NCBI GenBank assembly: GCA_003142595.1
Contig: PLMU01000006.1
Coordinates: forward strand, 128,840-192,839
Direction of reading: 5' to 3'
Length of the DNA: 64,000 bases
From: Phycisphaerales bacterium
GTDB lineage: Bacteria; Planctomycetota; Phycisphaerae; Sedimentisphaerales; UBA12454
A program made the translations under genes and the position numbers. This document shows positions 1 through 64,000 of the stretch, piece after piece (position 1 is the first letter of the stretch; each line of letters opens with the position of its first letter). Below the pieces are notes generated by a model, which saw only the letters and a list, made by a program, of their open reading frames with translations, made no database searches and was not told the origin of the DNA.

Positions 1-1369
1 TCCGAGCACGGGAAAAATCGGATTCTTTAAGATTATGTCTGTGTCGGGGGCATATTTTCACGGCGACCAGGCTCAAAAAATGCTGCAGCGAGTTTACGGC
101 ACTGCCTGGGCGACGAAAAAAGAACTCGACGATTATCTGCACAGGCTCGAAGAGGCGAAGAAACGCGACCATCGTTTCCTCGGCAAACAGCTGGATATTT
201 ACAGTGTGCACGACGATATTGGGCCGGGGCTGATACTGTGGCATCAGAACGGGTCGCTGATACGGCATATAATCGAGACGTTCTGGAAAGAGGAACATCT
301 TAAACGCGGATACGATATTATTTACACGCCGCACATCGCGACGGAAAAGATTTATCAGAAAAGCGGACATCTGGAAAAATACGCGGATATGATGTATTCG
401 CCGATGAAAATCGACGAGATGAATTATTATCTCAAGCCGATGAATTGTCCGGGGCATTATATGATTTATAATAACAGTCCGCGGAGCTATCGGGATTTGC
501 CGATGCGGTTTTGCGAGCTGGGGATGGTGTATCGTTATGAGCCGAGCGGGACGCTGCATGGGATGCTGCGGGTTCGCGGGTTTACGCAGGACGATGCTCA
601 TACGTTCTGCACGCCGGGGCAGCTGGGGCAGGAGCTTGACCTGATTCTTGAATTGATGAATTTTATGATGACGACTTTCGGATATACTTATAAAGCGTAT
701 CTGGCGACTCGGCCGGCGAAGTTCCTGGGTACGGAAGAGGAATGGGACCGGGCGACAAAAGAATTGCGGCTGGCGATGGAGAGACGCGGGCTGAAATATG
801 AAGTCGATGAAGGCGGCGGTGTGTTTTACGCGCCGAAGATTGATATTAAGCTGATTGATTCGCTGGGGCGCGAATGGCAGGGGCCGACGCACCAGGTTGA
901 TTTGCAGGCGGCCAAGCGATTCGATATTAGATATGTCGGAGAAGATAATGCGCTGCACGAGCCGGTGATTATTCATCGGACGGTGCTGGGCAGTATGGAG
1001 CGGTTCATCGGTGGGCTGATTGAGCATTATGGCGGTAATTTCCCGCTGTGGCTGTCGCCGGAGCAGATGAGGGTGCTGACAATCAGCGAAAAGTCAAACG
1101 ATTACGCTCAAAAGCTGCACCAGAGATTGAAAGCTGAAGGATTGCGGTGCGGGATTGATATGTCCGATGAAAAAGTCGGAGCGAAAATTATCCGGGCGCA
1201 TAATGCAAAGATACCTTATATGCTTGTCGTAGGTCCAAAAGAGGCGCAGACGGAAAGCGTAAGTGTCAGGATTCGCGGAAGCAACGAAAACAAGAGCGTC
1301 GGAGTTGAGCAATTTGCCGCCGCGGCGAAAGAGAAAATTACTTCTAAAACACAGGATATAAATTTATAA
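1..1369 (+). CDS. thrS: threonyl-tRNA synthetase, 5' end outside the window
   Basis: Charges tRNA-Thr with threonine in the cytoplasm (class II aaRS). The frame is open to the first bases of the window and reads PSTGKIGFFKIMSVSGAYF, typical of the junction before the ThrRS catalytic core. The ATG at 35 is therefore internal, and the N-terminal TGS and editing domains lie upstream. The class II core follows, with MNCPGH (bases about 437-454) carrying the zinc-binding Cys, FRCELG-like motif 2, and a late HRTVLGSMERFIGG motif 3. The C-terminal anticodon-binding domain begins near base 1030. It ends 41 bp before infC, the widely conserved thrS-infC-rpmI-rplT order. About 455 residues are visible of a usual 600 to 650. 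Confidence 0.97.
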   Translation, partial: PSTGKIGFFKIMSVSGAYFHGDQAQKMLQRVYGTAWATKKELDDYLHRLEEAKKRDHRFLGKQLDIYSVHDDIGPGLILWHQNGSLIRHIIETFWKEEHLKRGYDIIYTPHIATEKIYQKSGHLEKYADMMYSPMKIDEMNYYLKPMNCPGHYMIYNNSPRSYRDLPMRFCELGMVYRYEPSGTLHGMLRVRGFTQDDAHTFCTPGQLGQELDLILELMNFMMTTFGYTYKAYLATRPAKFLGTEEEWDRATKELRLAMERRGLKYEVDEGGGVFYAPKIDIKLIDSLGREWQGPTHQVDLQAAKRFDIRYVGEDNALHEPVIIHRTVLGSMERFIGGLIEHYGGNFPLWLSPEQMRVLTISEKSNDYAQKLHQRLKAEGLRCGIDMSDEKVGAKIIRAHNAKIPYMLVVGPKEAQTESVSVRIRGSNENKSVGVEQFAAAAKEKITSKTQDINL

Positions 1370-1410
1370 CAGGATGCTTATAAAATTATTGAGATTGAAA
1401 GGAAAATAAT

Positions 1411-1926
1411 ATCAGTAAGATAAAACTCAGAGTCAACGGGCAAATCAGCGCCAATCCGGTCCGCCTCATATCGGCGGATAACGCTCAAATTGGAGTTGTG
1501 AGCATAAGTGAGGCTATTGAACAGGCCAAACAGGCAGAACTGGATTTGGTTGAGATTGCTCCGGAAGGCACCCCGCCGGTGTGCAGGATAATGGATTTCG
1601 GCAAGTATCTGTATGCGCTGAAAAGAAAAGAAAAACAAAATATGAAAAAGCAGCATGTAGTTACTTTGAAAGAAATCCGGCTGCGGCCAAAGACCGACCC
1701 GCACGACTGCGAAACGAAAGTGAACCACGCCCGCGAATTTTTCAAGAAGGGACACAAGGTGCAGTTTACGATGATGTTCAAGGGACGCGAGATGATGCAT
1801 CTTGAGCTTGGACAGGCGATGATGAATAAAATTGTCGCATCGCTGGAAGATGTCGCAAAAGTCGAACATCCGTCATCTATACTGGGCAAAAGATTGACCG
1901 TGATAATGTCACCCAAGCAGCCTTAA
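1411..1926 (+). CDS. infC: translation initiation factor IF-3 (AUC start codon)
   Basis: IF-3 binds the 30S subunit, prevents premature 50S joining and proofreads start-codon choice. The 171-aa reading SKIKLRVNGQISANPVRLI onward is the normal IF-3 N-domain, followed by the linker and C-domain (VTLKEIRLRPKTDPHD). An in-frame TGA lies at 1396-1398, and no ATG, GTG or TTG occurs before GTG 1498, which would delete most of the N-domain. The start must therefore be the ATC at 1411 (ATA at 1420 is a weaker choice), preceded by AAAGGA at 1398-1403. Rare AUU/AUC/AUA starts are a known feature of infC, where they let IF-3 repress its own translation. The same autoregulation is inferred here. Confidence 0.95.
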   Translation: MSKIKLRVNGQISANPVRLISADNAQIGVVSISEAIEQAKQAELDLVEIAPEGTPPVCRIMDFGKYLYALKRKEKQNMKKQHVVTLKEIRLRPKTDPHDCETKVNHAREFFKKGHKVQFTMMFKGREMMHLELGQAMMNKIVASLEDVAKVEHPSSILGKRLTVIMSPKQP

Positions 1927-1957
1927 GAACAAAGGCGAAGAAAACAAAAGTAAGTTG

Positions 1958-1986
1958 TTGACGTTGCGACGAAAGGTTGCTAAAAT
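1958..1986 (+). promoter_or_regulatory. sigma70-type promoter for rpmI-rplT-pheS
   Basis: TTGACG (1958-1963), a 17-bp spacer and TAAAAT (1981-1986) lie between infC and rpmI, predicting a start near 1993. This gives the ribosomal protein genes a transcript independent of thrS-infC. Confidence 0.6.
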
Positions 1987-2030
1987 ACTAATCTTTAATT
2001 TTTAAAACAAGAGATGTAAGGTTTAGAAAT

Positions 2031-2228
2031 ATGCCAAAGATGAAAACCCATAAGGGATTGAAGAAACGCGTAAAAGTAACGGCCAGCGGTAAAGTTATGG
2101 CTCATAAGAGCTGTAAGGGGCACCTGATGACTGGAAAATCGGCCAAAAGGCGCCGCCGACTGGATAAACCAATGATCATTACCGAAGTATATGCAAAATG
2201 TATGCGGGAAATGCTCAACCAGCATTAA
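2031..2228 (+). CDS. rpmI: 50S ribosomal protein L35
   Basis: Small basic 65-aa protein of the large ribosomal subunit. The start [13 protein letters not shown] and the segment [15 protein letters not shown] are the conserved L35 signature, and the length is normal. It sits 104 bp after infC, behind its own promoter-like sequence, and 23 bp before rplT. L20-dependent autoregulation of this operon is known in other bacteria. No L20-binding mimic was identified here. Confidence 0.97.
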
Positions 2229-2251
2229 TACATTAATAAAGGAAGGCTGAT

Positions 2252-2608
2252 ATGCCACGAGTAAAAAAAGGGTCAGCAACCCGAAAAGCAAGAAAACGAG
2301 TTATGAAACGCGTAAGCGGCCACCGCGGTGACGCCAGCAGGAATTACCATCTTGCCAAAGAGAGCGGAATAAGGTCAGAAGTATTCGCCAGAGTCGGACG
2401 CAAACAAAAGAAAAGACAGTTCAGAAGACTATGGATAATACGATTGAACGCAGCCTGCAAAATGCGCAAAATCAGCTACAGCCTGTTCGTCAACGGCTGC
2501 AAAAAAGCCGTTATCGGGCTTAATAGAAAAATGCTCAGTGAAATAGCAATCGCCGACCCGGCCGCTTTCGATGTCATAGTTGAAAAGGCGCGAGCCGCTT
2601 GTGCTTGA
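2252..2608 (+). CDS. rplT: 50S ribosomal protein L20
   Basis: Early assembly protein of the 50S subunit that binds 23S rRNA. The 118-aa product has the usual L20 form: a very basic N-terminal extension (MPRVKKGSATRKARKRVMKR) and a globular C-domain with FRRLWIIRLNAACK. A GGAAGG Shine-Dalgarno lies 6 to 11 bp before ATG 2252. The 3' end overlaps the pheS start, suggesting translational coupling. Confidence 0.97.
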   Translation: MPRVKKGSATRKARKRVMKRVSGHRGDASRNYHLAKESGIRSEVFARVGRKQKKRQFRRLWIIRLNAACKMRKISYSLFVNGCKKAVIGLNRKMLSEIAIADPAAFDVIVEKARAACA

Positions 2609-3599
2609 GAAATTCAGACAAATCGGTAGGGAAGCTCTTGAATCGCTCAAAAAAGTAACGAACCCGGCACAACTCGAAGAATACCGCATCAAATTCCTTT
2701 CACGAAAAGGAGCGGTAACAGAAATGTTGAGTCAAATCGGACAAGCCCTTCCTGAACAGCGAAAAGAGGCGGGGGCACTTGCCAATAAAATCAAACAGGA
2801 AGTAACCGAGGCATTCGAACAACTCAAAACAACTCTGCAAGGCGCAGGTGCACAAGGTGCACAAAAAGGACCTGTCGTCGATGTAACTTTGCCGGGGATG
2901 GAATTTGAAAAAGGCAAGGCACATATCATAACGCAAACCATAAATGAACTGCTCGAAATATTCGGCAGAATGGGATTCGCTATCGCATACGGGCCGGAAG
3001 TTGAAGACGAGTGGCATAACTTTGTCGCGCTGAATATACCGGCCGGACATCCTGCAAGAGACCCATCAGATAATTTCTGCATTGATAATAATAAACTGCT
3101 GCGAAGCCAGACATCGACAATTCAAATCCGCACGATGGAAAAACAAAAGCCGCCGATAAGAGTTGTCGCACCGGGCAGAGTTTACCGGCCTGATACAGTT
3201 GACGCGACGCATATGTTTATGTTTCATCAGCTCGAAGCTCTTGTCGTCGATGAAGGCATCTCAATGGTCGATATGAAAAGCACAATCGCACAGTTTATTA
3301 GCGTGTTTTTCGGAAAAGACGTCAAGTGGAGACTTCGGCCGAGCTTTTTCCCGTTCACTGAGCCAAGCGCGGAAGTGGATTTACTGTTTGTCGCGAATGA
3401 CGGCACTGAAAAATGGATTGAAGTCGGCGGATGCGGAATGGTTGACCCAAATGTGCTTAACGCGGTCAATATCGACAGCGAAAAATATACCGGCTGGGCG
3501 TTCGGATTCGGAATCGAACGGCTTGCAATGCGAAAATACGGCATTACCGATATCAGACTATTCATCGAAAACGATATTCGCTTTCTTAAACAGTTCTAA
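2601..3599 (+). CDS. pheS: phenylalanyl-tRNA synthetase alpha subunit
   Basis: Catalytic alpha subunit of the (alpha-beta)2 PheRS. It has an N-terminal coiled-coil, the class II core with PGRVYRPDTVDATH and FHQLEALVVDEG, motif 2 (WRLRPSFFPFTEPSAEVD), and motif 3 (GFGIERLAMRKYG) near the C-terminus. The frame also opens at TTG 2580. GTG 2601 is preferred because it gives an 8-bp overlap with rplT and the usual PheS beginning. The beta-subunit gene pheT, which normally follows, is absent: the next gene is convergent, and its 3' end overlaps pheS by 14 bp. PheT must be encoded elsewhere. Confidence 0.95.
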   Translation: MLEKFRQIGREALESLKKVTNPAQLEEYRIKFLSRKGAVTEMLSQIGQALPEQRKEAGALANKIKQEVTEAFEQLKTTLQGAGAQGAQKGPVVDVTLPGMEFEKGKAHIITQTINELLEIFGRMGFAIAYGPEVEDEWHNFVALNIPAGHPARDPSDNFCIDNNKLLRSQTSTIQIRTMEKQKPPIRVVAPGRVYRPDTVDATHMFMFHQLEALVVDEGISMVDMKSTIAQFISVFFGKDVKWRLRPSFFPFTEPSAEVDLLFVANDGTEKWIEVGGCGMVDPNVLNAVNIDSEKYTGWAFGFGIERLAMRKYGITDIRLFIENDIRFLKQF

Positions 3600-4386
3600 T
3601 TCCTTTTGCGGCGCGGCGTTCTGCGGTTTTTGATTCAACTTCCTTTGTAAATAATTCTTTATCAATTGGGATTTGCTGCTGAGATAGATAAGAGGTTAAA
3701 AAATGCGTTTTGTCTGCATCGGTTAAACTTTCACGAAGCATATTTATCTGCACAAGGTTTTTTATTCTTAACCTCATAGGCAAATTATTGAATTTTTTCG
3801 TCCTCTCATTGTCGAGAAAAATAAAATCGTATTTACCATCTTGTTTTTTAACTAAAACGTTGCCGAGGCGTAAATCGCCATGGCAAAAGCCCTGGTCGTG
3901 CATCCTGCCGACGGTTTGGCCGAACTGCTCCATCAACTCTCGTTTTTCAGAATCCGTCAGTTTAATGAACAATTGGTAAATAGGCAGGCAATCCTGAACC
4001 TCGGTTGTGATTAGAAAATCAGCGATTACTAAACCGGCGAAAGATTTTTGACATAAGGCAACGGCGGGGGGAGTTGAAAACCCTTTTTCTCTCAGCATTC
4101 GGCCGGCCTTGAAGGCCCTGTCGGCTCTTGTGGAAATAAGGTTTTTTAGAATATCGGGAAAATTGCGATTGAGATAACGCTTGAGGACGAGATGATATAC
4201 TTTCGCTCTGAATAAAACAGAGAATTTTAAAACGGAGGCGAATTTTGAGGATGTCAGTTTTTCAAAAGAGCTTCTGTGCCCGTTGGGAAGCTGAACATCG
4301 GATAAAAATACAGACTCAAAACCGGAGGGGAAATCATCAGCGAGTTTAATCTTCCAGCCGGCGAGTTTGACTGTATGATAATTCAT
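3586..4386 (-). CDS. lipopolysaccharide core kinase-like protein (WaaP/InaA type)
   Basis: Predicted cytoplasmic protein-kinase-fold enzyme phosphorylating a sugar of the LPS core. The 266-aa protein has a plausible ATP lysine near residue 69 (LVLKRYL), the catalytic loop HGDLRLGNV at 169-177, and an Mg-binding-type Asp near 192 (FIFLDNERT). ATG 4386 is chosen because longer readings run back into lpxI. It is the last gene of the lpxD-lpxI operon, 5 bp after lpxI, which supports a lipid A/LPS role. The 3' end overlaps convergent pheS by 14 bp. The exact substrate cannot be told from sequence. Confidence 0.75.
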   Translation of the reverse strand: MNYHTVKLAGWKIKLADDFPSGFESVFLSDVQLPNGHRSSFEKLTSSKFASVLKFSVLFRAKVYHLVLKRYLNRNFPDILKNLISTRADRAFKAGRMLREKGFSTPPAVALCQKSFAGLVIADFLITTEVQDCLPIYQLFIKLTDSEKRELMEQFGQTVGRMHDQGFCHGDLRLGNVLVKKQDGKYDFIFLDNERTKKFNNLPMRLRIKNLVQINMLRESLTDADKTHFLTSYLSQQQIPIDKELFTKEVESKTAERRAAKGIRTV

Positions 4387-4391
4387 GTCTT

Positions 4392-5228
4392 TTAATAACC
4401 CAGAACAGCGATGCCGAGTTTGTCGGCGAGGGCAATCGTTTCGGGCTTGTCGATAATGATTGTTTTTCCTGCTTCGACGACCAAACACGAGCCGCCGTTT
4501 TGCGATAGGGCTTTGATTGTATCGGGTCCGACACAGGGGACGTCGAAACGCAAATCCTGGTCGGGCTTGGAGGCCTTTAAAAGAGTCCAGGCGCCTTTTT
4601 TGCAGGATTGGCCTGCGCGGGCAATCATTTTTTCGGTGCCTTCGATGGCCTCGACGGCAATTACGACTTTTTCCTTAACGGCGATGACCTGCCCAATGCC
4701 CATTTGTGCGATTGATTTTAAAAGCGGCCAGCCAAAGTCGATATCCTGCTGAATGTCGGCGGGGGGCTTAATTTTCGTCATTACGCCTTTGGCGGCTAAA
4801 TGCTCTTTACAATATTTTGTCGAGTCCTGCAAAATAATACCTCCGCAGGCAAGCTCATCGGCCAAAGCCTGCAACATCACCTGGTCAGTTTTATTTTTTT
4901 TCCTCAGACGCCAGTAAAAAATTCTCAACGCCCGCCAGTCGGGCAGATATTTTAAAATCCGCCAGGGCGTAAAAAGTTTGTCCTTGTGAACCTTGCCGAC
5001 CAAAATGGCGTCGGTAACACCCTGTTTTTTTAACTTTCTAATCCAGGCGCCCGGACGGGCAAGCGGAACCTGCTCGTAATAATCAACGCCCTCAGCAAGG
5101 CCGGGATCGGGATTGTCGCCAAGGCCGGTGCAAACGACGCGGCAGCCTGCCTGCTTTGCGCCCTGAGCAACGAGAAAGGGCAGCCTTCCTGCGCCCGCTA
5201 TCAGACCTATTATTTTTTTATCACTCAT
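4392..5228 (-). CDS. lpxI: UDP-2,3-diacylglucosamine pyrophosphatase LpxI
   Basis: Hydrolyses UDP-2,3-diacylglucosamine to lipid X and UMP, the fourth step of lipid A synthesis, in lineages that lack LpxH. The 278-aa protein matches the LpxI/DUF1009 pattern: GLIAGAGRLPFLVAQGAKQAG at the N-terminus, VGKVHKDKLF near residue 97, and a C-domain with GVMTKIKPPADIQQDIDFGWP and VPCVGPDTIKAL. The start overlaps the lpxD stop by 8 bp, so the two are translationally coupled. This places two consecutive lipid A functions in one operon. Confidence 0.93.
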   Translation of the reverse strand: MSDKKIIGLIAGAGRLPFLVAQGAKQAGCRVVCTGLGDNPDPGLAEGVDYYEQVPLARPGAWIRKLKKQGVTDAILVGKVHKDKLFTPWRILKYLPDWRALRIFYWRLRKKNKTDQVMLQALADELACGGIILQDSTKYCKEHLAAKGVMTKIKPPADIQQDIDFGWPLLKSIAQMGIGQVIAVKEKVVIAVEAIEGTEKMIARAGQSCKKGAWTLLKASKPDQDLRFDVPCVGPDTIKALSQNGGSCLVVEAGKTIIIDKPETIALADKLGIAVLGY

Positions 5229-6237
5229 TATTAGAGGATTTTTTAAGGCGGCTAATTGCTTTTTTCATTTCCGGCAGGTCCTGGATTAAACTGTAAGCGC
5301 GTCTTGCCGTTGCGGCATCGATTGCCGGTGCGCCGACGACAGACTGGCCATCGGGAATATCGTTTATCACGCCGGCCTGAGCTGCAATCATAACGCAATT
5401 TCCGATTTTAATGTGTCCGACAATGCCGGCCTGAGCGGCAATAACGCAGTGATGACCGATTGTCGTAGAGCCGGCAATGCCAATCTGGCCTACAAACAAA
5501 CAGTGAGGACCCACCTTTGCGCCGTGACCGATATCGATAAGGTCGCCGAATTTGCAGCCTTTGCCGATAATCGTATCGTCAATAGCGCCTCGCTGGATGC
5601 AGCAATTTGCGCCGATTTCAACGTCGTCTTCGATTATAGCTTTTCCGATTTGCGGAATTTTGTGGTGTATGCCTTCGTATGTCGAGTAGCCGTAGCCGTC
5701 TTTGCCGATTGATGAATTAGAATTAATGATAACGTTGTTGCCAAGTATGCTGCCATCGTAAATCACAGCATTCGGATACAGTATGCAGTTATTGCCGATT
5801 TTTGCATCTGGGCCGACGAATGCGCCGGGATAGATTATGGTATTTTCGCCGATAACGGCGTTGTCGCATACGGTTGCGAAATCGTAAATGTTGCAGCCTT
5901 TACCAATGCGGGCTGTTTCGGCAATCGAGGCTTTTTTCGAGATGCCGGTTTGTTTGTGCTGCCTGTGGCCGTAAAGAAGGATAGTGATTTGGGCATAGGC
6001 GTAATACGGGTCTTCGGCGATGAGCAGCGAGGCCGGGCATGGCATGTCTTTGCCGACAATTACCGCACCGGCTTTTGTAGTTGCAACGGCCTTTTCATAT
6101 TTGGGATTTGAGAGGAAACTTATGTCCGAAGAGATTGCGCTGTCGAGGGTCGCGACTGCGGAAATTAACATTTTGTCGTCGCCCTTGACCTTGCCGCCTA
6201 CATGCTGGGCCAGTTGTCCTAAAGTTTTAGTCTGCAT
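5221..6237 (-). CDS. lpxD: UDP-3-O-(3-hydroxyacyl)glucosamine N-acyltransferase LpxD
   Basis: Transfers a 3-hydroxyacyl chain from acyl-ACP to the 2-amino group of UDP-3-O-acylglucosamine (third lipid A step). The 338-aa protein has the N-terminal uridine-binding domain (SAVATLDSAISSDISFLSNPKY), then a long left-handed beta-helix of hexapeptide repeats from about residue 105. The region DIGHGAKVGPHC carries the His expected as catalytic base. ATG 6237 is used because AAGG lies about 6 bp upstream. A TTG 30 bp earlier is possible. A C-terminal helix follows the helix domain as usual. Confidence 0.95.
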   Translation of the reverse strand: MQTKTLGQLAQHVGGKVKGDDKMLISAVATLDSAISSDISFLSNPKYEKAVATTKAGAVIVGKDMPCPASLLIAEDPYYAYAQITILLYGHRQHKQTGISKKASIAETARIGKGCNIYDFATVCDNAVIGENTIIYPGAFVGPDAKIGNNCILYPNAVIYDGSILGNNVIINSNSSIGKDGYGYSTYEGIHHKIPQIGKAIIEDDVEIGANCCIQRGAIDDTIIGKGCKFGDLIDIGHGAKVGPHCLFVGQIGIAGSTTIGHHCVIAAQAGIVGHIKIGNCVMIAAQAGVINDIPDGQSVVGAPAIDAATARRAYSLIQDLPEMKKAISRLKKSSNNE

Positions 6238-6294
6238 TCGTGCCTTTTTTGTCCTTAATTCAAACAAATCATTATAACGCTTAATTACACAGGG

Positions 6295-6310
6295 TCAAGC
6301 ACTTAAGAAT
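6295..6310 (+). repeat. 16-bp direct repeat, copy 1
   Basis: TCAAGCACTTAAGAAT here is identical to 7117-7132, the last codons and stop of the GT9 gene. It lies just upstream of lpxD. The two copies bracket the PEP-CTERM gene, as expected if an insertion duplicated the GT9 3' end. Confidence 0.85.
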
Positions 6311-6363
6311 CGTTATTTGAAAGGGGAAAAACTATGCAGACCTGATAGAAATTGTAAGGATTA

Positions 6364-7005
6364 TTAACGCGATTTTCTTAAAAGAAGCGTTCCGATACTG
6401 AATAGTAAAAGTGTGGCTGGTTCAGGTATTAAAACTGCTGAAGTTACCGTAGCGCCTATGAAAAAATAATCCGAACCATAACCCGGACCACTAATAGACA
6501 AATCATTGTAAGCCCAGTCAGATAAAACAGGTGCTGTTGTCGGTAATGCTGTACTCGATAACGCGGTTCCCGTGTTGTCTATAAGTTGCCAATATATGCT
6601 ATCAACTTTGGCACCATTATCCAAGTCGTTGTTATTGTAGCTGCACCACGAATACCCGTCTCCTGGGATATCTGGAGAATCGTTCACAATCGTCATACGA
6701 AAATCTACATTATAGATATTAGTATAAAAAACTAACTCGTCAATATTTAAAGTTATTCCGCATGAACTGCTATTGTAGGAATACCCGCCAATAAATGATG
6801 TAGGATTTGTATCCAGTGTATCCGTGTCATAAGTATAAGAGCCTGTGATTGTGCTGCCGACGGTAACTTTCCCTTCGAGATTATAACCGTTAGTTACATT
6901 ATTCACCACCGCTTCAATGCCAATGGTAATTAACTGTCCATTAGAAACAGCAGGCAAAAATGCGCAAACCAGAAATGCAAAAATTATTCCTACTAACTTC
7001 TTCGT
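6364..7005 (-). CDS. PEP-CTERM sorting-domain protein with probable ACG start
   Basis: Predicted secreted protein whose C-terminus carries the exosortase sorting signal: PEPATLLLF, a hydrophobic stretch, then RKSR. The middle is Ser/Thr/Asn/Gly-rich with no recognised domain. The first standard start in frame is TTG 6957, which would remove the secretion signal. Reading back in frame gives TKKLVGIIFAFLVCAFLPAVSNG, a good signal peptide, from ACG 7003-7005, with a perfect AAGGAGG ending 5 bp before it. In-frame stops lie further upstream. The start is thus an ACG codon, a mutated ATG or a base error. It is a single gene between LPS genes, flanked by 16-bp direct repeats. Confidence 0.8.
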   Translation of the reverse strand, partial: TKKLVGIIFAFLVCAFLPAVSNGQLITIGIEAVVNNVTNGYNLEGKVTVGSTITGSYTYDTDTLDTNPTSFIGGYSYNSSSCGITLNIDELVFYTNIYNVDFRMTIVNDSPDIPGDGYSWCSYNNNDLDNGAKVDSIYWQLIDNTGTALSSTALPTTAPVLSDWAYNDLSISGPGYGSDYFFIGATVTSAVLIPEPATLLLFSIGTLLLRKSR

Positions 7006-7116
7006 AAATACCTCCTTAAAATACTGTAACTATTATACATCATTGATTACATTAAAACAATATAATAGTTATAAGAATAGTATTTATAGCGGGTTGCGAT
7101 TGGTGGGATTACTCAA

Positions 7117-7132
7117 TCAAGCACTTAAGAAT
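7117..7132 (+). repeat. 16-bp direct repeat, copy 2
   Basis: Identical to 6295-6310. On the minus strand it encodes the end of the GT9 protein (KFLSA and the TGA stop). Confidence 0.85.
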
Positions 7133-8190
7133 TTAAGGGCGGCACGGCTGACGATGCCGACCGCATCGGGTGAGGGCTTTTGAAAATCAGAAGGGTCGAA
7201 TTTGAAGGTTTTTGTCTTTGGGCCGAGGGGTGAGTAAATATCAGGATTTGTCGGGCCAAAGCAGGTAATCGCGGGAATACCGCAAGTCGAGGCGATATGC
7301 GCGACGCCGGTATCGTTGCCGACAAAGCAGCCGGCACAGCAGAGGAGCTGGAATGTCTGGGTAAGCGAGAATTCAGTCAGCAGCGGGGCAAGGGCGGATA
7401 ATCTGTCGATGGTTTTTTTGTTGAAACGCTCCAGTTCGGCAGGGCCGAGAAGGAAAATTACTGTTTCGCCGGCTTCGAGCAGCTCTTCGGCCAATAAATA
7501 AAAATTATCTATATGCCAGCATTTTTTTTCGCCGCCGGAGCCGGGATGGATTATGGCGGGTTTGTCTTTTTTCTTTAAGCCGAGCGAATCGAGAACCTTG
7601 CGACCCGCGGCAAGGTCGGATTTGAGAGGTTTTAGATATTTTTTCTTATCGACGGTGAAACGGGGCTGCGATTTGCGATGTCTGTAATCTGGGCAGGAGG
7701 AGCAAATTGAATCGATATAAAATTTCGTGATGTGATGCTTGTAACCGGCAGAAGGCTTTAGCGGGAGAGTAACGACTTCAACGGCGTTGCTGCAGTTTGC
7801 GGTAAAAATCAGGTTGTGCTCGAAGTCATCGCCGGCCGAGCCGAGGAAAGTAAAGATATACTGGAATCCCGCGAAGGCGGTTATGATCGGGTCGCCGTCC
7901 GGGATTTCAAAATCTTTTTTAGCAACGAAAAGCCTGTGCAAATCGACGGAGTCGAGGTCTCTTATACTGTCGATGCCGCTGCGGGTCGGGAAATATTCCA
8001 TATAGTTACTTCTGCCGAGAATGGTGATAGTGCCGATGTTGAGAGTTTTTTTCAGGAACTGCGCAATCGGCAGTGTCAGGACGCAATCGCCTATCGCGCC
8101 GGGCTGAATAATCATGGCGCGGTTGGCGGTCTTGCGTGATTCTTTTTCGGCGGAAGATAAAATATTCAAAATATCGCGTTCTTTGTTCAT
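7117..8190 (-). CDS. GT9 family glycosyltransferase (heptosyltransferase-like)
   Basis: Predicted cytoplasmic GT-B enzyme adding a heptose or related sugar to the LPS core. The 357-aa protein shows IQPGAIGDCVLTLPI near residue 28 (the GT9 N-terminal acceptor/phosphate loop), HPGSGGEKKCW near 215, and the donor-site motif FVGNDTGVAHIASTCGIPAI near 290, followed by CFGPTNP. Its ATG overlaps the mnmA stop by 4 bp (ATGA). Before the PEP-CTERM insertion it would have lain about 60 bp from lpxD, which fits a role in lipopolysaccharide assembly. Confidence 0.88.
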   Translation of the reverse strand: MNKERDILNILSSAEKESRKTANRAMIIQPGAIGDCVLTLPIAQFLKKTLNIGTITILGRSNYMEYFPTRSGIDSIRDLDSVDLHRLFVAKKDFEIPDGDPIITAFAGFQYIFTFLGSAGDDFEHNLIFTANCSNAVEVVTLPLKPSAGYKHHITKFYIDSICSSCPDYRHRKSQPRFTVDKKKYLKPLKSDLAAGRKVLDSLGLKKKDKPAIIHPGSGGEKKCWHIDNFYLLAEELLEAGETVIFLLGPAELERFNKKTIDRLSALAPLLTEFSLTQTFQLLCCAGCFVGNDTGVAHIASTCGIPAITCFGPTNPDIYSPLGPKTKTFKFDPSDFQKPSPDAVGIVSRAALKFLSA

Positions 8191-9257
8191 TCGCTTAGAG
8201 CCTTGTCAATCCATGCGCCGCCGGCCATTTTAAGGCCGAGAGGCGTTTGGAGATAATAAACAACAGCCTGGCCGGGCGTTACCGCTCGCAGAGGCTGGTC
8301 GAATTCTACTTTTACACAATTTTGCTGCGGGTAAACCGTTCCATTAACCGGCTTGTGATTATAACGTATTTTTATTTTCGCCGCAAATGGCCGGGTCGGA
8401 ATATCAATAAGCCAATTGGGACCGGAGGCAAGAAGCGATTTGCAAATCAGGTCTTCTGCAGGGCCAAGCGTTACGGTGTTTGTAATGCTGTCGAGTTTTG
8501 TAACATACCAGGGAATGCCCATAGCGACTTTTGCGCCTCTGCGCTGGCCGATAGTGAAATTATGAATGCCGGTATGCGTGCCGAGGATTTTGCCGGCGGT
8601 GTCGATAATATTTCCCTGCCGGGCGACGTCGGGGCAAAGCTGGCAGAGTTTTGCGGCGTAATCGTTGTCGGGGATAAAACAAATCTCCTGTGAATCGGCT
8701 TTATCGCTTACTGAAAGACCAAGTTTTTTTGCCATTTGACGGGTTTGCTCTTTGTTGTCGAAATCGCCGAGCGGAAAAATCAGAAAGGGCAGGACTGAGC
8801 GGTTTATCATCGCAAGGGCATAAGACTGGTCTTTTGCGGTATTGGCGGTATAAAGAGCAGGGCCGGCGGAGTCGTGGTGAATGGCGACATAATGGCCGGT
8901 AGCGAAAAAATCGGCGCCGTTTGCTCTTGCGTAATCGAACAATTTTCCAAATTTAATGAGACGGTTGCACAGGACGCAGGGATTGGGGGTTCGGGCGCGG
9001 CTGTATTCGCCGCAAAAATAATCGAGAATTGTTTTAAAGTCCTCTCTTAAATCCAGTGCCTGGAAATTAATGCCGAGTTGTTTTGCGATATTACGGGCAT
9101 CGTCGCAGTGCCGCTCGGCGTGGTCGTGGACAATCATAAAAACGGCGGTGCAGTCGCATCCTGCCTCGAGGAGCAGCGCGGCAGCGGTAGAGCTGTCAAC
9201 TCCGCCGCTGGCCGCGACAAAAACTTTTTTGCCTTTTATTGACTTTGTATTATCCAA
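8187..9257 (-). CDS. mnmA: tRNA-specific 2-thiouridylase MnmA
   Basis: ATP-dependent sulfur transfer to U34 of tRNA-Lys, Glu and Gln. The 356-aa protein has the PP-loop SGGVDSS near residue 18, the sulfur-relay cysteines in NPCVLCNRLIKFG and SQEICFIPDND, GHYVAIHH between them, and a C-terminal beta-barrel domain ending TPGQAVVYYL. The length matches the family. It is embedded in an envelope operon, 21 bp after the AsmA-like gene and overlapping the GT9 gene. Confidence 0.96.
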   Translation of the reverse strand: MDNTKSIKGKKVFVAASGGVDSSTAAALLLEAGCDCTAVFMIVHDHAERHCDDARNIAKQLGINFQALDLREDFKTILDYFCGEYSRARTPNPCVLCNRLIKFGKLFDYARANGADFFATGHYVAIHHDSAGPALYTANTAKDQSYALAMINRSVLPFLIFPLGDFDNKEQTRQMAKKLGLSVSDKADSQEICFIPDNDYAAKLCQLCPDVARQGNIIDTAGKILGTHTGIHNFTIGQRRGAKVAMGIPWYVTKLDSITNTVTLGPAEDLICKSLLASGPNWLIDIPTRPFAAKIKIRYNHKPVNGTVYPQQNCVKVEFDQPLRAVTPGQAVVYYLQTPLGLKMAGGAWIDKALSE

Positions 9258-9278
9258 TCCGGTTTACAACTAATTTCA

Positions 9279-10124
9279 TTATTTCTTCTTTTCGAACAAT
9301 CCTTTGAGCTTACTTGCCGCATCCTGTGTTCCTGTTCCCTGGTCTGTAGAGCTGCCGGCGGGTTTGTTTGCAGGCTTATTAAAAAGCCCTTTCATACTTT
9401 CAGTGGCTGATTCAAACGATTTTCCTGCATTCTGAATGGGACCGGTTAAATCGGACGGGAAGATGCCGGCGCCTTTAGATACGATTTCGGCTGAAATCGC
9501 TGCGAATATTTTGCCGACAACATCGCCGAGGGATGATTTTTCGCCGCCTAAGTTAGACAGATGTATTGATGCGATTTTTAAAGTTAAGGCATCGGCCTTG
9601 CCGGGCAAAGGGAGAAGTTTTGCGGTTACGCCAAGGTTTTTCATATCGACAGTTGAAATGTGAACGCTTTTGCCTTTTTTCGCCGGCTCGGCGGTCTTAG
9701 TCTCGTTTTGCTGCGGCTTTGGCATCGATTTGAGTATGTCGCTAAGATTGTTCGTCATGCCTTTCTGCTCGATTACCATAGTGACGCCATCAATCGTAAC
9801 ATCGTTGATTTCGACAGGGTTGCTTAAAAGCGATCTGATGCTGGTTGTTACCGAAATTGAATTTGCTTCGAGAACATGCTTATACTGGTATCCGGGAGGG
9901 TTGCCAATTTTGAGATTGGAAATCGTAACGTTGCCTGAAAAAATGCTCAGGCTCACTATTGCCGCGGAGCCGTCGACGTTGAGCTGCTGCTTAACAGCGG
10001 TTTTAATAGCATACTTAAGTATGCCGTCGATGGAAACAAATCCGACAATCACCACAAGAAAAATAATTACAACTACAGCGATGAGAATGTTCGTGCCATG
10101 ACTTTTTTTAGTTTTTTCGGCCAT
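9279..10124 (-). CDS. AsmA-like membrane-anchored protein
   Basis: A 281-aa protein with a short basic N-terminus, one membrane segment at about residues 13-33, and a periplasmic part with IKTAVKQQLNVDGSAAIVSLSIFSGNVTISNLKIGNPPGY. That beta-rich layout resembles AsmA/DUF748-type proteins of envelope lipid homeostasis. The C-terminal third is low-complexity (Lys, Gly, Thr, Gln) and ends KLKGLFEKKK. It lies 23 bp downstream of the TPR gene and 21 bp upstream of mnmA. An envelope role is inferred from context only. Confidence 0.6.
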   Translation of the reverse strand: MAEKTKKSHGTNILIAVVVIIFLVVIVGFVSIDGILKYAIKTAVKQQLNVDGSAAIVSLSIFSGNVTISNLKIGNPPGYQYKHVLEANSISVTTSIRSLLSNPVEINDVTIDGVTMVIEQKGMTNNLSDILKSMPKPQQNETKTAEPAKKGKSVHISTVDMKNLGVTAKLLPLPGKADALTLKIASIHLSNLGGEKSSLGDVVGKIFAAISAEIVSKGAGIFPSDLTGPIQNAGKSFESATESMKGLFNKPANKPAGSSTDQGTGTQDAASKLKGLFEKKK

Positions 10125-10147
10125 TTTAGTACCCCTTCACACAAATT

Positions 10148-11842
10148 TTATTGACTATTGTCCTTGACGATTTTATTTAGCTGGTCCAGCAAATCCTGCG
10201 AGACCTTAAATCCCTGTTGCTGAGCGATTTTAGCGTGGTTTAGAGCCTGGCTGTATTTGTTGAGCATATAAAAAGTAATAGCGAGGTTGTTGTGGGCGGC
10301 AGGATAGTTCCAGCGAAGCTCAATGGCTTTTAAATAAGAATCTTTGGCCTCCTGATATTGCTTTTGTTCCGAATATGCGACGGCCAAATTAAAATAAAGG
10401 TTCGGGTCTTTTGGACTGAGTTTAATGGCGGTTTTATATTTGTCTTCAGCGAGGTCGTAACGCTTTTTGCCCATATAAGCGCCTGCAAGATTCTGGTAGG
10501 CAGCGAGCATATTCGGGTCGCATTTTATCGCGTCTTCATAGGCCTGGATTTCATCTTCGGGCCAGCCGAGCTTGTCGCAAACAAGACCAATGCCCAGATG
10601 CGCCCTAGCGTTGTGCGGGTCGGAATAAACAGCGGAGCGGAACTGCTCGATAGCATCGTAATACATTTCCTTTTGGAAATAGGCGTAGCCAAGACCGCAG
10701 GCGGCCTCGACGGAGTTGGGCTTTAAGGCAAGAACAAGACGATAATTCGAAATGGCCTTATCGTACTGAGCGCGGTCGTGATAAATGCCGGCGAGAATCA
10801 AATATACATCCGGGTCGTGCGAGTTGACGTCAATTGCCTGCTTGAGCACTGATATCGCTTTATCGCTCATATTTTTTGTATGATACGCCTGGGCGAGACC
10901 TTTGTAGGTTTCAATATAATTAGGCTCAAGCTCGAGAGCGATATTATACTGCTTGATGGCGATGTCCGTCTGGCCTTTTTTCTTGTAGGCATTAGCCAGA
11001 TTGTGATGAGTTTTGGCATCGGCATAATTAATTCTCAGAGCCTCTTCATACTGCTGAATCGCCAAATCGGACATATTTTTCTTCACATAAATATTGCCGA
11101 GATTAGTCCTGGACTCCGGCAGAGAAGGATTCAACGCGACAGCCAGCTGCTGATAATAAAAAGCGTATTCTATCTGATTGCTGGTGTAATAAATATTTGC
11201 CAGGTTGTTAAAAAAGCATCCTATGGTTTCCTTCCTGGTGAGGTTTCGAAGATAAATGCCGTTTGAACTGTCAGGAATTTTGAATTCCTTTATATAGTGT
11301 TGGTCGGGCGGGCTTACGCCGTTCTGAGTGGTTTCAATATTGAACGATCCGCCTTTATCGGTGCAGCGGACAAAGAAATGGCCCGGCACAACCACGCCGT
11401 TAAGCGGCAGATTGAGCCTTTCGCCGATGGAAAGATACAAAATCGACAGACTCAGACAATAACCTCTTTTGTTATCAATGACGGTGTTTAGAAAAAGGTC
11501 GTCGGGATTGTCGGCGTTGCTTACGGATTTAAAACCCATTTCCTTGAATAAAAGATTATTGATAGCCTCAGCTATCCTGCGGTTGTTAGTAGAATTGCCG
11601 ACCTTTTTGCGGACCTGGTCGGCCATATCGTCAATCATATCGAGATAACGATTAATGTTGAGCTGAGTGTTCCACCTTTTGCTTACCAGCAGGATACTTG
11701 CGGCAACGTCTATGTCGTCTTCGTTGAGCTTTAATACCTCTTCAATCGAATTGGGATAATTTCCCGGCGGGACAGCTTTAACAGCAGGAGCGGCGGCTAG
11801 GCAGGCCGTAATCAATACAATAGATATAAATGTCGTTTTCAT
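10148..11842 (-). CDS. transglutaminase-like (SirB1 type) and TPR secreted protein
   Basis: A 564-aa protein with a signal sequence ending at a lipobox-like LITAC (Cys at about residue 14), so possibly a lipoprotein. Residues about 40-200 form a SirB1/transglutaminase-like domain with a possible catalytic triad: Cys in NKRGYCLSLSILYLSIG, His in VVVPGHFFVR, and an acidic partner in FNIETTQNG. From about 210 to the end there are roughly ten 34-residue TPRs. The start overlaps the YggU gene (ATGA). Whether the thiol site cleaves peptides or only binds is unknown. Confidence 0.75.
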   Translation of the reverse strand: MKTTFISIVLITACLAAAPAVKAVPPGNYPNSIEEVLKLNEDDIDVAASILLVSKRWNTQLNINRYLDMIDDMADQVRKKVGNSTNNRRIAEAINNLLFKEMGFKSVSNADNPDDLFLNTVIDNKRGYCLSLSILYLSIGERLNLPLNGVVVPGHFFVRCTDKGGSFNIETTQNGVSPPDQHYIKEFKIPDSSNGIYLRNLTRKETIGCFFNNLANIYYTSNQIEYAFYYQQLAVALNPSLPESRTNLGNIYVKKNMSDLAIQQYEEALRINYADAKTHHNLANAYKKKGQTDIAIKQYNIALELEPNYIETYKGLAQAYHTKNMSDKAISVLKQAIDVNSHDPDVYLILAGIYHDRAQYDKAISNYRLVLALKPNSVEAACGLGYAYFQKEMYYDAIEQFRSAVYSDPHNARAHLGIGLVCDKLGWPEDEIQAYEDAIKCDPNMLAAYQNLAGAYMGKKRYDLAEDKYKTAIKLSPKDPNLYFNLAVAYSEQKQYQEAKDSYLKAIELRWNYPAAHNNLAITFYMLNKYSQALNHAKIAQQQGFKVSQDLLDQLNKIVKDNSQ

Positions 11843-12144
11843 TTGCTTTGGCTCACAATGTCATCAATATCCTGTTGAGTAACATTTTTTACAGATATCT
11901 GTTTAACTTTAGCGGTCAGACCCGCTGTAATAGCTATATACGCTTTCGGAACGTTTAATATCTCCGACAGAAAATTAACAAGAGCCTGGTTGGCTTTGCC
12001 TTTTTCCGGCACAGCGGAAAGCCTGATTTTTAACATTCCATTGTAAATCCCCGCGACATGCGTTTTGCTGCTGCGGGGCACAACCTTGACATTAAAAAGC
12101 AGCAAGCCGTCTTTTTTGACAATTTTCAACGCGTCGTCAGACAT
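11839..12144 (-). CDS. DUF167/YggU family protein
   Basis: A 101-aa protein of the widespread YggU/DUF167 family, of unknown biochemical function. It shows the family core VKVVPRSSKTHVAGIYNGMLKIRL followed by PEKGKANQALVNFLSEIL. The length is typical. It overlaps both neighbours (8 bp with the upstream gene, 4 bp with the TPR gene), so all three are probably translated from one message. Confidence 0.85.
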   Translation of the reverse strand: MSDDALKIVKKDGLLLFNVKVVPRSSKTHVAGIYNGMLKIRLSAVPEKGKANQALVNFLSEILNVPKAYIAITAGLTAKVKQISVKNVTQQDIDDIVSQSK

Positions 12145-12445
12145 CTAAACCGTATTCCCTGATATTTCTGCCGACAGCAGCTTGGATATAGCGTTCAATC
12201 TGCGAGGCAAGCTCGCCGAGAGCTTCAATTTGAAAATCCTCATAATGGCCGGGCACAAATTCTCCGTTCAGCGCTTTTTTGAAGACCTTGACCCTGATAA
12301 TCGGGCAGGCGTGGTCTTTTTTGCTGAAATCGGAGTTCTGGTGCTCGGTAAGCTCAATTCGCCAGTCTTCGCTTATAAATACTAAAGCTTTGCCTGTAAA
12401 AACAGAGGTTGGAAAAAATTCATAAAGCGATTTAAGTATATCCAT
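12137..12445 (-). CDS. hypothetical protein, first gene of the envelope operon
   Basis: A 102-aa soluble protein that I do not recognise. It is acidic to neutral with no signal or membrane segment, contains WRIELTEHQN and a C-terminal predicted helix (LGELASQIERYIQAAVG). ATG 12445 is chosen over TTG 12451 because AGG lies 8 bp upstream. An extended -10 element (12472-12480) precedes it, so it likely opens the operon that continues to the LPS genes. Confidence 0.7.
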   Translation of the reverse strand: MDILKSLYEFFPTSVFTGKALVFISEDWRIELTEHQNSDFSKKDHACPIIRVKVFKKALNGEFVPGHYEDFQIEALGELASQIERYIQAAVGRNIREYGLDV

Positions 12446-12471
12446 TTTCAATGCCTGTAAAAATCAATAGT

Positions 12472-12480
12472 ATTATACCA
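12472..12480 (-). promoter_or_regulatory. extended -10 promoter of the envelope operon
   Basis: On the minus strand TGGTATAAT, a perfect -10 with the TGn extension, lies about 27 bp before ATG 12445. No good -35 is visible, which is normal for extended -10 promoters. Confidence 0.5.
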
Positions 12481-12593
12481 AGCTCAGTTTAATATTTCCG
12501 ATAATCCGCGGGTAACACCTTTTAAATAAGATGTTGCGATTTTCATCGCGGAAGTTTCTTACCCTTAAGGGTATATTATAGCTTTTTAATAAA

Positions 12594-13550
12594 TTATTTC
12601 AAGGAGCCGATTAGTTCAGCGACAGCGGTAATGTTTTGCCGCCGCAGGTAGTCCTTTATCCCCTGAATAATTTTAACCGCACAATCAGGATTGATAAACC
12701 CACCGGTCCCGATAGTTACGGCTGTCGCGCCGGCAATGATAAACTCAATAGCATCGGATGCGGTTCTAATTCCTCCGCCGCCGATTATAGGAACGCCTGC
12801 CGGTTTGGCGACCTCGTTGTAAACTTTGTTCACAAGATAAACCGCAATCGGCTTTATGGCAGGGCCTGAAAGGCCGCCGGTGCGGTTGGCCAGAACCGGC
12901 TTTTGGGTCTCAATATCAATTACCATCGCGGTAAAAGTATTAACCAGACTCAGGGCATCGGCGCCGCATTCAACCGCTGCGCGGGCGATTGCGCTGATGT
13001 CAGTTACGGACGGCGTAAGTTTGACGACGAGGATTTTGTCGCGGACGACTTTTTTTACCTCGGTTGTAATCTGGCGGACAAGAGCGGGGTCTGTGCCGAA
13101 AGTTATGCCGCCTTGCTTGACATTGGGACAACTTATATTTAATTCCAGACCTGCTATTCGGCGGCATTGTGAAAGTTTGTCGGCAACGGCGAGGTATTCA
13201 TCGATGGTCTGGCCGGCGATATTTACAAAGAATGGAGTTTTATACCGCTCCATCATCGGAACTTTTTCCTGGATGAATTTTTCGACGCCGATATTGGCAA
13301 GGCCGATGGCGTTGAGCATTCCCGAATCGGTTTCGACAATCCGCGGGACATCATTGCCAAGCCGGGGCTTTATGGTAATACTTTTTGTTATAAAAGCGCC
13401 GAGCTGATTTATATCAAGAAAATCATCGAGCTCATCGACGTAGCCGCACGTGCCGGAAGCCGTTATCAGCGGGTTTATGAGGCTGACTTTGCCGAGATTA
13501 ACCGAGAGGTTAACTGAAAGATTAATATCGTTGTTTTTCTTTATTCCCAT
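12594..13550 (-). CDS. pyrD: dihydroorotate dehydrogenase, class 1B catalytic subunit
   Basis: Oxidises dihydroorotate to orotate in pyrimidine synthesis using FMN. With PyrK it uses NAD+. The 318-aa protein shows NPLITASGTCGY (FMN site), KSITIKPRLGNDVPRI, NISCPNVKQGG with the catalytic Cys characteristic of class 1 enzymes, KLTPSVTD, and the C-terminal phosphate site PIIGGGGI. The first ATG overlaps the pyrK stop by 10 bp. Direct coupling with pyrK identifies the class 1B (heterotetrameric) type. Confidence 0.95.
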   Translation of the reverse strand: MGIKKNNDINLSVNLSVNLGKVSLINPLITASGTCGYVDELDDFLDINQLGAFITKSITIKPRLGNDVPRIVETDSGMLNAIGLANIGVEKFIQEKVPMMERYKTPFFVNIAGQTIDEYLAVADKLSQCRRIAGLELNISCPNVKQGGITFGTDPALVRQITTEVKKVVRDKILVVKLTPSVTDISAIARAAVECGADALSLVNTFTAMVIDIETQKPVLANRTGGLSGPAIKPIAVYLVNKVYNEVAKPAGVPIIGGGGIRTASDAIEFIIAGATAVTIGTGGFINPDCAVKIIQGIKDYLRRQNITAVAELIGSLK

Positions 13551-14485
13551 ACGACCTCATCAGACCAGAAAACAGGGCCGTCTTTGCAGCAGAGTTTGTA
13601 TATAGTGTTTCCGTTCGCTTTATCGCGGCATTTAACCGCACAGCTTTGGCACAAGCCCGTTCCGCAGGCCATTCGCCGCTCTAAGCTGACCTGGCAGGGA
13701 AGTTTGAACTGCGAACTAATCGCAGCCGTCGCGGAAAGCATCGCTTCAGGGCCGCAGGCGTAAACTATCGTGTCTTTGTCGTCAGGTTTATTTTTAGTAA
13801 GCCAGTTTTTGAATGATTCCGATACAAATCCCTTAACGCCCGCTGAGCCGTCGTCTGTGCTTATAAATGTTTTGATATTAAGCCGGCTAAATTCGCCGAG
13901 GGCGATATCTGTTTCTTTCTTTAGCTTGCTTGTTTCAATATCGAAAAACGCCAAACCCGCCAAGGCCTTTGCGCCGACAAAAGCTATTAACTCGGTATCC
14001 GGACATTGTTTTTTCAAAACTTTTGCAAGATGTATAAGCGGCGGGGCGCCCATTCCGCCGGCGACAAGTAACGCCAGTTTCCTATTTTCCGGTATTTTGA
14101 ACCCGTTGCCCAGCGGTCCAATGAAATTAACAGAGTCTCCGATTTTGAGAGTTTTCATTCTCAAAGTCGCAGGGCCGAGAACGCAATAAAGAATTTCCAC
14201 GACAGTAGTATCATTATTACAGTCGATATCAGCGAAGCTGAAAGGTCTTCGCAGAATAATATCTCTTTGAGCAGAGTCTGAAAGATGCTGCGGAATTAAT
14301 TTTTCAGCTGGCAAGGCAAGTTTCGAGATGTCGATTTCAATAAATTGGCCGGCAGATGCGTGAGAAAACGGGATGTTGGCCTTTTTTTCAAGTTCCAAAG
14401 TCAAACGGCAAAATTTATCGCCCAGGCTGCGATTCATTAAGACTGTCGCGTTGAAGACGCCTTTTTTTGGCGGTGAGTCTGTCAT
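13541..14485 (-). CDS. pyrK: dihydroorotate dehydrogenase B, electron transfer subunit
   Basis: FAD and [2Fe-2S] subunit passing electrons from PyrD's FMN to NAD+. The 314-aa protein has an FAD-binding RRPFSFAD near residue 97, the nucleotide-binding LLVAGGMGAPPL near 147, and a C-terminal cluster motif MACGTGLCQSCAVKC plus a fourth Cys in YKLCCKDGP. It is somewhat longer than typical PyrK (250 to 280 aa) because of an N-terminal extension. A promoter/terminator leader lies directly upstream. Confidence 0.93.
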   Translation of the reverse strand: MTDSPPKKGVFNATVLMNRSLGDKFCRLTLELEKKANIPFSHASAGQFIEIDISKLALPAEKLIPQHLSDSAQRDIILRRPFSFADIDCNNDTTVVEILYCVLGPATLRMKTLKIGDSVNFIGPLGNGFKIPENRKLALLVAGGMGAPPLIHLAKVLKKQCPDTELIAFVGAKALAGLAFFDIETSKLKKETDIALGEFSRLNIKTFISTDDGSAGVKGFVSESFKNWLTKNKPDDKDTIVYACGPEAMLSATAAISSQFKLPCQVSLERRMACGTGLCQSCAVKCRDKANGNTIYKLCCKDGPVFWSDEVVWE

Positions 14486-14519
14486 AAGTATCTATAATAA
14501 AAACAATTATGCAATGAAA

Positions 14520-14525
14520 TGTCAA
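14520..14525 (-). promoter_or_regulatory. possible second promoter for pyrK-pyrD
   Basis: A perfect TTGACA (minus strand) follows the leader terminator. AT-rich -10 candidates (TTTTAT at 14497-14502, 17-bp spacer) are weak. It could transcribe pyrK regardless of the terminator. Confidence 0.3.
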
Positions 14526-14554
14526 TACATTTATGGTGAGCCTGTCGAACCCAT

Positions 14555-14596
14555 AAAAAAGCTTCCGGAATAATCATCCACTGGTATTCCGGAAGC
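14555..14596 (-). terminator. intrinsic terminator
   Basis: Perfect 12-bp stem, 14585-14596 pairing with 14561-14572, with a 12-nt loop and a run of six T on the minus strand at 14555-14560. Confidence 0.85.
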
Positions 14597-14637
14597 GCGC
14601 CACGGCTTAAAAGCCGCAAAAATCCTTTTGTCATCGG
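14555..14637 (-). ncRNA. short transcription unit: small RNA or attenuating leader of pyrKD
   Basis: Transcription from the promoter at 14644-14672 would start near 14637. It would run through a GC-rich palindrome (CGGCTTTTAAGCCG) and stop at a 12-bp perfect hairpin followed by six U, giving about 83 nt. I see no open reading frame of note. It lies 70 bp upstream of pyrK on the same strand, so it may be the attenuated 5' leader of pyrKD rather than a free RNA. No match to a known RNA family was recognised. Confidence 0.55.
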
Positions 14638-14643
14638 GGCATA

Positions 14644-14672
14644 AGTATATCCATCGCAGATATGGTTGTCAA
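14644..14672 (-). promoter_or_regulatory. strong sigma70-type promoter
   Basis: On the minus strand TTGACA (14667-14672), a 17-bp spacer and TATACT (14644-14649): near-consensus, pointing towards the terminator at 14555 and pyrK. Confidence 0.75.
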
Positions 14673-14816
14673 TCTACTTAGAAAAATTAAAAAAAATTAT
14701 ATAACTCTTTATTGGTGAACAAGTTATGCTAAAATAATGCACAAAATTGAGAAAATTTAGAATAAATCGTAAATATGCGCAATAAGTTATTGTTTGGTAA
14801 TGACTTAGATTATTTG

Positions 14817-14844
14817 TTGATTTGCGTGCGGTTTGTTGTAGAAT
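14817..14844 (+). promoter_or_regulatory. promoter of dacB, possibly leaderless
   Basis: TTGATT (14817-14822), a 16-bp spacer and TAGAAT (14839-14844) end 8 bp before ATG 14853. Transcription would start at or next to the A of the ATG, and no Shine-Dalgarno is visible. Confidence 0.5.
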
Positions 14845-14852
14845 CTCTGCCT

Positions 14853-16232
14853 ATGTCTAATATAAGAACAAGATATTTTGCGATACTGGCGCTGGTTTTT
14901 TTACAGCAGTTGGCTTGCGGCGCGACCCTGCAAGACAAAATAAAAGAAATAATTTCGAGGAAAGACCAGAATAACGTTCAATACAGCATTATGGTTCTCG
15001 ATGCTCAGACCGGCAATTGTGTTTTCAGTGATAATCCATTAAGACCGCTGACGCCCGCTTCGAATATGAAACTTGTAACAAGTTTCACAACATTAAAACG
15101 GCTCGGCGAAAATTATAATTTTGTAACAAAGGCCGGCCTGATTGACCAAAAACTTGTCGTAATTGGAAGCGGCGACCCGCTATTAGGACTGCCCGGCAAA
15201 GACTTCATTACTAAAATTGTCGATTCGCTTAAAGCTAAGGGAATTAATAAGTTAGACGGCGTGATTATTGACAGTTCGATTTTCGACGGCGAATACTCTC
15301 ATCCGAATTGGCCAAAGGCACAGCTTAACAGGCCTTACGCCTGCGAAATAAGCGGGCTTAATTATAACGGCAATTGCATAAAAATTACCGCAACAAATAA
15401 CGCAGGCAAAATTAAACTGGCTAAAGAGCCAAATACGATGTTCCTGCGATTGCTAAATAACGTATCGGCCATAAGTAAGGGCGAAACCGCAATCGGCGCT
15501 AACCGCACAGAACAGGAAAATATGAGTATTGTTTACGGTAAATGCAAAAATACCGCTTCGTTCGATGTCGCAATCGAAAGGCCAAGCTTATTTTTCGGTT
15601 ATCTCCTTTGCGAAAGCCTTGGCAGGGCAGGTGTTGCGATTGCAAATCCTGCAGTAACCGAGGCAGGCGTCAATCCACAGAATATGCAAATCGTCGCAGA
15701 GTTTAATACGCCAATAATGGAAGTCCTTCATAACTGCAATAAAGACAGCCTGCATATAGCCGCGGAGGCTCTTTTAAAGACTTTGGCTGCAAGCAGTTCC
15801 GGCGGCAAAGCAGGAAGCTGGCAGGGCGGCAGGAACGCGATAGACAGTTATCTTGCGAGCCTGGGCGCAAGTAAAGGCGAATATTATATCGATGACGGCA
15901 GCGGACTTAGCAGTGTAAATAAACTTTCAGCAAATGTGCTAACTAAAGTGCTGCTCGATGCATACAAAAGCCCGCTTTGGCCGGCGTTTAAGCAAACATT
16001 GGCGGTCGGCGGAGTAGATGGAACGATAAAAAAACAGTTCTATAAAGCAAAATATAAAAACAGAGTCTTCGCAAAAACCGGATATATCAGCGGCGTTCGC
16101 GCCCTGTCCGGCGTGTGCGTAACCTTAGGCACCAACAAGGAATATATCTTTTCAATCGTAACAAACAACGCAAACTACCCCACCAAAAAAGCAATATTTG
16201 ATATCGTCCAGTCAATTATGGATAGCCAATAA
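14853..16232 (+). CDS. dacB: D-alanyl-D-alanine carboxypeptidase / endopeptidase, PBP4 (S13) family
   Basis: Periplasmic peptidoglycan hydrolase that trims or cuts peptide crosslinks. The 459-aa protein starts at ATG 14853, which begins a signal peptide (RTRYFAILALVFLQQLACGA). A longer reading from 14775 would bury it. S13 motifs are SxxK in TPASNMKLVT (near residue 65), SxN-type in DDGSGLSSVNKL, and KTG in FAKTGYISGVRALSG. The large insert domain usual for PBP4 lies between the first two. It is monocistronic. Transcription may be leaderless. Confidence 0.9.
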   Translation: MSNIRTRYFAILALVFLQQLACGATLQDKIKEIISRKDQNNVQYSIMVLDAQTGNCVFSDNPLRPLTPASNMKLVTSFTTLKRLGENYNFVTKAGLIDQKLVVIGSGDPLLGLPGKDFITKIVDSLKAKGINKLDGVIIDSSIFDGEYSHPNWPKAQLNRPYACEISGLNYNGNCIKITATNNAGKIKLAKEPNTMFLRLLNNVSAISKGETAIGANRTEQENMSIVYGKCKNTASFDVAIERPSLFFGYLLCESLGRAGVAIANPAVTEAGVNPQNMQIVAEFNTPIMEVLHNCNKDSLHIAAEALLKTLAASSSGGKAGSWQGGRNAIDSYLASLGASKGEYYIDDGSGLSSVNKLSANVLTKVLLDAYKSPLWPAFKQTLAVGGVDGTIKKQFYKAKYKNRVFAKTGYISGVRALSGVCVTLGTNKEYIFSIVTNNANYPTKKAIFDIVQSIMDSQ

Positions 16233-17093
16233 ACGTAGCCTCCCGATGCGTCGGGATCTACGCTTCGCTTCGACGCTACGGCTCCGACAAAGGCACAAAG
16301 ACACGAAGAAATTTTAAATTTCAAATTTTGACGTAAGTCATTAGAAAAAAAATTTTATTTTTTTATAACTCCTTATTTCAGGTTTCTAAACAAGCTTTAA
16401 GTCTTTATTTTATTTTGAAAAATAAGGACTTATAAAAATCCGATCGAACAAAAGTGATCTTTTTTTTAACAAAGCGCGCAAGTTCTTGCGCGAAATATTC
16501 TTTTTTTTTCGACACATTTCCAAAATTCATTAAAAAGTGACCCAAATCGAGGTCGTTTTGAGGCAAAATTGAGAGAAATTCATACAAACTTATGAAAAAA
16601 ACTGGCTAAATCACAAGTTTTTGGGTGCGAGATTGGGAAATCTTTAATATCCATAATTACGGTAGCCACGAAGGCACAAAGACACAAATAATTTAGACGC
16701 GGATTGCGCGGATGACGCGGATTTTTTTAACCACGAATAAACACGAATGAACACGAATTTTCACCACGAAGGCACGAAGTTATTGCTTTAAGGCGTCCCT
16801 TAGGGATAATAAATTCAAAGCTTATGCCTTACTTACAAGCGAGCTTGACGTCGGCATTTCACTTTGAATTTTACTGCTGCGCAGACTTGCCTTAAAGCAA
16901 TTGCATGATGGTTTTGCTGAAGCAAAAAAGATAATTTAAAAGTATTGAAGCGGGGGATAAAAGTCGGGGGTCGTTAGTCCCGCCTGTCCGTCTCGCCAGA
17001 GGCAAGCAAGCTGAGGCGGGTAAATTTTGTCGTTGAGTTTGGGAAAATTATGGATGAAGCAACAGAGGAAATTTGGAAATAGGGAAACGTCCA
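16233..17093. other. 860-bp non-coding stretch with foldback sequences
   Basis: No convincing gene. It contains an IR next to dacB (TCCCGATGCGTCGGGA at 16241-16256, enclosed by CGTAGC/GCTACG at 16234 and 16275), very A/T-rich DNA with a GCGC-rich palindrome near 16473-16490, degenerate CACGAAGGCACRAAG-type repeats (16660-16780), a large nested foldback (16782-16901) and a CCCGCCT/AGGCGGG palindrome (16979-17020). Confidence 0.7.
16782..16901. repeat. nested 120-bp foldback element
   Basis: The outer 13-bp arms ATTGCTTTAAGGC (16782-16794) and its complement (16889-16901) enclose a 10-bp pair (16811-16820 with 16862-16871), a 4-bp pair (16825-16828 with 16853-16856) and a CAAG-CGAG-CTTG tetraloop stem near 16835. 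Each side also has a mini-stem (TCCC-TTA-GGGA near 16796). This is consistent with a multibranched RNA or a MITE/REP-like element. The family is unrecognised. Confidence 0.6.
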
Positions 17094-17309
17094 CTATTTA
17101 ATTCTGTTTATAGAAATTGCAGGTAACTTGTTTGGATTACGAGATTGAGGATTGATATGTCTTACTATGGGGCCCTCTTGCACAACAGATGGATTGGAAA
17201 TAGTTATCTGGATTTGAGAGTTCCACAAACCTACTAGTCCCATTAGTTCAGAGGGGTTTTCTTCTTTATTCCCACCCACAGACACAGACCATATTTTTTC
17301 TAATGTCAT
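17094..17309 (-). CDS. small hypothetical protein downstream of the SDH-type protease
   Basis: A 71-aa product starting MTLEKIWSVSVGGNKE, with GGAG 7 bp before ATG 17309 and only 4 bp after the protease stop. The tail is rich in Pro, Asn, Ser and Ile, with no membrane segment. I do not recognise it. The tight spacing suggests a partner or substrate of the protease-like protein. Confidence 0.65.
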   Translation of the reverse strand: MTLEKIWSVSVGGNKEENPSELMGLVGLWNSQIQITISNPSVVQEGPIVRHINPQSRNPNKLPAISINRIK

Positions 17310-17313
17310 TTTT

Positions 17314-18507
17314 CTACTCCAATTTCCAACCTGAGTTGAATGTAATATGCTCGAATCCAACTTGTGGAAGTGATTTTAATAAATTATTAAGAACGGCTTG
17401 AGCGGCAGCATTCAAGCACTGTTGCACGGTTACTTGAAAAATAGCTTGAACAAGATTATTAAGTTGTGTCGGATCAAGACCCGCTGGCAAATTGGATATA
17501 TTAATTGGCGGCAAGGTAATATTGCCAAGAGAAATATTTATATTAGGCGGTATACTTCTTAGCTTTTTAACCTTGAGAGACTTTCGACATACATCAAAAC
17601 GTGAATTGCTTTCAATACAGGCGGAAGGTAAGTTTTCCCAAGTATACTCTTCAAGATTATTTATTATAAGATGTTCTTCTGGTAAAAAAGGATTCTCAAG
17701 CTGAAAAAATTCACGATACTCAAGATAAAGGTTCCAAAGATCTTCTTCGAGACCAACGGATTCAGCATTTATTACTTGCTTTAATCCGAGATATTTTAAA
17801 GCTTCCGTTTTATTAATAGCGTGATTATGTGAATATAATTCTGATGATAATTTTTTAATAATATCTTTGTTTTCTTCCTCCGTAAAAGGTTTTGCACGTG
17901 TATCGAGCAATCGACGACCAACTAATTTTGTTTCTTCTAATAGTCGATTTACTGCTCCTAGTGCCAACGGGTGAACTTGTGAAATTAATTCTTTAATGCC
18001 ATTCATTTTTTCCAAAGGAGTTTCGCGATTTATCCGTTCAATCAAAGCAAAATATCCATTTACGTCTTCCACAGACAATGGCAATCTGGTATTAGTGTTT
18101 CCCTCTTTTGGATTATATGGGCCATTCATAATTGTTGCATCTATTGGACCAAGCTCGGCTTTTTTGGTCATGATAATTTCATCGGCACCGAGGGCAACAA
18201 CGGTTGCTGCGCTATGCGCACGATAAGGGATCAAAACATTAAAATCTCCTTTGTGGCAATATTCGCGAAACATCGAAACTATAGTCCAAGGGACGTCACT
18301 TTGTCCACCTCGGCTATATATGAATAGGTCAAGTCTGTCGTTTTTGTCAGCTTTTAAAGATAATAGATGATCATGTATTATTGAAACAGTATCGCCAGCT
18401 ATTTGTGCAGCTAGATTGGTACGGTCACTCGTTATGTACGCAATGACCTTCGACTTCCGTTTTCCTTCTATCTGTTTTATTAATGCTAGTCGGGACTCTC
18501 TTGACAT
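17314..18507 (-). CDS. serine dehydrogenase proteinase-like protein (SDH protease, ClpP/crotonase fold)
   Basis: A 397-aa protein of the SDH_protease type, related to ClpP and SppA. Residues about 18-170 carry the fold: VIAYITSDR, LDLFIYSRGGQSDVPW (oxyanion/structural Gly segment), AHSAATVVALGADEIIM with the candidate nucleophile Ser, then KAELGPIDATI. The middle is helical. The C-terminal 90 residues are low-charge, rich in Asn, Leu and Pro (PPNINISLGNITLPPINISNLP), and may mediate assembly. No signal peptide is seen. The function of this family is poorly known. It is unlike the neighbouring housekeeping genes. Confidence 0.75.
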   Translation of the reverse strand: MSRESRLALIKQIEGKRKSKVIAYITSDRTNLAAQIAGDTVSIIHDHLLSLKADKNDRLDLFIYSRGGQSDVPWTIVSMFREYCHKGDFNVLIPYRAHSAATVVALGADEIIMTKKAELGPIDATIMNGPYNPKEGNTNTRLPLSVEDVNGYFALIERINRETPLEKMNGIKELISQVHPLALGAVNRLLEETKLVGRRLLDTRAKPFTEEENKDIIKKLSSELYSHNHAINKTEALKYLGLKQVINAESVGLEEDLWNLYLEYREFFQLENPFLPEEHLIINNLEEYTWENLPSACIESNSRFDVCRKSLKVKKLRSIPPNINISLGNITLPPINISNLPAGLDPTQLNNLVQAIFQVTVQQCLNAAAQAVLNNLLKSLPQVGFEHITFNSGWKLE

Positions 18508-18763
18508 CTCTTACTTTTCCATAATAACAATACATAAAAAGTTTATGCTTATTAGTAATATATTGATTTTCCGTAATCCTGTAGTATATATTCTTGTTTT
18601 ATAATACTCCAGACGACTCTCTGGCGCAACCTCATCACAAACCGACAAATTATACTCTATATATTATAAAAAGCAAGCAATTTTGGGTGTTGGTTTTTGA
18701 CAAAAAAATTGGCAAATTACCCTCTCTAATAACACCACTATAGCAATGGCAGGGCTAACCAAT
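18508..18763. other. intergenic, no feature recognised
   Basis: About 256 bp of A/T-rich DNA between the divergent-looking protease gene and the kinase 3' end. No hairpin terminator or gene was seen. Confidence 0.5.
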
Positions 18764-19534
18764 TTATATCGGAAGGGTGATTATGAATTTCGTGCCTTGA
18801 TTAGGTTTAGACTCGACACTAATCGCACCGCCGTGCGATCCTACTATCTCCTTGCAAAATACAAGGCCGAGACCGGAGCCGACTCTGGCGGCAGGCCCTT
18901 CAGGGGTCTTTGTTGTAAAGAACGGCTCAAATAATTTGTCCATATTCTCCTGCTGGATTCCGCAGCCTGTATCGCTGACTTCTATAATAACCGTATCCTG
19001 CTGCCTGCGAGCGTTTATCTGGAGCGTTCCGCCGGAGGGCATCATCGCTTCACGAGCATTTAAAATCAGGTTCATTAAGACCTGCTGCATCTGGACCGGA
19101 ACAGCGGTAATGTCAAGCTCATCGGGGATTTGAATCTTGAGTTTAAGGCTGTCTTTTTCAAACTCTCTGCCGATGCAGGAAAAGACCTCTTCGACGAGCT
19201 GTTTCAATCTGCATTGGCGTTTTTCAACTGCTTCGCCGTTGACGACGGCAAGCATACTTTCGAGAATTTCAGATGCCCTTGCGCTGTTGTGAACGGTCTT
19301 TTGCAGGGCCTTTTCAGTTAACGGCAGGTCTGTTGGATTATTTAACGCTACCTGAGCGTAATTGCCCAGCGGCATAAGAATATTATTAATTTCGTGTGCG
19401 ACAATCGCACTGATAGTGCCCAGATTTGCCAGGGCCTGGAGCTTTGCCAGGCGGGCTTCAAGCTCTTTGTTCTGCTGGAGTTGCAGGTTAATCTCTTTGT
19501 TGAGAGAACGACGCTTTTCAATTAGTTGAGGCAT
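18764..19534 (-). CDS. soluble sensor-less histidine kinase
   Basis: A 256-aa kinase with a short N-terminal coiled coil (about residues 5-35) and no sensor, PAS or membrane domain. The H-box is AHEINN with phospho-His at about 47. It is followed by an N-box (NLILNAREAMMPSGG), G1 (DTGCGI), F-box (FEPFFTTKTPEG) and G2 (GSGLGLVFCKEIVG), so the catalytic domain is complete. It is probably activated by a partner protein. It diverges from a small gene and a lone receiver (19988-20467), its likely phosphate acceptor. A CCCGCC palindrome lies before the start. Confidence 0.9.
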   Translation of the reverse strand: MPQLIEKRRSLNKEINLQLQQNKELEARLAKLQALANLGTISAIVAHEINNILMPLGNYAQVALNNPTDLPLTEKALQKTVHNSARASEILESMLAVVNGEAVEKRQCRLKQLVEEVFSCIGREFEKDSLKLKIQIPDELDITAVPVQMQQVLMNLILNAREAMMPSGGTLQINARRQQDTVIIEVSDTGCGIQQENMDKLFEPFFTTKTPEGPAARVGSGLGLVFCKEIVGSHGGAISVESKPNQGTKFIITLPI

Positions 19535-19656
19535 TGTTGTTTCCTGCCCCGCCTCGAGCGGCGGGGGCTAAATAAAAAAAACTATGAAAAAAACAATTTT
19601 ACGATAAAATTACAATATTATATTTATCGACATTTAAGAAGAATTTCCTTAAAGAT

Positions 19657-19911
19657 ATGGATAATAAGGCCGTTTTAGAAGAAATGCTTGAGTTACTTGA
19701 GAAACGTAATGTTAAAATACGTAAAGATTCGCTGGGCGGGGGCGGGTCAGGATTGTGCAAAATAAAAGGCGAATACCTGTTCTTTCTGGATATGGATTCA
19801 AGCTCTTATGAAGTCGCGATAAGCTGCGCAAAGGCTGTGAATGAAATTATAGATATTGAAACAATATATTTAAAGCCGGAAGTAAGGGAGTTCCTAGAAA
19901 GCAGCAGCTAA
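19657..19911 (+). CDS. small hypothetical protein next to two-component genes
   Basis: An 84-aa soluble protein with an N-terminal helix (AVLEEMLELLEKRNVKIRKD), a Gly-rich turn (GGGGSG) and a beta segment GEYLFFLDMDSSSYE. It ends with helices. I do not recognise it. It lies between the divergent kinase and the receiver gene, co-directional with the latter, and may regulate that pair. Confidence 0.65.
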   Translation: MDNKAVLEEMLELLEKRNVKIRKDSLGGGGSGLCKIKGEYLFFLDMDSSSYEVAISCAKAVNEIIDIETIYLKPEVREFLESSS

Positions 19912-19987
19912 GATGCGGCTGCAGTAAATTAAATATTAAAAATCAAAATGCAAAATTGTGGAGTTCGGCCTTCGGCCGAGGATGACT

Positions 19988-20467
19988 ATGACAAAAAATA
20001 TGGCGAAACAAGAAAGCAGTGAAGAGAACATAAAAAACGCAACGATACTTGTCGTTGACGACAACGAGCAGAACCTTGAACTTCTGCAGGCATATCTCGA
20101 AGACCTTCAGTGCCGCACGATTCCCGCAAAGGACGGCGTAGAAGCGCTTGAAATAATAAAGAAATCAAAACCTGATTTGGTGCTGCTGGATGTTATGATG
20201 CCGAAGATGAGCGGGTTCGAGGTTTGCAGGAGAATTAAAAATAATCCTCAGACGGCGGATTTGCCGGTGATTATGGTTACGGCACTTAATGAGCTGGGCG
20301 ATATCGAAAGGGCGATTGAGTCCGGAACAGACGATTTTTTAAGCAAGCCGGTGAATAAACTGGAGCTTATAACCCGCGTAAAAACAATGCTCAAACTCAA
20401 GCATCTTTCCGACCGGCTCGAAAGAACGCTTGCGTATCTGAGCGAAATGGAAAAACAAACGAAATAG
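19988..20467 (+). CDS. single-domain response regulator
   Basis: A 159-aa CheY-like receiver with a short basic N-terminus and a C-terminal coiled-coil helix but no output domain. Key residues are the acidic pair D24/D25 (LVVDDNEQN), phospho-acceptor D68 (LVLLDVMMPKMSG), Thr in MVTALNE and Lys in LSKPVNK. ATG 19988 is chosen because GAGG lies 6 bp upstream. It probably takes phosphate from the divergent kinase. Its own output is unknown. Confidence 0.88.
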   Translation: MTKNMAKQESSEENIKNATILVVDDNEQNLELLQAYLEDLQCRTIPAKDGVEALEIIKKSKPDLVLLDVMMPKMSGFEVCRRIKNNPQTADLPVIMVTALNELGDIERAIESGTDDFLSKPVNKLELITRVKTMLKLKHLSDRLERTLAYLSEMEKQTK

Positions 20468-20673
20468 GATACTGCTGGTCTTATTTATTGCTATTATTAG
20501 CGAAAAAGTCGCTAAACACGTCATAGGACTACCAAGGAAAACCCCTGTTTTGAGCTAAAAACCGGAATTTTGGGGGTAAATCGATTAAGACAGGCCCAAG
20601 GGGGGTCGATACCACAATAGCTTAAAAGTTAAAGTTAAAAACTCTAAACTTTGGAATTAAACGAGCTTATTGT

Positions 20674-22254
20674 ATGTCAAAAATACTTGAAATCCTCGGC
20701 AGGGCAGTGACGGTGAATACTGCCGGCCTGCTTTGGCAATGGATTGATATGACAATAACTTCTAACCCCGAAGGGGGCTACGAGGCTATTAATGAAATAT
20801 TGAATTTGGTTTCCCTGGCCAGTTTCGATATAGCTGAGGAATCAACCGCACAATACCTCCTTGAAAGACCCAGTTGCGCCATCGGCAGAATGGCTGCGAC
20901 TGCACTTTGCCTTGAGAAATCAGACCTTAAAGGGGCGATAGAAAATCTCCAGACTATTTATTGCAAACAGCCGAATAATACAATCGCGCTGTATGCGATG
21001 GGGCATTGCTATGAAAGACTATATAAGGAAGCGGAAGCAATAGAATTTTATCAGGACTGCCTGAAGTTCAAGAATTACCTGGAACTGCCGCGATTGAGAC
21101 TTGCGGCGATATATTTCAAAAACGGGCAGATTGAAAAGGCAATACAGGAATACCGCAAACAAATCAGCGAATATCCAGACGATATAGAAACTCTGGTTTT
21201 GCTGGGACATTTGTATATGGAAATAGGCGATAACGAATCGGCGGTTGAGGCGTTCAATAACGCTATCCTGATACATCCTGACAATTTTAACAGCACGGCG
21301 AGCGAAGAAGAAAAAATCCATGAATTGATGGAACAAAGCACCTATGAGGCGATAGATTATTTGAATGAGCTTCTGGAAAAGAACCCTGAGTCGGCGGATT
21401 TACATGTTCAGATGGCGGAGATTTTAGCGCAAAACGAAGACTTCGCACAAGCTGTTGTTCATCTCGAAAAAGCAATAAGATTCGAGCCGAATTGCCTGGC
21501 GGCATACGTGAAACTCGGCTCATTATATGTAATGAATTCGAATTTGTCGCTGGCGGCTGAATTATTTAATAAGGCAGGCGCGATAAATGACGAGATTGTC
21601 GACGCGTATGTCGGGCTGGCGGCGGCACAGAAGAAACTGGCCGACGAAACTTCGGCGATGGCGACATTAAGCCTGGCCGGGGCGATTATGCAAAACAGCT
21701 GCATATTATTTGCCGAGGCGGCAAGATTGAGACTTAGCGCCGCAAACGGGGTTGAAATCGACAAGCGAACGGCTGACAAAATCGTTCTTGAGACGTTCGA
21801 GAGAGGATATATGGAAAATCCTGAAAATCTCTCTATCGGATACGCCCTGGGCACAATTCTAATGAAACACAGGCAATTCAAGCAGGCAGGCGAGAAATTC
21901 GCGGATGTTTTCCAAAGAAACGAGACAAATTACAGGGCATTGACAAGGCTGGTACTTTGCTTTGCTGAACTGAATGATAAAACGCAGGCAATGCGATATC
22001 TGGAAGCACAAAACAAGCCAGGCAGCAAGCTAATAGAACTGCATTACAAAACAGCACTTTTATACTGCAACAGGGCAGCATTCATGAACGCCCTTGAGAC
22101 AAGCAGAAAAGAAGATCTTAAAGACTTCGATGCGGCTGGGACATTTACGACATTAAACGAAACACTTCAGAATATGGGGCTGATTGACCGTGCTTACGCC
22201 TGCTGGAATTTGCTGGGCGATATGGTCAACGCGGCTTCACAACGGGTTGAATAA
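20674..22254 (+). CDS. large cytoplasmic TPR protein
   Basis: A 526-aa protein with no signal peptide. TPR-like helix pairs run from about residue 80 to 470, for example NTIALYAMGHCYERLYKEAEA and IETLVLLGHLYMEIGDNESAV. The N-terminal 70 residues are unassigned. It follows the receiver gene by 206 bp, so it may be a scaffold for the signalling pair, but no direct evidence ties them. No enzymatic domain was found. Confidence 0.8.
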   Translation: MSKILEILGRAVTVNTAGLLWQWIDMTITSNPEGGYEAINEILNLVSLASFDIAEESTAQYLLERPSCAIGRMAATALCLEKSDLKGAIENLQTIYCKQPNNTIALYAMGHCYERLYKEAEAIEFYQDCLKFKNYLELPRLRLAAIYFKNGQIEKAIQEYRKQISEYPDDIETLVLLGHLYMEIGDNESAVEAFNNAILIHPDNFNSTASEEEKIHELMEQSTYEAIDYLNELLEKNPESADLHVQMAEILAQNEDFAQAVVHLEKAIRFEPNCLAAYVKLGSLYVMNSNLSLAAELFNKAGAINDEIVDAYVGLAAAQKKLADETSAMATLSLAGAIMQNSCILFAEAARLRLSAANGVEIDKRTADKIVLETFERGYMENPENLSIGYALGTILMKHRQFKQAGEKFADVFQRNETNYRALTRLVLCFAELNDKTQAMRYLEAQNKPGSKLIELHYKTALLYCNRAAFMNALETSRKEDLKDFDAAGTFTTLNETLQNMGLIDRAYACWNLLGDMVNAASQRVE

Positions 22255-22379
22255 CAAATAAGCCTTATTACGTTATCCGCAGCCATTTTCTAAAAAAGGT
22301 GAATGAAACATAACATATATTATGGGACGTTATATATAATGCAGCAAAACGCCATTAAGAATAGTTTTTAATAAATTCG

Positions 22380-23033
22380 TCAATTAGATTCGTTTACTTC
22401 GGGAATTGTCCTTCTGGACTGCTTTGGCGGTGTTGTCGTTGTTTGGTCTGATTCAATCGGCTTAGGCTTGGTTTCAACGGGGATTGAAGGCTTCTGGTAT
22501 GTGGACCGGCTGGCAATCTCAATGGCCTTGGAGATATTCTTATCGCCGTATTGCAGCGAACAGGCAGAGACAAACTGGCAGGCCTTGATAATGTGTCTGC
22601 GAGACGAGTTTTCCATACCGGCCGGCAGATACTTTGAAATATAGGAAATATCTCTAAGAGGCGATATCGCGATAGTAAAAAGTATAAAATTAGTGATTAG
22701 TAATCCGCCGGCAAAGGCCAAAATTGCTCCGCAGATGGTATCTACCAGCCTTGGAAGTGAAACGCAGAAAGTTTTAGTCAAATATATAAAGCTTATAAAT
22801 TGCGAGATAATAAAATAAATAAGTGTTACTAAAAACATAACCGTGATATTGGCAGATGAGCCGAGGGGGTCTAAATACTCCCCTGCCAGGTCGAGAACCA
22901 TCGGGGTAATCATTATGCCAAGATAAACGGCGAGAATAGTATTAAATGCGAACGGCCAGACGGCGAAAAGGCCTTTTTTGTAACCCCAAAGCCCAAACAA
23001 TGCCGCAACAATTAATGTAAATATACAAGTCAT
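22380..23033 (-). CDS. CvpA-family-like membrane protein
   Basis: A 217-aa protein with four hydrophobic segments (about residues 2-22, 25-45, 60-82 and 100-125) and a soluble C-terminal tail with Pro/Lys/Thr-rich low complexity. The pattern FGLWGYKKGLFAVWPFAFNTILAVYLG resembles the CvpA start. ATG 23033 is used because AAGG lies 8 bp upstream and upstream codons belong to the GspE-like gene, which ends 10 bp away. CvpA proteins are envelope-associated. The role here is unknown. Confidence 0.65.
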   Translation of the reverse strand: MTCIFTLIVAALFGLWGYKKGLFAVWPFAFNTILAVYLGIMITPMVLDLAGEYLDPLGSSANITVMFLVTLIYFIISQFISFIYLTKTFCVSLPRLVDTICGAILAFAGGLLITNFILFTIAISPLRDISYISKYLPAGMENSSRRHIIKACQFVSACSLQYGDKNISKAIEIASRSTYQKPSIPVETKPKPIESDQTTTTPPKQSRRTIPEVNESN

Positions 23034-23043
23034 AATTTCAGCC

Positions 23044-24576
23044 TTAAGAAATCCTCTTAATCTCCTCGAGAGATGTAACGCCCGCAATAACAAGTTTCAT
23101 CGCCTGCTTATGCAGATTGTTTTTCATCTGCTCATCGTCCTTTACGCTGCTTGCGACGGTAATTTTGCTCTCGGAAATTTTGCGTTTAACCTCATCGTCA
23201 ATAACCATAATATCAAAAACTCCGATTCTGCCTTTGTAACCGGTGCCGCCGCATTTGCTGCAGCCAACCGGGGCATATATATTGCCAGGGTCAATATTTT
23301 TCTGCCGTAATGCGTTAATCTGCGCATCGCTCAAAGAGGCCTCCGATTTGCATTCATTGCAAAGTTTTCTGACAAGCCTCTGCGAAATTATGAGGTTAAG
23401 ACCTGAAGCCATCAGCAAAGGACTGATGTGGAGATCTAAAAGGCGGACCAGTGCAGCGCTATTGCTGCTGCTGTGCAGAGTCGCCAAAACCATATGGCCG
23501 GTCTGAGAAGCCTTTAAAGCAATAGAAGCCGTTTCTTCGTCTCGAATTTCGCCGACCATTATAACATCAGGGTCTTGTCTTAATATGCTGCGAAGCGATT
23601 TTGCGAAGGTAATATCAGCTTTTGAGTTCACCTCAATCTGGCTGGCACCGGTCAGGACGTATTCGACGGGGTCTTCAATCGTAATGACATTGCGGGTATA
23701 AAAATCTATTTCCCTGAGCATCGCATAAAGCGAGGTGCTCTTGCCGCTGCCTGTCGGGCCGCAGAAAAGTATCATTCCTGAATCTTTGCTTAAAATATCC
23801 CTGACAATCTGGCAGGTCCGCTCGTCCATCCCGATTTCAGATAAAGTTTGCGGCGCAAGGTTCTGGTTCAATATTCTTATGGAAAGCTTTTCGCCGTGCA
23901 ATATTCCTGCGCTTGCAACACGAAAAGATACAGAGCCGTCGGGCGTTTTGGCGACAAAAGCGCCGTCCTGCGGCCGGCGCTTTTCGGCTATGTCCATTCC
24001 AGAAATTGCCTTTATGCTGTTAACTACCGCGCCGCAAAGAAAAGAATCAATTTTTTTATAAGGACTCAACACGCCATCGACTCTGAACCTGACGTCATAG
24101 TCAAAATTCTCAGCAGGGTTGATGAGTATATCGCTGGCCAGCATTTCAACCGCATCGCCAATCAGTCGTTCGGCGACGGCGACGGTTTGCTTGGCATAGT
24201 CATCGTTAGATTTACCGCCGTATATTTCATGGATACTTCTACCGGAGGGGTCGAGAAGTATAATTGAAGCATTGCCTCTTGCCCCCCCGAGCTTTATGTA
24301 TTTAATGGTTTTTATGGCGTGACCGAATGTCGTGATGAAAGCATCGACTATCGAAACGCCGGTTTGCTCGACCTTCTTAAAAACCTCGTGGGTAAAGAAT
24401 AAAAACAGCACAAAAGGTGCTGCAAACAGCATTAATACGTTTGTCCAGGGCTTCAAACGGGCACTAATCAGGGAACTAAGCTCGAATCTCTGAAGCAGAT
24501 ACATACAAAGATAGAACCAGAATACAAGAAAAGCCACTTTATAGGGGCTAAACAGCAGTTCTATCGCAACAAGCAT
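23044..24576 (-). CDS. GspE/PulE-type ATPase with N-terminal membrane segments
   Basis: A 510-aa member of the type II secretion / type IV pilus ATPase family. Walker A GPTGSGKST lies at about 273-281, followed by an Asp box (ITIEDPVEY), Walker B (DPDVIMVGEIRDEETA), a His box (TGHMVLATLHS) and a C-terminal four-Cys zinc motif (LCNEC and GCSKCGG). Unlike canonical GspE it begins with two membrane segments (about 5-27 and 45-63) and lacks the usual N1 domain. No other secretion gene is nearby. It is paired with the CvpA-like gene. Confidence 0.88.
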   Translation of the reverse strand: MLVAIELLFSPYKVAFLVFWFYLCMYLLQRFELSSLISARLKPWTNVLMLFAAPFVLFLFFTHEVFKKVEQTGVSIVDAFITTFGHAIKTIKYIKLGGARGNASIILLDPSGRSIHEIYGGKSNDDYAKQTVAVAERLIGDAVEMLASDILINPAENFDYDVRFRVDGVLSPYKKIDSFLCGAVVNSIKAISGMDIAEKRRPQDGAFVAKTPDGSVSFRVASAGILHGEKLSIRILNQNLAPQTLSEIGMDERTCQIVRDILSKDSGMILFCGPTGSGKSTSLYAMLREIDFYTRNVITIEDPVEYVLTGASQIEVNSKADITFAKSLRSILRQDPDVIMVGEIRDEETASIALKASQTGHMVLATLHSSSNSAALVRLLDLHISPLLMASGLNLIISQRLVRKLCNECKSEASLSDAQINALRQKNIDPGNIYAPVGCSKCGGTGYKGRIGVFDIMVIDDEVKRKISESKITVASSVKDDEQMKNNLHKQAMKLVIAGVTSLEEIKRIS

Positions 24577-24697
24577 TTTCAAGCCTTATCGCTCCTCACT
24601 AATCCTATTTTTTCCCTGTTTTCCTTTAATATTAATAAACCGGATAAGATAACACAACAAAAAAAGTTAAATGATTATGACATAAAGGGCTTTTTTA

Positions 24698-24725
24698 TTG
24701 ACAGTTAAGCCTGATAATTTATAAT
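24698..24725 (+). promoter_or_regulatory. consensus sigma70 promoter of the HEAT-propeller operon
   Basis: TTGACA (24698-24703), a 16-bp spacer and TATAAT (24720-24725), both perfect hexamers, with a start expected near 24732, 88 bp before the HEAT gene. Confidence 0.75.
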
Positions 24726-24819
24726 CGGTTATCATTAAAATTGTTCTTTAATGGTCTTGATTGTCAGTTTGTTTTTGGTGTTTTATCGTCAGATGCGGCA
24801 TAGCTTTGGAGATATTTAG

Positions 24820-26652
24820 ATGAGCAAATACTTTTTGGCGTTTTTTGGATTGTGTATTTTACTTAATCCCCTCAATGTTAATGGGCAATCGCCCGCCTCA
24901 GCGAATGAACCGGCAGCAACAGCAGCCGTTAAGCCTGCGAAAGCTGGAACTGGTGCACTTGAGGACAACTGGAATGATTTTCTTCATTATACGGTAATAG
25001 GTCGATTCGACCTGGCGACAGGTTACGCACAAAAAATTATCGACAGCAACTGCGACCCGCTACAGTTGCTGAAATTAAGCGAAGATAATCCGCGCGGCTA
25101 CGCAATCCTTGTGCGAGTTCAGGCCAACAACCCTGAAATTGCTCCCCTTGCGGGAAAGATTCTGGACATAATTGAAAAAGGCCGGATGATGCGCCGGACA
25201 GACTCGGAAATAATAACAGAGGAAATCAAAAGATTGAGCAGCACAGTTCGCGGCAAATACACCGCCATCGAGCGGCTTCGCAACGCAGGCGAATACGCGA
25301 TACCGTATATGCTCGCGGCTCTTGCGGATGAAAAAAGGATAGAAGAATTTCCGAATATTTCCGCTGCCCTGCCGGAAATCGGGAAAGCGGCAGTAAGGCC
25401 TTTGACGACGGCACTGGCAATGGACAATGTCGGTGTAAAAGGATTTATCATTAAGGCGCTAGGTAAAACCGGATATCCGGAGGCGCTCGGATATCTTAAA
25501 TATATCGCAGAGAACGATAATTCTGAACAGCTTCGGACTATGGCAACCGAATCGATAAACCTGATTGATTCGACGGCGGCATCCAAGAGCTCAGCGGAAC
25601 TATTCTACGCGACAGCGGAAAATTATTTTTATAAAGCAGAGTCTCTTGCTCCCTCGACCGATGGAAATAACGCCAATATTTGGTTCTGGGATAAACAGGA
25701 AAACCGGCTGGTACGGCAGGCAGTCGATAAATCATATTTTAGGGAGCTTATGACAATGCGATGCTGCGAATGGGCGGTGCGAGCCGACAAGGATTTTGGA
25801 CAGGCCATTTCGCTATGGCTGTCGTCATTTTTCCGTGTGGACGGCAAAGGCATCAAATATCCCGAATACTTCGGCAAAGGTCACGCCAACGCTATGACTT
25901 ACGCATCAACCTGCGGACCTGAATATCTTCAGGAGGCTCTTGAGCGGGCGATAAAAGATAATGATAATGTTGTGGCACTGGGCACGGTCGAGGCGCTGTC
26001 TAAGAATGCCGGCGAAAAATCGCTCATGTATAGATTCAAAACCTCTCAGCCGCTAATCAATGCTCTGTCCTTTAACGATAGAGCGGTAAGATATACCGCC
26101 GCTGTAGCACTGGCGATGGCGGAACCTGCTGAAAAATTTGCTGAGAGTGAATTAGTTGTAAGCAATCTGGCTTCTGCGATAACGGCACAGGCGGACGCGA
26201 ATTGGCCAAAGGAAACGGCTGACAACTACGCTATTCGTTCTGCACGGGCTATGCTGAAACTGGCAACGACGCGAAACAGTGTAATTAACCTTGCCGGCGC
26301 GATGGATGCACTTGTGCAGGCTACAGGAGACAAGCGAGACGAAATAAAAATAGTTGCCTGCCAGATTTTGGCGTATTTGCCGAGCCCTGATGCACAAAGA
26401 GCAATTGCCGAGGCTGCTTTAAATAGGGATAATTCCGCTGATATCAGAATTTCGAGTTTCGAATCTTTGGCCGTCTCGGCGAAAGTAAATGCCAATCAGC
26501 TTTTGGATACACAGATAGACCAGATTTACCAGATTGTTGAATCGCGTGAAACAGGCCAGGATTTGCGGTCGTCTGCCGCTACGGCTTTCGGCGCATTAAA
26601 TCTGCCGAGCAGAAGAGTAAAAGATTTGATCCTGGAACAGACAAAAATGTAA
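24820..26652 (+). CDS. secreted HEAT-repeat protein
   Basis: A 610-aa protein with an N-terminal signal peptide (YFLAFFGLCILLNPLNVNG) followed by an Ala/Pro-rich linker. The rest is alpha-helical HEAT-like repeats, such as EYAIPYMLAALADEKRIEEF, VKGFIIKALGKTGYPEALGYL and AVRYTAAVALAMAEPAE. A conserved-looking middle block (NIWFWDKQENRLV) separates two repeat sets. Such large HEAT proteins are typical of planctomycetes. The function is unknown. It is transcribed from the consensus promoter at 24698. Confidence 0.8.
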   Translation: MSKYFLAFFGLCILLNPLNVNGQSPASANEPAATAAVKPAKAGTGALEDNWNDFLHYTVIGRFDLATGYAQKIIDSNCDPLQLLKLSEDNPRGYAILVRVQANNPEIAPLAGKILDIIEKGRMMRRTDSEIITEEIKRLSSTVRGKYTAIERLRNAGEYAIPYMLAALADEKRIEEFPNISAALPEIGKAAVRPLTTALAMDNVGVKGFIIKALGKTGYPEALGYLKYIAENDNSEQLRTMATESINLIDSTAASKSSAELFYATAENYFYKAESLAPSTDGNNANIWFWDKQENRLVRQAVDKSYFRELMTMRCCEWAVRADKDFGQAISLWLSSFFRVDGKGIKYPEYFGKGHANAMTYASTCGPEYLQEALERAIKDNDNVVALGTVEALSKNAGEKSLMYRFKTSQPLINALSFNDRAVRYTAAVALAMAEPAEKFAESELVVSNLASAITAQADANWPKETADNYAIRSARAMLKLATTRNSVINLAGAMDALVQATGDKRDEIKIVACQILAYLPSPDAQRAIAEAALNRDNSADIRISSFESLAVSAKVNANQLLDTQIDQIYQIVESRETGQDLRSSAATAFGALNLPSRRVKDLILEQTKM

Positions 26653-26702
26653 GTAAAATACTGTTGGATTGCGTTAAAAAATGCAATTTTTAGGTGCTTG
26701 AG

Positions 26703-26990
26703 ATGGGTAATATTACCGAAAAAAGCGAGAAAAATCGCAAAAAAGCGGTAATGGATTTCATCAAAAGTCTTTCGGCTGAGCATAAAATGCTGATAGTTCT
26801 CAAAAGTCAGCTTTACGGCGGCAAATGGGAGCCTATGTATCAGGATTTAAAGAACCGGCTGGAAGGCAAGCCCTATATTTTTAAACTGGCAAACCGCATT
26901 AACGATGATATAGAAAGAATCGAACAGATGCGAAAATTTGAAAAAGAAAACGACGTGGACCTAGGTGAACATGTTGTATCCGTAGAATAA
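26703..26990 (+). CDS. small hypothetical protein
   Basis: A 95-aa helical, highly charged protein beginning MGNITEKSEKNRKKAVMDF, with a central segment LYGGKWEPMYQDLKNRLEGKPYIF. ATG 26703 is chosen because AGG lies 8 bp upstream. The GTG at 26694 is possible. No signal or membrane segment. It sits 50 bp after the HEAT gene and before the propeller gene. Unrecognised. Confidence 0.65.
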   Translation: MGNITEKSEKNRKKAVMDFIKSLSAEHKMLIVLKSQLYGGKWEPMYQDLKNRLEGKPYIFKLANRINDDIERIEQMRKFEKENDVDLGEHVVSVE

Positions 26991-27021
26991 AAAAGTCCCG
27001 GTATAATCTAATTAAATCTGC

Positions 27022-27041
27022 CCCGCCACTTCTACGGCGGG
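27022..27041. repeat. CCCGCC/GGCGGG palindrome
   Basis: CCCGCC (27022-27027) pairs with GGCGGG (27036-27041) across an 8-nt loop, in the leader of the propeller gene. Related palindromes occur at 16979, 19548 and 53974. Confidence 0.5.
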
Positions 27042-27062
27042 TAAATTTCAGGGAGAACGACA

Positions 27063-28136
27063 TTGAAGAACTATAACTTAAGTAGACTGTTTGTTTTAGT
27101 TTGTTTGATAGTATTGCCGACAGTAAGCGAGGCGGCAATAGATGAAAAAATGCTCAAACAGGCAAAGCTGGAACTGGTCTGGCAAAACGCAATCTCGCTG
27201 AACGCAAAAGAACAAGTCCAAAGAATAAACGTCCTCGGCGATAATTTGTATATTTTTACCAATACTAATTATTTGTTCTGCCTGGATAGAAATACAGGCA
27301 AACCGGTATTCGGTATTTCCGCAGCAGAGGCGGGATTGCCAGTATTCGAGCCGACAGTTTATAAAAACACTGCATATATCGTTGCGGCAGATAAACTAAT
27401 CGCAATGGGGCTGGAGCAAGGGGCGGAACTTCACAGTAAAAAAATACCGTTCATTGTTTCATCGAGCGCGGCGGTGAATTCAACATATTTTTATTTTGCC
27501 GGTAAGGACCACCTTCTGCATGCGTGCGACCCGAAGGGCCTGCGCGAGGTATTTGTGGCAAGTTCCAGCAGCAAGTCAGATATTACAAGTATTTTGGCAA
27601 CCGAAGATGAAGTATTTTTCACCACTCAAGGCGGGAATGTGCTGTGTATGACGGCGGGCATGCCGAGAAAGATTTGGCAGTATGACGCGGTGGGAGAAAT
27701 CACGGCAGGCCTGGTGAAAAACGGCGACTGGATTTACGCAAGCGGCAAAGACACGAATCTTTATAAACTAAACGCAGAAAACGGAGATTTAGCGTGGAAA
27801 TTCCGGAGCGGATCTGTTCTGACACAATCGGCAAGAGCTACCGAAAAAGTCGTTTATCAATACGCACCATTAAAAGGACTGTTCGCAGTCGATGCGAACA
27901 GCGGAAAACAAATGTGGCTTTTACCTGAGGCGGTTGATTTGCTGGCACAGGATAGTAATACCGCCTATATAATCAATAGAGATAAAACATGCACCGTAAT
28001 GGACAACAAAGAGGCTAAAAAGATTTATACAATCAATTTCGCTTCGATAACAAAATTCGGAGTCAATACTTCCGACTCAAAAATGTATATAATGGAAGGC
28101 AAAAACATTTCCTGCATCAGGCCCATCAAAAAATAA
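27063..28136 (+). CDS. secreted PQQ-like beta-propeller protein
   Basis: A 357-aa protein with a signal peptide (LFVLVCLIVLPTVSEA) and propeller blades of the PQQ-enzyme type: LFCLDRNTGKPVF, NLYKLNAENGDLAWKF, LFAVDANSGKQMW. The blade motif is present about six or seven times. No enzyme residues are evident, so a scaffold or BamB-like envelope role is plausible. The start is TTG 27063 with GGGAG 7 bp upstream. No ATG lies near it. Confidence 0.8.
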   Translation: MKNYNLSRLFVLVCLIVLPTVSEAAIDEKMLKQAKLELVWQNAISLNAKEQVQRINVLGDNLYIFTNTNYLFCLDRNTGKPVFGISAAEAGLPVFEPTVYKNTAYIVAADKLIAMGLEQGAELHSKKIPFIVSSSAAVNSTYFYFAGKDHLLHACDPKGLREVFVASSSSKSDITSILATEDEVFFTTQGGNVLCMTAGMPRKIWQYDAVGEITAGLVKNGDWIYASGKDTNLYKLNAENGDLAWKFRSGSVLTQSARATEKVVYQYAPLKGLFAVDANSGKQMWLLPEAVDLLAQDSNTAYIINRDKTCTVMDNKEAKKIYTINFASITKFGVNTSDSKMYIMEGKNISCIRPIKK

Positions 28137-28167
28137 AATCCGTAATCATAAGGAGTGGACGAATCAT

Positions 28168-29778
28168 ATGGATGTGAAAATCAAAACGGCTTTAATCAGC
28201 GTATCTGACAAAACCGGCATAATAGAACTGGCAAAGAGTCTTTCTGCAATGGGCGTCAAAATCATCAGCACCGGCGGAACGGCTAAAGCACTGGCACAGG
28301 CGGGCGTAAATGTCGCAGGCGTAGAGTCCGTAACAGGTTTTCCTGAAATGATGGACGGCAGAGTCAAGACGCTTCATCCTAAGATTCACGGCGGACTGCT
28401 CGGCATAAGAGACAACGCCGAACATCAGGCGGCGATGAAAAAACACGGTATCGAGCCGATTGATCTGGTCTGCATTAATCTCTATCCGTTCGAACAAACA
28501 GTGGCCAAGCCCGGATGCAAATTCGAGGACGCGATTGAAAATATAGATATCGGCGGGCCGAGTATGGTCCGCTCGGCAGCGAAAAATCATAAATATGTAA
28601 CGGTAGTAACCAATCCGTCGCAGTATGAAAAAGTAATTAGCGAAATGAAAACTAATAACGGCGCGGTTAGTGAAAAGACCAGAAGCGATTTTGCGAGAAT
28701 CGCGTTCGGCCTGACGGCAAGCTACGACGCGGCGATATCGAAGTATCTCAATCAGCAGGCAGGGATAAGATTTCCAGAAAGAGTGAGCATTTCACTGGCT
28801 AAGACGATGGAGCTTCGCTACGGCGAGAATCCGCACCAAAAAGGCGCGTTTTATAAACTTCCGGCAAACGACGAGGTGAATGTGTCTTCGGCGAAAATTA
28901 TGGAAGACGAAACACAGATAAGCTTCAATAACCTGCTCGATGTCAATGCGGCTTTTGAGCTTGTAAAGGAATTTTCCGAGCCGGCGGCGGTGATTGTAAA
29001 ACATCTTAATCCCTGCGGCTGTGCAATCAATAACGATATTCACAAGGCATACCAAAAAGCATACGAAACAGATGTTACAAGCGCGTTCGGCGGAATTATC
29101 GCTTTGAACAGGAAGGTCGATAAATCTCTTGCGAAAACGGTAATGGAATCATATTCATTGTTCGGCAAGGCGAAAGGCGCCGCAGGATTCTTCGCGGAAG
29201 TTGTCATCGCGCCTGGATTTGACGATGACGCTATCGAGACAATCCGAACATTAAAACCATGGGGCAAAAGGGTAAGGCTGATGTCAACTGCCGCCATCGA
29301 CAGGACAAGAATTGATTGCGGCGAATTCGATGTTCGCTGTATCGTTGGCGGTCTGCTTTTGCAGGATAGAGACCTCATCGGCTGGGAATCTGCCCTCCTG
29401 ACTTATCCGACGAAAGTTAAGCCGAACAAGGAACAGCTTGAAGATTTGCGAATCGCATGGATTTGCGCAAAGCACGTAAAGAGCAATACTATCACGCTGG
29501 TAAAAGACAGAAGACTTATCGGTGTCGGCGCAGGACAGATGAATCGCGTCGAGTCCGGTTTTATCGCTTTCAAGAACGCCTGCGAAGACCCGAAAGGATG
29601 TGCGATGGGCAGCGATGCTTTCTTCCCATTCCCGGATAATGTTGACCAGGCCGCCAAGCACGGCGTAGGATGTATAATCCAGCCGGGCGGCTCAAAGAAA
29701 GACGATGAAGTAATCGCCGCGGCGGACAAATACGGAATCGCAATGGTCTTTACCGGCAAACGGCATTTTAAACACTAA
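28168..29778 (+). CDS. purH: bifunctional AICAR transformylase / IMP cyclohydrolase
   Basis: Catalyses the last two purine steps. The N-terminal IMP cyclohydrolase shows ALISVSDKTGIIELAKSL, STGGTAKAL and GRVKTLHPKIHGGLL. The C-terminal AICAR transformylase begins near residue 200 with ELRYGENPHQKGAFY and carries KHLNPCGCA, TSAFGGIIALN, and the final DAFFPFPDNVD and VMFTGKRHFKH-like end (AMVFTGKRHFKH). Length 536 aa is normal. It lies 31 bp after the propeller gene, an unusual partner, and leads to the protease and mprF. Confidence 0.97.
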   Translation: MDVKIKTALISVSDKTGIIELAKSLSAMGVKIISTGGTAKALAQAGVNVAGVESVTGFPEMMDGRVKTLHPKIHGGLLGIRDNAEHQAAMKKHGIEPIDLVCINLYPFEQTVAKPGCKFEDAIENIDIGGPSMVRSAAKNHKYVTVVTNPSQYEKVISEMKTNNGAVSEKTRSDFARIAFGLTASYDAAISKYLNQQAGIRFPERVSISLAKTMELRYGENPHQKGAFYKLPANDEVNVSSAKIMEDETQISFNNLLDVNAAFELVKEFSEPAAVIVKHLNPCGCAINNDIHKAYQKAYETDVTSAFGGIIALNRKVDKSLAKTVMESYSLFGKAKGAAGFFAEVVIAPGFDDDAIETIRTLKPWGKRVRLMSTAAIDRTRIDCGEFDVRCIVGGLLLQDRDLIGWESALLTYPTKVKPNKEQLEDLRIAWICAKHVKSNTITLVKDRRLIGVGAGQMNRVESGFIAFKNACEDPKGCAMGSDAFFPFPDNVDQAAKHGVGCIIQPGGSKKDDEVIAAADKYGIAMVFTGKRHFKH

Positions 29779-29828
29779 TAAAAAATTGAAAGACCCGAAT
29801 GAAAAAATGCTAACTGAAAGGAGTGAAA

Positions 29829-30980
29829 ATGTTTGAGAAAAAAATTTCACTATTCAGTATGTTCGGGTTCAAAGTCAGCCTTGACATCACCTGGTTTATC
29901 CTGGCAATTCTTATAGTATGGTCTCTGGCAAAGGGAGTATTTCCGGAAGATTACCACGGGTTAAGTGCGTCGGTGTATCTGTGGATGGGCATTGTCGGAG
30001 CTATCGGGCTTTTCGCATCTATAGTATTTCATGAGTTTTGCCATTCGATAGTCGCCAGACATTATGGGATTCCAATGAAAGGCATCACGCTTTTCATATT
30101 CGGCGGAGTGGCCGAGATGTCAGATGAGCCGCCGAGCGCCAAGGTAGAATTCCTGATGGCGATTGTCGGGCCATTGTCGAGTTTTGTTCTGTCGGGTATT
30201 TTTTACCTGCTGGCGATGGTGAGCAATAAAACAGGCTTGCCGGTGCCGATATATGGAGTACTGTATTATCTTGGCTGGCTGAATTTTGTATTGGCGGTGT
30301 TCAACCTGATACCTGCATTTCCGCTCGACGGCGGGCGCGTGCTTCGTTCAATTCTTTGGGGAGCAAAGGGCAACCTCAAATGGGCGACACATATAGCATC
30401 GAATATGGGCTCGGGCTTCGGAATTATTTTAATGGCACTTGGAGTAATCAGCTTTATCGGAGGCAACTTTGTCGGCGGATTATGGTCTTTCCTGATAGGA
30501 ATGTTCATTCGCGGCGCATCCCAGATGTCCTACAGGCAGATGGTAATCAGAAAAGCATTAATAGGCGAACATATCGAAAGATTTATGACGCCCGAACCGG
30601 TAACAGTGCTGCCGTCGCTTAGCATAACAGGACTTGTGCAGGACTATTTTTACAGGTATCATTATAAAATGTTTCCAGTTGTGGAAAATGGCAGCGTCAA
30701 AGGATGTATAACAACCAAAGAAGTAAAAGAGATTCCACAAGAGCAGTGGAGCAGGTATACTGTCGGAAATTTGGTTAAGCCCTGTTCGAATGAAAATACC
30801 ATTTCGCTGCAGGATGATGCGGTTAAGGTTCTGTCGCTTATGAATCAGACAGGAAACAGCAGGCTGATGGTTATGGACGGCGAAAAGCTTGCAGGCATTG
30901 TGACGCTTAAGGATTTGCTGCAGTTTTTATCGCTGAAAATAGACCTTGAAGAAAAAGAAGAAGTCAAAATGCCATTTTAG
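29829..30980 (+). CDS. site-2 protease (M50) with CBS domains
   Basis: Membrane metalloprotease for intramembrane cleavage. About 383 aa: a first membrane segment (LDITWFILAILIVW), the zinc motif HEFCH in FHEFCHSIVARHYG, a partner site NLIPAFPLDGGRVLRS, six membrane segments in all, and two CBS domains from about residue 245 (ERFMTPEPVTVLPSL and NQTGNSRLMVMDGEKLAGIVTLKDLLQF) that may sense a nucleotide. ATG 29829 is favoured by AAAGGAG directly upstream. A GTG 6 bp earlier is possible. Confidence 0.9.
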   Translation: MFEKKISLFSMFGFKVSLDITWFILAILIVWSLAKGVFPEDYHGLSASVYLWMGIVGAIGLFASIVFHEFCHSIVARHYGIPMKGITLFIFGGVAEMSDEPPSAKVEFLMAIVGPLSSFVLSGIFYLLAMVSNKTGLPVPIYGVLYYLGWLNFVLAVFNLIPAFPLDGGRVLRSILWGAKGNLKWATHIASNMGSGFGIILMALGVISFIGGNFVGGLWSFLIGMFIRGASQMSYRQMVIRKALIGEHIERFMTPEPVTVLPSLSITGLVQDYFYRYHYKMFPVVENGSVKGCITTKEVKEIPQEQWSRYTVGNLVKPCSNENTISLQDDAVKVLSLMNQTGNSRLMVMDGEKLAGIVTLKDLLQFLSLKIDLEEKEEVKMPF

Positions 30981-30994
30981 ATGCGGATAGTATC

Positions 30995-33547
30995 GTGAAA
31001 AAATTATTACGTAATATAAGCCCGATTATAAGCGCAATTCTTTTTGGGATAGCGTTATATGTAATTCATTACAAGCTGAGGCAATATCACTATCGCGATA
31101 TAGTAAAAGAAGTGCGTCTGATTCCCCTGCTGCCGCTGATGGCGTCGATAATGCTGGCATTTTTTAATTATTTCATACTGACGGGCTACGACACATTGGC
31201 GATGCGGTATATCGGACAGAAACTGAAATATCCGCAGATAGCATTCGCATCGTTTATAGGCTACGCTTTTGGGCACAACGCGACGGTTTTAGGCGGCAGC
31301 GCGGCGCGATACAGGATTTATTCATCGCTGGGAATCGGAGCGTTCGATATCGGGCGGCTTGTGATATTTAATACCCTGACGTTCTGGCTGGGTTTTTTAT
31401 TTACAGGAGGAATATTTTTCCTGTTCCAGCCACAGGAGATACCTGAATCATTTCATTTACCTTTTACTTCGGTTCGGCCGTTAGGCATTGTTTTTCTGAT
31501 TCTTATTTTAATATATCTGATAATAGCATTTTTTGTAAAAGATTCTCTGAAGATAAAGCAACACTGGGAATTTAAGATGCCATCGATGCCGATTTGCTTT
31601 GAGCAAATAGCGCTTTCGTGCGTAGACTGGCTTGCGGCAGCCAGTGTTTTGTATGTTCTGCTGCCTCCGCTGGCAGGATTGACCTATGCCAAATTCGTAG
31701 GCATATTTTTGCTGGCACAAATAATAGGAATGATGAGTTCCGTGCCGGGAGGATTGGGTATATTTGAAACTGTTATCCTGCTGCTGCTGTCGGATTACGA
31801 AGCCACTGCCGCTATTACCGCCTCTATTATAGTGTACCGGATGGTTTATTACCTGCTGCCCCTGACAATCGCATCAGTTCTTCTGGGAGGTCATGAATTA
31901 ATAACGAACCGGCAGCGTGTGAAAAAAATTGGTTTGGTTTTCAGCAGACTTAGCGGCGCACTTGTGCCGCAAATATTCAGTCTTACAATTTTTATGGCAG
32001 GAGTAATATTGATTATCTCAGGAGCCCTTCCCGCTGCGAAAGGCCGCCTGGAGATACTGGTAGACTTTCTGCCTCTGCCGGCGATAGAACTGTCGCATTT
32101 TCTGGGGAGCATTGTTGGGGTGGGACTTTTAATCCTTGCACGCGGGCTGCAAAAGCGAATCAACGCGGCATATCATTTCACAATTATGCTGCTTGCAGCA
32201 GGAATACTATTTTCACTGTTTAAAGGACTTGATTACGAAGAGGCGATAATACTAACCGTTATGCTTGGTGCGCTGATACCTTGCAAAAAAGAGTTTTACA
32301 GAAAAGCGTCACTTCTTACAGAACCGTTTACGCCGACGTGGATTGTCTCAATCATTGCAATAGTGGTCTGTTCGTTCTGGCTGGGATTGTTTTCATATAA
32401 ATATATAAATTATTCAAATGAGCTATGGTGGCGTTTTACCTTGTCCGGAGATGCGCCGAGATTCCTGCGAGCCACGACGGCAGTTATGATACTCCTGTTA
32501 TTTTATTTCTTTTGGGGAATTCTCAAACCAAAAGGCAAACTCGCTATTGCCCTTAGAGAAGACAGCAGTCCGGAAAAGATCGAGTCGATTGTCCGAAACT
32601 ATCACAAGACGTATGCCTGGCTTGCGCTTTTGGGCGATAAAAAGTTTTTATTCAATGAGGCGGGCGATACATTCATTATGTATTGCGTGCAGGGACGAAG
32701 CTGGGTGGTGCTGGGAGACCCTGTCGGGCCGAAAGACCAGTGGAAGAACCTTATGTGGGATTTTAAGGAACTGTGCGATGAATATGACGGCTGGCCTGTT
32801 TTTTATCAGGTGGATAAGACACATCTCGATATGTATGTCGAACTGGGATTGAATTTCCTGAAACTCGGAGAAGAGGCAATAGTCGATATTCAGAAATTTT
32901 CGCTGGAAGGCAATGCCCACAGGAACTTACGCAACACTCATAATAAAATGACAAGAGAAAATTTCAGCTTTTCGATAATTGCCCTGCAGGATGTGCCGGC
33001 TTTAATGTCTAGGCTCGAGGAAGTATCTAACCGATGGCTGGAAGAAAAGAAAACAAGGGAAAAAGGATTTTCCATCGGATTTTTCAATCCGCAGTATCTG
33101 GCGAGGACGCCGATTGCGATTGTTAAAAAGGATGACAAGATTACAGCATTTGCCAATATCCTGCTCGGCGCACAAAAAGAAGAAATGTCTGTTGACCTGA
33201 TGCGTTTTGTGCCGGAAAGTCCGGATGGGATAATGGATTACCTGTTCACGGAACTGCTGCTTTGGGGCAAAAAGGAAGGCTTTAGATTTTTTAACTTCGG
33301 TATGGCTCCCCTTTCGGGACTGGACAGCAGACCTCTTGCCCCTCTATGGACTCAGAGCGGAGCTTATATTTTCAAATACGGCGAGCATTTTTATAATTTC
33401 CAGGGACTGCGGCAATATAAAGAAAAATTCGACCCCGAATGGCATTCGAGATTTCTGGCGTGCCCGAAAGGATTTATTGTGCCGCGAGTGCTGACTAATA
33501 TAGCGGCATTGATTTCAGGCGGTATGACCGGCATCATTAAAAAATAG
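30995..33547 (+). CDS. mprF: MprF-type phosphatidylglycerol lysyltransferase / flippase
   Basis: Transfers an amino acid (usually lysine) from aminoacyl-tRNA to phosphatidylglycerol and flips it outward, lowering the negative charge of the membrane. The 850-aa protein has about 13 to 14 membrane segments: an N-terminal flippase half with GGSAARYRIYSSLG and SSVPGGLGIFETVILLL, a second hydrophobic half, then a soluble GNAT-like synthase domain from about 530 (VVLGDPVGPKDQW, FLFNEAGDTFIMY, FFNFGMAPLSGL). The start is GTG 30995, 14 bp after the protease gene. The amino acid used cannot be read from sequence. Confidence 0.92.
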   Translation: MKKLLRNISPIISAILFGIALYVIHYKLRQYHYRDIVKEVRLIPLLPLMASIMLAFFNYFILTGYDTLAMRYIGQKLKYPQIAFASFIGYAFGHNATVLGGSAARYRIYSSLGIGAFDIGRLVIFNTLTFWLGFLFTGGIFFLFQPQEIPESFHLPFTSVRPLGIVFLILILIYLIIAFFVKDSLKIKQHWEFKMPSMPICFEQIALSCVDWLAAASVLYVLLPPLAGLTYAKFVGIFLLAQIIGMMSSVPGGLGIFETVILLLLSDYEATAAITASIIVYRMVYYLLPLTIASVLLGGHELITNRQRVKKIGLVFSRLSGALVPQIFSLTIFMAGVILIISGALPAAKGRLEILVDFLPLPAIELSHFLGSIVGVGLLILARGLQKRINAAYHFTIMLLAAGILFSLFKGLDYEEAIILTVMLGALIPCKKEFYRKASLLTEPFTPTWIVSIIAIVVCSFWLGLFSYKYINYSNELWWRFTLSGDAPRFLRATTAVMILLLFYFFWGILKPKGKLAIALREDSSPEKIESIVRNYHKTYAWLALLGDKKFLFNEAGDTFIMYCVQGRSWVVLGDPVGPKDQWKNLMWDFKELCDEYDGWPVFYQVDKTHLDMYVELGLNFLKLGEEAIVDIQKFSLEGNAHRNLRNTHNKMTRENFSFSIIALQDVPALMSRLEEVSNRWLEEKKTREKGFSIGFFNPQYLARTPIAIVKKDDKITAFANILLGAQKEEMSVDLMRFVPESPDGIMDYLFTELLLWGKKEGFRFFNFGMAPLSGLDSRPLAPLWTQSGAYIFKYGEHFYNFQGLRQYKEKFDPEWHSRFLACPKGFIVPRVLTNIAALISGGMTGIIKK

Positions 33548-33564
33548 AAAAAATGAGGTAATAA

Positions 33565-33607
33565 AAAAGCCCGTATCCGGAACTGCCGAATACGGGCTTT
33601 TATTTTT
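33565..33607. terminator. bidirectional intrinsic terminator
   Basis: A 12-bp stem, AAAAGCCCGTAT (33565-33576) with ATACGGGCTTTT (33590-33601), and a 13-nt loop. T-rich runs occur in both directions, between convergent mprF and the sugar kinase gene. Confidence 0.85.
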
Positions 33608-33620
33608 TAGTAGTAATTAT

Positions 33621-34700
33621 TTATCGCTGGATACGACCGCGTGAGCCTTTAATGAAGTTTTCTACCTGTTCGAGAGTTACCATTGTCGTATCTCCCGGCG
33701 TAGTCGTCAGCAGAGCGCCGTGTGCCCAGCCGAGTTTAACTGCTTCTTCATACGTTCTGCCTGTGAGCAGGCCATAGAAAAACCCTGCCGCGAAACCATC
33801 GCCGCCGCCGACTCTGTCGTAAACATTAAGTTCGCAAGTCGGAGCCTGATAAACTTTGCCGTCAATCCATGCCACTGAACTCCATGTATGGTGATTAGTG
33901 TTATGTTCTTCGCGAAGTGTAGTTGCGACAGCCTTTACATTCGGGAATGACTTAATAACTTCGCCAATCACCGAGACGAAAACGGATGGGTCAAGTTTGG
34001 ATTGTTTAACAACATCGGGGCCTTTCACGCCAAGGCCGTCCTGCATATCAGCTTCGTTGCCGACCAGGACATCGACGTTTTCCACGATTCGACGCATAAT
34101 TTTTAAAGATTTTTCCTGTCCGCCGCGGAACTTCCAGAGTTTTGCGCGGTAGTTAATATCGAAACTGGTAACTGCGCCTTTGGACTTTGCATATTTCATC
34201 GCTTCGATGATCAATTCTGAAGTTGAATCCGAAAGTGCCGCGAAGATACCGCCGCTGTGGAACCAGCGAACGCCGTCCTTGAAAATCTCAGCCCAATCTA
34301 AATCGCCGGGCTTCAGTTGAGCGGCCGCTTCGATAGCGCGGTTGTAATCGACTTCCGGAGTCCGGACGCCATAAGCTCTGTCGCTGTAAACCAGCGCCAT
34401 ATTCGGGCCCTGAACGCCGTCACGCTCGAACCATTTATAAAACGGTTTTACGCCCATAGCCCTGACACGTTCCTGTATCAAACGGCCGAGACGATATTTC
34501 ACCATTGCCGTCGCGATACCGGTGTTCAGCTCGAAACAGTCTGATAAATCGGCGGCGACGTTAAATTCGCCTCCGCTGACGTGTGCCTGAAAGGTTGTCG
34601 CTTTGTGAAATGGAATAATTCCCGGGTCCAAACGGCATACCAATGCGCCAAGAGACAAGAAGTCTATTGCGCCTTTCTTCGATACAACAAGTTTACTCAT
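33621..34700 (-). CDS. PfkB-family sugar kinase, 2-keto-3-deoxygluconate kinase-like
   Basis: A 359-aa ribokinase-fold enzyme. It has SGGEFNVAADLSDCF near residue 45 (substrate-binding GG), DINYRAKLWKF near 175, the KDG-kinase-like VGNEADMQDGLG, and the anion hole / catalytic base motif VGGGDGFAAGFFYGL near residue 305. DINYR-type motifs are common in KDG kinases. It is last in an operon with a LarA-like enzyme and gnd, which fits growth on sugar acids. The exact substrate is not certain. Confidence 0.85.
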   Translation of the reverse strand: MSKLVVSKKGAIDFLSLGALVCRLDPGIIPFHKATTFQAHVSGGEFNVAADLSDCFELNTGIATAMVKYRLGRLIQERVRAMGVKPFYKWFERDGVQGPNMALVYSDRAYGVRTPEVDYNRAIEAAAQLKPGDLDWAEIFKDGVRWFHSGGIFAALSDSTSELIIEAMKYAKSKGAVTSFDINYRAKLWKFRGGQEKSLKIMRRIVENVDVLVGNEADMQDGLGVKGPDVVKQSKLDPSVFVSVIGEVIKSFPNVKAVATTLREEHNTNHHTWSSVAWIDGKVYQAPTCELNVYDRVGGGDGFAAGFFYGLLTGRTYEEAVKLGWAHGALLTTTPGDTTMVTLEQVENFIKGSRGRIQR

Positions 34701-34736
34701 ATCAAACCTTCCTTTAAATCATATTTGTAAATTATA

Positions 34737-36188
34737 TTAAGCTATATAAGTTGATGCACTTGTATTGCCGCCGCGGCCTGTCCAGTTAGTATGGAAAAAC
34801 TCTTTGCGAGGCTTATCAACTCGCTCGTAAGTGTGAGCGCCGAAATAATCCCGCTGAGCCTGCAGCAGATTCGCCGGCAGTCTTTCGCAGCGATAACCGT
34901 CATAATACGACAGAGCTGAGCAAATGGTCGGCATTGGAATGCCCATATCCACTGCGGCCCTGACAACCCTTCTCCATGAACTCTGTGCCTTTTTGACTGC
35001 CATTTTGAAGAATGGATCGAGCAGCAGATTCACTTGATTTGGATTTTTCTTGAACGCGTCTTTTATTTTGCCCAAAAATGCCGAGCGAATAATACAACCG
35101 CCTCGCCACATAAGTGCGATACCGCCGTAATTGAGATTCCAGCCGGATTCCTTCGCGACGGATCTCATAAGCTGATAGCCCTGTGCGTAACTAACGATTT
35201 TAGAAGCGTAGAGAGCCTTTCGCAAATCTTCTATCATTTTTGTTTTATCGCCTTTATAAGTCTTTGCCGGACCTGCGAGAATTTTGGACGCTTCAACGCG
35301 CTCTTCCTTCAATGCCGAAAGACATCTTGCGAAAACCGCTTCGCCGATGAGCGTCAAAGGCTGGCCTGCATCGAGAGCTGCGATGGCTGTCCATTTTCCT
35401 GTGCCCTTCTGCCCTGCTGTATCAAGAATCAAATCTAAAACCTCATTACCCTGTTCATCTTTATATCCAAGGATATCACGGGTGATTTCGATAAGGTATG
35501 AATCAAGCTCGCCTTTGTTCCACTCGGCAAGAACGCTGCTCATTTCAGCGTTTGTCATGCCCAGACCCTGTTTCATCATTTGATAGGTTTCGCAAATCAT
35601 CTGCATATCGCCGTATTCGATGCCGTTATGAACCATTTTCACGAAATGACCGGCACCGTTTTCTCCGACCCATTCGCAGCAGGGTTCGCCTTTATCGGTA
35701 TGAGCGGAAATTTTCTGGAAGATTGGTTTTACAGCAGGCCACGCAGCGGGCGAACCGCCGGGCATAATCGATGGTCCGGTCAAAGCGCCTTCTTCGCCGC
35801 CTGAAACGCCTGTGCCGATATAGAGTTTGCCTTTGCTTTCGACATATTTTGTTCTGCGGGTCGTATCGGGGAAATGGCTGTTGCCGCCGTCGATTATGAT
35901 GTCGCCGTTTTCAAGATGAGGCAGAACCAATTCGATGAAATCATCGACCGCCTGGCCTGCTTTTACCATTAGCATAACCTTGCGCGGTGTTTTAAGATTT
36001 GCGCAAAATTCCTGGATGGAATGACAGCCGATTATATTTTTGCCTTTCGCCCTGCCGTTGACAAAGTCATCGACTTTCGAAACGGTGCGATTAAAACAGG
36101 CAACGGTAAAGCCTTTGCTTTCCATATTGAGAATAAGATTTTCACCCATTACAGCAAGACCAATAAGACCTATATCAGCTTTCGACAT
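34737..36188 (-). CDS. gnd: 6-phosphogluconate dehydrogenase, decarboxylating
   Basis: NADP-dependent oxidation and decarboxylation of 6-phosphogluconate to ribulose-5-phosphate. About 483 aa, the long homodimeric type. It has IGLAVMGENLILNMESKGF (dinucleotide fold), GVSGGEEGALTGPSIMPGG, KMVHNGIEYGDMQ (catalytic Lys), DEQGNEVLDLILDTAGQKGTG, RGGCIIR and the C-terminal SYYDGYRCERLPANLLQAQRDYFGAHTYERVD. ATG 36188 sits 9 bp after AAGGAG and is preferred over ATG 36194 (3 bp). Confidence 0.96.
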   Translation of the reverse strand: MSKADIGLIGLAVMGENLILNMESKGFTVACFNRTVSKVDDFVNGRAKGKNIIGCHSIQEFCANLKTPRKVMLMVKAGQAVDDFIELVLPHLENGDIIIDGGNSHFPDTTRRTKYVESKGKLYIGTGVSGGEEGALTGPSIMPGGSPAAWPAVKPIFQKISAHTDKGEPCCEWVGENGAGHFVKMVHNGIEYGDMQMICETYQMMKQGLGMTNAEMSSVLAEWNKGELDSYLIEITRDILGYKDEQGNEVLDLILDTAGQKGTGKWTAIAALDAGQPLTLIGEAVFARCLSALKEERVEASKILAGPAKTYKGDKTKMIEDLRKALYASKIVSYAQGYQLMRSVAKESGWNLNYGGIALMWRGGCIIRSAFLGKIKDAFKKNPNQVNLLLDPFFKMAVKKAQSSWRRVVRAAVDMGIPMPTICSALSYYDGYRCERLPANLLQAQRDYFGAHTYERVDKPRKEFFHTNWTGRGGNTSASTYIA

Positions 36189-36211
36189 TTCCATTTGCTC
36201 CTTAATTAAAT

Positions 36212-37486
36212 TTATTGATTAAATCTGCCTTTGTATGCCCACAGGCCCAGACCTGGGTTGGAGATGAAAAATATTTTTTCTCCATCGGGCATAGTATTAA
36301 AACCATTTTGAAGTTTATCGGGATTGTAACGTTTCATCATTTCAGCAAGGTCGGCGTAATTAAAATTAACCGATTCGATTTCCTTCCTTGTCAATTTTCC
36401 GGGGCAATAAGTAATTTTAAACCTGCCCTCGCTTGAGCCGTGGATAAGATGCGCCGCGGCGCTTAAATTCGCTTTCAAATCCTCATTTTTATTTACATAT
36501 TCAAGGACTTTTGGCGTTCCGACATAGCCGTATTTCCGGATGAGAGCGTCTATTTGCTTGTCTTCGCCGAATTCTCTAACGCCCGGAGCGAGCACAACCA
36601 GTTCGCCGCCGTCCGCCATTGCCATTCTTGTCCGGTATATGCTTTTGTTACCCAGCCAGGTGCTTTTGTATTCGTGCGGGTCGAGATAAACGACCGCCTT
36701 TTTAATCGGCTCATCGAGCATAGTAAAATTGGTCTTTAAGCAAAGATCGGATGCAAAATTGAAACACTCGGCATCATCACCGACGAAAAGACCTCTTGTA
36801 TGAGTTTGTCTTTTGTCGTCCGAAGAGACAACCGTGAGAGCATAAACAATCGGCATATCTTTAAGAAAATGCTCTGAAGCGTAATTGAGGACTTTTCTGA
36901 CGGCGTTATCCGCCCTGCCCATAATTTTTTCCATATCGCAGACGGCGCCAATAAAATGACTCTTGTTGATGCCTTCCGGGCCGCCGAGGCCGACGAAAAT
37001 ATTTTTATTGTAATTGGCCATACCGACAACCTCGTGAGGCACGACCTGGCCAATCGACAAAATTAAATCGAAGCCGCCTTCGACGAGCAGTTTATTAACC
37101 TGGGCGGGCCAGTCGTAATCTACTTTTCCGCCGCTGACTTTCTTAATAAACTCAGCGGGCACTTTGCCAAGCGTAACGGTATCGGTGCGCCAATTATATG
37201 TCCTGAAAAGATGCAAAGGCGTATCGCCATACATCTTTTTTATTTCTACTTCCGTCATCGCAAAATGCGTTCCTACTGCGGGCAGAATATCGGTAAGTTT
37301 ATCGCCGTAATACTGCCAGGCCATATATGTAAGTTCGCCCGCTCTTGAATAAAAGCGTGTAATGTCTGGGCCGATTACGAGGACCTTTTTGCGTTTGCCG
37401 AGCTTATCGAGTGCGGCAAACAGGCCCTTCTTCAGGTCGTCGGCACTTAGACTTGTTTGCGGGTTTCCGGTGTTATAATACAACAT
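36212..37486 (-). CDS. LarA-like (DUF2088) protein, possible sugar-acid epimerase
   Basis: A 424-aa homologue of nickel-dependent lactate racemase LarA. Core motifs are VIGPDITRFYSR, VGTHFAMTEVEIK, and GQVVPHEVVGMANYNKNIFVGLGGPEGINKSHF, which hold the His and Lys positions expected to bind the nickel pincer cofactor, plus IDPHE-like YLDPHEYKSTW. No larB, larC or larE cofactor-synthesis genes are in the window. As first gene of an operon with gnd and a KDG-kinase-like gene, it may act on a sugar acid rather than lactate (inference). Confidence 0.8.
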   Translation of the reverse strand: MLYYNTGNPQTSLSADDLKKGLFAALDKLGKRKKVLVIGPDITRFYSRAGELTYMAWQYYGDKLTDILPAVGTHFAMTEVEIKKMYGDTPLHLFRTYNWRTDTVTLGKVPAEFIKKVSGGKVDYDWPAQVNKLLVEGGFDLILSIGQVVPHEVVGMANYNKNIFVGLGGPEGINKSHFIGAVCDMEKIMGRADNAVRKVLNYASEHFLKDMPIVYALTVVSSDDKRQTHTRGLFVGDDAECFNFASDLCLKTNFTMLDEPIKKAVVYLDPHEYKSTWLGNKSIYRTRMAMADGGELVVLAPGVREFGEDKQIDALIRKYGYVGTPKVLEYVNKNEDLKANLSAAAHLIHGSSEGRFKITYCPGKLTRKEIESVNFNYADLAEMMKRYNPDKLQNGFNTMPDGEKIFFISNPGLGLWAYKGRFNQ

Positions 37487-37535
37487 AAAAAATTATAACT
37501 CCTTTATGTGTAATAAGTTAAAACCATAAATAATT

Positions 37536-37552
37536 GGTTCATTTTCAGAACC
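37536..37552. promoter_or_regulatory. possible operator palindrome upstream of the sugar-acid operon
   Basis: GGTTCATTTTCAGAACC, with GGTTC/GAACC arms, lies between the promoter at 37591 and the LarA-like gene. The placement suits repression by a sugar-acid regulator. No regulator gene is nearby. Confidence 0.35.
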
Positions 37553-37590
37553 ACCTTATATATCAGAACCGAGGTTTGTTTTCAAGGATT

Positions 37591-37619
37591 ATTATACTCG
37601 TTTAACAAGTTCAAGGCAA
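37591..37619 (-). promoter_or_regulatory. promoter of the LarA-gnd-kinase operon
   Basis: On the minus strand TTGCCT (37614-37619), a 17-bp spacer and TATAAT (37591-37596). The 5' leader to ATG 37486 would be about 100 nt. Confidence 0.55.
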
Positions 37620-37641
37620 TGACGCAGTAATGGGCTTTTGC

Positions 37642-37670
37642 TTTACAATAATCGCCGGAAGGGTTATATT
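37642..37670 (+). promoter_or_regulatory. promoter of tRNA-Thr
   Basis: TTTACA (37642-37647), a 17-bp spacer and TATATT (37665-37670), ending 11 bp before the tRNA. Confidence 0.5.
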
Positions 37671-37681
37671 TACCTTTTTAT

Positions 37682-37753
37682 GCCGATGTAGCTCAACGGT
37701 AGAGCGCGGCTTTCGTAAAGCCGAGGTTTTGGGTTCGAATCCCACCATCGGCT
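37682..37753 (+). tRNA. tRNA-Thr (anticodon CGU)
   Basis: A 72-nt cloverleaf: acceptor stem GCCGATG/CATCGGC, D arm GCTC/GAGC, anticodon stem CGGCT/AGCCG enclosing TTCGTAA (anticodon CGT, reading ACG), T loop TTCGAAT. The discriminator is T, and the CCA end is not encoded. The 3' end abuts the convergent ROK kinase stop codon. Confidence 0.95.
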
Positions 37754-37754
37754 T

Positions 37755-38714
37755 TTACAATTCCCTTGCTAGAGCCGCGGCGCCGATTATGCCGGCATCT
37801 TCGCCGAGAGTTGCAAAACAAATTTCCACACTATCCTCTTGTTTAATCTTCCAGATGTGCTGTTTGAAATAATATGTAATCCTATTCAAAAGCGGTTTGC
37901 CTGCAGCAATCATTCCGCCTGCAAAAACTATTTTTTCAGGCTCAGTGCCATGCAGAGCATTTACACATAGCACCGCCAAAACCTCGGCTGTTTCGTCGGT
38001 AATCTTTTTCGCAAGCTGGTCGCCTTTTGCCAAATGCTCGTAAACATCTTTACTGGTTATCTGCCCGTTTTTTTCCAATATCGCTTTAAGACTTGATTTT
38101 GCGCCTGCTTCTATCACTTCTGTCGCCCTTCTGGCTGTGTTAGATGCTGATGCGTAAGCTTCGGCACAACCACGCTGGCCGCAACCGCATAATCTGCCGT
38201 TGACATTCACAATTGTATGCCCCAGTTCAGCGGCGTTATCTCCGCTGCCGCGGAGCAGTTTGCCGTCAGATATAATTCCGCTGCCGATGCCGGTGCCGAG
38301 AGTGAAAAACACCATATTTTTTATATTTTTGCCCTGACCTGCGACAAATTCACCGTAGCAGGCGGCGTTTGCATCATTTTCAAGAACTACCGGCTTGCCG
38401 AGCTTTTTCTTCAGCATTTTGCTTATCGGCACATCCGTAAATTTTGGCAGATTCGCGCAGCGGATAAGTATGCCCTGTGAATAATAGGCCGGCCCCGGCG
38501 AACCAATTCCTATAGCTTTAATTGTTGCAAGCGGAACTTTGCTATTCGTCGCCATCGACTTTATAGTATCAACCATTCTATCTATAACAACAGCAGGCCC
38601 CATGTGTGCATCTGTCGGAATAGAAGTCTTCCACAGCAGTTTTAAATCCGCGGAAAAGCAGCCAATTTTGATATTCGTGCCGCCGAAATCTATTCCGATG
38701 AAATTTTCAGTCAT
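37755..38714 (-). CDS. ROK-family sugar kinase (glucokinase-like)
   Basis: A 319-aa ATP-dependent sugar kinase. It has IGIDFGGTNIKIG (phosphate 1), a substrate loop VVLENDANAACYGEF with the catalytic Asp, FFTLGTGIGSGII (phosphate 2), the ROK zinc motif ELGHTIV and CGCGQRGCAE, and IVFAGGMIAAG (adenosine). Glucose is the usual substrate for this subgroup. It follows galE by 36 bp in an operon, suggesting hexose activation for UDP-sugar supply. Confidence 0.9.
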   Translation of the reverse strand: MTENFIGIDFGGTNIKIGCFSADLKLLWKTSIPTDAHMGPAVVIDRMVDTIKSMATNSKVPLATIKAIGIGSPGPAYYSQGILIRCANLPKFTDVPISKMLKKKLGKPVVLENDANAACYGEFVAGQGKNIKNMVFFTLGTGIGSGIISDGKLLRGSGDNAAELGHTIVNVNGRLCGCGQRGCAEAYASASNTARRATEVIEAGAKSSLKAILEKNGQITSKDVYEHLAKGDQLAKKITDETAEVLAVLCVNALHGTEPEKIVFAGGMIAAGKPLLNRITYYFKQHIWKIKQEDSVEICFATLGEDAGIIGAAALAREL

Positions 38715-38750
38715 ATAATTATTGTTTATTCGTATTCATTCGTGGCTAAT

Positions 38751-39734
38751 TTATTTTCCATAACCATCCGGATTTTTACTGTGCCATAACCAGGCGGTTT
38801 CAACGATTTTTTCAAGCGCAGGATATTTCACTTTCCAGCCGAGTTCTTTTATAGCCTTTGAAGCATCTGCCGTCAGCACCGGTGGGTCGCCCAGCCTGCG
38901 GGCAACTTCGGTAACCTTGAAGCTTTTGCCGGAAACTTTTTTAACAGTCTCTATCACCTGCCGGACTGAATACCCTTTGCCGTTGCCGAGGTTAAAAACC
39001 AGTTCGCTTTTGTTTTCGAGTTTTTCAAGAGCCAAAAGATGTGCCGAGCATAAATCCTCTATGTGAATATAATCTCTTATGCATGTTCCGTCCGGCGTCG
39101 GATAATCTGTGCCGTAAATTTTAATGTCCGGCCTTTTGCCCATCGCGGCGGCAATTACCAGAGGAATAAGATGAGATTCCGGCTTATGGTCTTCGCCAAG
39201 GGTTCCGTTTCCGCCTGCGCCGCAGGCATTGAAATATCTCAAAGCGGCATAATTCAGTTTTCCAGTTTGGCTTTGAAAATGGCACATTCGCTCGACTGCC
39301 AACTTTGTTTCGCCGTAAGGATTAATCGGTTCTTTCGGCAGGTCTTCAGTGATTGGAACGCTTTTCGGCATACCATAAACAGCGGCCGAACTGCTGAAGA
39401 CAAACTTTTTAACGCCTGTTTGCTCCATCGCGGCCAGAAGAATCAGGGTATTGCATACATTATTGCGATAATAGTCCAGCGGCTTTTCGACAGATTCGCC
39501 AACCTCGATAAACGCGGCAAAGTGCATTGCCGCATCGATTTTTTTCTCTTTGAGGACTTTTACGAGCAGGTCAAAATCCGCAAGGTCTCCTGTAATCAAC
39601 TCCTGTCCTTTTACGGCCTCTTTGTGTCCTTTACTGAGATTATCGAAAACAACAGGTTTATGTCCCGCCCCGGCCAGCATTGCCGTCATATTGCTGCCGA
39701 TATATCCCGCCCCGCCGCAGACAAGAACATTCAT
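38751..39734 (-). CDS. galE: UDP-glucose 4-epimerase
   Basis: Interconverts UDP-glucose and UDP-galactose. The 327-aa SDR has GGAGYIGSNM at the NAD-binding fold, GDLADFDLL, SSSAAVYG near residue 122, and the catalytic YGETK near 146. It is followed by LRYFNACGAG, IYGTDYPTPDGTCIRDYIHIEDL and GNGKGYSVRQVI, all GalE-typical. The start overlaps the stop of the lipoprotein gene (TAATG). It supplies UDP-galactose for glycans. Confidence 0.95.
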   Translation of the reverse strand: MNVLVCGGAGYIGSNMTAMLAGAGHKPVVFDNLSKGHKEAVKGQELITGDLADFDLLVKVLKEKKIDAAMHFAAFIEVGESVEKPLDYYRNNVCNTLILLAAMEQTGVKKFVFSSSAAVYGMPKSVPITEDLPKEPINPYGETKLAVERMCHFQSQTGKLNYAALRYFNACGAGGNGTLGEDHKPESHLIPLVIAAAMGKRPDIKIYGTDYPTPDGTCIRDYIHIEDLCSAHLLALEKLENKSELVFNLGNGKGYSVRQVIETVKKVSGKSFKVTEVARRLGDPPVLTADASKAIKELGWKVKYPALEKIVETAWLWHSKNPDGYGK

Positions 39735-40312
39735 TATTTGCCGCCCTTCTTTTTGCCTGTGATTTTTTTATCAATTTTGTCGAGTATAACTTTTTCGAGC
39801 CGGCTGTCCCTGCCGACATCAATCCATTCCATCTTTTTTTCCTGTTCCTCATTGAGAGTCAGGTTCTGCATCGATTGATTGCCCGTAGTGTACAAACTAT
39901 ACGCTCTTGCGGAACTGTCGATTTGTGTTTCCGGAATAGAAAGTCTTTCTCTTTTGACCGTGCAGACAATACAAACCTGTCCCTGAATTTCATTAAAGCC
40001 AAGCTCAACAGTTCGCTGAATACTGTGCAGGTTAGACTGCGCATAGTTATACTTTCCGACATTGTCCCGCCGCCAAATCTCGAAAAATTGGCTGGCCGCC
40101 TGCGGCTTAGTTGTCATAATATGCAGAGTTGTGTCCTGCTTATCGATAACAAAATTCATACCGACAAGAACCAGCTCGGAGGATTTCATTGCAGAATTGA
40201 TATCAACACTCGAAAGACATTTCGGCTCAGGTGCAGCCATCTGCTTTTCGGTACAGCCTGTCAAAAAAGCACATGCAAGGGACAGAACCAGCAGAATCCA
40301 TTGTTTTTTCAT
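39734..40312 (-). CDS. predicted lipoprotein of unknown function
   Basis: A 192-aa product from ATG 40312. It has signal sequence KKQWILLVLSLACAF and lipobox LTGC (Cys near residue 20), so it is predicted to be lipid-anchored. The body has mixed alpha/beta prediction, with VGMNFVIDKQDTTLHIM and a very basic C-terminus (KIDKKITGKKKGGK). I recognise no domain. It is coupled to galE. Confidence 0.75.
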   Translation of the reverse strand: MKKQWILLVLSLACAFLTGCTEKQMAAPEPKCLSSVDINSAMKSSELVLVGMNFVIDKQDTTLHIMTTKPQAASQFFEIWRRDNVGKYNYAQSNLHSIQRTVELGFNEIQGQVCIVCTVKRERLSIPETQIDSSARAYSLYTTGNQSMQNLTLNEEQEKKMEWIDVGRDSRLEKVILDKIDKKITGKKKGGK

Positions 40313-40481
40313 ATCATCATCCTTAAAAGAGGCCACAGAGATTATAAACTTAAATTTGCAGACTCTCAAGACGAATTTATTAAGGTAAAAAGCACTATTT
40401 TGACGAAAAAACTTTATGGCAATGAAACAACAGCTTAAAATCAGGCATAAAATCGATAGCTTATCGGACTAATACGGCGAA

Positions 40482-41417
40482 ATGTCAACGCAAGTACAAA
40501 ATCTTAATACTGTTCTGGATGCTGAGCCGTTTGGAAAGACCGTTCTGGCATTTTTAAATTATCTAACTGTCGAAGCGGGCTTGAGCGAAAACACCATCCT
40601 CGGCTATGGCAGAGACTTAAGAGAATTTGTCATATTCTGCCTTTCGAAAGGGATAAAGAAACCTGGTAAGATTACTACGGCCGAGTTTTATGATTACGCA
40701 AAGTGTCTTGCCCGGCAGAATAAGGCTGAGGCCTCGATTAACCGTTCGGTAGTCGCGCTGAAAATGTATTTGCGTTACTGCAGAATGATGGGACACATCA
40801 AGGACGATTTAACAATGTTTCTGGAAAGCCCAAAGCTTTGGCAGAGACTGCCTATCGTCTGCAGCAAAGACCAGGTTGCAAAACTGATGGACTGTCCCGA
40901 TGAAAAAGAACCATATTATTTCAGAGACCGCGCCCTGCTCGAATTGCTTTACGCTACCGGCGCAAGGGCCAGCGAAGTCGCAGGTCTGAGAATTGGCGAT
41001 GTTAATCTTAAAATCGGTTATGTCCGATGCCTGGGCAAAGGCAAAAAGGAACGGGTAATTCCTCTCAACCACGCTGCGATTGCTGCTATTGAACAATATA
41101 TCGAGCAATTTCGAGGGAAACTGGCCAAGCCTTGCAGCGGCGACGCCCTGTTCCTGTCGCGAACGGGAAAAGCGCTTAGCAGGATTGAACTCTGGCGAAT
41201 TGTAAAAAAATATGCCTGCCGCGCGGGATTGCCAAAGCAGATGACGACGCATACGCTGAGGCACTGTTTCGCGACTCACCTTTTAAGCGGCGGAGCGGAT
41301 TTACGCAGCGTGCAGGAAATGCTTGGACACGTCGATATAGCGACAACGCAGATATATACTCACGTTGACATGGAAAGACTGCGAACTATGCATAAAAAAT
41401 ATCATCCGAGAGGATGA
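40482..41417 (+). CDS. xer: tyrosine site-specific recombinase, XerC/XerD family
   Basis: A 311-aa recombinase for chromosome dimer resolution at dif. The N-terminal SAM-like core-binding domain is LNYLTVEAGLSENTILGYGRDLREF. The catalytic set is Arg in GARASEVAGL (near 171), Lys in GKGKKERVIP (near 195), HTLRH (near 264), His in MLGHVDIATTQ (near 287) and Tyr in QIYTHVD (near 296). The length is typical for XerD. No mobile-element genes adjoin it, so a housekeeping role is likely. Its 3' end overlaps the convergent MFS gene by 16 bp. Confidence 0.92.
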   Translation: MSTQVQNLNTVLDAEPFGKTVLAFLNYLTVEAGLSENTILGYGRDLREFVIFCLSKGIKKPGKITTAEFYDYAKCLARQNKAEASINRSVVALKMYLRYCRMMGHIKDDLTMFLESPKLWQRLPIVCSKDQVAKLMDCPDEKEPYYFRDRALLELLYATGARASEVAGLRIGDVNLKIGYVRCLGKGKKERVIPLNHAAIAAIEQYIEQFRGKLAKPCSGDALFLSRTGKALSRIELWRIVKKYACRAGLPKQMTTHTLRHCFATHLLSGGADLRSVQEMLGHVDIATTQIYTHVDMERLRTMHKKYHPRG

Positions 41418-42622
41418 AACTTTGCAGGTCTGCGGGCAATAAACCACAATACTATCTGAACCAAACATCCTGCGACGATAACCGAGCAGCCGAACCAATA
41501 TGGCGAATATCTTCCGAAGGCATCGCTTAATATCCCGCCGAAAAGCGAACCCGTTGCGAAGCCAGCTCCTATAATTGTTTCGTGTATTGCCATCAGGCCG
41601 GAGCGTTTTGTGCCGCCGGATACACCGTAATACTGATGAGAACTGTAAACATATCCATACCAAACGCCCGCCATACCGGATGCCAGAAGCTGCAGTGGGA
41701 GGCTTTTGCATATAATCATCATCGCCATACAGCCAATAATTGAAACTTGTGCCGCCGCGTAGAGGCCCTTCTTGTAATGCCAATAATGGCTTTTGCCCAT
41801 CATATAAAAAACTGCTATATTAAAAAGGCACATAAGAGAAACCGACCAGCCGTAAGCCGATTCGGCGAAGCCAAGCTGAAATTTATACAAAATTCCAAGC
41901 TGGCTCCTGAAAACACCTATGCATATTAATGTAGCAAAAAGCGCAACTCGCGTTATCCAGACGAATGGCCTGTTTTGGCGCGGAATTTGGCGGCCGGCGG
42001 TATCGGTGATATTCTCATGCATTGCCGGGATTTGAGGCGTATGCCTTGTCGGAAAAACTGATATTAAACAAAGGACTGCCATAACAGAGGCCAGCGCCAG
42101 CGGCCATAGATAATTGACTTCCATAAGATACCCGCCGACAATCGGCAGAAGCGTATTTGCCGTTCCCCATGCGATATTATAAAATGCGAATCTCTTTGTA
42201 AGCTCGGCGCCTTCGTGGCCGGTTGAAACCCAGCCCATCATCATCGGCCAGAAAAACGCAGTGATGATTCCGACCATTGCCATAAGAAAAATCAGCCTTG
42301 CTATGGGCCCGAAGAATATACCGTTGTTTTTTCCGTACCAGACTGCCGCAAGAAACCCTAATGCAACAATAATTTCCGCACCGGCGGCTATCAGCAGAAC
42401 TTTTTTTGGGCTGAGTTTATCAATTATTACAACTGCCAGAATACAAAAAATAACATAAGTGCCCATCTGTGCCATAAAACACAGGCCGACATCGGTATCG
42501 CTGCCGTTCATAGCCTTTACCGCGAAAGGCAGAACAATACTTATCAACTGCAGGCAGGAACTCATAAAAAAAGCGGCAAGACACAAACGCATTAAATTTT
42601 TATCTTTGAATAATTTTAGCAT
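41402..42622 (-). CDS. MFS transporter
   Basis: A 406-aa membrane protein with about 12 hydrophobic segments and a cytoplasmic loop near residues 195-220 (RHTPQIPAMHENITD), the usual 6+6 MFS plan. Motif-A-like residues appear at the end of segment 2 (VIIDKLSPKKVLL). The substrate is unknown. It lies 5 bp after the DUF2905 gene. Confidence 0.8.
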   Translation of the reverse strand: MLKLFKDKNLMRLCLAAFFMSSCLQLISIVLPFAVKAMNGSDTDVGLCFMAQMGTYVIFCILAVVIIDKLSPKKVLLIAAGAEIIVALGFLAAVWYGKNNGIFFGPIARLIFLMAMVGIITAFFWPMMMGWVSTGHEGAELTKRFAFYNIAWGTANTLLPIVGGYLMEVNYLWPLALASVMAVLCLISVFPTRHTPQIPAMHENITDTAGRQIPRQNRPFVWITRVALFATLICIGVFRSQLGILYKFQLGFAESAYGWSVSLMCLFNIAVFYMMGKSHYWHYKKGLYAAAQVSIIGCMAMMIICKSLPLQLLASGMAGVWYGYVYSSHQYYGVSGGTKRSGLMAIHETIIGAGFATGSLFGGILSDAFGRYSPYWFGCSVIVAGCLVQIVLWFIARRPAKFHPLG

Positions 42623-42627
42623 AGAAT

Positions 42628-42858
42628 TTATTTTCTCAGGAGGTTAATCAGCCAAAAGACAAGCGTAAGAACGATAGAAATGACAATGCAGCTGGTAATC
42701 GGAAAAAACAGTCGCCAGTTTTTGCCGCCGACTTCAACATCGCCGGGCAGGCGGAAAAACCCGATTTTGCCCAGGACAAGAAAAGCCGCTCCCGCAAAGA
42801 GCAGAACCGCCCCCATAAAAATTAGCATTTTCCCAATATTTTCAGGAAAATTTCCCAT
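42628..42858 (-). CDS. DUF2905-family small membrane protein
   Basis: A 76-aa protein with two membrane segments (about residues 8-28 and 48-70) separated by the characteristic KIGFFRLPGDVEVGGKNWRLFFPITSC. The family is widespread and of unknown function. Co-transcribed with the MFS gene. Confidence 0.85.
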   Translation of the reverse strand: MGNFPENIGKMLIFMGAVLLFAGAAFLVLGKIGFFRLPGDVEVGGKNWRLFFPITSCIVISIVLTLVFWLINLLRK

Positions 42859-42990
42859 ACAATTTCTCTTTTAAACTTAACGATATAAAAACTCAACTCC
42901 GCAGTTTATCCTATATTTACGATAAAAACAAGTATTCGTAAAACCTTAAAAAAATCCAGTAAAAGCTGGATTTCAGACCTTCTTTGATAT

Positions 42991-43881
42991 ATGTTATCCG
43001 CGATGAATTTTACTAATGTGAAAAAACTAATCGTCAATGCCGATGACTTTGGACTTTCCAAAGGCACTACTGATGCCATAATTGATTGTCATATTAATGG
43101 CATAATAACAAGTGTTACTTTAATGAGTAATATGCCCTCCGCAGAGTATGCCGTTTCGAGAGCTAAAGCATTTCCTGAACTTTCAATCGGACTGCACTTA
43201 AATCTAACGGAAGGAAAACCTCTAACCGACCCCCGTAAAGTGGATAATTTAATAGATTCCAATGGTAATTTCCTGGCCGCTTCGAAGCAGCGTAAAAATC
43301 TTTTATTCAACGACAAGGCAAAAGAACAGGTTTACAAAGAACTTGAAGCGCAATTATTGCGGGCTTTGGATTTGGGAGTGCGTGTTACGCATTTTGACAG
43401 CCATAACAATACCCACAAAAAACCTGCCGTATTAAATGCAATAATAAAATTGCATAAGCTCTATGGGATTCCCGCAGCCAGGACAAATAAGGGATTCTAT
43501 TGGACAGACCCCGAAGCAAATATTTATTTAAAATTGAAAAAGACATTATTGAATTTTATAGGATTTCAAAGGGTGCATAGCCGCTCGGCCGCTCATTCTC
43601 TTATGAGAAACAGCGGACTGCTTATGCCGGATAGATTTCTTACTTTAGGTTATCTCATACCTACTCCCCCCGAAGGATTAAAGGAAAAAGTTATCCAATG
43701 CCTTAAATCGCTCCCCTATGGAACATCTGAAATGGGCTTTCACCCGAAATATAATGAACAATCCTCTGATGAATTACCCGCGTTCAACGAATTCGATGCT
43801 CAGGTTTTATGCGATAGTGACGTAAAGAATTGTATTAAAGAAAATAATATCCAGCTTATTTCCTTTAGCGATTTACAATAA
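42991..43881 (+). CDS. YdjC/ChbG-family carbohydrate deacetylase
   Basis: About 296 aa; a metal-dependent deacetylase-like fold. It has VNADDFGLSKGTTDAI (metal-binding Asp pair), GLHLNLTEGKPL (His motif), and VTHFDSHNNTHKKPAV with further metal ligands. The C-terminal part ends MGFHPKY and SFSDLQ. Homologues deacetylate chito-oligosaccharides or hopanoid precursors (HpnK). The substrate here is unknown. The start may be ATG 42991 or ATG 43003, as no clear ribosome-binding site decides it. Confidence 0.8.
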   Translation: MLSAMNFTNVKKLIVNADDFGLSKGTTDAIIDCHINGIITSVTLMSNMPSAEYAVSRAKAFPELSIGLHLNLTEGKPLTDPRKVDNLIDSNGNFLAASKQRKNLLFNDKAKEQVYKELEAQLLRALDLGVRVTHFDSHNNTHKKPAVLNAIIKLHKLYGIPAARTNKGFYWTDPEANIYLKLKKTLLNFIGFQRVHSRSAAHSLMRNSGLLMPDRFLTLGYLIPTPPEGLKEKVIQCLKSLPYGTSEMGFHPKYNEQSSDELPAFNEFDAQVLCDSDVKNCIKENNIQLISFSDLQ

Positions 43882-43889
43882 CAGAGGCT

Positions 43890-46640
43890 TTAACCGAGCC
43901 AGCTATCGCCGATTGTGATATCAACTTTTAAAGGCACATTAAGTTTTATCGCGCCGGTCATTTCACCGCCGAAAATATCAGCGAGTTTTTTTGCCTGTTT
44001 TCCGTCCGCTTCAAAAACCAACTCATCGTGAATCTGTAAAATCATTTTCGCAGGCAGGTTTTCGTTCTCAATTTTTTTCTGAATTCTAATCATCGCGATT
44101 TTAATCAAATCGGCGGCGGAACCCTGAACCAGCGTATTTATCACCAGCCTTTCCGCCTGCGAACGCACATTGCCGTTTTTGCTGTCAAGGCCGGTAATTG
44201 TTCTCCTTCTGCCGCAGATAGTTTCAGCGAAGCCCGCTTTTATAGCTGTCTCTATCGCATCTTTTTTAAACTGTTGAATTGAACTGTACTTCGCGAAATA
44301 TTCTTCGATGAATTTCTTCGACTCGCCGACATTCATTCCGGTAGTCCGGCTCAGACCGAAAGCACCTTGCCCATAAATCAGGCCGAAATTGACTGCCTTG
44401 CATCGTGATCGCATTTCGCTCGTTACGTCTTTTATGTCCACGTTATAAATCTGCGAAGCGACAAAACTGTGAATATCCATATCCTGTTCGAAGGCTTTTT
44501 TTAATTCCTTGTCGCCGCTGAAATGCGCAACCATGCGAAGCTCAATCTGCGAATAGTCAAGGCTGACGATTTTATCTGTTTTTTTCTCCGGCACAAATGC
44601 AGAACGAATCTTTTTGCCTATATCGGCTCGAATCGGGATGTTCTGCAAATTAGGGTCGGAAGAACTGAGCCTGCCGGTAGCGGTAATTGTCTGGTTGAAA
44701 CTGGCGTGCACCCTGCCGGTTCGCGGATTTATCAGCGCACCGAGTTTATCGGTATAAGTGTTCTTGAGTTTGCTTAACTGGCGTTGTTGAAGAATCTGCT
44801 CGATAATGGGATGTTCGCCGGCCAGTTCTTCGAGAACGTCGGCATCGGTACTATGGCCTGTTTTGCCCTCCCGCACTGATTTTAAGCCGAGCTTGTTGAA
44901 TAATATCTCTGAAAGCTGCTTGGGTGAATCTATATTGAACTCGCTGCCGGCAAGTTTGTGGATTTTTTCAGTTACCTGATCGAGCAGATTATTTATCTCA
45001 ATCGATAACTGTCTGAGAATCTGGATATCGACTTTTACGCCGTTAAGTTCCATGGTAGTCAAGACTTCGACAAGAGGCATTTCGATTTTTTCGAAAAGAT
45101 GTTTCAGCTTCGGCTCTTTTTCAAGTTTTTTGCCGAGGTAATGATAAAGCTGAAACGTAAAATCGGCGTCTTCGCAGGAATAATCGCAGGCCGATGCCGT
45201 ATCGACCAGCTCGAAGCTCATTTGATTTTTGCCTTTGCCGATCAGGTCAAAAATCGGAATACTGCGATAGTTAAGAAAATCCAGCGCCATATTATCGAGT
45301 GAATGACTTCTTCTCTCGGCATCAAGGACATAGGAAGCTATCATAGTATCGAATACAAGGCCCTTAACGGGCATATCGGAATTGTGCAGAACAATCATAT
45401 CGTATTTTGCGTTCTGGCAGACTTTTTTAACTTTTTCATCCGCGAAAATCGCTGTCAATTTTTCTTTTACCGCCGACAGCCCCAGGCATTTTGCGCCCAT
45501 CGGTCCTTTTACGGCGATGTAATACGCATTGTGTGCCTCCCAGGAGATACTTATTCCAACAAGCTCGGCGCGATGAGCGGATATCGAGGTCGTTTCAGTA
45601 TCGACAGCAAACAGTTTTTGTTTTTTTAACTCAGAAACAAAATCATCGAGTTTTTCAGGTGAGTCAATTAAATGATAATTATGCTTTACTGTTTTTATGG
45701 TAAGATTACCTGAAACCGAATGAGTTATTGCAGTAGAATTTCCTTCTATATCGCTTTCTTTCTCTTTTTTCTCGGATACAGTCAATCCCTGCTGTGTCAA
45801 AAGCCTGCTAAAGCCAAGTTCAGTGAAAACAGCGGTAAGTTTTTCTTTATCAGGTTCTTTAACGGCAAAATTTTTCTGGTCGATTTCAACCGGCATATCG
45901 CAATTTATTGTTACAAGTTTTCTGCTGAGAAATGCAAGGTCTTTGGAGTTTCGCAGGTTATCGCCTCGTTTGCCCTTAATTTCATCGGCGTGTTCGTAAA
46001 GACTTTCAAGCGAGCCGTACTGTTTTACCCATTCGATGGCGGTCTTTGGCCCGACATCTGGAACGCCGGGAACGTTATCGCTCGCATCCCCCTGCAGCGC
46101 CAGAACATCGATAAACTGACGCGGCTCAAAGCCGGTTTCCTGCTTAAATGATTTGGCATCGGTTACAGCGTCTGTTTTTACATCATATATATGAACGCCT
46201 ATTTCAAGAAGCTGGAGCATATCTTTATCTTTGGAGCAGATATAAGTATCGATGCCTGCTTTTACAGCTTTAGCCGCCAGTGTCCCGATTATATCATCGG
46301 CCTCGAATGTGCTTTTGCGGATAATCGGGATATTCATCGCTTCAAGAATCTGTTCGATGCGATTTATCTGCTTTGGCATATCTTCAGGCATCGGCTGGCG
46401 GTGAGCCTTGTATTCTTTGTAAATTTCCGCACGGAAACTGGGCTCTTTGGAATCCATCGCGACAACGAGCATATCCGGCTTTTTTGTTTCCAGAAGTTTC
46501 AAAATCATTGTGGTAAAAATATATGTTGCTTTAGTAAATTCACCCGATGGACTGGTAAACTTTTGACTCGGTGGCGTTGGCGCGTAAAACGCCGCATAAA
46601 TATGTGCGTGGCCGTCAATTATGTATAAGGTTTTTGCCAT
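43890..46640 (-). CDS. polA: DNA polymerase I
   Basis: Repair and Okazaki-fragment polymerase. About 916 aa from ATG 46640 (MAKTLYIIDGHAHIYAAFY). It has an N-terminal 5' nuclease (STFEADDIIGTLAA, LQGDASDNVPGVPDVGPKTA), an intact 3'-5' exonuclease with DTETTS near 335, and the polymerase: motif A DYSQIELRMVAHFSGD, motif B RSRCKAVNFGLIYGQG, motif C QIHDELVFEADG. It is transcribed behind the four GT-C/TPR genes, 51 bp after the last, and convergent with ydjC. Confidence 0.97.
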   Translation of the reverse strand: MAKTLYIIDGHAHIYAAFYAPTPPSQKFTSPSGEFTKATYIFTTMILKLLETKKPDMLVVAMDSKEPSFRAEIYKEYKAHRQPMPEDMPKQINRIEQILEAMNIPIIRKSTFEADDIIGTLAAKAVKAGIDTYICSKDKDMLQLLEIGVHIYDVKTDAVTDAKSFKQETGFEPRQFIDVLALQGDASDNVPGVPDVGPKTAIEWVKQYGSLESLYEHADEIKGKRGDNLRNSKDLAFLSRKLVTINCDMPVEIDQKNFAVKEPDKEKLTAVFTELGFSRLLTQQGLTVSEKKEKESDIEGNSTAITHSVSGNLTIKTVKHNYHLIDSPEKLDDFVSELKKQKLFAVDTETTSISAHRAELVGISISWEAHNAYYIAVKGPMGAKCLGLSAVKEKLTAIFADEKVKKVCQNAKYDMIVLHNSDMPVKGLVFDTMIASYVLDAERRSHSLDNMALDFLNYRSIPIFDLIGKGKNQMSFELVDTASACDYSCEDADFTFQLYHYLGKKLEKEPKLKHLFEKIEMPLVEVLTTMELNGVKVDIQILRQLSIEINNLLDQVTEKIHKLAGSEFNIDSPKQLSEILFNKLGLKSVREGKTGHSTDADVLEELAGEHPIIEQILQQRQLSKLKNTYTDKLGALINPRTGRVHASFNQTITATGRLSSSDPNLQNIPIRADIGKKIRSAFVPEKKTDKIVSLDYSQIELRMVAHFSGDKELKKAFEQDMDIHSFVASQIYNVDIKDVTSEMRSRCKAVNFGLIYGQGAFGLSRTTGMNVGESKKFIEEYFAKYSSIQQFKKDAIETAIKAGFAETICGRRRTITGLDSKNGNVRSQAERLVINTLVQGSAADLIKIAMIRIQKKIENENLPAKMILQIHDELVFEADGKQAKKLADIFGGEMTGAIKLNVPLKVDITIGDSWLG

Positions 46641-46691
46641 AATTACAATATAGTAGTCCCCGCCGAGCGGTTCTGTCAAGAAAATATGTCC

Positions 46692-48281
46692 CTACTGATG
46701 ATTAGCAGATAGTTCAGAGAGAAGTTTTTTAGCACCGGTGTGGTTCGGATTTATTTTCAATTCTTCTTGAAGATGTTTAATCGCCCCTGCGGTATCATTC
46801 TTAGCAAGAAATACTGTTGCAAGATTGTAATTAGCATCAGGATACTTTGGATTGATTTTCAGAGTCTCTGTCCAGTAGTAAATTGCTTTTTCCCTATCGC
46901 CTTTAAAATAATAGGCCATTCCAAGATTATAGCACGGCCTGTCATAATTCGGCCGAATACGCAGCGACTCAAGTCCGTTCTTTATAGCGGCATCGTAATC
47001 TCCTTTTTGACCAAACGCATTGGAAAGGTTGCTATACGCTAAATAATTATTTTGAGTAACTTGCGTGGCGTGTTCAAAAAGTGTGATGCTGCTGCGCCAA
47101 AAGCCCGCCTGCCTGTAAGTACAAACCATCAGTGCAGAAATTATAACAGCAGCCGAGACGGCAGAAATCCGGATGCCGTATCGCAGTTTGCCGAATAACT
47201 CAGCACCGCCAAATGATACCATTATAAATAAACCAATCAGGGGAACGTATGTGTATCTGTCGGCCATTGCCTGCGAACCGACCTGAATAATGCCGATGAC
47301 AGGGACAAGCGTTCCAACAAACCAGAACCAGCCTACGAGTAAATACTTTTGATTGCGTCCAAGGTAAACCACAAAAATAGATATGCCAAGCAGCAGCAAA
47401 ACACAGGCCGCGACCTGCCAGAATGGAATTCTTTCGGTGCTAAAAGGATAAAATACCGCAAGATTTTGCGGCCAGAACATCTTACCTATATATTGAGCGT
47501 ATGATAAGAAGACGTTGGCGATTCTGCCGTTCAAAGAAAAGGCATCGATATCGGTCATCGCTGTGTTTTGCTGAACTAAAAAGGTGATAATGCTTGAGAT
47601 AACCGAAAGTGCAAAGAAGGGAATTTTTTCAACCAGCAGATGCCGGGATATTTTTCGCTGGAACGGCCAATAGTCCAAAAGTAAAAGCACAAAAGGAAGA
47701 GTAACGAGCATCGGCTTTGCCATAAGGCCCAAAGCGAAAATTAATAAGACAAGCAGGTATCGCGCGGTGTTCGGCTGTTTGACATACCGCACATACGTCA
47801 ACATTGCAAGCAGCCAAAAGAAAGTACTTAAAACGTCCTTTCGTTCAGCAATCCAAGCAACGGATTCAACGTGCAGCGGATGAAGTGCAAAGAGAGCTGC
47901 GACAAATGCGCTTTGCCAAAGAGCGCCTGTCATTTTCTTAAGAACCATAAAGAGCAGCAAAATGTTTGCGATGTGAAGGATAAGATTTGTGATGTGAAAT
48001 CCTGCGGGATTGACGCCAAATAATTGCCGGTCAAGCATAAGCGACAGCCAGGTTAAGGGATGCCAGTTTGACGCCTGGTTGGTCGTAAAAGCCCATTGGA
48101 CATTCTGCCAGGACAATCCCGTCAGAACAGCGTTATTTCCGGTAACATAATCGTAGTCATCGTAATTAATAAATTCGTGACTTCTTACCTGGGCAAAAAC
48201 TGCCAACACCATAGATGTTAGAACAAGACATATTAAAATGACACGTGAGCGACCGTTAATTATGTAGAGATTCTTTATCAT
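46692..48281 (-). CDS. GT-C-type membrane glycosyltransferase with TPRs, paralogue 4
   Basis: A 529-aa protein with about 11 membrane segments in the first 380 residues and a short C-terminal TPR set (SNAFGQKGDYDAAIKNGLES, PDANYNLATVFLAKNDTAGAI). The first periplasmic loop has the acidic GT-C signature NYDDYDYVTGNN and WHPLTWLSLMLD. Later comes FALHPLHVESVAWIAERKDV. It is related to bacterial O-mannosyltransferase-like proteins that use a polyprenyl-linked sugar. Donor and acceptor are unknown. The tract 47567-47735 is nearly identical in DNA to paralogue 3. Confidence 0.8.
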   Translation of the reverse strand: MIKNLYIINGRSRVILICLVLTSMVLAVFAQVRSHEFINYDDYDYVTGNNAVLTGLSWQNVQWAFTTNQASNWHPLTWLSLMLDRQLFGVNPAGFHITNLILHIANILLLFMVLKKMTGALWQSAFVAALFALHPLHVESVAWIAERKDVLSTFFWLLAMLTYVRYVKQPNTARYLLVLLIFALGLMAKPMLVTLPFVLLLLDYWPFQRKISRHLLVEKIPFFALSVISSIITFLVQQNTAMTDIDAFSLNGRIANVFLSYAQYIGKMFWPQNLAVFYPFSTERIPFWQVAACVLLLLGISIFVVYLGRNQKYLLVGWFWFVGTLVPVIGIIQVGSQAMADRYTYVPLIGLFIMVSFGGAELFGKLRYGIRISAVSAAVIISALMVCTYRQAGFWRSSITLFEHATQVTQNNYLAYSNLSNAFGQKGDYDAAIKNGLESLRIRPNYDRPCYNLGMAYYFKGDREKAIYYWTETLKINPKYPDANYNLATVFLAKNDTAGAIKHLQEELKINPNHTGAKKLLSELSANHQ

Positions 48282-48284
48282 AGC

Positions 48285-50354
48285 TCAATGTAATAAGGGT
48301 TCAACATAAGGTTTGCCTGCTTTATACAAGGCCAGCCGATTTTCAATTTCCTTTTTCATCGCATCCTGGCGTGGCGATTGGCATAATCCTGCCGCCTTTT
48401 GGGCGGTTTCAATCGCTCGGCTGAAATTACCGCCCGCGGCAAAAGCAGTTGCGAGCGTATCCAGACTGAAAGGGTCTTTGTAATTTGTAAGTTCACAAAC
48501 GCGCTGGGCAAGTTTAACTGCCTTGTCGGGGTTGCGAATTGAAGAATTATTACTTGTGGCCAGTGTCCAGGCCAAAACATTCATAGGTTCAATCCAATCA
48601 GGCTTTAGCCGAATCGCCTCATCGAGATGCGCGACAGCGTCATCGGCTTTGCCGGTCTGGACTAAAATCTGTCCAAAACGATAATGTGCGGAAGCGGATT
48701 TAGGGTCAAGCCGTATCGCTTTGGCAAAACGTGAAACAGCGTCATTAATTTTACCTTGCTGGAATAATATATTGCCTATGTTTTCATTTGCTTTGGCAAA
48801 ATCAGGATTATTTTCCAATGCCTTGGTAAGATATTTGACAGCCTGGTCGAATTTGCCCTCTCGACCGAATGCAACGCCGAGATTATTTAGCAAATTAGGG
48901 TCATTCGGCTCATTTTGGAGAAATTTTTGACATTCGATTTCGACCTGGTCCAGTTTGCCTGCCGCAAGCAAGGCGCTGGTCAAGCCTACCTCTGCTTTGA
49001 TATCATCAGGTTTGATTCGAAGTGCTTCTGCACAATGCATGGCGGCCTCTTCATTGCGGCCCTGCTCCATAAGCGTTTTTGCTATACAAAAATGCGCATG
49101 GTAATTGTCCTTGGTCACAGCAAGTGCGTGCTGACAAAGCGATATATTATCTTTCCAGTAACGCAGCTGGAAAAAAGTGCAAATCATCAATGCGGATAAA
49201 ACGATTAACGAAGAACTCCATAGCACAATTTTTCGTTGAGGCGATTTGACCGGGCTCGCTGAAAGCCGTCTTTTAACAAGTTCAGGCAGCCCCCATGCAA
49301 TAATAATAAATAAACCTATCAGGGTAATATAAGTATAGCGGTCTGCCATTGCCTGGCCGCCAACCTGAACAATGCCAATGACGGGCACAAGCGTTCCAAG
49401 ATACCAAAACCAGCCAGTAAAAAGATATTGATGCTTTTTAGCCAGCCGAAGCACAAAAATAGTTGCGGCTGTCAATAGAGCGGCCGATATCACGGTAAAT
49501 AAAATCGATACATTTTCGACGTGATACGGATAAAAAAATGTCAGATGCCTCGGCCAAAACATTTTCCCAATATATTGCACATAAGAAATAAGAGCGTTGC
49601 AAACTCGTGACTTTATTGAAATCCCGGCCAGCGACGATACCGCCCCGCCGCTTTGCTGAACTAAAAAGGTGATAACGCTTGAGATAACCGAAAGTGCAAA
49701 GAATGGAATTTTTTCAACCAGCAGACGCCGGGATATTTTTCGCTGGAACGGCCAATAATCCAGCAAAAGCAGCACAAACGGTAAAGTAACGAGCATAGGC
49801 TTTGCCATAAGACCTAACGCAAAAACAAGCAATGTCAGCAGATAGCGCCCAGCACCCGGCCGTTTAACATAACCCAGATATGCCGCCATCGTCAGCAGCC
49901 AGAATAACGTACTGAGGACATCTTTGCGTTCCGCAACCCAGGCAACTGATTCAACGTGCAAAGGATGAAGAGCAAACAGAGCAGCAACAAATGCGCTCTG
50001 CCAAATAGCATTTGTCATACGTTTGAGGACAAGAAAAAGAAGCAATGTATTTGTAATATGAAAGAAAAGATTAGTAAGATGATGGCCTATGGGGTTGGAG
50101 CCATAGAGTTGCCAGTCTAAAATATGTGAAAGCCATGTCAAGGGGTGCCAGTTACCTGCATGGCCGCTGGTAAACGCCCATTTGACTGATTGCAGTGTAA
50201 TACCCGTTTGAATACGCGGGTTTTCAGAAACATAAGAAGGGTCGTCGATATTAACAAAATTAAAATTATATACCTGATAAAAAACAGCCAATGCAGCTAA
50301 TGTTAACCCCAGACAAATCCAAAAACTCCTGTTTTTTGTCAGTATGTTATTCAT
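48285..50354 (-). CDS. GT-C-type membrane glycosyltransferase with TPRs, paralogue 3
   Basis: A 689-aa protein, the longest of the four. About 11 membrane segments (residues 12-400) carry the acidic loop NIDDPSYVSENPRIQ and WHPLTWLSHILDW. Around eight TPRs follow from about 415. It ends with the module CELTNYKDPFSLDTLATAFAAGG, also found in paralogue 1. Its ATG overlaps the preceding gene's stop by 4 bp. Probably a periplasmic-facing glycosyltransferase. Substrate unknown. Confidence 0.8.
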   Translation of the reverse strand: MNNILTKNRSFWICLGLTLAALAVFYQVYNFNFVNIDDPSYVSENPRIQTGITLQSVKWAFTSGHAGNWHPLTWLSHILDWQLYGSNPIGHHLTNLFFHITNTLLLFLVLKRMTNAIWQSAFVAALFALHPLHVESVAWVAERKDVLSTLFWLLTMAAYLGYVKRPGAGRYLLTLLVFALGLMAKPMLVTLPFVLLLLDYWPFQRKISRRLLVEKIPFFALSVISSVITFLVQQSGGAVSSLAGISIKSRVCNALISYVQYIGKMFWPRHLTFFYPYHVENVSILFTVISAALLTAATIFVLRLAKKHQYLFTGWFWYLGTLVPVIGIVQVGGQAMADRYTYITLIGLFIIIAWGLPELVKRRLSASPVKSPQRKIVLWSSSLIVLSALMICTFFQLRYWKDNISLCQHALAVTKDNYHAHFCIAKTLMEQGRNEEAAMHCAEALRIKPDDIKAEVGLTSALLAAGKLDQVEIECQKFLQNEPNDPNLLNNLGVAFGREGKFDQAVKYLTKALENNPDFAKANENIGNILFQQGKINDAVSRFAKAIRLDPKSASAHYRFGQILVQTGKADDAVAHLDEAIRLKPDWIEPMNVLAWTLATSNNSSIRNPDKAVKLAQRVCELTNYKDPFSLDTLATAFAAGGNFSRAIETAQKAAGLCQSPRQDAMKKEIENRLALYKAGKPYVEPLLH

Positions 50355-52045
50355 TTAGCTTCCTTAGTCTGCTTCTTTAAATCTTCCAGCCCCTTGCGTG
50401 CCGCCTCTGCGTCAGGCGCAACCCGTAAAGCTTCCTCGAAACGCCTGGCCGCCTGGACAGTATCGCCCTGCCTGGCCAATGCCGTCGCAAGATTAATGTT
50501 CGCGTTTACATACAAATCTTTAAGGACAGGATTATCATAATCTGAAATATCAATACTCTTTGCCTCATTCGGATTATCCGGCAGCCCAGGAAGCATCTGC
50601 TGATACAATTTTACAGCATCGTTCACGTCGCCTGCCTCTAAAAATGCTTTGCCCATTTCATATTTTACCGTGATATTTTGCGGGTAGATTTCCAAAGATT
50701 TTTCAAACTCCAGAATCGCTTCCCCGAATTCACCCTCTGAAGCTAACGCTTTTCCCAAAAAATTATACGCCCACCAGTTATTTTCAACAACTTCCGCGGC
50801 ATGACTATATAACATTATATTATTCTGCCAATACAGAGTCTGAATAAAGGTTTTTACGCCCAGAGACAAAAGAATAATACAGGCAGCTATCGAGAAAAAT
50901 ATTTTTCGATATAGAGACCTCGCCCCAAGGTCGCAAACGCCCCAACTGATTACAATAAAAAGGCCGATATAAGGAATGTATGTATATCTGTCCGCCCAGC
51001 TCTGCAGACCAACTTGCACTATTCCTATAACCGGCACCAGAGCTGCCAAAAACCACAGCCAGCCGACAGCGATATAAGGCCGCCGGCGTATTTTCCATAT
51101 AGCCAGAAATGTTATAAATAAAAGGATAAACAGCGACACTGCAATCCGCCAAAAAGCGAGGCTTCCTTTCGGATGCGGATAAAATATTGCCAGGTTGACA
51201 GGCCAAAACATTTTTTCAATATATATAATATATGAGACAATCGCATTGCCGATACGCCATTGAAACGGATAGTTTGAAAATGTCTTCAGCAGCCCCATTC
51301 TTTGCTGAACGATGACGGTAACAATCCCTAAACCCACTGATAAAACTAAAAATGGAATTTTCTCAAGTATCAGACGGCTGAATTTAGTTTTCTTGAAACG
51401 CTCAAGAGGCCAGTAATCCAATAACAACAGAATAATCGGCACCATTACAAGCATTTGCTTGCTCAAAAGCCCCGCTGCGAATAAGACCAACGTTAATAAA
51501 TACCGCCCTGCCCCCGGCCGTTCTGTATAACTTATATAAGCCCATACTGCCAGCATCAGGAAAAATGTGCTAAGCACGTCTTTTCGCTCCGACGCCCATG
51601 CGACAGATTCCACGTGAAGCGGATGCAGCGCAAAAAGTGCCGCGACAAAAGCGCTCGCCCAGACTCTTTTTGTCATTCGGCTTAAAATCGTAAACAATAA
51701 TAACGTATTAGCTATATGAAAAATCAAATTAATTGCATGATGAGCGCCGGGATTCAGCTTAAAAAGCTGGCAATCAAGTATATGCGACAGCGAAGTTAAA
51801 GGATGATAATTGTTGGCGTGAACATTAGAAAATGCCCAGACAATATTTTCAAAAGTCAGGCCCGTAGTAATATTTTTATTGTGATAAATATACGCGTCAT
51901 CATCGAAGCTTATGAATCCGTTACTCAGTATCGGCGCAAAAGCGGTATAGGTTATTATTACTAATGATATATAAATCAAGTGAACTCGATATTTGTTTGT
52001 GGTTTTATCCATCTGTTTTACAAAATACATTTCATTGTGCCTCAA
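50351..52045 (-). CDS. GT-C-type membrane glycosyltransferase with TPRs, paralogue 2
   Basis: A 564-aa protein with 11 or so membrane segments, the loop SFDDDAYIYHNKNITTG, YHPLTSLSHILDC and FALHPLHVESVAWASERKDV, and about four C-terminal TPRs ending in Lys-rich KKQTKEAK. It starts at ATG 52045, within the 14-bp overlap with paralogue 1. The most divergent of the four, it lacks the shared C-terminal module. Confidence 0.78.
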   Translation of the reverse strand: MRHNEMYFVKQMDKTTNKYRVHLIYISLVIITYTAFAPILSNGFISFDDDAYIYHNKNITTGLTFENIVWAFSNVHANNYHPLTSLSHILDCQLFKLNPGAHHAINLIFHIANTLLLFTILSRMTKRVWASAFVAALFALHPLHVESVAWASERKDVLSTFFLMLAVWAYISYTERPGAGRYLLTLVLFAAGLLSKQMLVMVPIILLLLDYWPLERFKKTKFSRLILEKIPFLVLSVGLGIVTVIVQQRMGLLKTFSNYPFQWRIGNAIVSYIIYIEKMFWPVNLAIFYPHPKGSLAFWRIAVSLFILLFITFLAIWKIRRRPYIAVGWLWFLAALVPVIGIVQVGLQSWADRYTYIPYIGLFIVISWGVCDLGARSLYRKIFFSIAACIILLSLGVKTFIQTLYWQNNIMLYSHAAEVVENNWWAYNFLGKALASEGEFGEAILEFEKSLEIYPQNITVKYEMGKAFLEAGDVNDAVKLYQQMLPGLPDNPNEAKSIDISDYDNPVLKDLYVNANINLATALARQGDTVQAARRFEEALRVAPDAEAARKGLEDLKKQTKEAK

Positions 52046-53900
52046 TATAAGGTTTGCCGGCTTTATACAAAATCAGCTGATTTTCAATTTCTTTTTTAAG
52101 CGCGTGGTCAGCCGCGCATAATTTTAAAGCTTTCTCGGATGTTTCTATTGCCCTGGCGAAATCGCCGTTCGCTGCATAAGCCGCCGCCAGCGTATTTAAT
52201 ATAGCGGGATTTTCATAGTTTGTAAGTTCGCAGGCGCGTTTTGCCAGCTGGAGAGCACGGACGGGATTACGGATTTTTTCATCATTATAAGTCGCAAGAT
52301 TCCACGCAAGAGCATTAATCGGATTAACCCAGTCCGGCTCAAGCACAATGGCCTTTTCGAAAAGAGCGACAGCCTCGCTCATTTTACCTTTGTCCGCCAT
52401 AGCCCGGCCCAGTTCGCCGTATGCTCTGCCCAACTCACCATACGCTCTGCCGGCCGGGTCGAGTTGTATTGCCGTTGTAAGATATTGGATTGCCTCATCA
52501 TTTTTTCCCTGATCATTCATAAGTGAGCCCAAACTGATATCCGCAGGCACAAAATTTTTATCGATTTGTAATGCCTTATGACAATGCTCGATTGCCTGTT
52601 CGATTTTGCCCTGGTCATGCAGAGCCTCGGCCAACGATTGATGCGCCATATAGTTATCTTTGGTTATTTCAAGAGTATGTTCAAAAAGGGATATGCTGTC
52701 GCGCCAATATCCGGCCTGAAAAAATGTGCATACCGCCATAGCCGAAATAATTATCACCGCTGATGCGCCGAGTATGATTTGCCTGTATTTCCATTTTGCC
52801 GACAGGTCCTTAAATCCCCACGCAATTATTATAAATAATCCTATAAGCGGCGTATAGGTGTAGCGGTCCGCATACCCCTGCGAACCTGCCTGAACAATGC
52901 CGATAACGGGAATGAGCGTTCCAAGATACCAGAACCAGCCGGTAAACAGGTATCGGCGGCTTTTAGTAAATCGAATCACAAGAATCGTTATGACCAGCAG
53001 AGAAATAACAGATGCCGCAGCGTAAAAAATTGATACGTTTCGCCCGGGATGTGGATAAATCACTGCCAGTCGGGCAGGCCAAAACATCTTAACAATGTAT
53101 CGCATATAAGAAATGCAGGCATTGGCCAGGCGAACAGGAAAACTGAAATTTCCCGTTCCACCTATCGCCCCGCTCCGTTTCTGGGCTATGAAAGTAGCTG
53201 CACATACTGCGGCAGCCATCACAAACAGCGGAATCTTCTCAATGACAAGATTAGTCAGCGAGCGTTTCGGACCGAGTCTGCTTAACGGCCAGTAATCCAA
53301 AAGCAAAAGTGCAAAAGGCAGTGTAACCAGCATAGGCTTTGCCATCAGGCCGAGAGCAAGAAATACCGCTACCCATAAATAACGAGCAACCTTCGGTTGT
53401 TCCGCATAACGGGCATAAGCCCATATCGTCAGCATCAGGAAAAAAGTGCTCAGAACATCCTTGTGTTCCGATATCCACGCCACGGATTCGACATGAAGCG
53501 GATGCAGTGCAAACAGAGCCGCCGCAAATGCGCTCGGCCACAGTGACCCCGTCATTTTTTTAAGAACCGCAAAGAGCAGCAAAGTATTTGCAAGGTGCAA
53601 AAGGACATTGATAAAATGAAAACCCCCAGGACCGGGACCGAACAATTGACAGGCGAGCATAAGCGACAGCCAGGTTAATGGATGCCAGTAGCCTGTGTGA
53701 ATTGTAGTAAATGCCCAGATAACGCCGTCATGGGACAAGCCGTTTAAAACATGGGGATTTTTAGTTACATAATAGGGATCGTCAAAGTTGACAAAATCAT
53801 ATCGATGCATCTGCCAATAAACCGCCAGCGTAACAATCGTCATTGCCGCACAGATGAAAATAAACCAATATTTATCCGATTGTTTTTTCAACAAGACCAT
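52032..53900 (-). CDS. GT-C-type membrane glycosyltransferase with TPRs, paralogue 1
   Basis: A 622-aa protein, first gene of the tandem array. The membrane half shows NFDDPYYVTKNPHVLNG, YWHPLTWLSLMLAC and FALHPLHVESVAWISEHKDV. TPRs follow from about 430, including an immediate duplication of the peptide AYGELGR. It ends with the module CELTNYENPAILNTLAAAYAANG, homologous to paralogue 3. The upstream region 53901-54277 has no clear promoter. Confidence 0.8.
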   Translation of the reverse strand: MVLLKKQSDKYWFIFICAAMTIVTLAVYWQMHRYDFVNFDDPYYVTKNPHVLNGLSHDGVIWAFTTIHTGYWHPLTWLSLMLACQLFGPGPGGFHFINVLLHLANTLLLFAVLKKMTGSLWPSAFAAALFALHPLHVESVAWISEHKDVLSTFFLMLTIWAYARYAEQPKVARYLWVAVFLALGLMAKPMLVTLPFALLLLDYWPLSRLGPKRSLTNLVIEKIPLFVMAAAVCAATFIAQKRSGAIGGTGNFSFPVRLANACISYMRYIVKMFWPARLAVIYPHPGRNVSIFYAAASVISLLVITILVIRFTKSRRYLFTGWFWYLGTLIPVIGIVQAGSQGYADRYTYTPLIGLFIIIAWGFKDLSAKWKYRQIILGASAVIIISAMAVCTFFQAGYWRDSISLFEHTLEITKDNYMAHQSLAEALHDQGKIEQAIEHCHKALQIDKNFVPADISLGSLMNDQGKNDEAIQYLTTAIQLDPAGRAYGELGRAYGELGRAMADKGKMSEAVALFEKAIVLEPDWVNPINALAWNLATYNDEKIRNPVRALQLAKRACELTNYENPAILNTLAAAYAANGDFARAIETSEKALKLCAADHALKKEIENQLILYKAGKPYIEAQ

Positions 53901-54277
53901 TATATCCCTATTTATCCCATTTTTCTATCCGATATTATTGTCATTGCGAGGCCGTTTCGGCCGTGGCAATCTCGCCGCCTGTCCCGCACCAATTTAATAT
54001 TTGTCCCGCAGGCCGTTACGGCGGGGTTCATTTACTCCTATTTCACTACGGAAAAATAAATTGGTGCGGTGGTTTTTCATTTGATTTTAAGTTAGAAATA
54101 TGGTAAAATACCCTTGTTATTTGATAATTAGTTAATTTTAAGGCATTTATTCACATAAAATGCTTATAATAAACAGCTTACAGTTCCTAAGATACTGTAA
54201 ATGACAAACATCAAACTGTAAAACTAACCGAAACTCCCCTTTTTATATCCTTAATTTTTTATCGTGATAGCCATTCT
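53901..54277. other. intergenic region with GC-rich and inverted repeats
   Basis: It contains GGCCG-TTT-CGGCC near 53950, a CCGCC/GGCGG palindrome (53974-54027), an IR GCACCAATTT (53986) / AAATTGGTGC (54058), and an extended -10-like TGGTAAAAT (about 54100). No gene recognised. Confidence 0.5.
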
Positions 54278-54916
54278 ATGTCCACACAAAGCACAACCGA
54301 TTTTCTGACTTTCACGATTGCAGGCCGGCCTGTCAAAGTTGACCCTGATATTTATTATCAGATTTTCAACGTCCGTCCTTCTTCTCGCCCTCGTAAAAAA
54401 TATGCTGGCGGCATATGCGCTTTGCGAATCTCCGGCGAAAACTATCCCATTCTTCAATTTGGGAAAAAACCGAAAAAGCTCGTCCCCATTTCCCGTTTCA
54501 TTATGAATCCGCCGGCTGGAATGGTCGTTGACCATATAAATGGCGACAGACTCGATAATCGAAGAGAAAACCTTAGAATTACCAATCACAGGCAAAATGG
54601 CCTTAATGTAAAACCCAGAAACAATACCGGTTTTGCCGGCGTTAGCCTTTACACAATAAAAGGTAAAAACCTTTGCAGAGGTCGGTTTTATACTGGGGAT
54701 GGCAAAACGTTTCAATTCTGTGCCCCCGATTGCCACGAGCACAGGATTTTGGCCGCTTACGCTCACGACAAATTTGTCTTGCAGTCTGGCGATGAGGATT
54801 ACGCGCCGTTGAATTTTGAAAGTTTTAAATATGAACCCTTCAGAAGTTTCCTGTTAGAGACTGATTTGAATAAATATAAAATAAAAATGCCCTGCCTGCC
54901 GCGACGTAGTTCTTAA
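54278..54916 (+). CDS. HNH endonuclease with AP2-like DNA-binding domain
   Basis: A 212-aa free-standing homing-type nuclease. Residues about 75-110 are the HNH core: VVDHINGDRLDNRRENLRITNHRQNGLN, with the typical His and Asn positions. It is followed by an AP2-like beta domain (NTGFAGVSLYTIKGKNLCRGRFYTGDGKTF). Such genes spread independently or with introns/phages. I see no intron or phage gene near it. It marks the start of the accessory region. Confidence 0.8.
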   Translation: MSTQSTTDFLTFTIAGRPVKVDPDIYYQIFNVRPSSRPRKKYAGGICALRISGENYPILQFGKKPKKLVPISRFIMNPPAGMVVDHINGDRLDNRRENLRITNHRQNGLNVKPRNNTGFAGVSLYTIKGKNLCRGRFYTGDGKTFQFCAPDCHEHRILAAYAHDKFVLQSGDEDYAPLNFESFKYEPFRSFLLETDLNKYKIKMPCLPRRSS

Positions 54917-55015
54917 CGAAGCCGGGTCATTTCGACCTATGCGGAGAAATCTATTTAAAATTTCCTTCTCAACATCACGCACCGAGGCCGAGCAGTAAAA
55001 ATGAGCGATTTAATT

Positions 55016-55543
55016 TTATTTTTTCTCTATCGTCTGATGCGTTGTGGATGTGTTAATTTTGTTAATGTTATTCGTATCCTGAACGATTTTATCGAGTGCT
55101 TCATAAGTCTTGCTTTTGGCTTTTATTTTCGTCAGTTTATACTGTCTTGCCAGAGCTTTCTTCTGATTTTTGTAAATTTTCTTTTCAGCTTTAAGAGTTG
55201 CTTTCGTAGTTTCTCTGCAAAGCATACCTTTTGAAATATCGCTTATTTTGGGCTTGCTACCGTCAATCCTGTTGATGATAGTACCTATGCAGTAAGTCGG
55301 AGTTGTTTGAGTAATTATAATTCTGGCAATGGGGAATTCTATATTGCTACTACTCGTTTTGAAAATATCAAAACTCTTTTTAGGCTTTGCGATATTATCG
55401 CCCGCATCTATAACAACATCGCCCGTTTCTGTTATTTCGAGAACGTGAAAGTCTTTAGGCGTTTCAGGTTTTGAGCCAAGCGCAACACCACAAAGAAGCG
55501 GCACACAAAGAATAGGAATTAACACCTGCAATAGCTTTTTCAT
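55016..55543 (-). CDS. secreted hypothetical protein
   Basis: A 175-aa product with a signal peptide (KKLLQVLIPILCVPLLCGVALG), then a beta-rich segment (VLEITETGDVVIDAGDNI, ARIIITQTTPTYCIGTII) and a basic helical tail (LKAEKKIYKNQKKALARQYKLTKIKAK). Unrecognised. The tail resembles a coiled coil. Standing alone between accessory genes. Confidence 0.7.
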   Translation of the reverse strand: MKKLLQVLIPILCVPLLCGVALGSKPETPKDFHVLEITETGDVVIDAGDNIAKPKKSFDIFKTSSSNIEFPIARIIITQTTPTYCIGTIINRIDGSKPKISDISKGMLCRETTKATLKAEKKIYKNQKKALARQYKLTKIKAKSKTYEALDKIVQDTNNINKINTSTTHQTIEKK

Positions 55544-55637
55544 ATCAATCTCCTGTAAAGTAAGTTAAACAACGTCCGATTATATATCTTTCCTGCTAAC
55601 TAAGCAAGTGGGAAAACAGTTTTTCAATACGGCTTTA

Positions 55638-55681
55638 TGTGGTAAAATAACCTAAAAGCTAAGAAGAATCGGGACGGCAGA
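55638..55681 (+). promoter_or_regulatory. 44-bp duplicated promoter-like block, copy A
   Basis: It begins TGTGGTAAAATA (extended -10 TGG-TAAAAT), continues CTAAAAGCTAAG and ends TCGGGACGGCAGA. 39 of 44 positions match 55920-55963. It lies 34 bp before the 59-aa membrane gene. Confidence 0.6.
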
Positions 55682-55715
55682 GTAATTAACAGCTTTTATT
55701 GAAAGGGGAATAGTT

Positions 55716-55895
55716 ATGAATATTTGGATAATTGTCATTGCTGTCGCAATTTTCATAGCACTTGGTCGACAATTTTATATGAATACCGACTCCATTTTTT
55801 TTAGAATACGTGTTTTTGTTACCGAAGTAATTGTTACCAGTATCGTAATAAGGATTTTAGTTTTCATTACGAAATGGGTAATAGGTTTATTTTAG
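55716..55895 (+). CDS. 59-aa membrane protein
   Basis: A short gene: ATG 55716 preceded by AAAGGGG with a 7-bp spacer, TAG at 55893. The product MNIWIIVIAVAIFIALGRQF has one clear membrane helix, a charged centre (FFRIRVFVTE) and a second hydrophobic stretch to the C-terminus. No family recognised. Both it and the next gene follow copies of the same 44-bp block, so they may be co-regulated. Confidence 0.6.
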   Translation: MNIWIIVIAVAIFIALGRQFYMNTDSIFFRIRVFVTEVIVTSIVIRILVFITKWVIGLF

Positions 55896-55919
55896 AAAGT
55901 TTTCCCATATATGGATTTG

Positions 55920-55963
55920 TGTGGTAAAATAGCGTAAAAGCTAAGATTTATCGGGACGGCAGA
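55920..55963 (+). promoter_or_regulatory. 44-bp duplicated promoter-like block, copy B
   Basis: Five mismatches to 55638-55681. It precedes the 175-aa membrane gene by 117 bp and again has TGTGGTAAAATA as an extended -10 candidate. Confidence 0.6.
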
Positions 55964-56080
55964 AAGAAATTAGAAACAGCCACCCATAAATGACTAGTGC
56001 AGTGATTTTAATATTTGAGTTGCAAAATGAAATTTCGGTTGCTAAATATATATTAGTTTCTTAATTAGGAATAAACTATT

Positions 56081-56608
56081 ATGGATTCTTCAATTAAACC
56101 TAAACCATTGATAGGAGAAATTCTTCCAGGATTTACATTTCTTATATTGGCTTTATATTCTTATTTAATAGTGCACCCTTGTCAATTTAATTGGATAGTT
56201 TCTAATGGGGCGACAACTATAGCAGCTTCCGGATTGGTATTTATACTTGCATGGATTATAGGTGATTTTTTTGACTCTTTACGAGAAACAGTTGTTGAAA
56301 CGATATGGGACTGGTTTTCAGAAATTTATTGGAATTTTTTCTTTGAGGCCGATAGCGAAAAAGCGGAACAGCTAGAAAATTATTACTATTCATACTATGA
56401 ACTTAGTATTAATTTGGCGATATCTATTATAATTTTTCTCATATCAGAAATATTATCCCATTTTTTTAACCCTGCTTTAATGAAACCATTTTCGTGGTGG
56501 ATAAATTTAATATTTATTTTTATTGCCGTAATATTTTTTTGGGATGCAAAGATTCTAAGAGACGAGATAAAGGATATCATTGATAAAGAAAAAGCCAAAA
56601 CAAAATAG
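56081..56608 (+). CDS. hypothetical membrane protein
   Basis: A 175-aa protein with four probable membrane segments (about residues 15-33, 45-62, 107-125 and 138-156), and a central aromatic/acidic loop (WDWFSEIYWNFFFEADSEKAEQLENYYY). The C-terminus is charged (DEIKDIIDKEKAKTK). Unrecognised. Its 3' end overlaps the SET gene by 29 bp, so they are likely coupled. Confidence 0.7.
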   Translation: MDSSIKPKPLIGEILPGFTFLILALYSYLIVHPCQFNWIVSNGATTIAASGLVFILAWIIGDFFDSLRETVVETIWDWFSEIYWNFFFEADSEKAEQLENYYYSYYELSINLAISIIIFLISEILSHFFNPALMKPFSWWINLIFIFIAVIFFWDAKILRDEIKDIIDKEKAKTK

Positions 56609-57020
56609 AATTCCTCATTATCCACATTATGGTGTGTCTGTACGGTTAAAACCATCTAAACACGGTGTAGGGGTATTTGCCATCGCAGACATCCCAAAAG
56701 GAACTTATGTTTTTTATGGCGATGACGCTCCTATAGCTTGGATAGATATAGATAAAATAAACAATCTTGGTATTGATAATGAGACAAAGAAACTTTATGA
56801 AGATTTTGCCATCATTAAAGGAAACAAATATGGATGCCCGAAAAATTTTAATCAATTAACGATCTCATGGTATTTAAACCATTCTAAAAACCCCAATATG
56901 GCCTGCGATAAAGAATACAGGTTTTATGCTCTTAGAAAGATTAAAAAAGGAAAAGAATTGACAGCAAATTATGAAACCTATAACGAATCTAAATTTGATA
57001 ATCACGGAAACCCTCTTTAA
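56580..57020 (+). CDS. SET-domain protein
   Basis: A 146-aa single SET domain, a fold that methylates lysines with SAM. It has the N-terminal SKHGVGVFAIADIPKGTYV, the pseudoknot motif WYLNHSKNPNMACDKEYRFYALRKIKKGKELTANYETY with the NHS and the final YETY. No pre-SET. TTG 56580 with AAAGGA just upstream is chosen. GTG 56631 is an alternative. The target is unknown. Pairing with a membrane protein gene is unusual. Confidence 0.82.
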   Translation: MIKKKPKQNRIPHYPHYGVSVRLKPSKHGVGVFAIADIPKGTYVFYGDDAPIAWIDIDKINNLGIDNETKKLYEDFAIIKGNKYGCPKNFNQLTISWYLNHSKNPNMACDKEYRFYALRKIKKGKELTANYETYNESKFDNHGNPL

Positions 57021-57508
57021 ATCTGATTTCTGTATTCTTTCGAATTCTATCCCCCGCTTTCAATTGGCTTCAATAACAAAAAAAGATCGAAGCGTTGGAG
57101 CCGCAGCGGAAACCCCCGTAGGGGGTAGCGTAGACCCCCGCCCTACTGAAGTTCTCCGATTTAATTTCGCAAGAAATTGCGGGGGCAGACTCCAGCAGCG
57201 TAGCAAAGACCCCGACGTCGAAGTCGTTGAAGCCGCAGCGTCGGAGTCACAACGGAGACCCCGTAGGGGCAAACCCCCGAAGTGGGCAATGTAGACCCCA
57301 GTGATTAGTTTTGTCCGTTGAAGCCGCAGCGCAAACCCCCGTAGGAGGCTGGCAAAACTGCAGGGGCATCGGGGCGTATTCTGCCTTACGCTCTTTTGCC
57401 TTTTTCCTTTCCTTTTCCCTGTTTAACGGTATAATACCAATCAAATTGAGATGAAACAACAAAGGAATTAAATGTATGGAATTAAATAAACACTTTACCT
57501 GAGGATAT
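57021..57508. repeat. gene-poor stretch with GTTGRAGCCGCAGCG repeats and island-edge repeat
   Basis: It holds the 33-bp direct repeat copy 1 (57051-57083), three of four copies of GTTGRAGCCGCAGCG (57094, 57226, 57317; the fourth is at 58916), and the segment ACTGAAGTTCTCCGATTTAA (57146; also 58946), plus C5/G5 runs. A TATAAT lies near 57431. No gene supported. Confidence 0.6.
57051..57083 (+). repeat. 33-bp direct repeat, left copy
   Basis: CCCCCGCTTTCAATTGGCTT followed by CAAYAACAAAAAA. The second copy lies at 62527-62559, with one substitution. Together they bracket a 5.4-kb accessory block. Confidence 0.75.
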
Positions 57509-57544
57509 ACGAAAATTTCTTTTGATGAGTCTAAAAAGTTCTTT

Positions 57545-58897
57545 TTGGGCCTTGCGATATGGCAACGAATTGTCGCAGGCTTAATCGCAGCATCCATTTG
57601 CCTGATTGCTGCAGTCCTCTTATGGTTGTTCCTGTCATTCTTTAAAGAAAAACCACCCGTTGTACCAATCATAAATATCAACATCTTTAATTATCAGGAC
57701 GGTTTAAATCAGGCGCCCATCGCTGAAGTCGGAAAATTATTTGAGGATGGCCGCACCCGCCTTGCTGAAAAACAGTTTGATTTTGCTATAGAAAAATTCA
57801 CCCTTGCAACTCAATTAGAGACAGACCACAAGAAACTCGGCGCCCTGAATCTGCAGATAGGTATTTGCCACTATGAACAACAGCATTTCCTAAAAGCGGC
57901 CGAATTCTATTCTGCGGCTTTAAGCCAGGCAAGTCAGGCAAATGATAAAGAAGGGCAGGCCTCTGCCCTGGGAAATTTAGCCAATACATATTTATTCAGG
58001 CCGGAACCGAACGATGCTATACAAGGAATGAACGTAATACAAGCAGTGAAATATTATAATGAATCTCTGCAGATTTTTACCAAAGAAGAGTATCCAACTC
58101 AATATGCAACTGCCCAGAACAATCTTGGACTTGCCTATATAGACCTGCCCGCCCAGACATTGCAGCAGCGAGCCGAGAATATTCGAAAGGCCATAGAATA
58201 TTACAAGGCCGCCTTGGAAATATTCACCAAAGACAAGTATCCGATTCAATATGCAGCTGCTCAGAACAATCTTGGAGATGCCTGTACAGACCTGCCTGCC
58301 CAGACATTGCAACAGCGAGCCGAGAACATTCGAAAAGCCATAGAATGCTACAAGACCGCTCTGAAAATCAGAAAGAAAAACGGGTATCCGATTGATTATG
58401 CAGGGACCCAAAACAATCTTGGATTTACATATATAACCCTGCCTGAAGAGACATCACAGCAACACGCCGAGAACATTCAAAAGGCCATAGAATGCTACAA
58501 GGCCGCCTTGAAAATATACACCAAAGACGAGTATCCTATTGATTATGCAGGGACCCAAAACAATCTTGGATTTGCATATATAACCCTGCCTGAGGAAATA
58601 GCACAACAACGCGCCGAGAACATTCTAAAGGCCATAGAATATTACAAGGCCGCCTTGGAAATATTCAAGAAAAACTGGTATCCGATTCAATATGCAAATA
58701 CTCAGAACAATCTTGGAGCCGCCTATACAGACCTGCCTGCAAAGACACCGCAGCAACGCGCCGATAACATTCGGAAAGCCATAGAATGCTACAATGCCGC
58801 CTTGGAAATATACAAAGACGGGTATCCGATTGAATATGCAAATACCCAGAACAATCTTAAAGCTGCCCATACATACCTGCCTAAAGAGGGAAATTAA
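57545..58897 (+). CDS. membrane-anchored TPR protein with ~50-aa tandem repeats
   Basis: A 450-aa protein from TTG 57545. One membrane segment at about residues 8-30 is followed by TPRs and then five to six long repeats of the pattern YPIxYAxTQNNLGxAYxxLP, then QQRAENIxKAIEYYKAALEI. The reading frame is open back to 57503 and includes ACG 57509 after GAGG, which would add KISFDESKKFFLG; a real ATG is lacking. The repeats are also DNA repeats of about 150 bp, so copy number may vary. It may act as a sensor platform for the neighbouring genes. Function unknown. Confidence 0.75.
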   Translation: MGLAIWQRIVAGLIAASICLIAAVLLWLFLSFFKEKPPVVPIININIFNYQDGLNQAPIAEVGKLFEDGRTRLAEKQFDFAIEKFTLATQLETDHKKLGALNLQIGICHYEQQHFLKAAEFYSAALSQASQANDKEGQASALGNLANTYLFRPEPNDAIQGMNVIQAVKYYNESLQIFTKEEYPTQYATAQNNLGLAYIDLPAQTLQQRAENIRKAIEYYKAALEIFTKDKYPIQYAAAQNNLGDACTDLPAQTLQQRAENIRKAIECYKTALKIRKKNGYPIDYAGTQNNLGFTYITLPEETSQQHAENIQKAIECYKAALKIYTKDEYPIDYAGTQNNLGFAYITLPEEIAQQRAENILKAIEYYKAALEIFKKNWYPIQYANTQNNLGAAYTDLPAKTPQQRADNIRKAIECYNAALEIYKDGYPIEYANTQNNLKAAHTYLPKEGN

Positions 58898-59093
58898 ATT
58901 CGTCCCCCTCGGCCTGTTGGAGCCGCAGCGCAAACCCCCGCCCCACTGAAGTTCTCCGATTTAATTTTCTTTTCCACAGAAAAGGAAATTGCGGGGGGCC
59001 AAATCATTCACAACTCGTTTAACCCCTGCCCGATGTCCCTATCAAAGGAACATCTATCCCTAATTAATGTAAAATTAATCTAGAAATATGATT
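58898..59093. other. short repeat-bearing intergenic gap
   Basis: It holds the fourth GTTGGAGCCGCAGCG repeat (58916-58930) and the ACTGAAGTTCTCCGATTTAA segment, between two convergent genes. Confidence 0.55.
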
Positions 59094-59816
59094 CTATATT
59101 CTGGCAAAAATAAGTTGCCTGCGGTTGGACTTATCTAAACTAATAAATCCATTATCTGATATATTATTTAAAGTGAAAAAGTCTAATAGTTGCTTCTTAT
59201 TAAGATTGAACAAAGAGACTTTATATGAGATTTTTTGATTATCCAGTTTTCCGGAATAGATGAAATTTATTTTATTTTCAGAATATTCTGTTTTAATAAT
59301 TACCTCATCATTCGCATTTTTGTATATATTACTTTGACTACCTTCCTTGTAAATCGTTTTACAAATATCATAATCAATGGTTTCAAAGAATAAATATCCT
59401 CCTTTACGTATTCTTCTGAATATTGTTTTTAATCTATTCTCAAGTTCTTCGAAGGTTTCAATTGATTGTACAATAATTGAGTACATGCAAATAACCACAT
59501 CAAAGATTCCATCAACCGTATCACCAAAACCATTTTCATATAAAATCTTCACATTATTTTTCTCTTTAAATCTGCCCTCCAAGATATTTATTGCTTTACG
59601 ATTAAAGTCTAATAGCTCAAGATATGATGGGTTTTTTGCTAATATTCTGATTGCGTGCTCGCCAGTACCCGAACCTACTTCTTGCACTTTCTTTCCGGCC
59701 AGCGATACAATTGCATCAATTTGTTCAATTTCATAATAATAGTTCTTTTCTTTTGAAAACACTTTATCATAATATTTATAATACCAATCAGGATGATTAG
59801 TGTATCGAGACATCAT
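59094..59816 (-). CDS. SAM-dependent methyltransferase
   Basis: A 240-aa class I methyltransferase. Motif I is VQEVGSGTGEHAIRIL near residue 45, an acidic residue in ELLDFNRKAI follows at the end of strand 2, and DVVICMYSIIVQ forms strand 4. The C-terminal part (YSGKLDNQKISYKVSLFN) is family-specific. The substrate is unknown. A small-molecule or peptide target is as likely as DNA; no DNA methylase motif such as NPPY is seen. It is coupled to the upstream two-TM gene (ATGATG overlap). Confidence 0.85.
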   Translation of the reverse strand: MMSRYTNHPDWYYKYYDKVFSKEKNYYYEIEQIDAIVSLAGKKVQEVGSGTGEHAIRILAKNPSYLELLDFNRKAINILEGRFKEKNNVKILYENGFGDTVDGIFDVVICMYSIIVQSIETFEELENRLKTIFRRIRKGGYLFFETIDYDICKTIYKEGSQSNIYKNANDEVIIKTEYSENKINFIYSGKLDNQKISYKVSLFNLNKKQLLDFFTLNNISDNGFISLDKSNRRQLIFARI

Positions 59817-60508
59817 TTACCTTGTGATGGAGTGAAAAGGCTTTGATGGTATTGTTTGAAATATCCTATGACTCGTTTATCTCGTACCAAATAAGCCTTT
59901 TGTTCAGAACCCATATAAGTTGAATTAGCCCATCCAAATAACAATTCTTCTTCAGAATCGAAATCCAATATCGTGAAATTGAGAAAACTTGGTGTAGTGC
60001 TTTTTAGGACTACATGCTTATATTTACTTCCACAATGTTGTTCTATTTCACTGCTAAATTCTCTGAACCCTTCGCTTACAACATCCTTAAAAACCAGGCC
60101 GCCTTTTAAGGCACTTTTCAAGGCTAAATCATTCTTGTTATAAAATCCATTTCTTTTTTTAGCTGCATCGTCTAAATGTCCAGATACTCTTGTATTAAGG
60201 ACAACCGTAGCTTCGTGGAGTCTACTACTTATATATTCGAGAGCCTCATTACAATTTGAGAACTGTTTAATTGTGTCCATTATTGGCATTTTCTCCAAAG
60301 ACTCTTTGATAATTTTCATTAATGCCTTATCTTTTTGATAAGACACAAGTCGGTCTCCAAGTATTATAGATACCAATGCAAATGCAAATGAACCAAATTG
60401 TACTTTGATAGGATCATTGGTAATCCAGAAAAGGTTTGTACTTAGGCCAATAAATAAGCCTACAATTGCCAACAATGTTGTTACGAGATAGATAAAAATG
60501 TCCATCAT
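59813..60508 (-). CDS. two-TM protein with soluble C-terminal domain
   Basis: A 231-aa protein. Two membrane segments (about 4-26 and 38-55) precede a cytoplasmic region with EALEYISSRLHEATVVLNTRVSG and a C-terminal sheet-like part (SFLNFTILDFDSEEELLFGWA) that loosely resembles half of a phospholipase D fold, although no HKD motif is visible. It is 21 bp after the nucleotidyltransferase gene. The 2TM layout is like membrane effectors of nucleotide-signalling systems (inference). Confidence 0.7.
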   Translation of the reverse strand: MMDIFIYLVTTLLAIVGLFIGLSTNLFWITNDPIKVQFGSFAFALVSIILGDRLVSYQKDKALMKIIKESLEKMPIMDTIKQFSNCNEALEYISSRLHEATVVLNTRVSGHLDDAAKKRNGFYNKNDLALKSALKGGLVFKDVVSEGFREFSSEIEQHCGSKYKHVVLKSTTPSFLNFTILDFDSEEELLFGWANSTYMGSEQKAYLVRDKRVIGYFKQYHQSLFTPSQGK

Positions 60509-60529
60509 AATTATATACTCTCTTTCTGT

Positions 60530-61339
60530 TTATTTTCTTTTCAATATATCGTTTATTTTTAAATCTCTTATTCCAGAGAGACCAGTATCACAGAACTTAA
60601 GATATTCTATAAAGAGGAGTCTAATGTCTTCATTTAAAAGTCTGGCTGACTTTGCATTTTTTAAACTGAATAAATGGTACAAAGGTTCCAGAATAGGTTT
60701 CTTTCTAGTGAAATTAACCAATTCATCCCATTCCCAGAAATTTATGCGTGAAGATTCTTTAAGTTCGGATATTAGGAATTCCCTAAGTGTATATCGATAT
60801 ATATAAATAAGATTCTCAATATATTCTTCCATAGCAAAGATGCTTGAAGAAGAGGTTAGATATACCAAATTTGTTATTGCAACATCAACAAGCCTATAAA
60901 TATGATAAGTAAGAATGTCAAAGTCTAAATCCAATTTTCGCGATCGATATTTTTTATAAGAACTTATCAAACTTTTATTATTTCCTATAAAAAACTCCCC
61001 TCTATCATGAATGCCTGAAATGAATGCAGGTAGTTCCCAAATGCGAAGGTGTTTACATGAAGGATAAAAAAGAAGATGAACTAATTTCTTTTTGCCTTTT
61101 TTAACCCTATGATAATGGTCATATTTAACAATGATTTCGCAATTTAAATTTTTTTTAAGATTAGGAAGCATATCTAAAAATGGTTTTGTACTAAGATAAT
61201 TACTATATGTATTGCTATTATTGACTATAAAAATATCCAAATCCCTATCTGATCCAGATCCGATCAACGCTGCATCAACATTTAGGTTGCCAAAGGCGTG
61301 CTTGATTTGAGTTTTAATATTTTGAGAAAATCTAGCCAT
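60530..61339 (-). CDS. minimal nucleotidyltransferase-fold protein
   Basis: A 269-aa protein. Residues about 18-38 carry DAALIGSGSDRDLDIFIV, a polymerase-beta-type GS...DxD motif with a third acidic residue possible in CEIIVKYDHY. The C-terminal half is all-helical. It lacks the GSxxxGTxxxxxSDxD spacing of CD-NTases. AT-rich. First gene of an operon with a two-TM protein and a methyltransferase. Could be an antitoxin-type MNT, an NTase toxin or a signal synthase. Unresolved. Confidence 0.7.
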   Translation of the reverse strand: MARFSQNIKTQIKHAFGNLNVDAALIGSGSDRDLDIFIVNNSNTYSNYLSTKPFLDMLPNLKKNLNCEIIVKYDHYHRVKKGKKKLVHLLFYPSCKHLRIWELPAFISGIHDRGEFFIGNNKSLISSYKKYRSRKLDLDFDILTYHIYRLVDVAITNLVYLTSSSSIFAMEEYIENLIYIYRYTLREFLISELKESSRINFWEWDELVNFTRKKPILEPLYHLFSLKNAKSARLLNEDIRLLFIEYLKFCDTGLSGIRDLKINDILKRK

Positions 61340-61499
61340 TTTTATTAGTTTGAATTAATCAATCCAGAGGTATTTCTGTATTCCTTAAACCATTAATTGT
61401 TTTTTATTCAACCATTCACCTTAATCATTCAATCCAAAAACTCTATAATCGTAACCGTGTCTCTAATAATAGTAAAATCTGAATTATTCACAGACGCTA
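61340..61499. other. intergenic gap, no feature seen
   Basis: 160 bp of A/T-rich DNA between two co-directional accessory genes. No terminator or promoter is obvious, so the two could be separately transcribed. Confidence 0.4.
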
Positions 61500-62453
61500 T
61501 TATTTTTTACGATTAGGCCCTGATTTTCTTGCTGAAATGTACCTTTCAATAATACGTTCCAAAATATGTGGCAACTCCTGCATCATCATATGGCCTTCTT
61601 TTGAAGACATCATAAATTCCTCCATAAACGGCCCATGCAATGTGTGTTCAACCGTTCGTTGGAATCCTTTTAATGCCTGTATTGAATCTTCAAAACTGCC
61701 AGATTTAGTAGTCCTATAAGCCTCGACCCCAATTTCATATAGCCAAGGAACATCTTCTCGTAGAAAGCTGGCAATTATTAGAATTCCAATTGGGTCTTCA
61801 GAACTTCGCGAACTCATATGCATCATTTCATCTATCATCATTGGATGAAAACGCTTTATCTTTCTCCGACGCATAGGTTCAATTCGCTCTGCAAACCTTT
61901 CTTCAATTCGTGATGGTAATTCGGTTAAAACGGCCATAATATCCGCTAATGATCTACGTTCTGGGTCATCACTTTTTCGAAGCGATTGCAAATCGAGAGA
62001 TATTGATATTGGGGTTTCTATCTGGCTAGCATCTTGCTCAAGAGATTTTATTTGGCCGACTATACCATTTTTTGCTTCTCCGACACTATCAAGGTCATGA
62101 TGGTTAATATATATTGTTCGAGTACCGGAAACATCGAATGGAATTTTTTCCCCTTTTTGTATTAGCTGAATAAATGGCTTACGTAGGGCATGACGAATGG
62201 CAAGTTCATAAAATACATTCGCATTATGACCTGTTAAGTCGGCAATGACAAGAGAATCTTCTATTATATGCTGAATTACTTGGCTTGTTATTACTCCCGG
62301 CTTCTCAATTTTATCTGCACGGATAGCTTCATATCCACACTCACTAGTTGCCGGTTCTATGACATGTTTCAGAATTTGATCAGATCGCTTTCTTATTTCT
62401 GATTCATCGTCTCCTATCGGGGCAATTACAAAACATATTTTTTTCTTCGCCAT
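61500..62453 (-). CDS. nucleoside 2-deoxyribosyltransferase / TIR-like domain protein
   Basis: A 317-aa protein. Residues 4-110 form a Rossmann-like deoxyribosyltransferase/TIR-related domain: ICFVIAPIGDDESEIR, SQVIQHIIEDSLVIADLTGHNANVFYELAIRHALRKPF, with a conserved Glu in YELAIR. This group is predicted to cleave N-glycosidic bonds and is found in defence-associated genes. The C-terminal half is helical, Met/Arg-rich (MRRRKIKRFHPMMIDEMMHMSSR) and unassigned. Substrate and activity are not shown by sequence. Confidence 0.75.
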   Translation of the reverse strand: MAKKKICFVIAPIGDDESEIRKRSDQILKHVIEPATSECGYEAIRADKIEKPGVITSQVIQHIIEDSLVIADLTGHNANVFYELAIRHALRKPFIQLIQKGEKIPFDVSGTRTIYINHHDLDSVGEAKNGIVGQIKSLEQDASQIETPISISLDLQSLRKSDDPERRSLADIMAVLTELPSRIEERFAERIEPMRRRKIKRFHPMMIDEMMHMSSRSSEDPIGILIIASFLREDVPWLYEIGVEAYRTTKSGSFEDSIQALKGFQRTVEHTLHGPFMEEFMMSSKEGHMMMQELPHILERIIERYISARKSGPNRKK

Positions 62454-62612
62454 TTTTTCCTTCCTATGTTAAAAGTCTACTTTGATTTTTTTCTCGCTGT
62501 TGCTTCCTCGACGCACCCCAATTATACCCCCGCTTTCAATTGGCTTCAACAACAAAAAAGAGGTTAAGAAACAATTGACTTATGCCGAAATAACTGGTAT
62601 AAGGGTTCTCAA
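62454..62612. other. intergenic gap containing the right island-edge repeat
   Basis: It holds the second copy of the 33-bp direct repeat (62527-62559). No gene or promoter recognised. Confidence 0.5.
62527..62559 (+). repeat. 33-bp direct repeat, right copy
   Basis: It matches 57051-57083 with one C/T difference, same orientation. Confidence 0.75.
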
Positions 62613-62711
62613 ATGACTAATGTTTCAAAACAATCTGTTTACGGCCTTTCAAACAACGAAACCTCCCGCATTGCTATTATTATCGCTATAATTATTGGTG
62701 TGACGCCCTAA
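62613..62711 (+). CDS. possible 32-aa membrane peptide
   Basis: MTNVSKQSVYGLSNNETSRI is followed by a hydrophobic AIIIAIIIGVTP and a TAA. AAGGG lies 7 bp before ATG 62613. It ends about 25 bp before a strong terminator, so it forms a compact transcription unit. Coding status is unproven. Confidence 0.45.
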   Translation: MTNVSKQSVYGLSNNETSRIAIIIAIIIGVTP

Positions 62712-62735
62712 AGGCTTAAATATATAATTAGTATT

Positions 62736-62772
62736 AAAGCCTTGCAGGGTAAAAAATCCGCAAGGCTTTTTT
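62736..62772 (+). terminator. intrinsic terminator upstream of ileS
   Basis: A 10-bp stem AAAGCCTTGC (62736-62745) with GCAAGGCTTT (62760-62769) and a six-T run ending at 62772. Insulates ileS from the accessory region. Confidence 0.8.
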
Positions 62773-62802
62773 GTTATATATAATTGCCTGACAAGAGTTT
62801 AC

Positions 62803-62831
62803 TTGACAGGTGAAAACAGTAAAATTATGAT
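62803..62831 (+). promoter_or_regulatory. promoter of ileS
   Basis: TTGACA (62803-62808), a 17-bp spacer and TATGAT (62826-62831), with a start near 62838 and ATG at 62856. The leader is too short for a T-box. Confidence 0.65.
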
Positions 62832-62855
62832 GTTTTGTTTTATCGGGAAACTATA

Positions 62856-64000
62856 ATGAGCGAAAATAGCGAAGACAAGAAAAATTACAGTAAGACGTTA
62901 AATCTGCCTCAGACCAACTTTGCGATGAAGGCCAATCTTACCCAGCGCGAGCCGCAGCAGCGGAAGAACTGGGACAAGATGGATATTTATAAAAAAATCA
63001 TCGAAGCAAGGCAGGGTTCACCGTTGTATATCCTTCACGACGGCCCTCCTTACGCCAACGGCGACATCCACATGGGTCACGTGATAAACAAGGTTCTCAA
63101 AGACATGGTCGTAAAGTATAAAACGATGAGCGGCTTTCAGGCTCCTTACGTTCCCGGCTGGGACTGCCACGGCCTGCCGATTGAGGCAAAGGTTTTTACA
63201 GAGCTTGGCGACAAAGCCAAAACGATGAGCAAACTTGAAATTCGCAAACTCTGCAAGCAATACGCGAGCAAATATGTAAAACTTCAGTCAAGGCAATTTA
63301 AGGACCTCGGCGTATTCGGCGATTTTGAAAATCCGTATTTGACGTTAAAGCCGCAATATGAAGCGGGCATTTGTGAAGTCTTTGCCGAGCTTGTGGCAAA
63401 GGGTCTGGTTTATAAACAGCTCAAGCCAATCCATTGGTGCAGCGGATGCAAAACCGCACTTGCCGATGCAGAGTTGGAATATGAGGATATTACTTCGCCG
63501 AGCATTTTTGTTAATTTCCCTGCGACAAAGGAATCCGCTGCGAAATTGAAGTCTCTCGGCCTTGTCAAGGATAGTGAAAATATATGTTTTATGATATGGA
63601 CGACAACGCCCTGGACGTTGGCCGCGAATTTAGCGATATCTGCACATCCCGACCTTGAGTACAAATCGATAAGTTTCACGCAGAACGGCAAAAAATTTAC
63701 ATCGATTATTGCACAGGCTCGACTTGAAGCTGTTATCGCGGCAGGTAAGCTTGAGAATTATACGGTTAGCGAAAAGACAGTAAAGGGAAGCCAGCTTATA
63801 GGCCTGAGGTATCAGCATCCATATATTGAGAAGAACCCGACGGACAAGGATGCCTGGCTGGTAATTAGCGCTAATTTTGTAACAACAGAGGATGGCACAG
63901 GTCTTGTTCATACCGCCCCCGGCCACGGCCAAGAGGACTATATGGCCGGCCAGCAGAACAAACTTGCGGTATATTCACCTGTGAAAGATGATGGCTGTTA
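62856..64000 (+). CDS. ileS: isoleucyl-tRNA synthetase, 3' end outside the window
   Basis: Charges tRNA-Ile (class I aaRS). 381 residues are visible, starting MSENSEDKKNYSKTLNLPQT. The HIGH-type motif is GDIHMGH near residue 69, in GPPYANGDIHMGH, preceded by YILHDG. WCSGCKTALADAELEYED, WTTTPWTLAANLAI and the editing-domain threonine-rich HTAPGHGQEDY are present. The KMSKS motif and anticodon domain lie beyond the window. It has its own promoter and is insulated by a terminator. Confidence 0.96.
   Translation, partial: MSENSEDKKNYSKTLNLPQTNFAMKANLTQREPQQRKNWDKMDIYKKIIEARQGSPLYILHDGPPYANGDIHMGHVINKVLKDMVVKYKTMSGFQAPYVPGWDCHGLPIEAKVFTELGDKAKTMSKLEIRKLCKQYASKYVKLQSRQFKDLGVFGDFENPYLTLKPQYEAGICEVFAELVAKGLVYKQLKPIHWCSGCKTALADAELEYEDITSPSIFVNFPATKESAAKLKSLGLVKDSENICFMIWTTTPWTLAANLAISAHPDLEYKSISFTQNGKKFTSIIAQARLEAVIAAGKLENYTVSEKTVKGSQLIGLRYQHPYIEKNPTDKDAWLVISANFVTTEDGTGLVHTAPGHGQEDYMAGQQNKLAVYSPVKDDGC

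Follow-up and report, generated by a model that had tools for sequence, protein, structure and literature searches.

A PEP-CTERM gene between GT9 and lpxD in a planctomycete genome, probably gained by insertion with duplication of recipient sequence

The window, i.e., the whole 64,000-nucleotide stretch of a Phycisphaerales genome analyzed here, raises the question of how a single PEP-CTERM gene came to lie between a GT9 glycosyltransferase gene and lpxD without damage to either neighbor. Single-gene moves into bacterial operons without a mobile element are seldom caught at base resolution, and insertion with duplicated recipient DNA is a rarely described route of bacterial gene gain. The original prediction, drawn from the sequence alone, read the locus as a single-gene acquisition with a duplicated junction. 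This reading is supported by the empty sites of relatives and by the atypical composition of the insert.

The GT9-lpxD junction and its empty site

The features of the locus are as follows (window coordinates).

7117 to 8190, minus strand: GT9 glycosyltransferase gene (Glyco_transf_9), upstream of the insert
7117 to 7132, minus strand: direct repeat, GT9-side copy, with the final GT9 codons and stop
6311 to 7116, minus strand: insert, absent from relatives (806 bp, 37.2% GC, without terminal inverted repeats)
7003 to 7017, minus strand: ribosome-binding site AAGGAGG (7017-7011) and ACG (7005-7003) at the expected start position, as read from the sequence
6364 to 7005, minus strand: PEP-CTERM protein gene (213 aa from ACG), with a putative signal peptide and a PEP-CTERM tail
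6295 to 6310, minus strand: direct repeat, lpxD-side copy, carrying the TTGA of the lpxD -35 box
6271 to 6298, minus strand: lpxD promoter-like site TTGACC-16-TATAAT (11 of 12 matches), which recurs in the empty junctions of relatives
5221 to 6237, minus strand: lpxD, downstream of the insert, with its likely ATG start (the mechanical ORF extends to 6267)

The sequence TCAAGCACTTAAGAAT occurs at 6295-6310 and again at 7117-7132 with 100% identity and a spacing of 822 bp, and its minus-strand reading is the end of GT9 (KFLSA*). The predicted 16-bp copy of the GT9 end upstream of lpxD was thus borne out, and scanning of both strands of the 2,278,388-base genome revealed just these two copies. 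Likewise, with the insert and one copy removed, the likely lpxD ATG (6237) would follow the GT9 stop after ~57 bp, close to the 60-bp gap foreseen. A weak extension of the repeat past the stop codon is possible, with almost no gain in score. Order-3 Markov simulations gave a chance expectation of ~0.2 exact repeats of at least 16 bp per 64 kb (spacings of 100 to 3000) and of 0.45 per 104 kb (spacings of 250 to 6000). In a separate null, a block shuffle of the downstream flank, the score of the window repeat was attained in 2 of 300 shuffles. The main argument, and a strong one, is position: the repeat falls on the junction that relatives define.

That junction was delineated by comparison between species, in a family set of 13 genomes (one per species, the window's own included). 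GT9 orthologues were found in 12 of the 13 (own genome counted). The arrangement to be looked for according to the original prediction, GT9 directly followed by lpxD, is present in 9 of the 12 other family genomes, with 12 to 101 bp between match ends. The three unscorable genomes have lpxI after GT9 (G011), a contig that ends there (G009), or no orthologue (G003). PEP matches were absent from all nine GT9-lpxD loci; the possibility, raised along with the prediction, that the PEP gene occupies this place in all relatives thus did not hold for any scorable one. The junction is AAATTCTTAAGTTCTTGACC in all five same-genus orthologues and AAGTGCTTGA in both window copies, which share a T-to-G change unseen in those five. 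What is a single copy in the empty junction of relatives is therefore present twice in the window. The empty site and the base change common to both copies indicate that the insert is recent and that its flanking repeat was copied from the recipient.

At the GT9 end, TTGA doubles as the start of the predicted -35 box TTGACC, 16 bp before TATAAT. Since the end and stop of GT9 and most of the lpxD -35 box lie within the same 16 bp, the duplication kept both genes intact: owing to this dual use of the junction, one copy terminates GT9 and the other retains the predicted lpxD promoter. An Rfam scan of 5200-8300 returned no match, and an RNA element at this place was rejected. The locus shows together an empty site, a duplicated junction, and a likely reason for its tolerance (a stop codon and a promoter box that overlap and were both preserved, on either side). 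It had escaped the original prediction that the duplicated junction is recipient sequence and contains a promoter box, and that the same signature is found at inserts with unrelated cargo.

The PEP-CTERM gene of the insert

As anticipated, the exosortase-target gene is the only cargo: one minus-strand PEP-CTERM gene (TIGR02595) in 806 bp. The tail of its product (C-terminal PEP motif, hydrophobic stretch, and basic end) scored 18.7 bits against TIGR02595 (cut-off, 16) and 21.4 bits in the genome scan, and the protein matched no Pfam family at E 0.001. One exosortase is encoded in the genome (PF09721 at G000:C1:274374-275159; 186 bits), along with 29 PEP-CTERM matches; two relatives have 60 and 62. 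The composition check proposed for the insert revealed that it is AT-rich (37.2% GC) and that the GC3 of the PEP gene (0.341) is below that of 34 window genes (0.494 ± 0.043), compared with 0.446 ± 0.076 in the 29 PEP genes of the genome (the window gene counted among them). No donor copy was found, and a tree built from seven PEP relatives gave no resolution of the donor.

The open frame of the PEP gene contains a hydrophobic leader preceded by ACG and lacks a standard start codon: no ATG, GTG, or TTG lies upstream of the putative signal peptide, and the ACG sits 5 nt behind AAGGAGG. Should ACG serve as a start codon, export of the protein and its sorting by the single exosortase of the genome would follow. 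An ACG behind a perfect AAGGAGG, with a long frame kept, is seen in three PEP-CTERM genes (window, 7003-7005; L083 (G006:C29), ~5118-5120; and L090 (G006:C36), minus strand near 5145), and a fourth PEP-CTERM gene with such a leader (G006:C26) starts with ATG. No ACG start in a PEP-CTERM gene of bacteria turned up in our literature search; such a negative does not establish absence. PEP-CTERM genes with unrelated mature parts (L083, ~5030-5150; L090, minus strand ~5230-5100; L089, near 5090) resemble one another in promoter, ribosome-binding site, and signal-peptide leader, and C29 and C36 of G006 are almost identical in this region. Read from sequence, these likenesses look as if the PEP-CTERM leader were spreading as a module.

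Inserts with the same anatomy and controls

At 1.9 kb to the left of the window in G000, the start of a channel-like gene is present in two identical 26-bp copies (18078-18103 and 18947-18972 of L267; G000:C1, left of the window) with an 843-bp insert between them; the joined flanks of this insert align contiguously to the sister genome G006, which has the empty site. The cargo is an MNT-type nucleotidyltransferase and a remainder that looks HEPN-like by eye and is spread over two frames. A 24-bp segment with the 3′ end and stop of a DUF819 gene is present in two exact copies (L267, 7568-7591 and 8857-8880), one on each side of a pair of FMN reductases that lies ~12 kb to the left of the window. 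Among six relatives, the DUF819 gene was found at the limit used in G002 only, with no FMN-reductase match after it; the right flank in G002 is not syntenic, so an empty site for this pair is unproven. Both inserts and the window lie within 104 kb. In the sister genome, a PEP relative (~50% identity; G006:C47) follows a 298-aa gene, and the 3′ end of that gene recurs at the PEP end (34 bp, 31 identical), this middle copy supplying the last codons and stop of the PEP protein. A third, decayed copy follows a 334-aa gene (its score was unattained in 2000 shuffles), and the order is thus gene-copy 1-PEP-copy 2-334-aa gene-copy 3 (L084, 4972-5005, 5733-5766, and ~6895-6922). The three copies of one gene end imply that two genes are stacked between them. 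G000 has the empty site, the sequence to the right of the inserts aligning from inside the 3′ end of the upstream gene. A PEP-specific mechanism was rejected, since similar junctions hold the FMN-reductase pair, the MNT-HEPN pair, and the 334-aa gene. That such junctions recur with unrelated cargo opens both the frequency and the machinery of the route to testing.

Two further repeats were observed in G006:C8. A tRNA-like 3′ end (by eye; ~41 bp) is duplicated at ~63089-63130 and ~64027-64067 (L265) around a small nucleotidyltransferase-like insert without an integrase. Beside the channel-like gene of the MNT-HEPN site, an exact 25-bp direct repeat (13467-13491 and 16998-17022) surrounds ~3.5 kb with a 759-aa ATPase-like gene and an opposite-strand ORF.

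A long duplication is not universal among inserts. In G006, a PEP gene that entered between clpX and a sigma-factor gene shows none, and ~47 bp of the site were lost (the two flanking genes are 45 to 135 bp apart by match ends in the six other genus genomes). Comparison of the window with G006:C8 revealed seven other gene-size indels, one of them with a duplication (the tRNA-like 3′ end). At 13 related PEP loci, duplication was clear only in the window and G006:C47, with G006:C29 marginal. An unbiased automatic flank test of three stretches returned the window as the sole clean match, the rest falling in tandem paralogue arrays; the MNT-HEPN and FMN cases failed this test. The scan that found the MNT-HEPN duplication skipped tandem arrays (window 46-54.5 kb and 57.9-59 kb; G006:C8 72-79.5 kb). 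In a chosen set of stretches, flank repeats with scores of at least 15 occurred at 21 of 81 PEP loci versus 5 of 194 other genes, most of the PEP cases being, by inspection, tandem PEP neighbors. A flank scan of PEP loci covered all but 9 of 161 PEP matches. Finally, a segment of the 3′ end was repeated downstream in 7 of 280 non-PEP genes, compared with 4 genes for mid-gene segments, 3 for segments at either quarter point, and 1 for start segments. With homologous-neighbor genes removed, the counts out of the same 280 were 4 (3′ end), 0 (mid-gene), 0 and 1 (quarters), and 1 (start), one of the four 3′-end cases being an antisense ORF over a PEP array. The 3′-end excess is slight, i.e., suggestive and not strong.

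Several repeats were set aside. The 54-bp repeat at G006:C26:74093 was not used as evidence, as two adjacent PEP genes are weakly homologous there (25% identity); the 3′ tails and terminators of these genes (L225; G006:C26:74093 and 74822) are nearly identical, in differing frames. The 23-bp repeat at window 57145/58945 was uncounted because it sits in repeated intergenic sequence; a TPR-like gene of 450 aa, itself containing 147-bp internal repeats, lies among short intergenic repeats at 57041-58967. Repeats of 24 bp (G005:C6) and 27 bp (G006:C46) are candidates. Elsewhere in the window, 46692-53900 is a tandem array of diverged paralogues (529 to 689 aa) common to G006, and the genes of a ClpP-like SDH-type protease (17314-18507) and an M50 peptidase (29823-30980) are absent at those places in G006, without junction duplication.

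Origin of the insert and comparison with known systems

We conclude that, in this lineage, a piece of DNA with the PEP-CTERM gene probably entered at the extreme end of GT9, with duplication of at least 16 bp of recipient sequence. The event is best read as an 'insertion with long target duplication', the cargo and the phylum being new and the kind known. It probably originated by break fill-in or by template switching, between which we make no choice. In the former, a staggered break with an overhang of 16 to 34 nt would be filled in while a foreign or paralogous fragment is captured; in the latter, a replication fork would switch to a donor copy and then back slightly upstream. The survivors would be only those events whose duplication preserved the stop codon and the overlapping -35 box, and the exact place of insertion would best be explained by such survival, because GT9 and lpxD would not both be spared without a duplication. 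The repeat copies would leave the insert removable via slippage or recombination between them. A broader proposal is that gene gain of this type is active and cargo neutral in these planctomycetes, with one- or two-gene pieces entering at gene ends with 16- to 34-bp recipient duplications, and stacking head to tail like cassettes at one 3′ end, by means of an undescribed break-repair or trans-acting recombination system; we put it forward as a tentative and rather unlikely one.

Other origins were weighed against insertion with duplicated recipient sequence. It is unlikely that a small circle was integrated, by a site-specific recombinase in trans or by a single crossover via short homology, with attL/attR-like copies remaining, as is seen for genomic islands at tRNA 3′ ends. 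Gene 3′ ends do account for three of the duplications, a small nucleotidyltransferase insert in G006 has the tRNA-like 3′ end on both sides, and the G006 ladder looks like serial integration. However, the duplicated sequences have no evident common core (by eye), that of the MNT-HEPN insert is a gene 5′ end, and the donor circle would be required to bear the identical 16 bp. No integrase was seen in the inserts, nor does one lie beside that of the window, where the cargo is the PEP gene and the neighbors are lpxD and GT9.

A mobile-element origin was rejected for lack of inverted ends, of shared ends, and of plasmid, phage, and viral relatives. An inverted end match like that of the insert was attained by 60 of 500 shuffles, four such inserts have neither terminal inverted repeats nor common end sequences, and relatives of the PEP protein were absent from plasmid, phage, and viral collections at the limits used. 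Accordingly, transposition by an insertion sequence or a nonautonomous derivative that makes long target-site duplications seems quite unlikely, even though duplications of 16 to 34 bp match the long-duplication group of IS1202-like elements (>15 bp) and the inserts are compact (0.7 to 1.3 kb). Described elements of that family have terminal inverted repeats and a large transposase, whereas reading of the ORFs revealed none resembling a transposase in the insert; moreover, the cargo changes from case to case, and the insert ends are present once (no second copy of the insert or its noncoding ends in 7 genus genomes, and only short partial matches elsewhere). It is very unlikely that the PEP gene is ancestral: direct repeats permit exact deletion, but losses would be required in all nine scorable relatives, from the nearest to the most distant, which parsimony disfavors, the same-genus relatives have one junction, with T and not G, and the composition is atypical. 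A chance repeat or an assembly artifact is hardly credible, for although the genome is a draft of 18 contigs and the repeat is short, the contig spans 357 kb, the family of the insert's protein is also contained in sister genomes, and the repeat lies exactly on the relatives-defined junction with a low chance expectation.

Insertion with duplicated recipient sequence, the reading that we favor, bears on how PEP-CTERM genes come to dozens of scattered places per genome. Our literature search found no PEP-CTERM insertion of such a sort, which is no proof of absence. The paralogous expansion of PEP-CTERM genes (Haft et al. 2006, PMC1569441) resembles the situation here in its many diverse genes per genome and its recent lineage-specific spread, and the accessible part of that paper gives neither a dispersal mechanism nor a junction structure. 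IS1202-family insertion sequences share with the window duplications of >15 bp in one group, but, according to the accessible text of PMC10132070, they have terminal inverted repeats and a transposase of 394 to 507 aa, both of which the window insert lacks. The transposed genes of Arabidopsis (Woodhouse et al. 2010, PMC2869330) are likewise single relocated genes with direct repeats that match the orthologous target of a sister species; unlike the window, these belong to a plant nuclear genome and to tandem gene families, and the authors, in the part of the paper available, favor circle formation and reinsertion. The closest kind is the insertion with long target duplication of Helicobacter pylori (Nobusato et al. 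2000, Gene 259:99, as told in PMC1643837 and PMC3154945). As recounted there, it has in common with the window a polymorphic gene insert, no noted transposase, direct repeats of the recipient site, and detection via related genomes. The H. pylori inserts are described as often associated with restriction-modification genes and were seen by comparing two strains, whereas the inserts considered here, from comparisons between species of Planctomycetes, hold a PEP-CTERM gene, an FMN-reductase pair, an MNT-HEPN pair, or a secreted protein.
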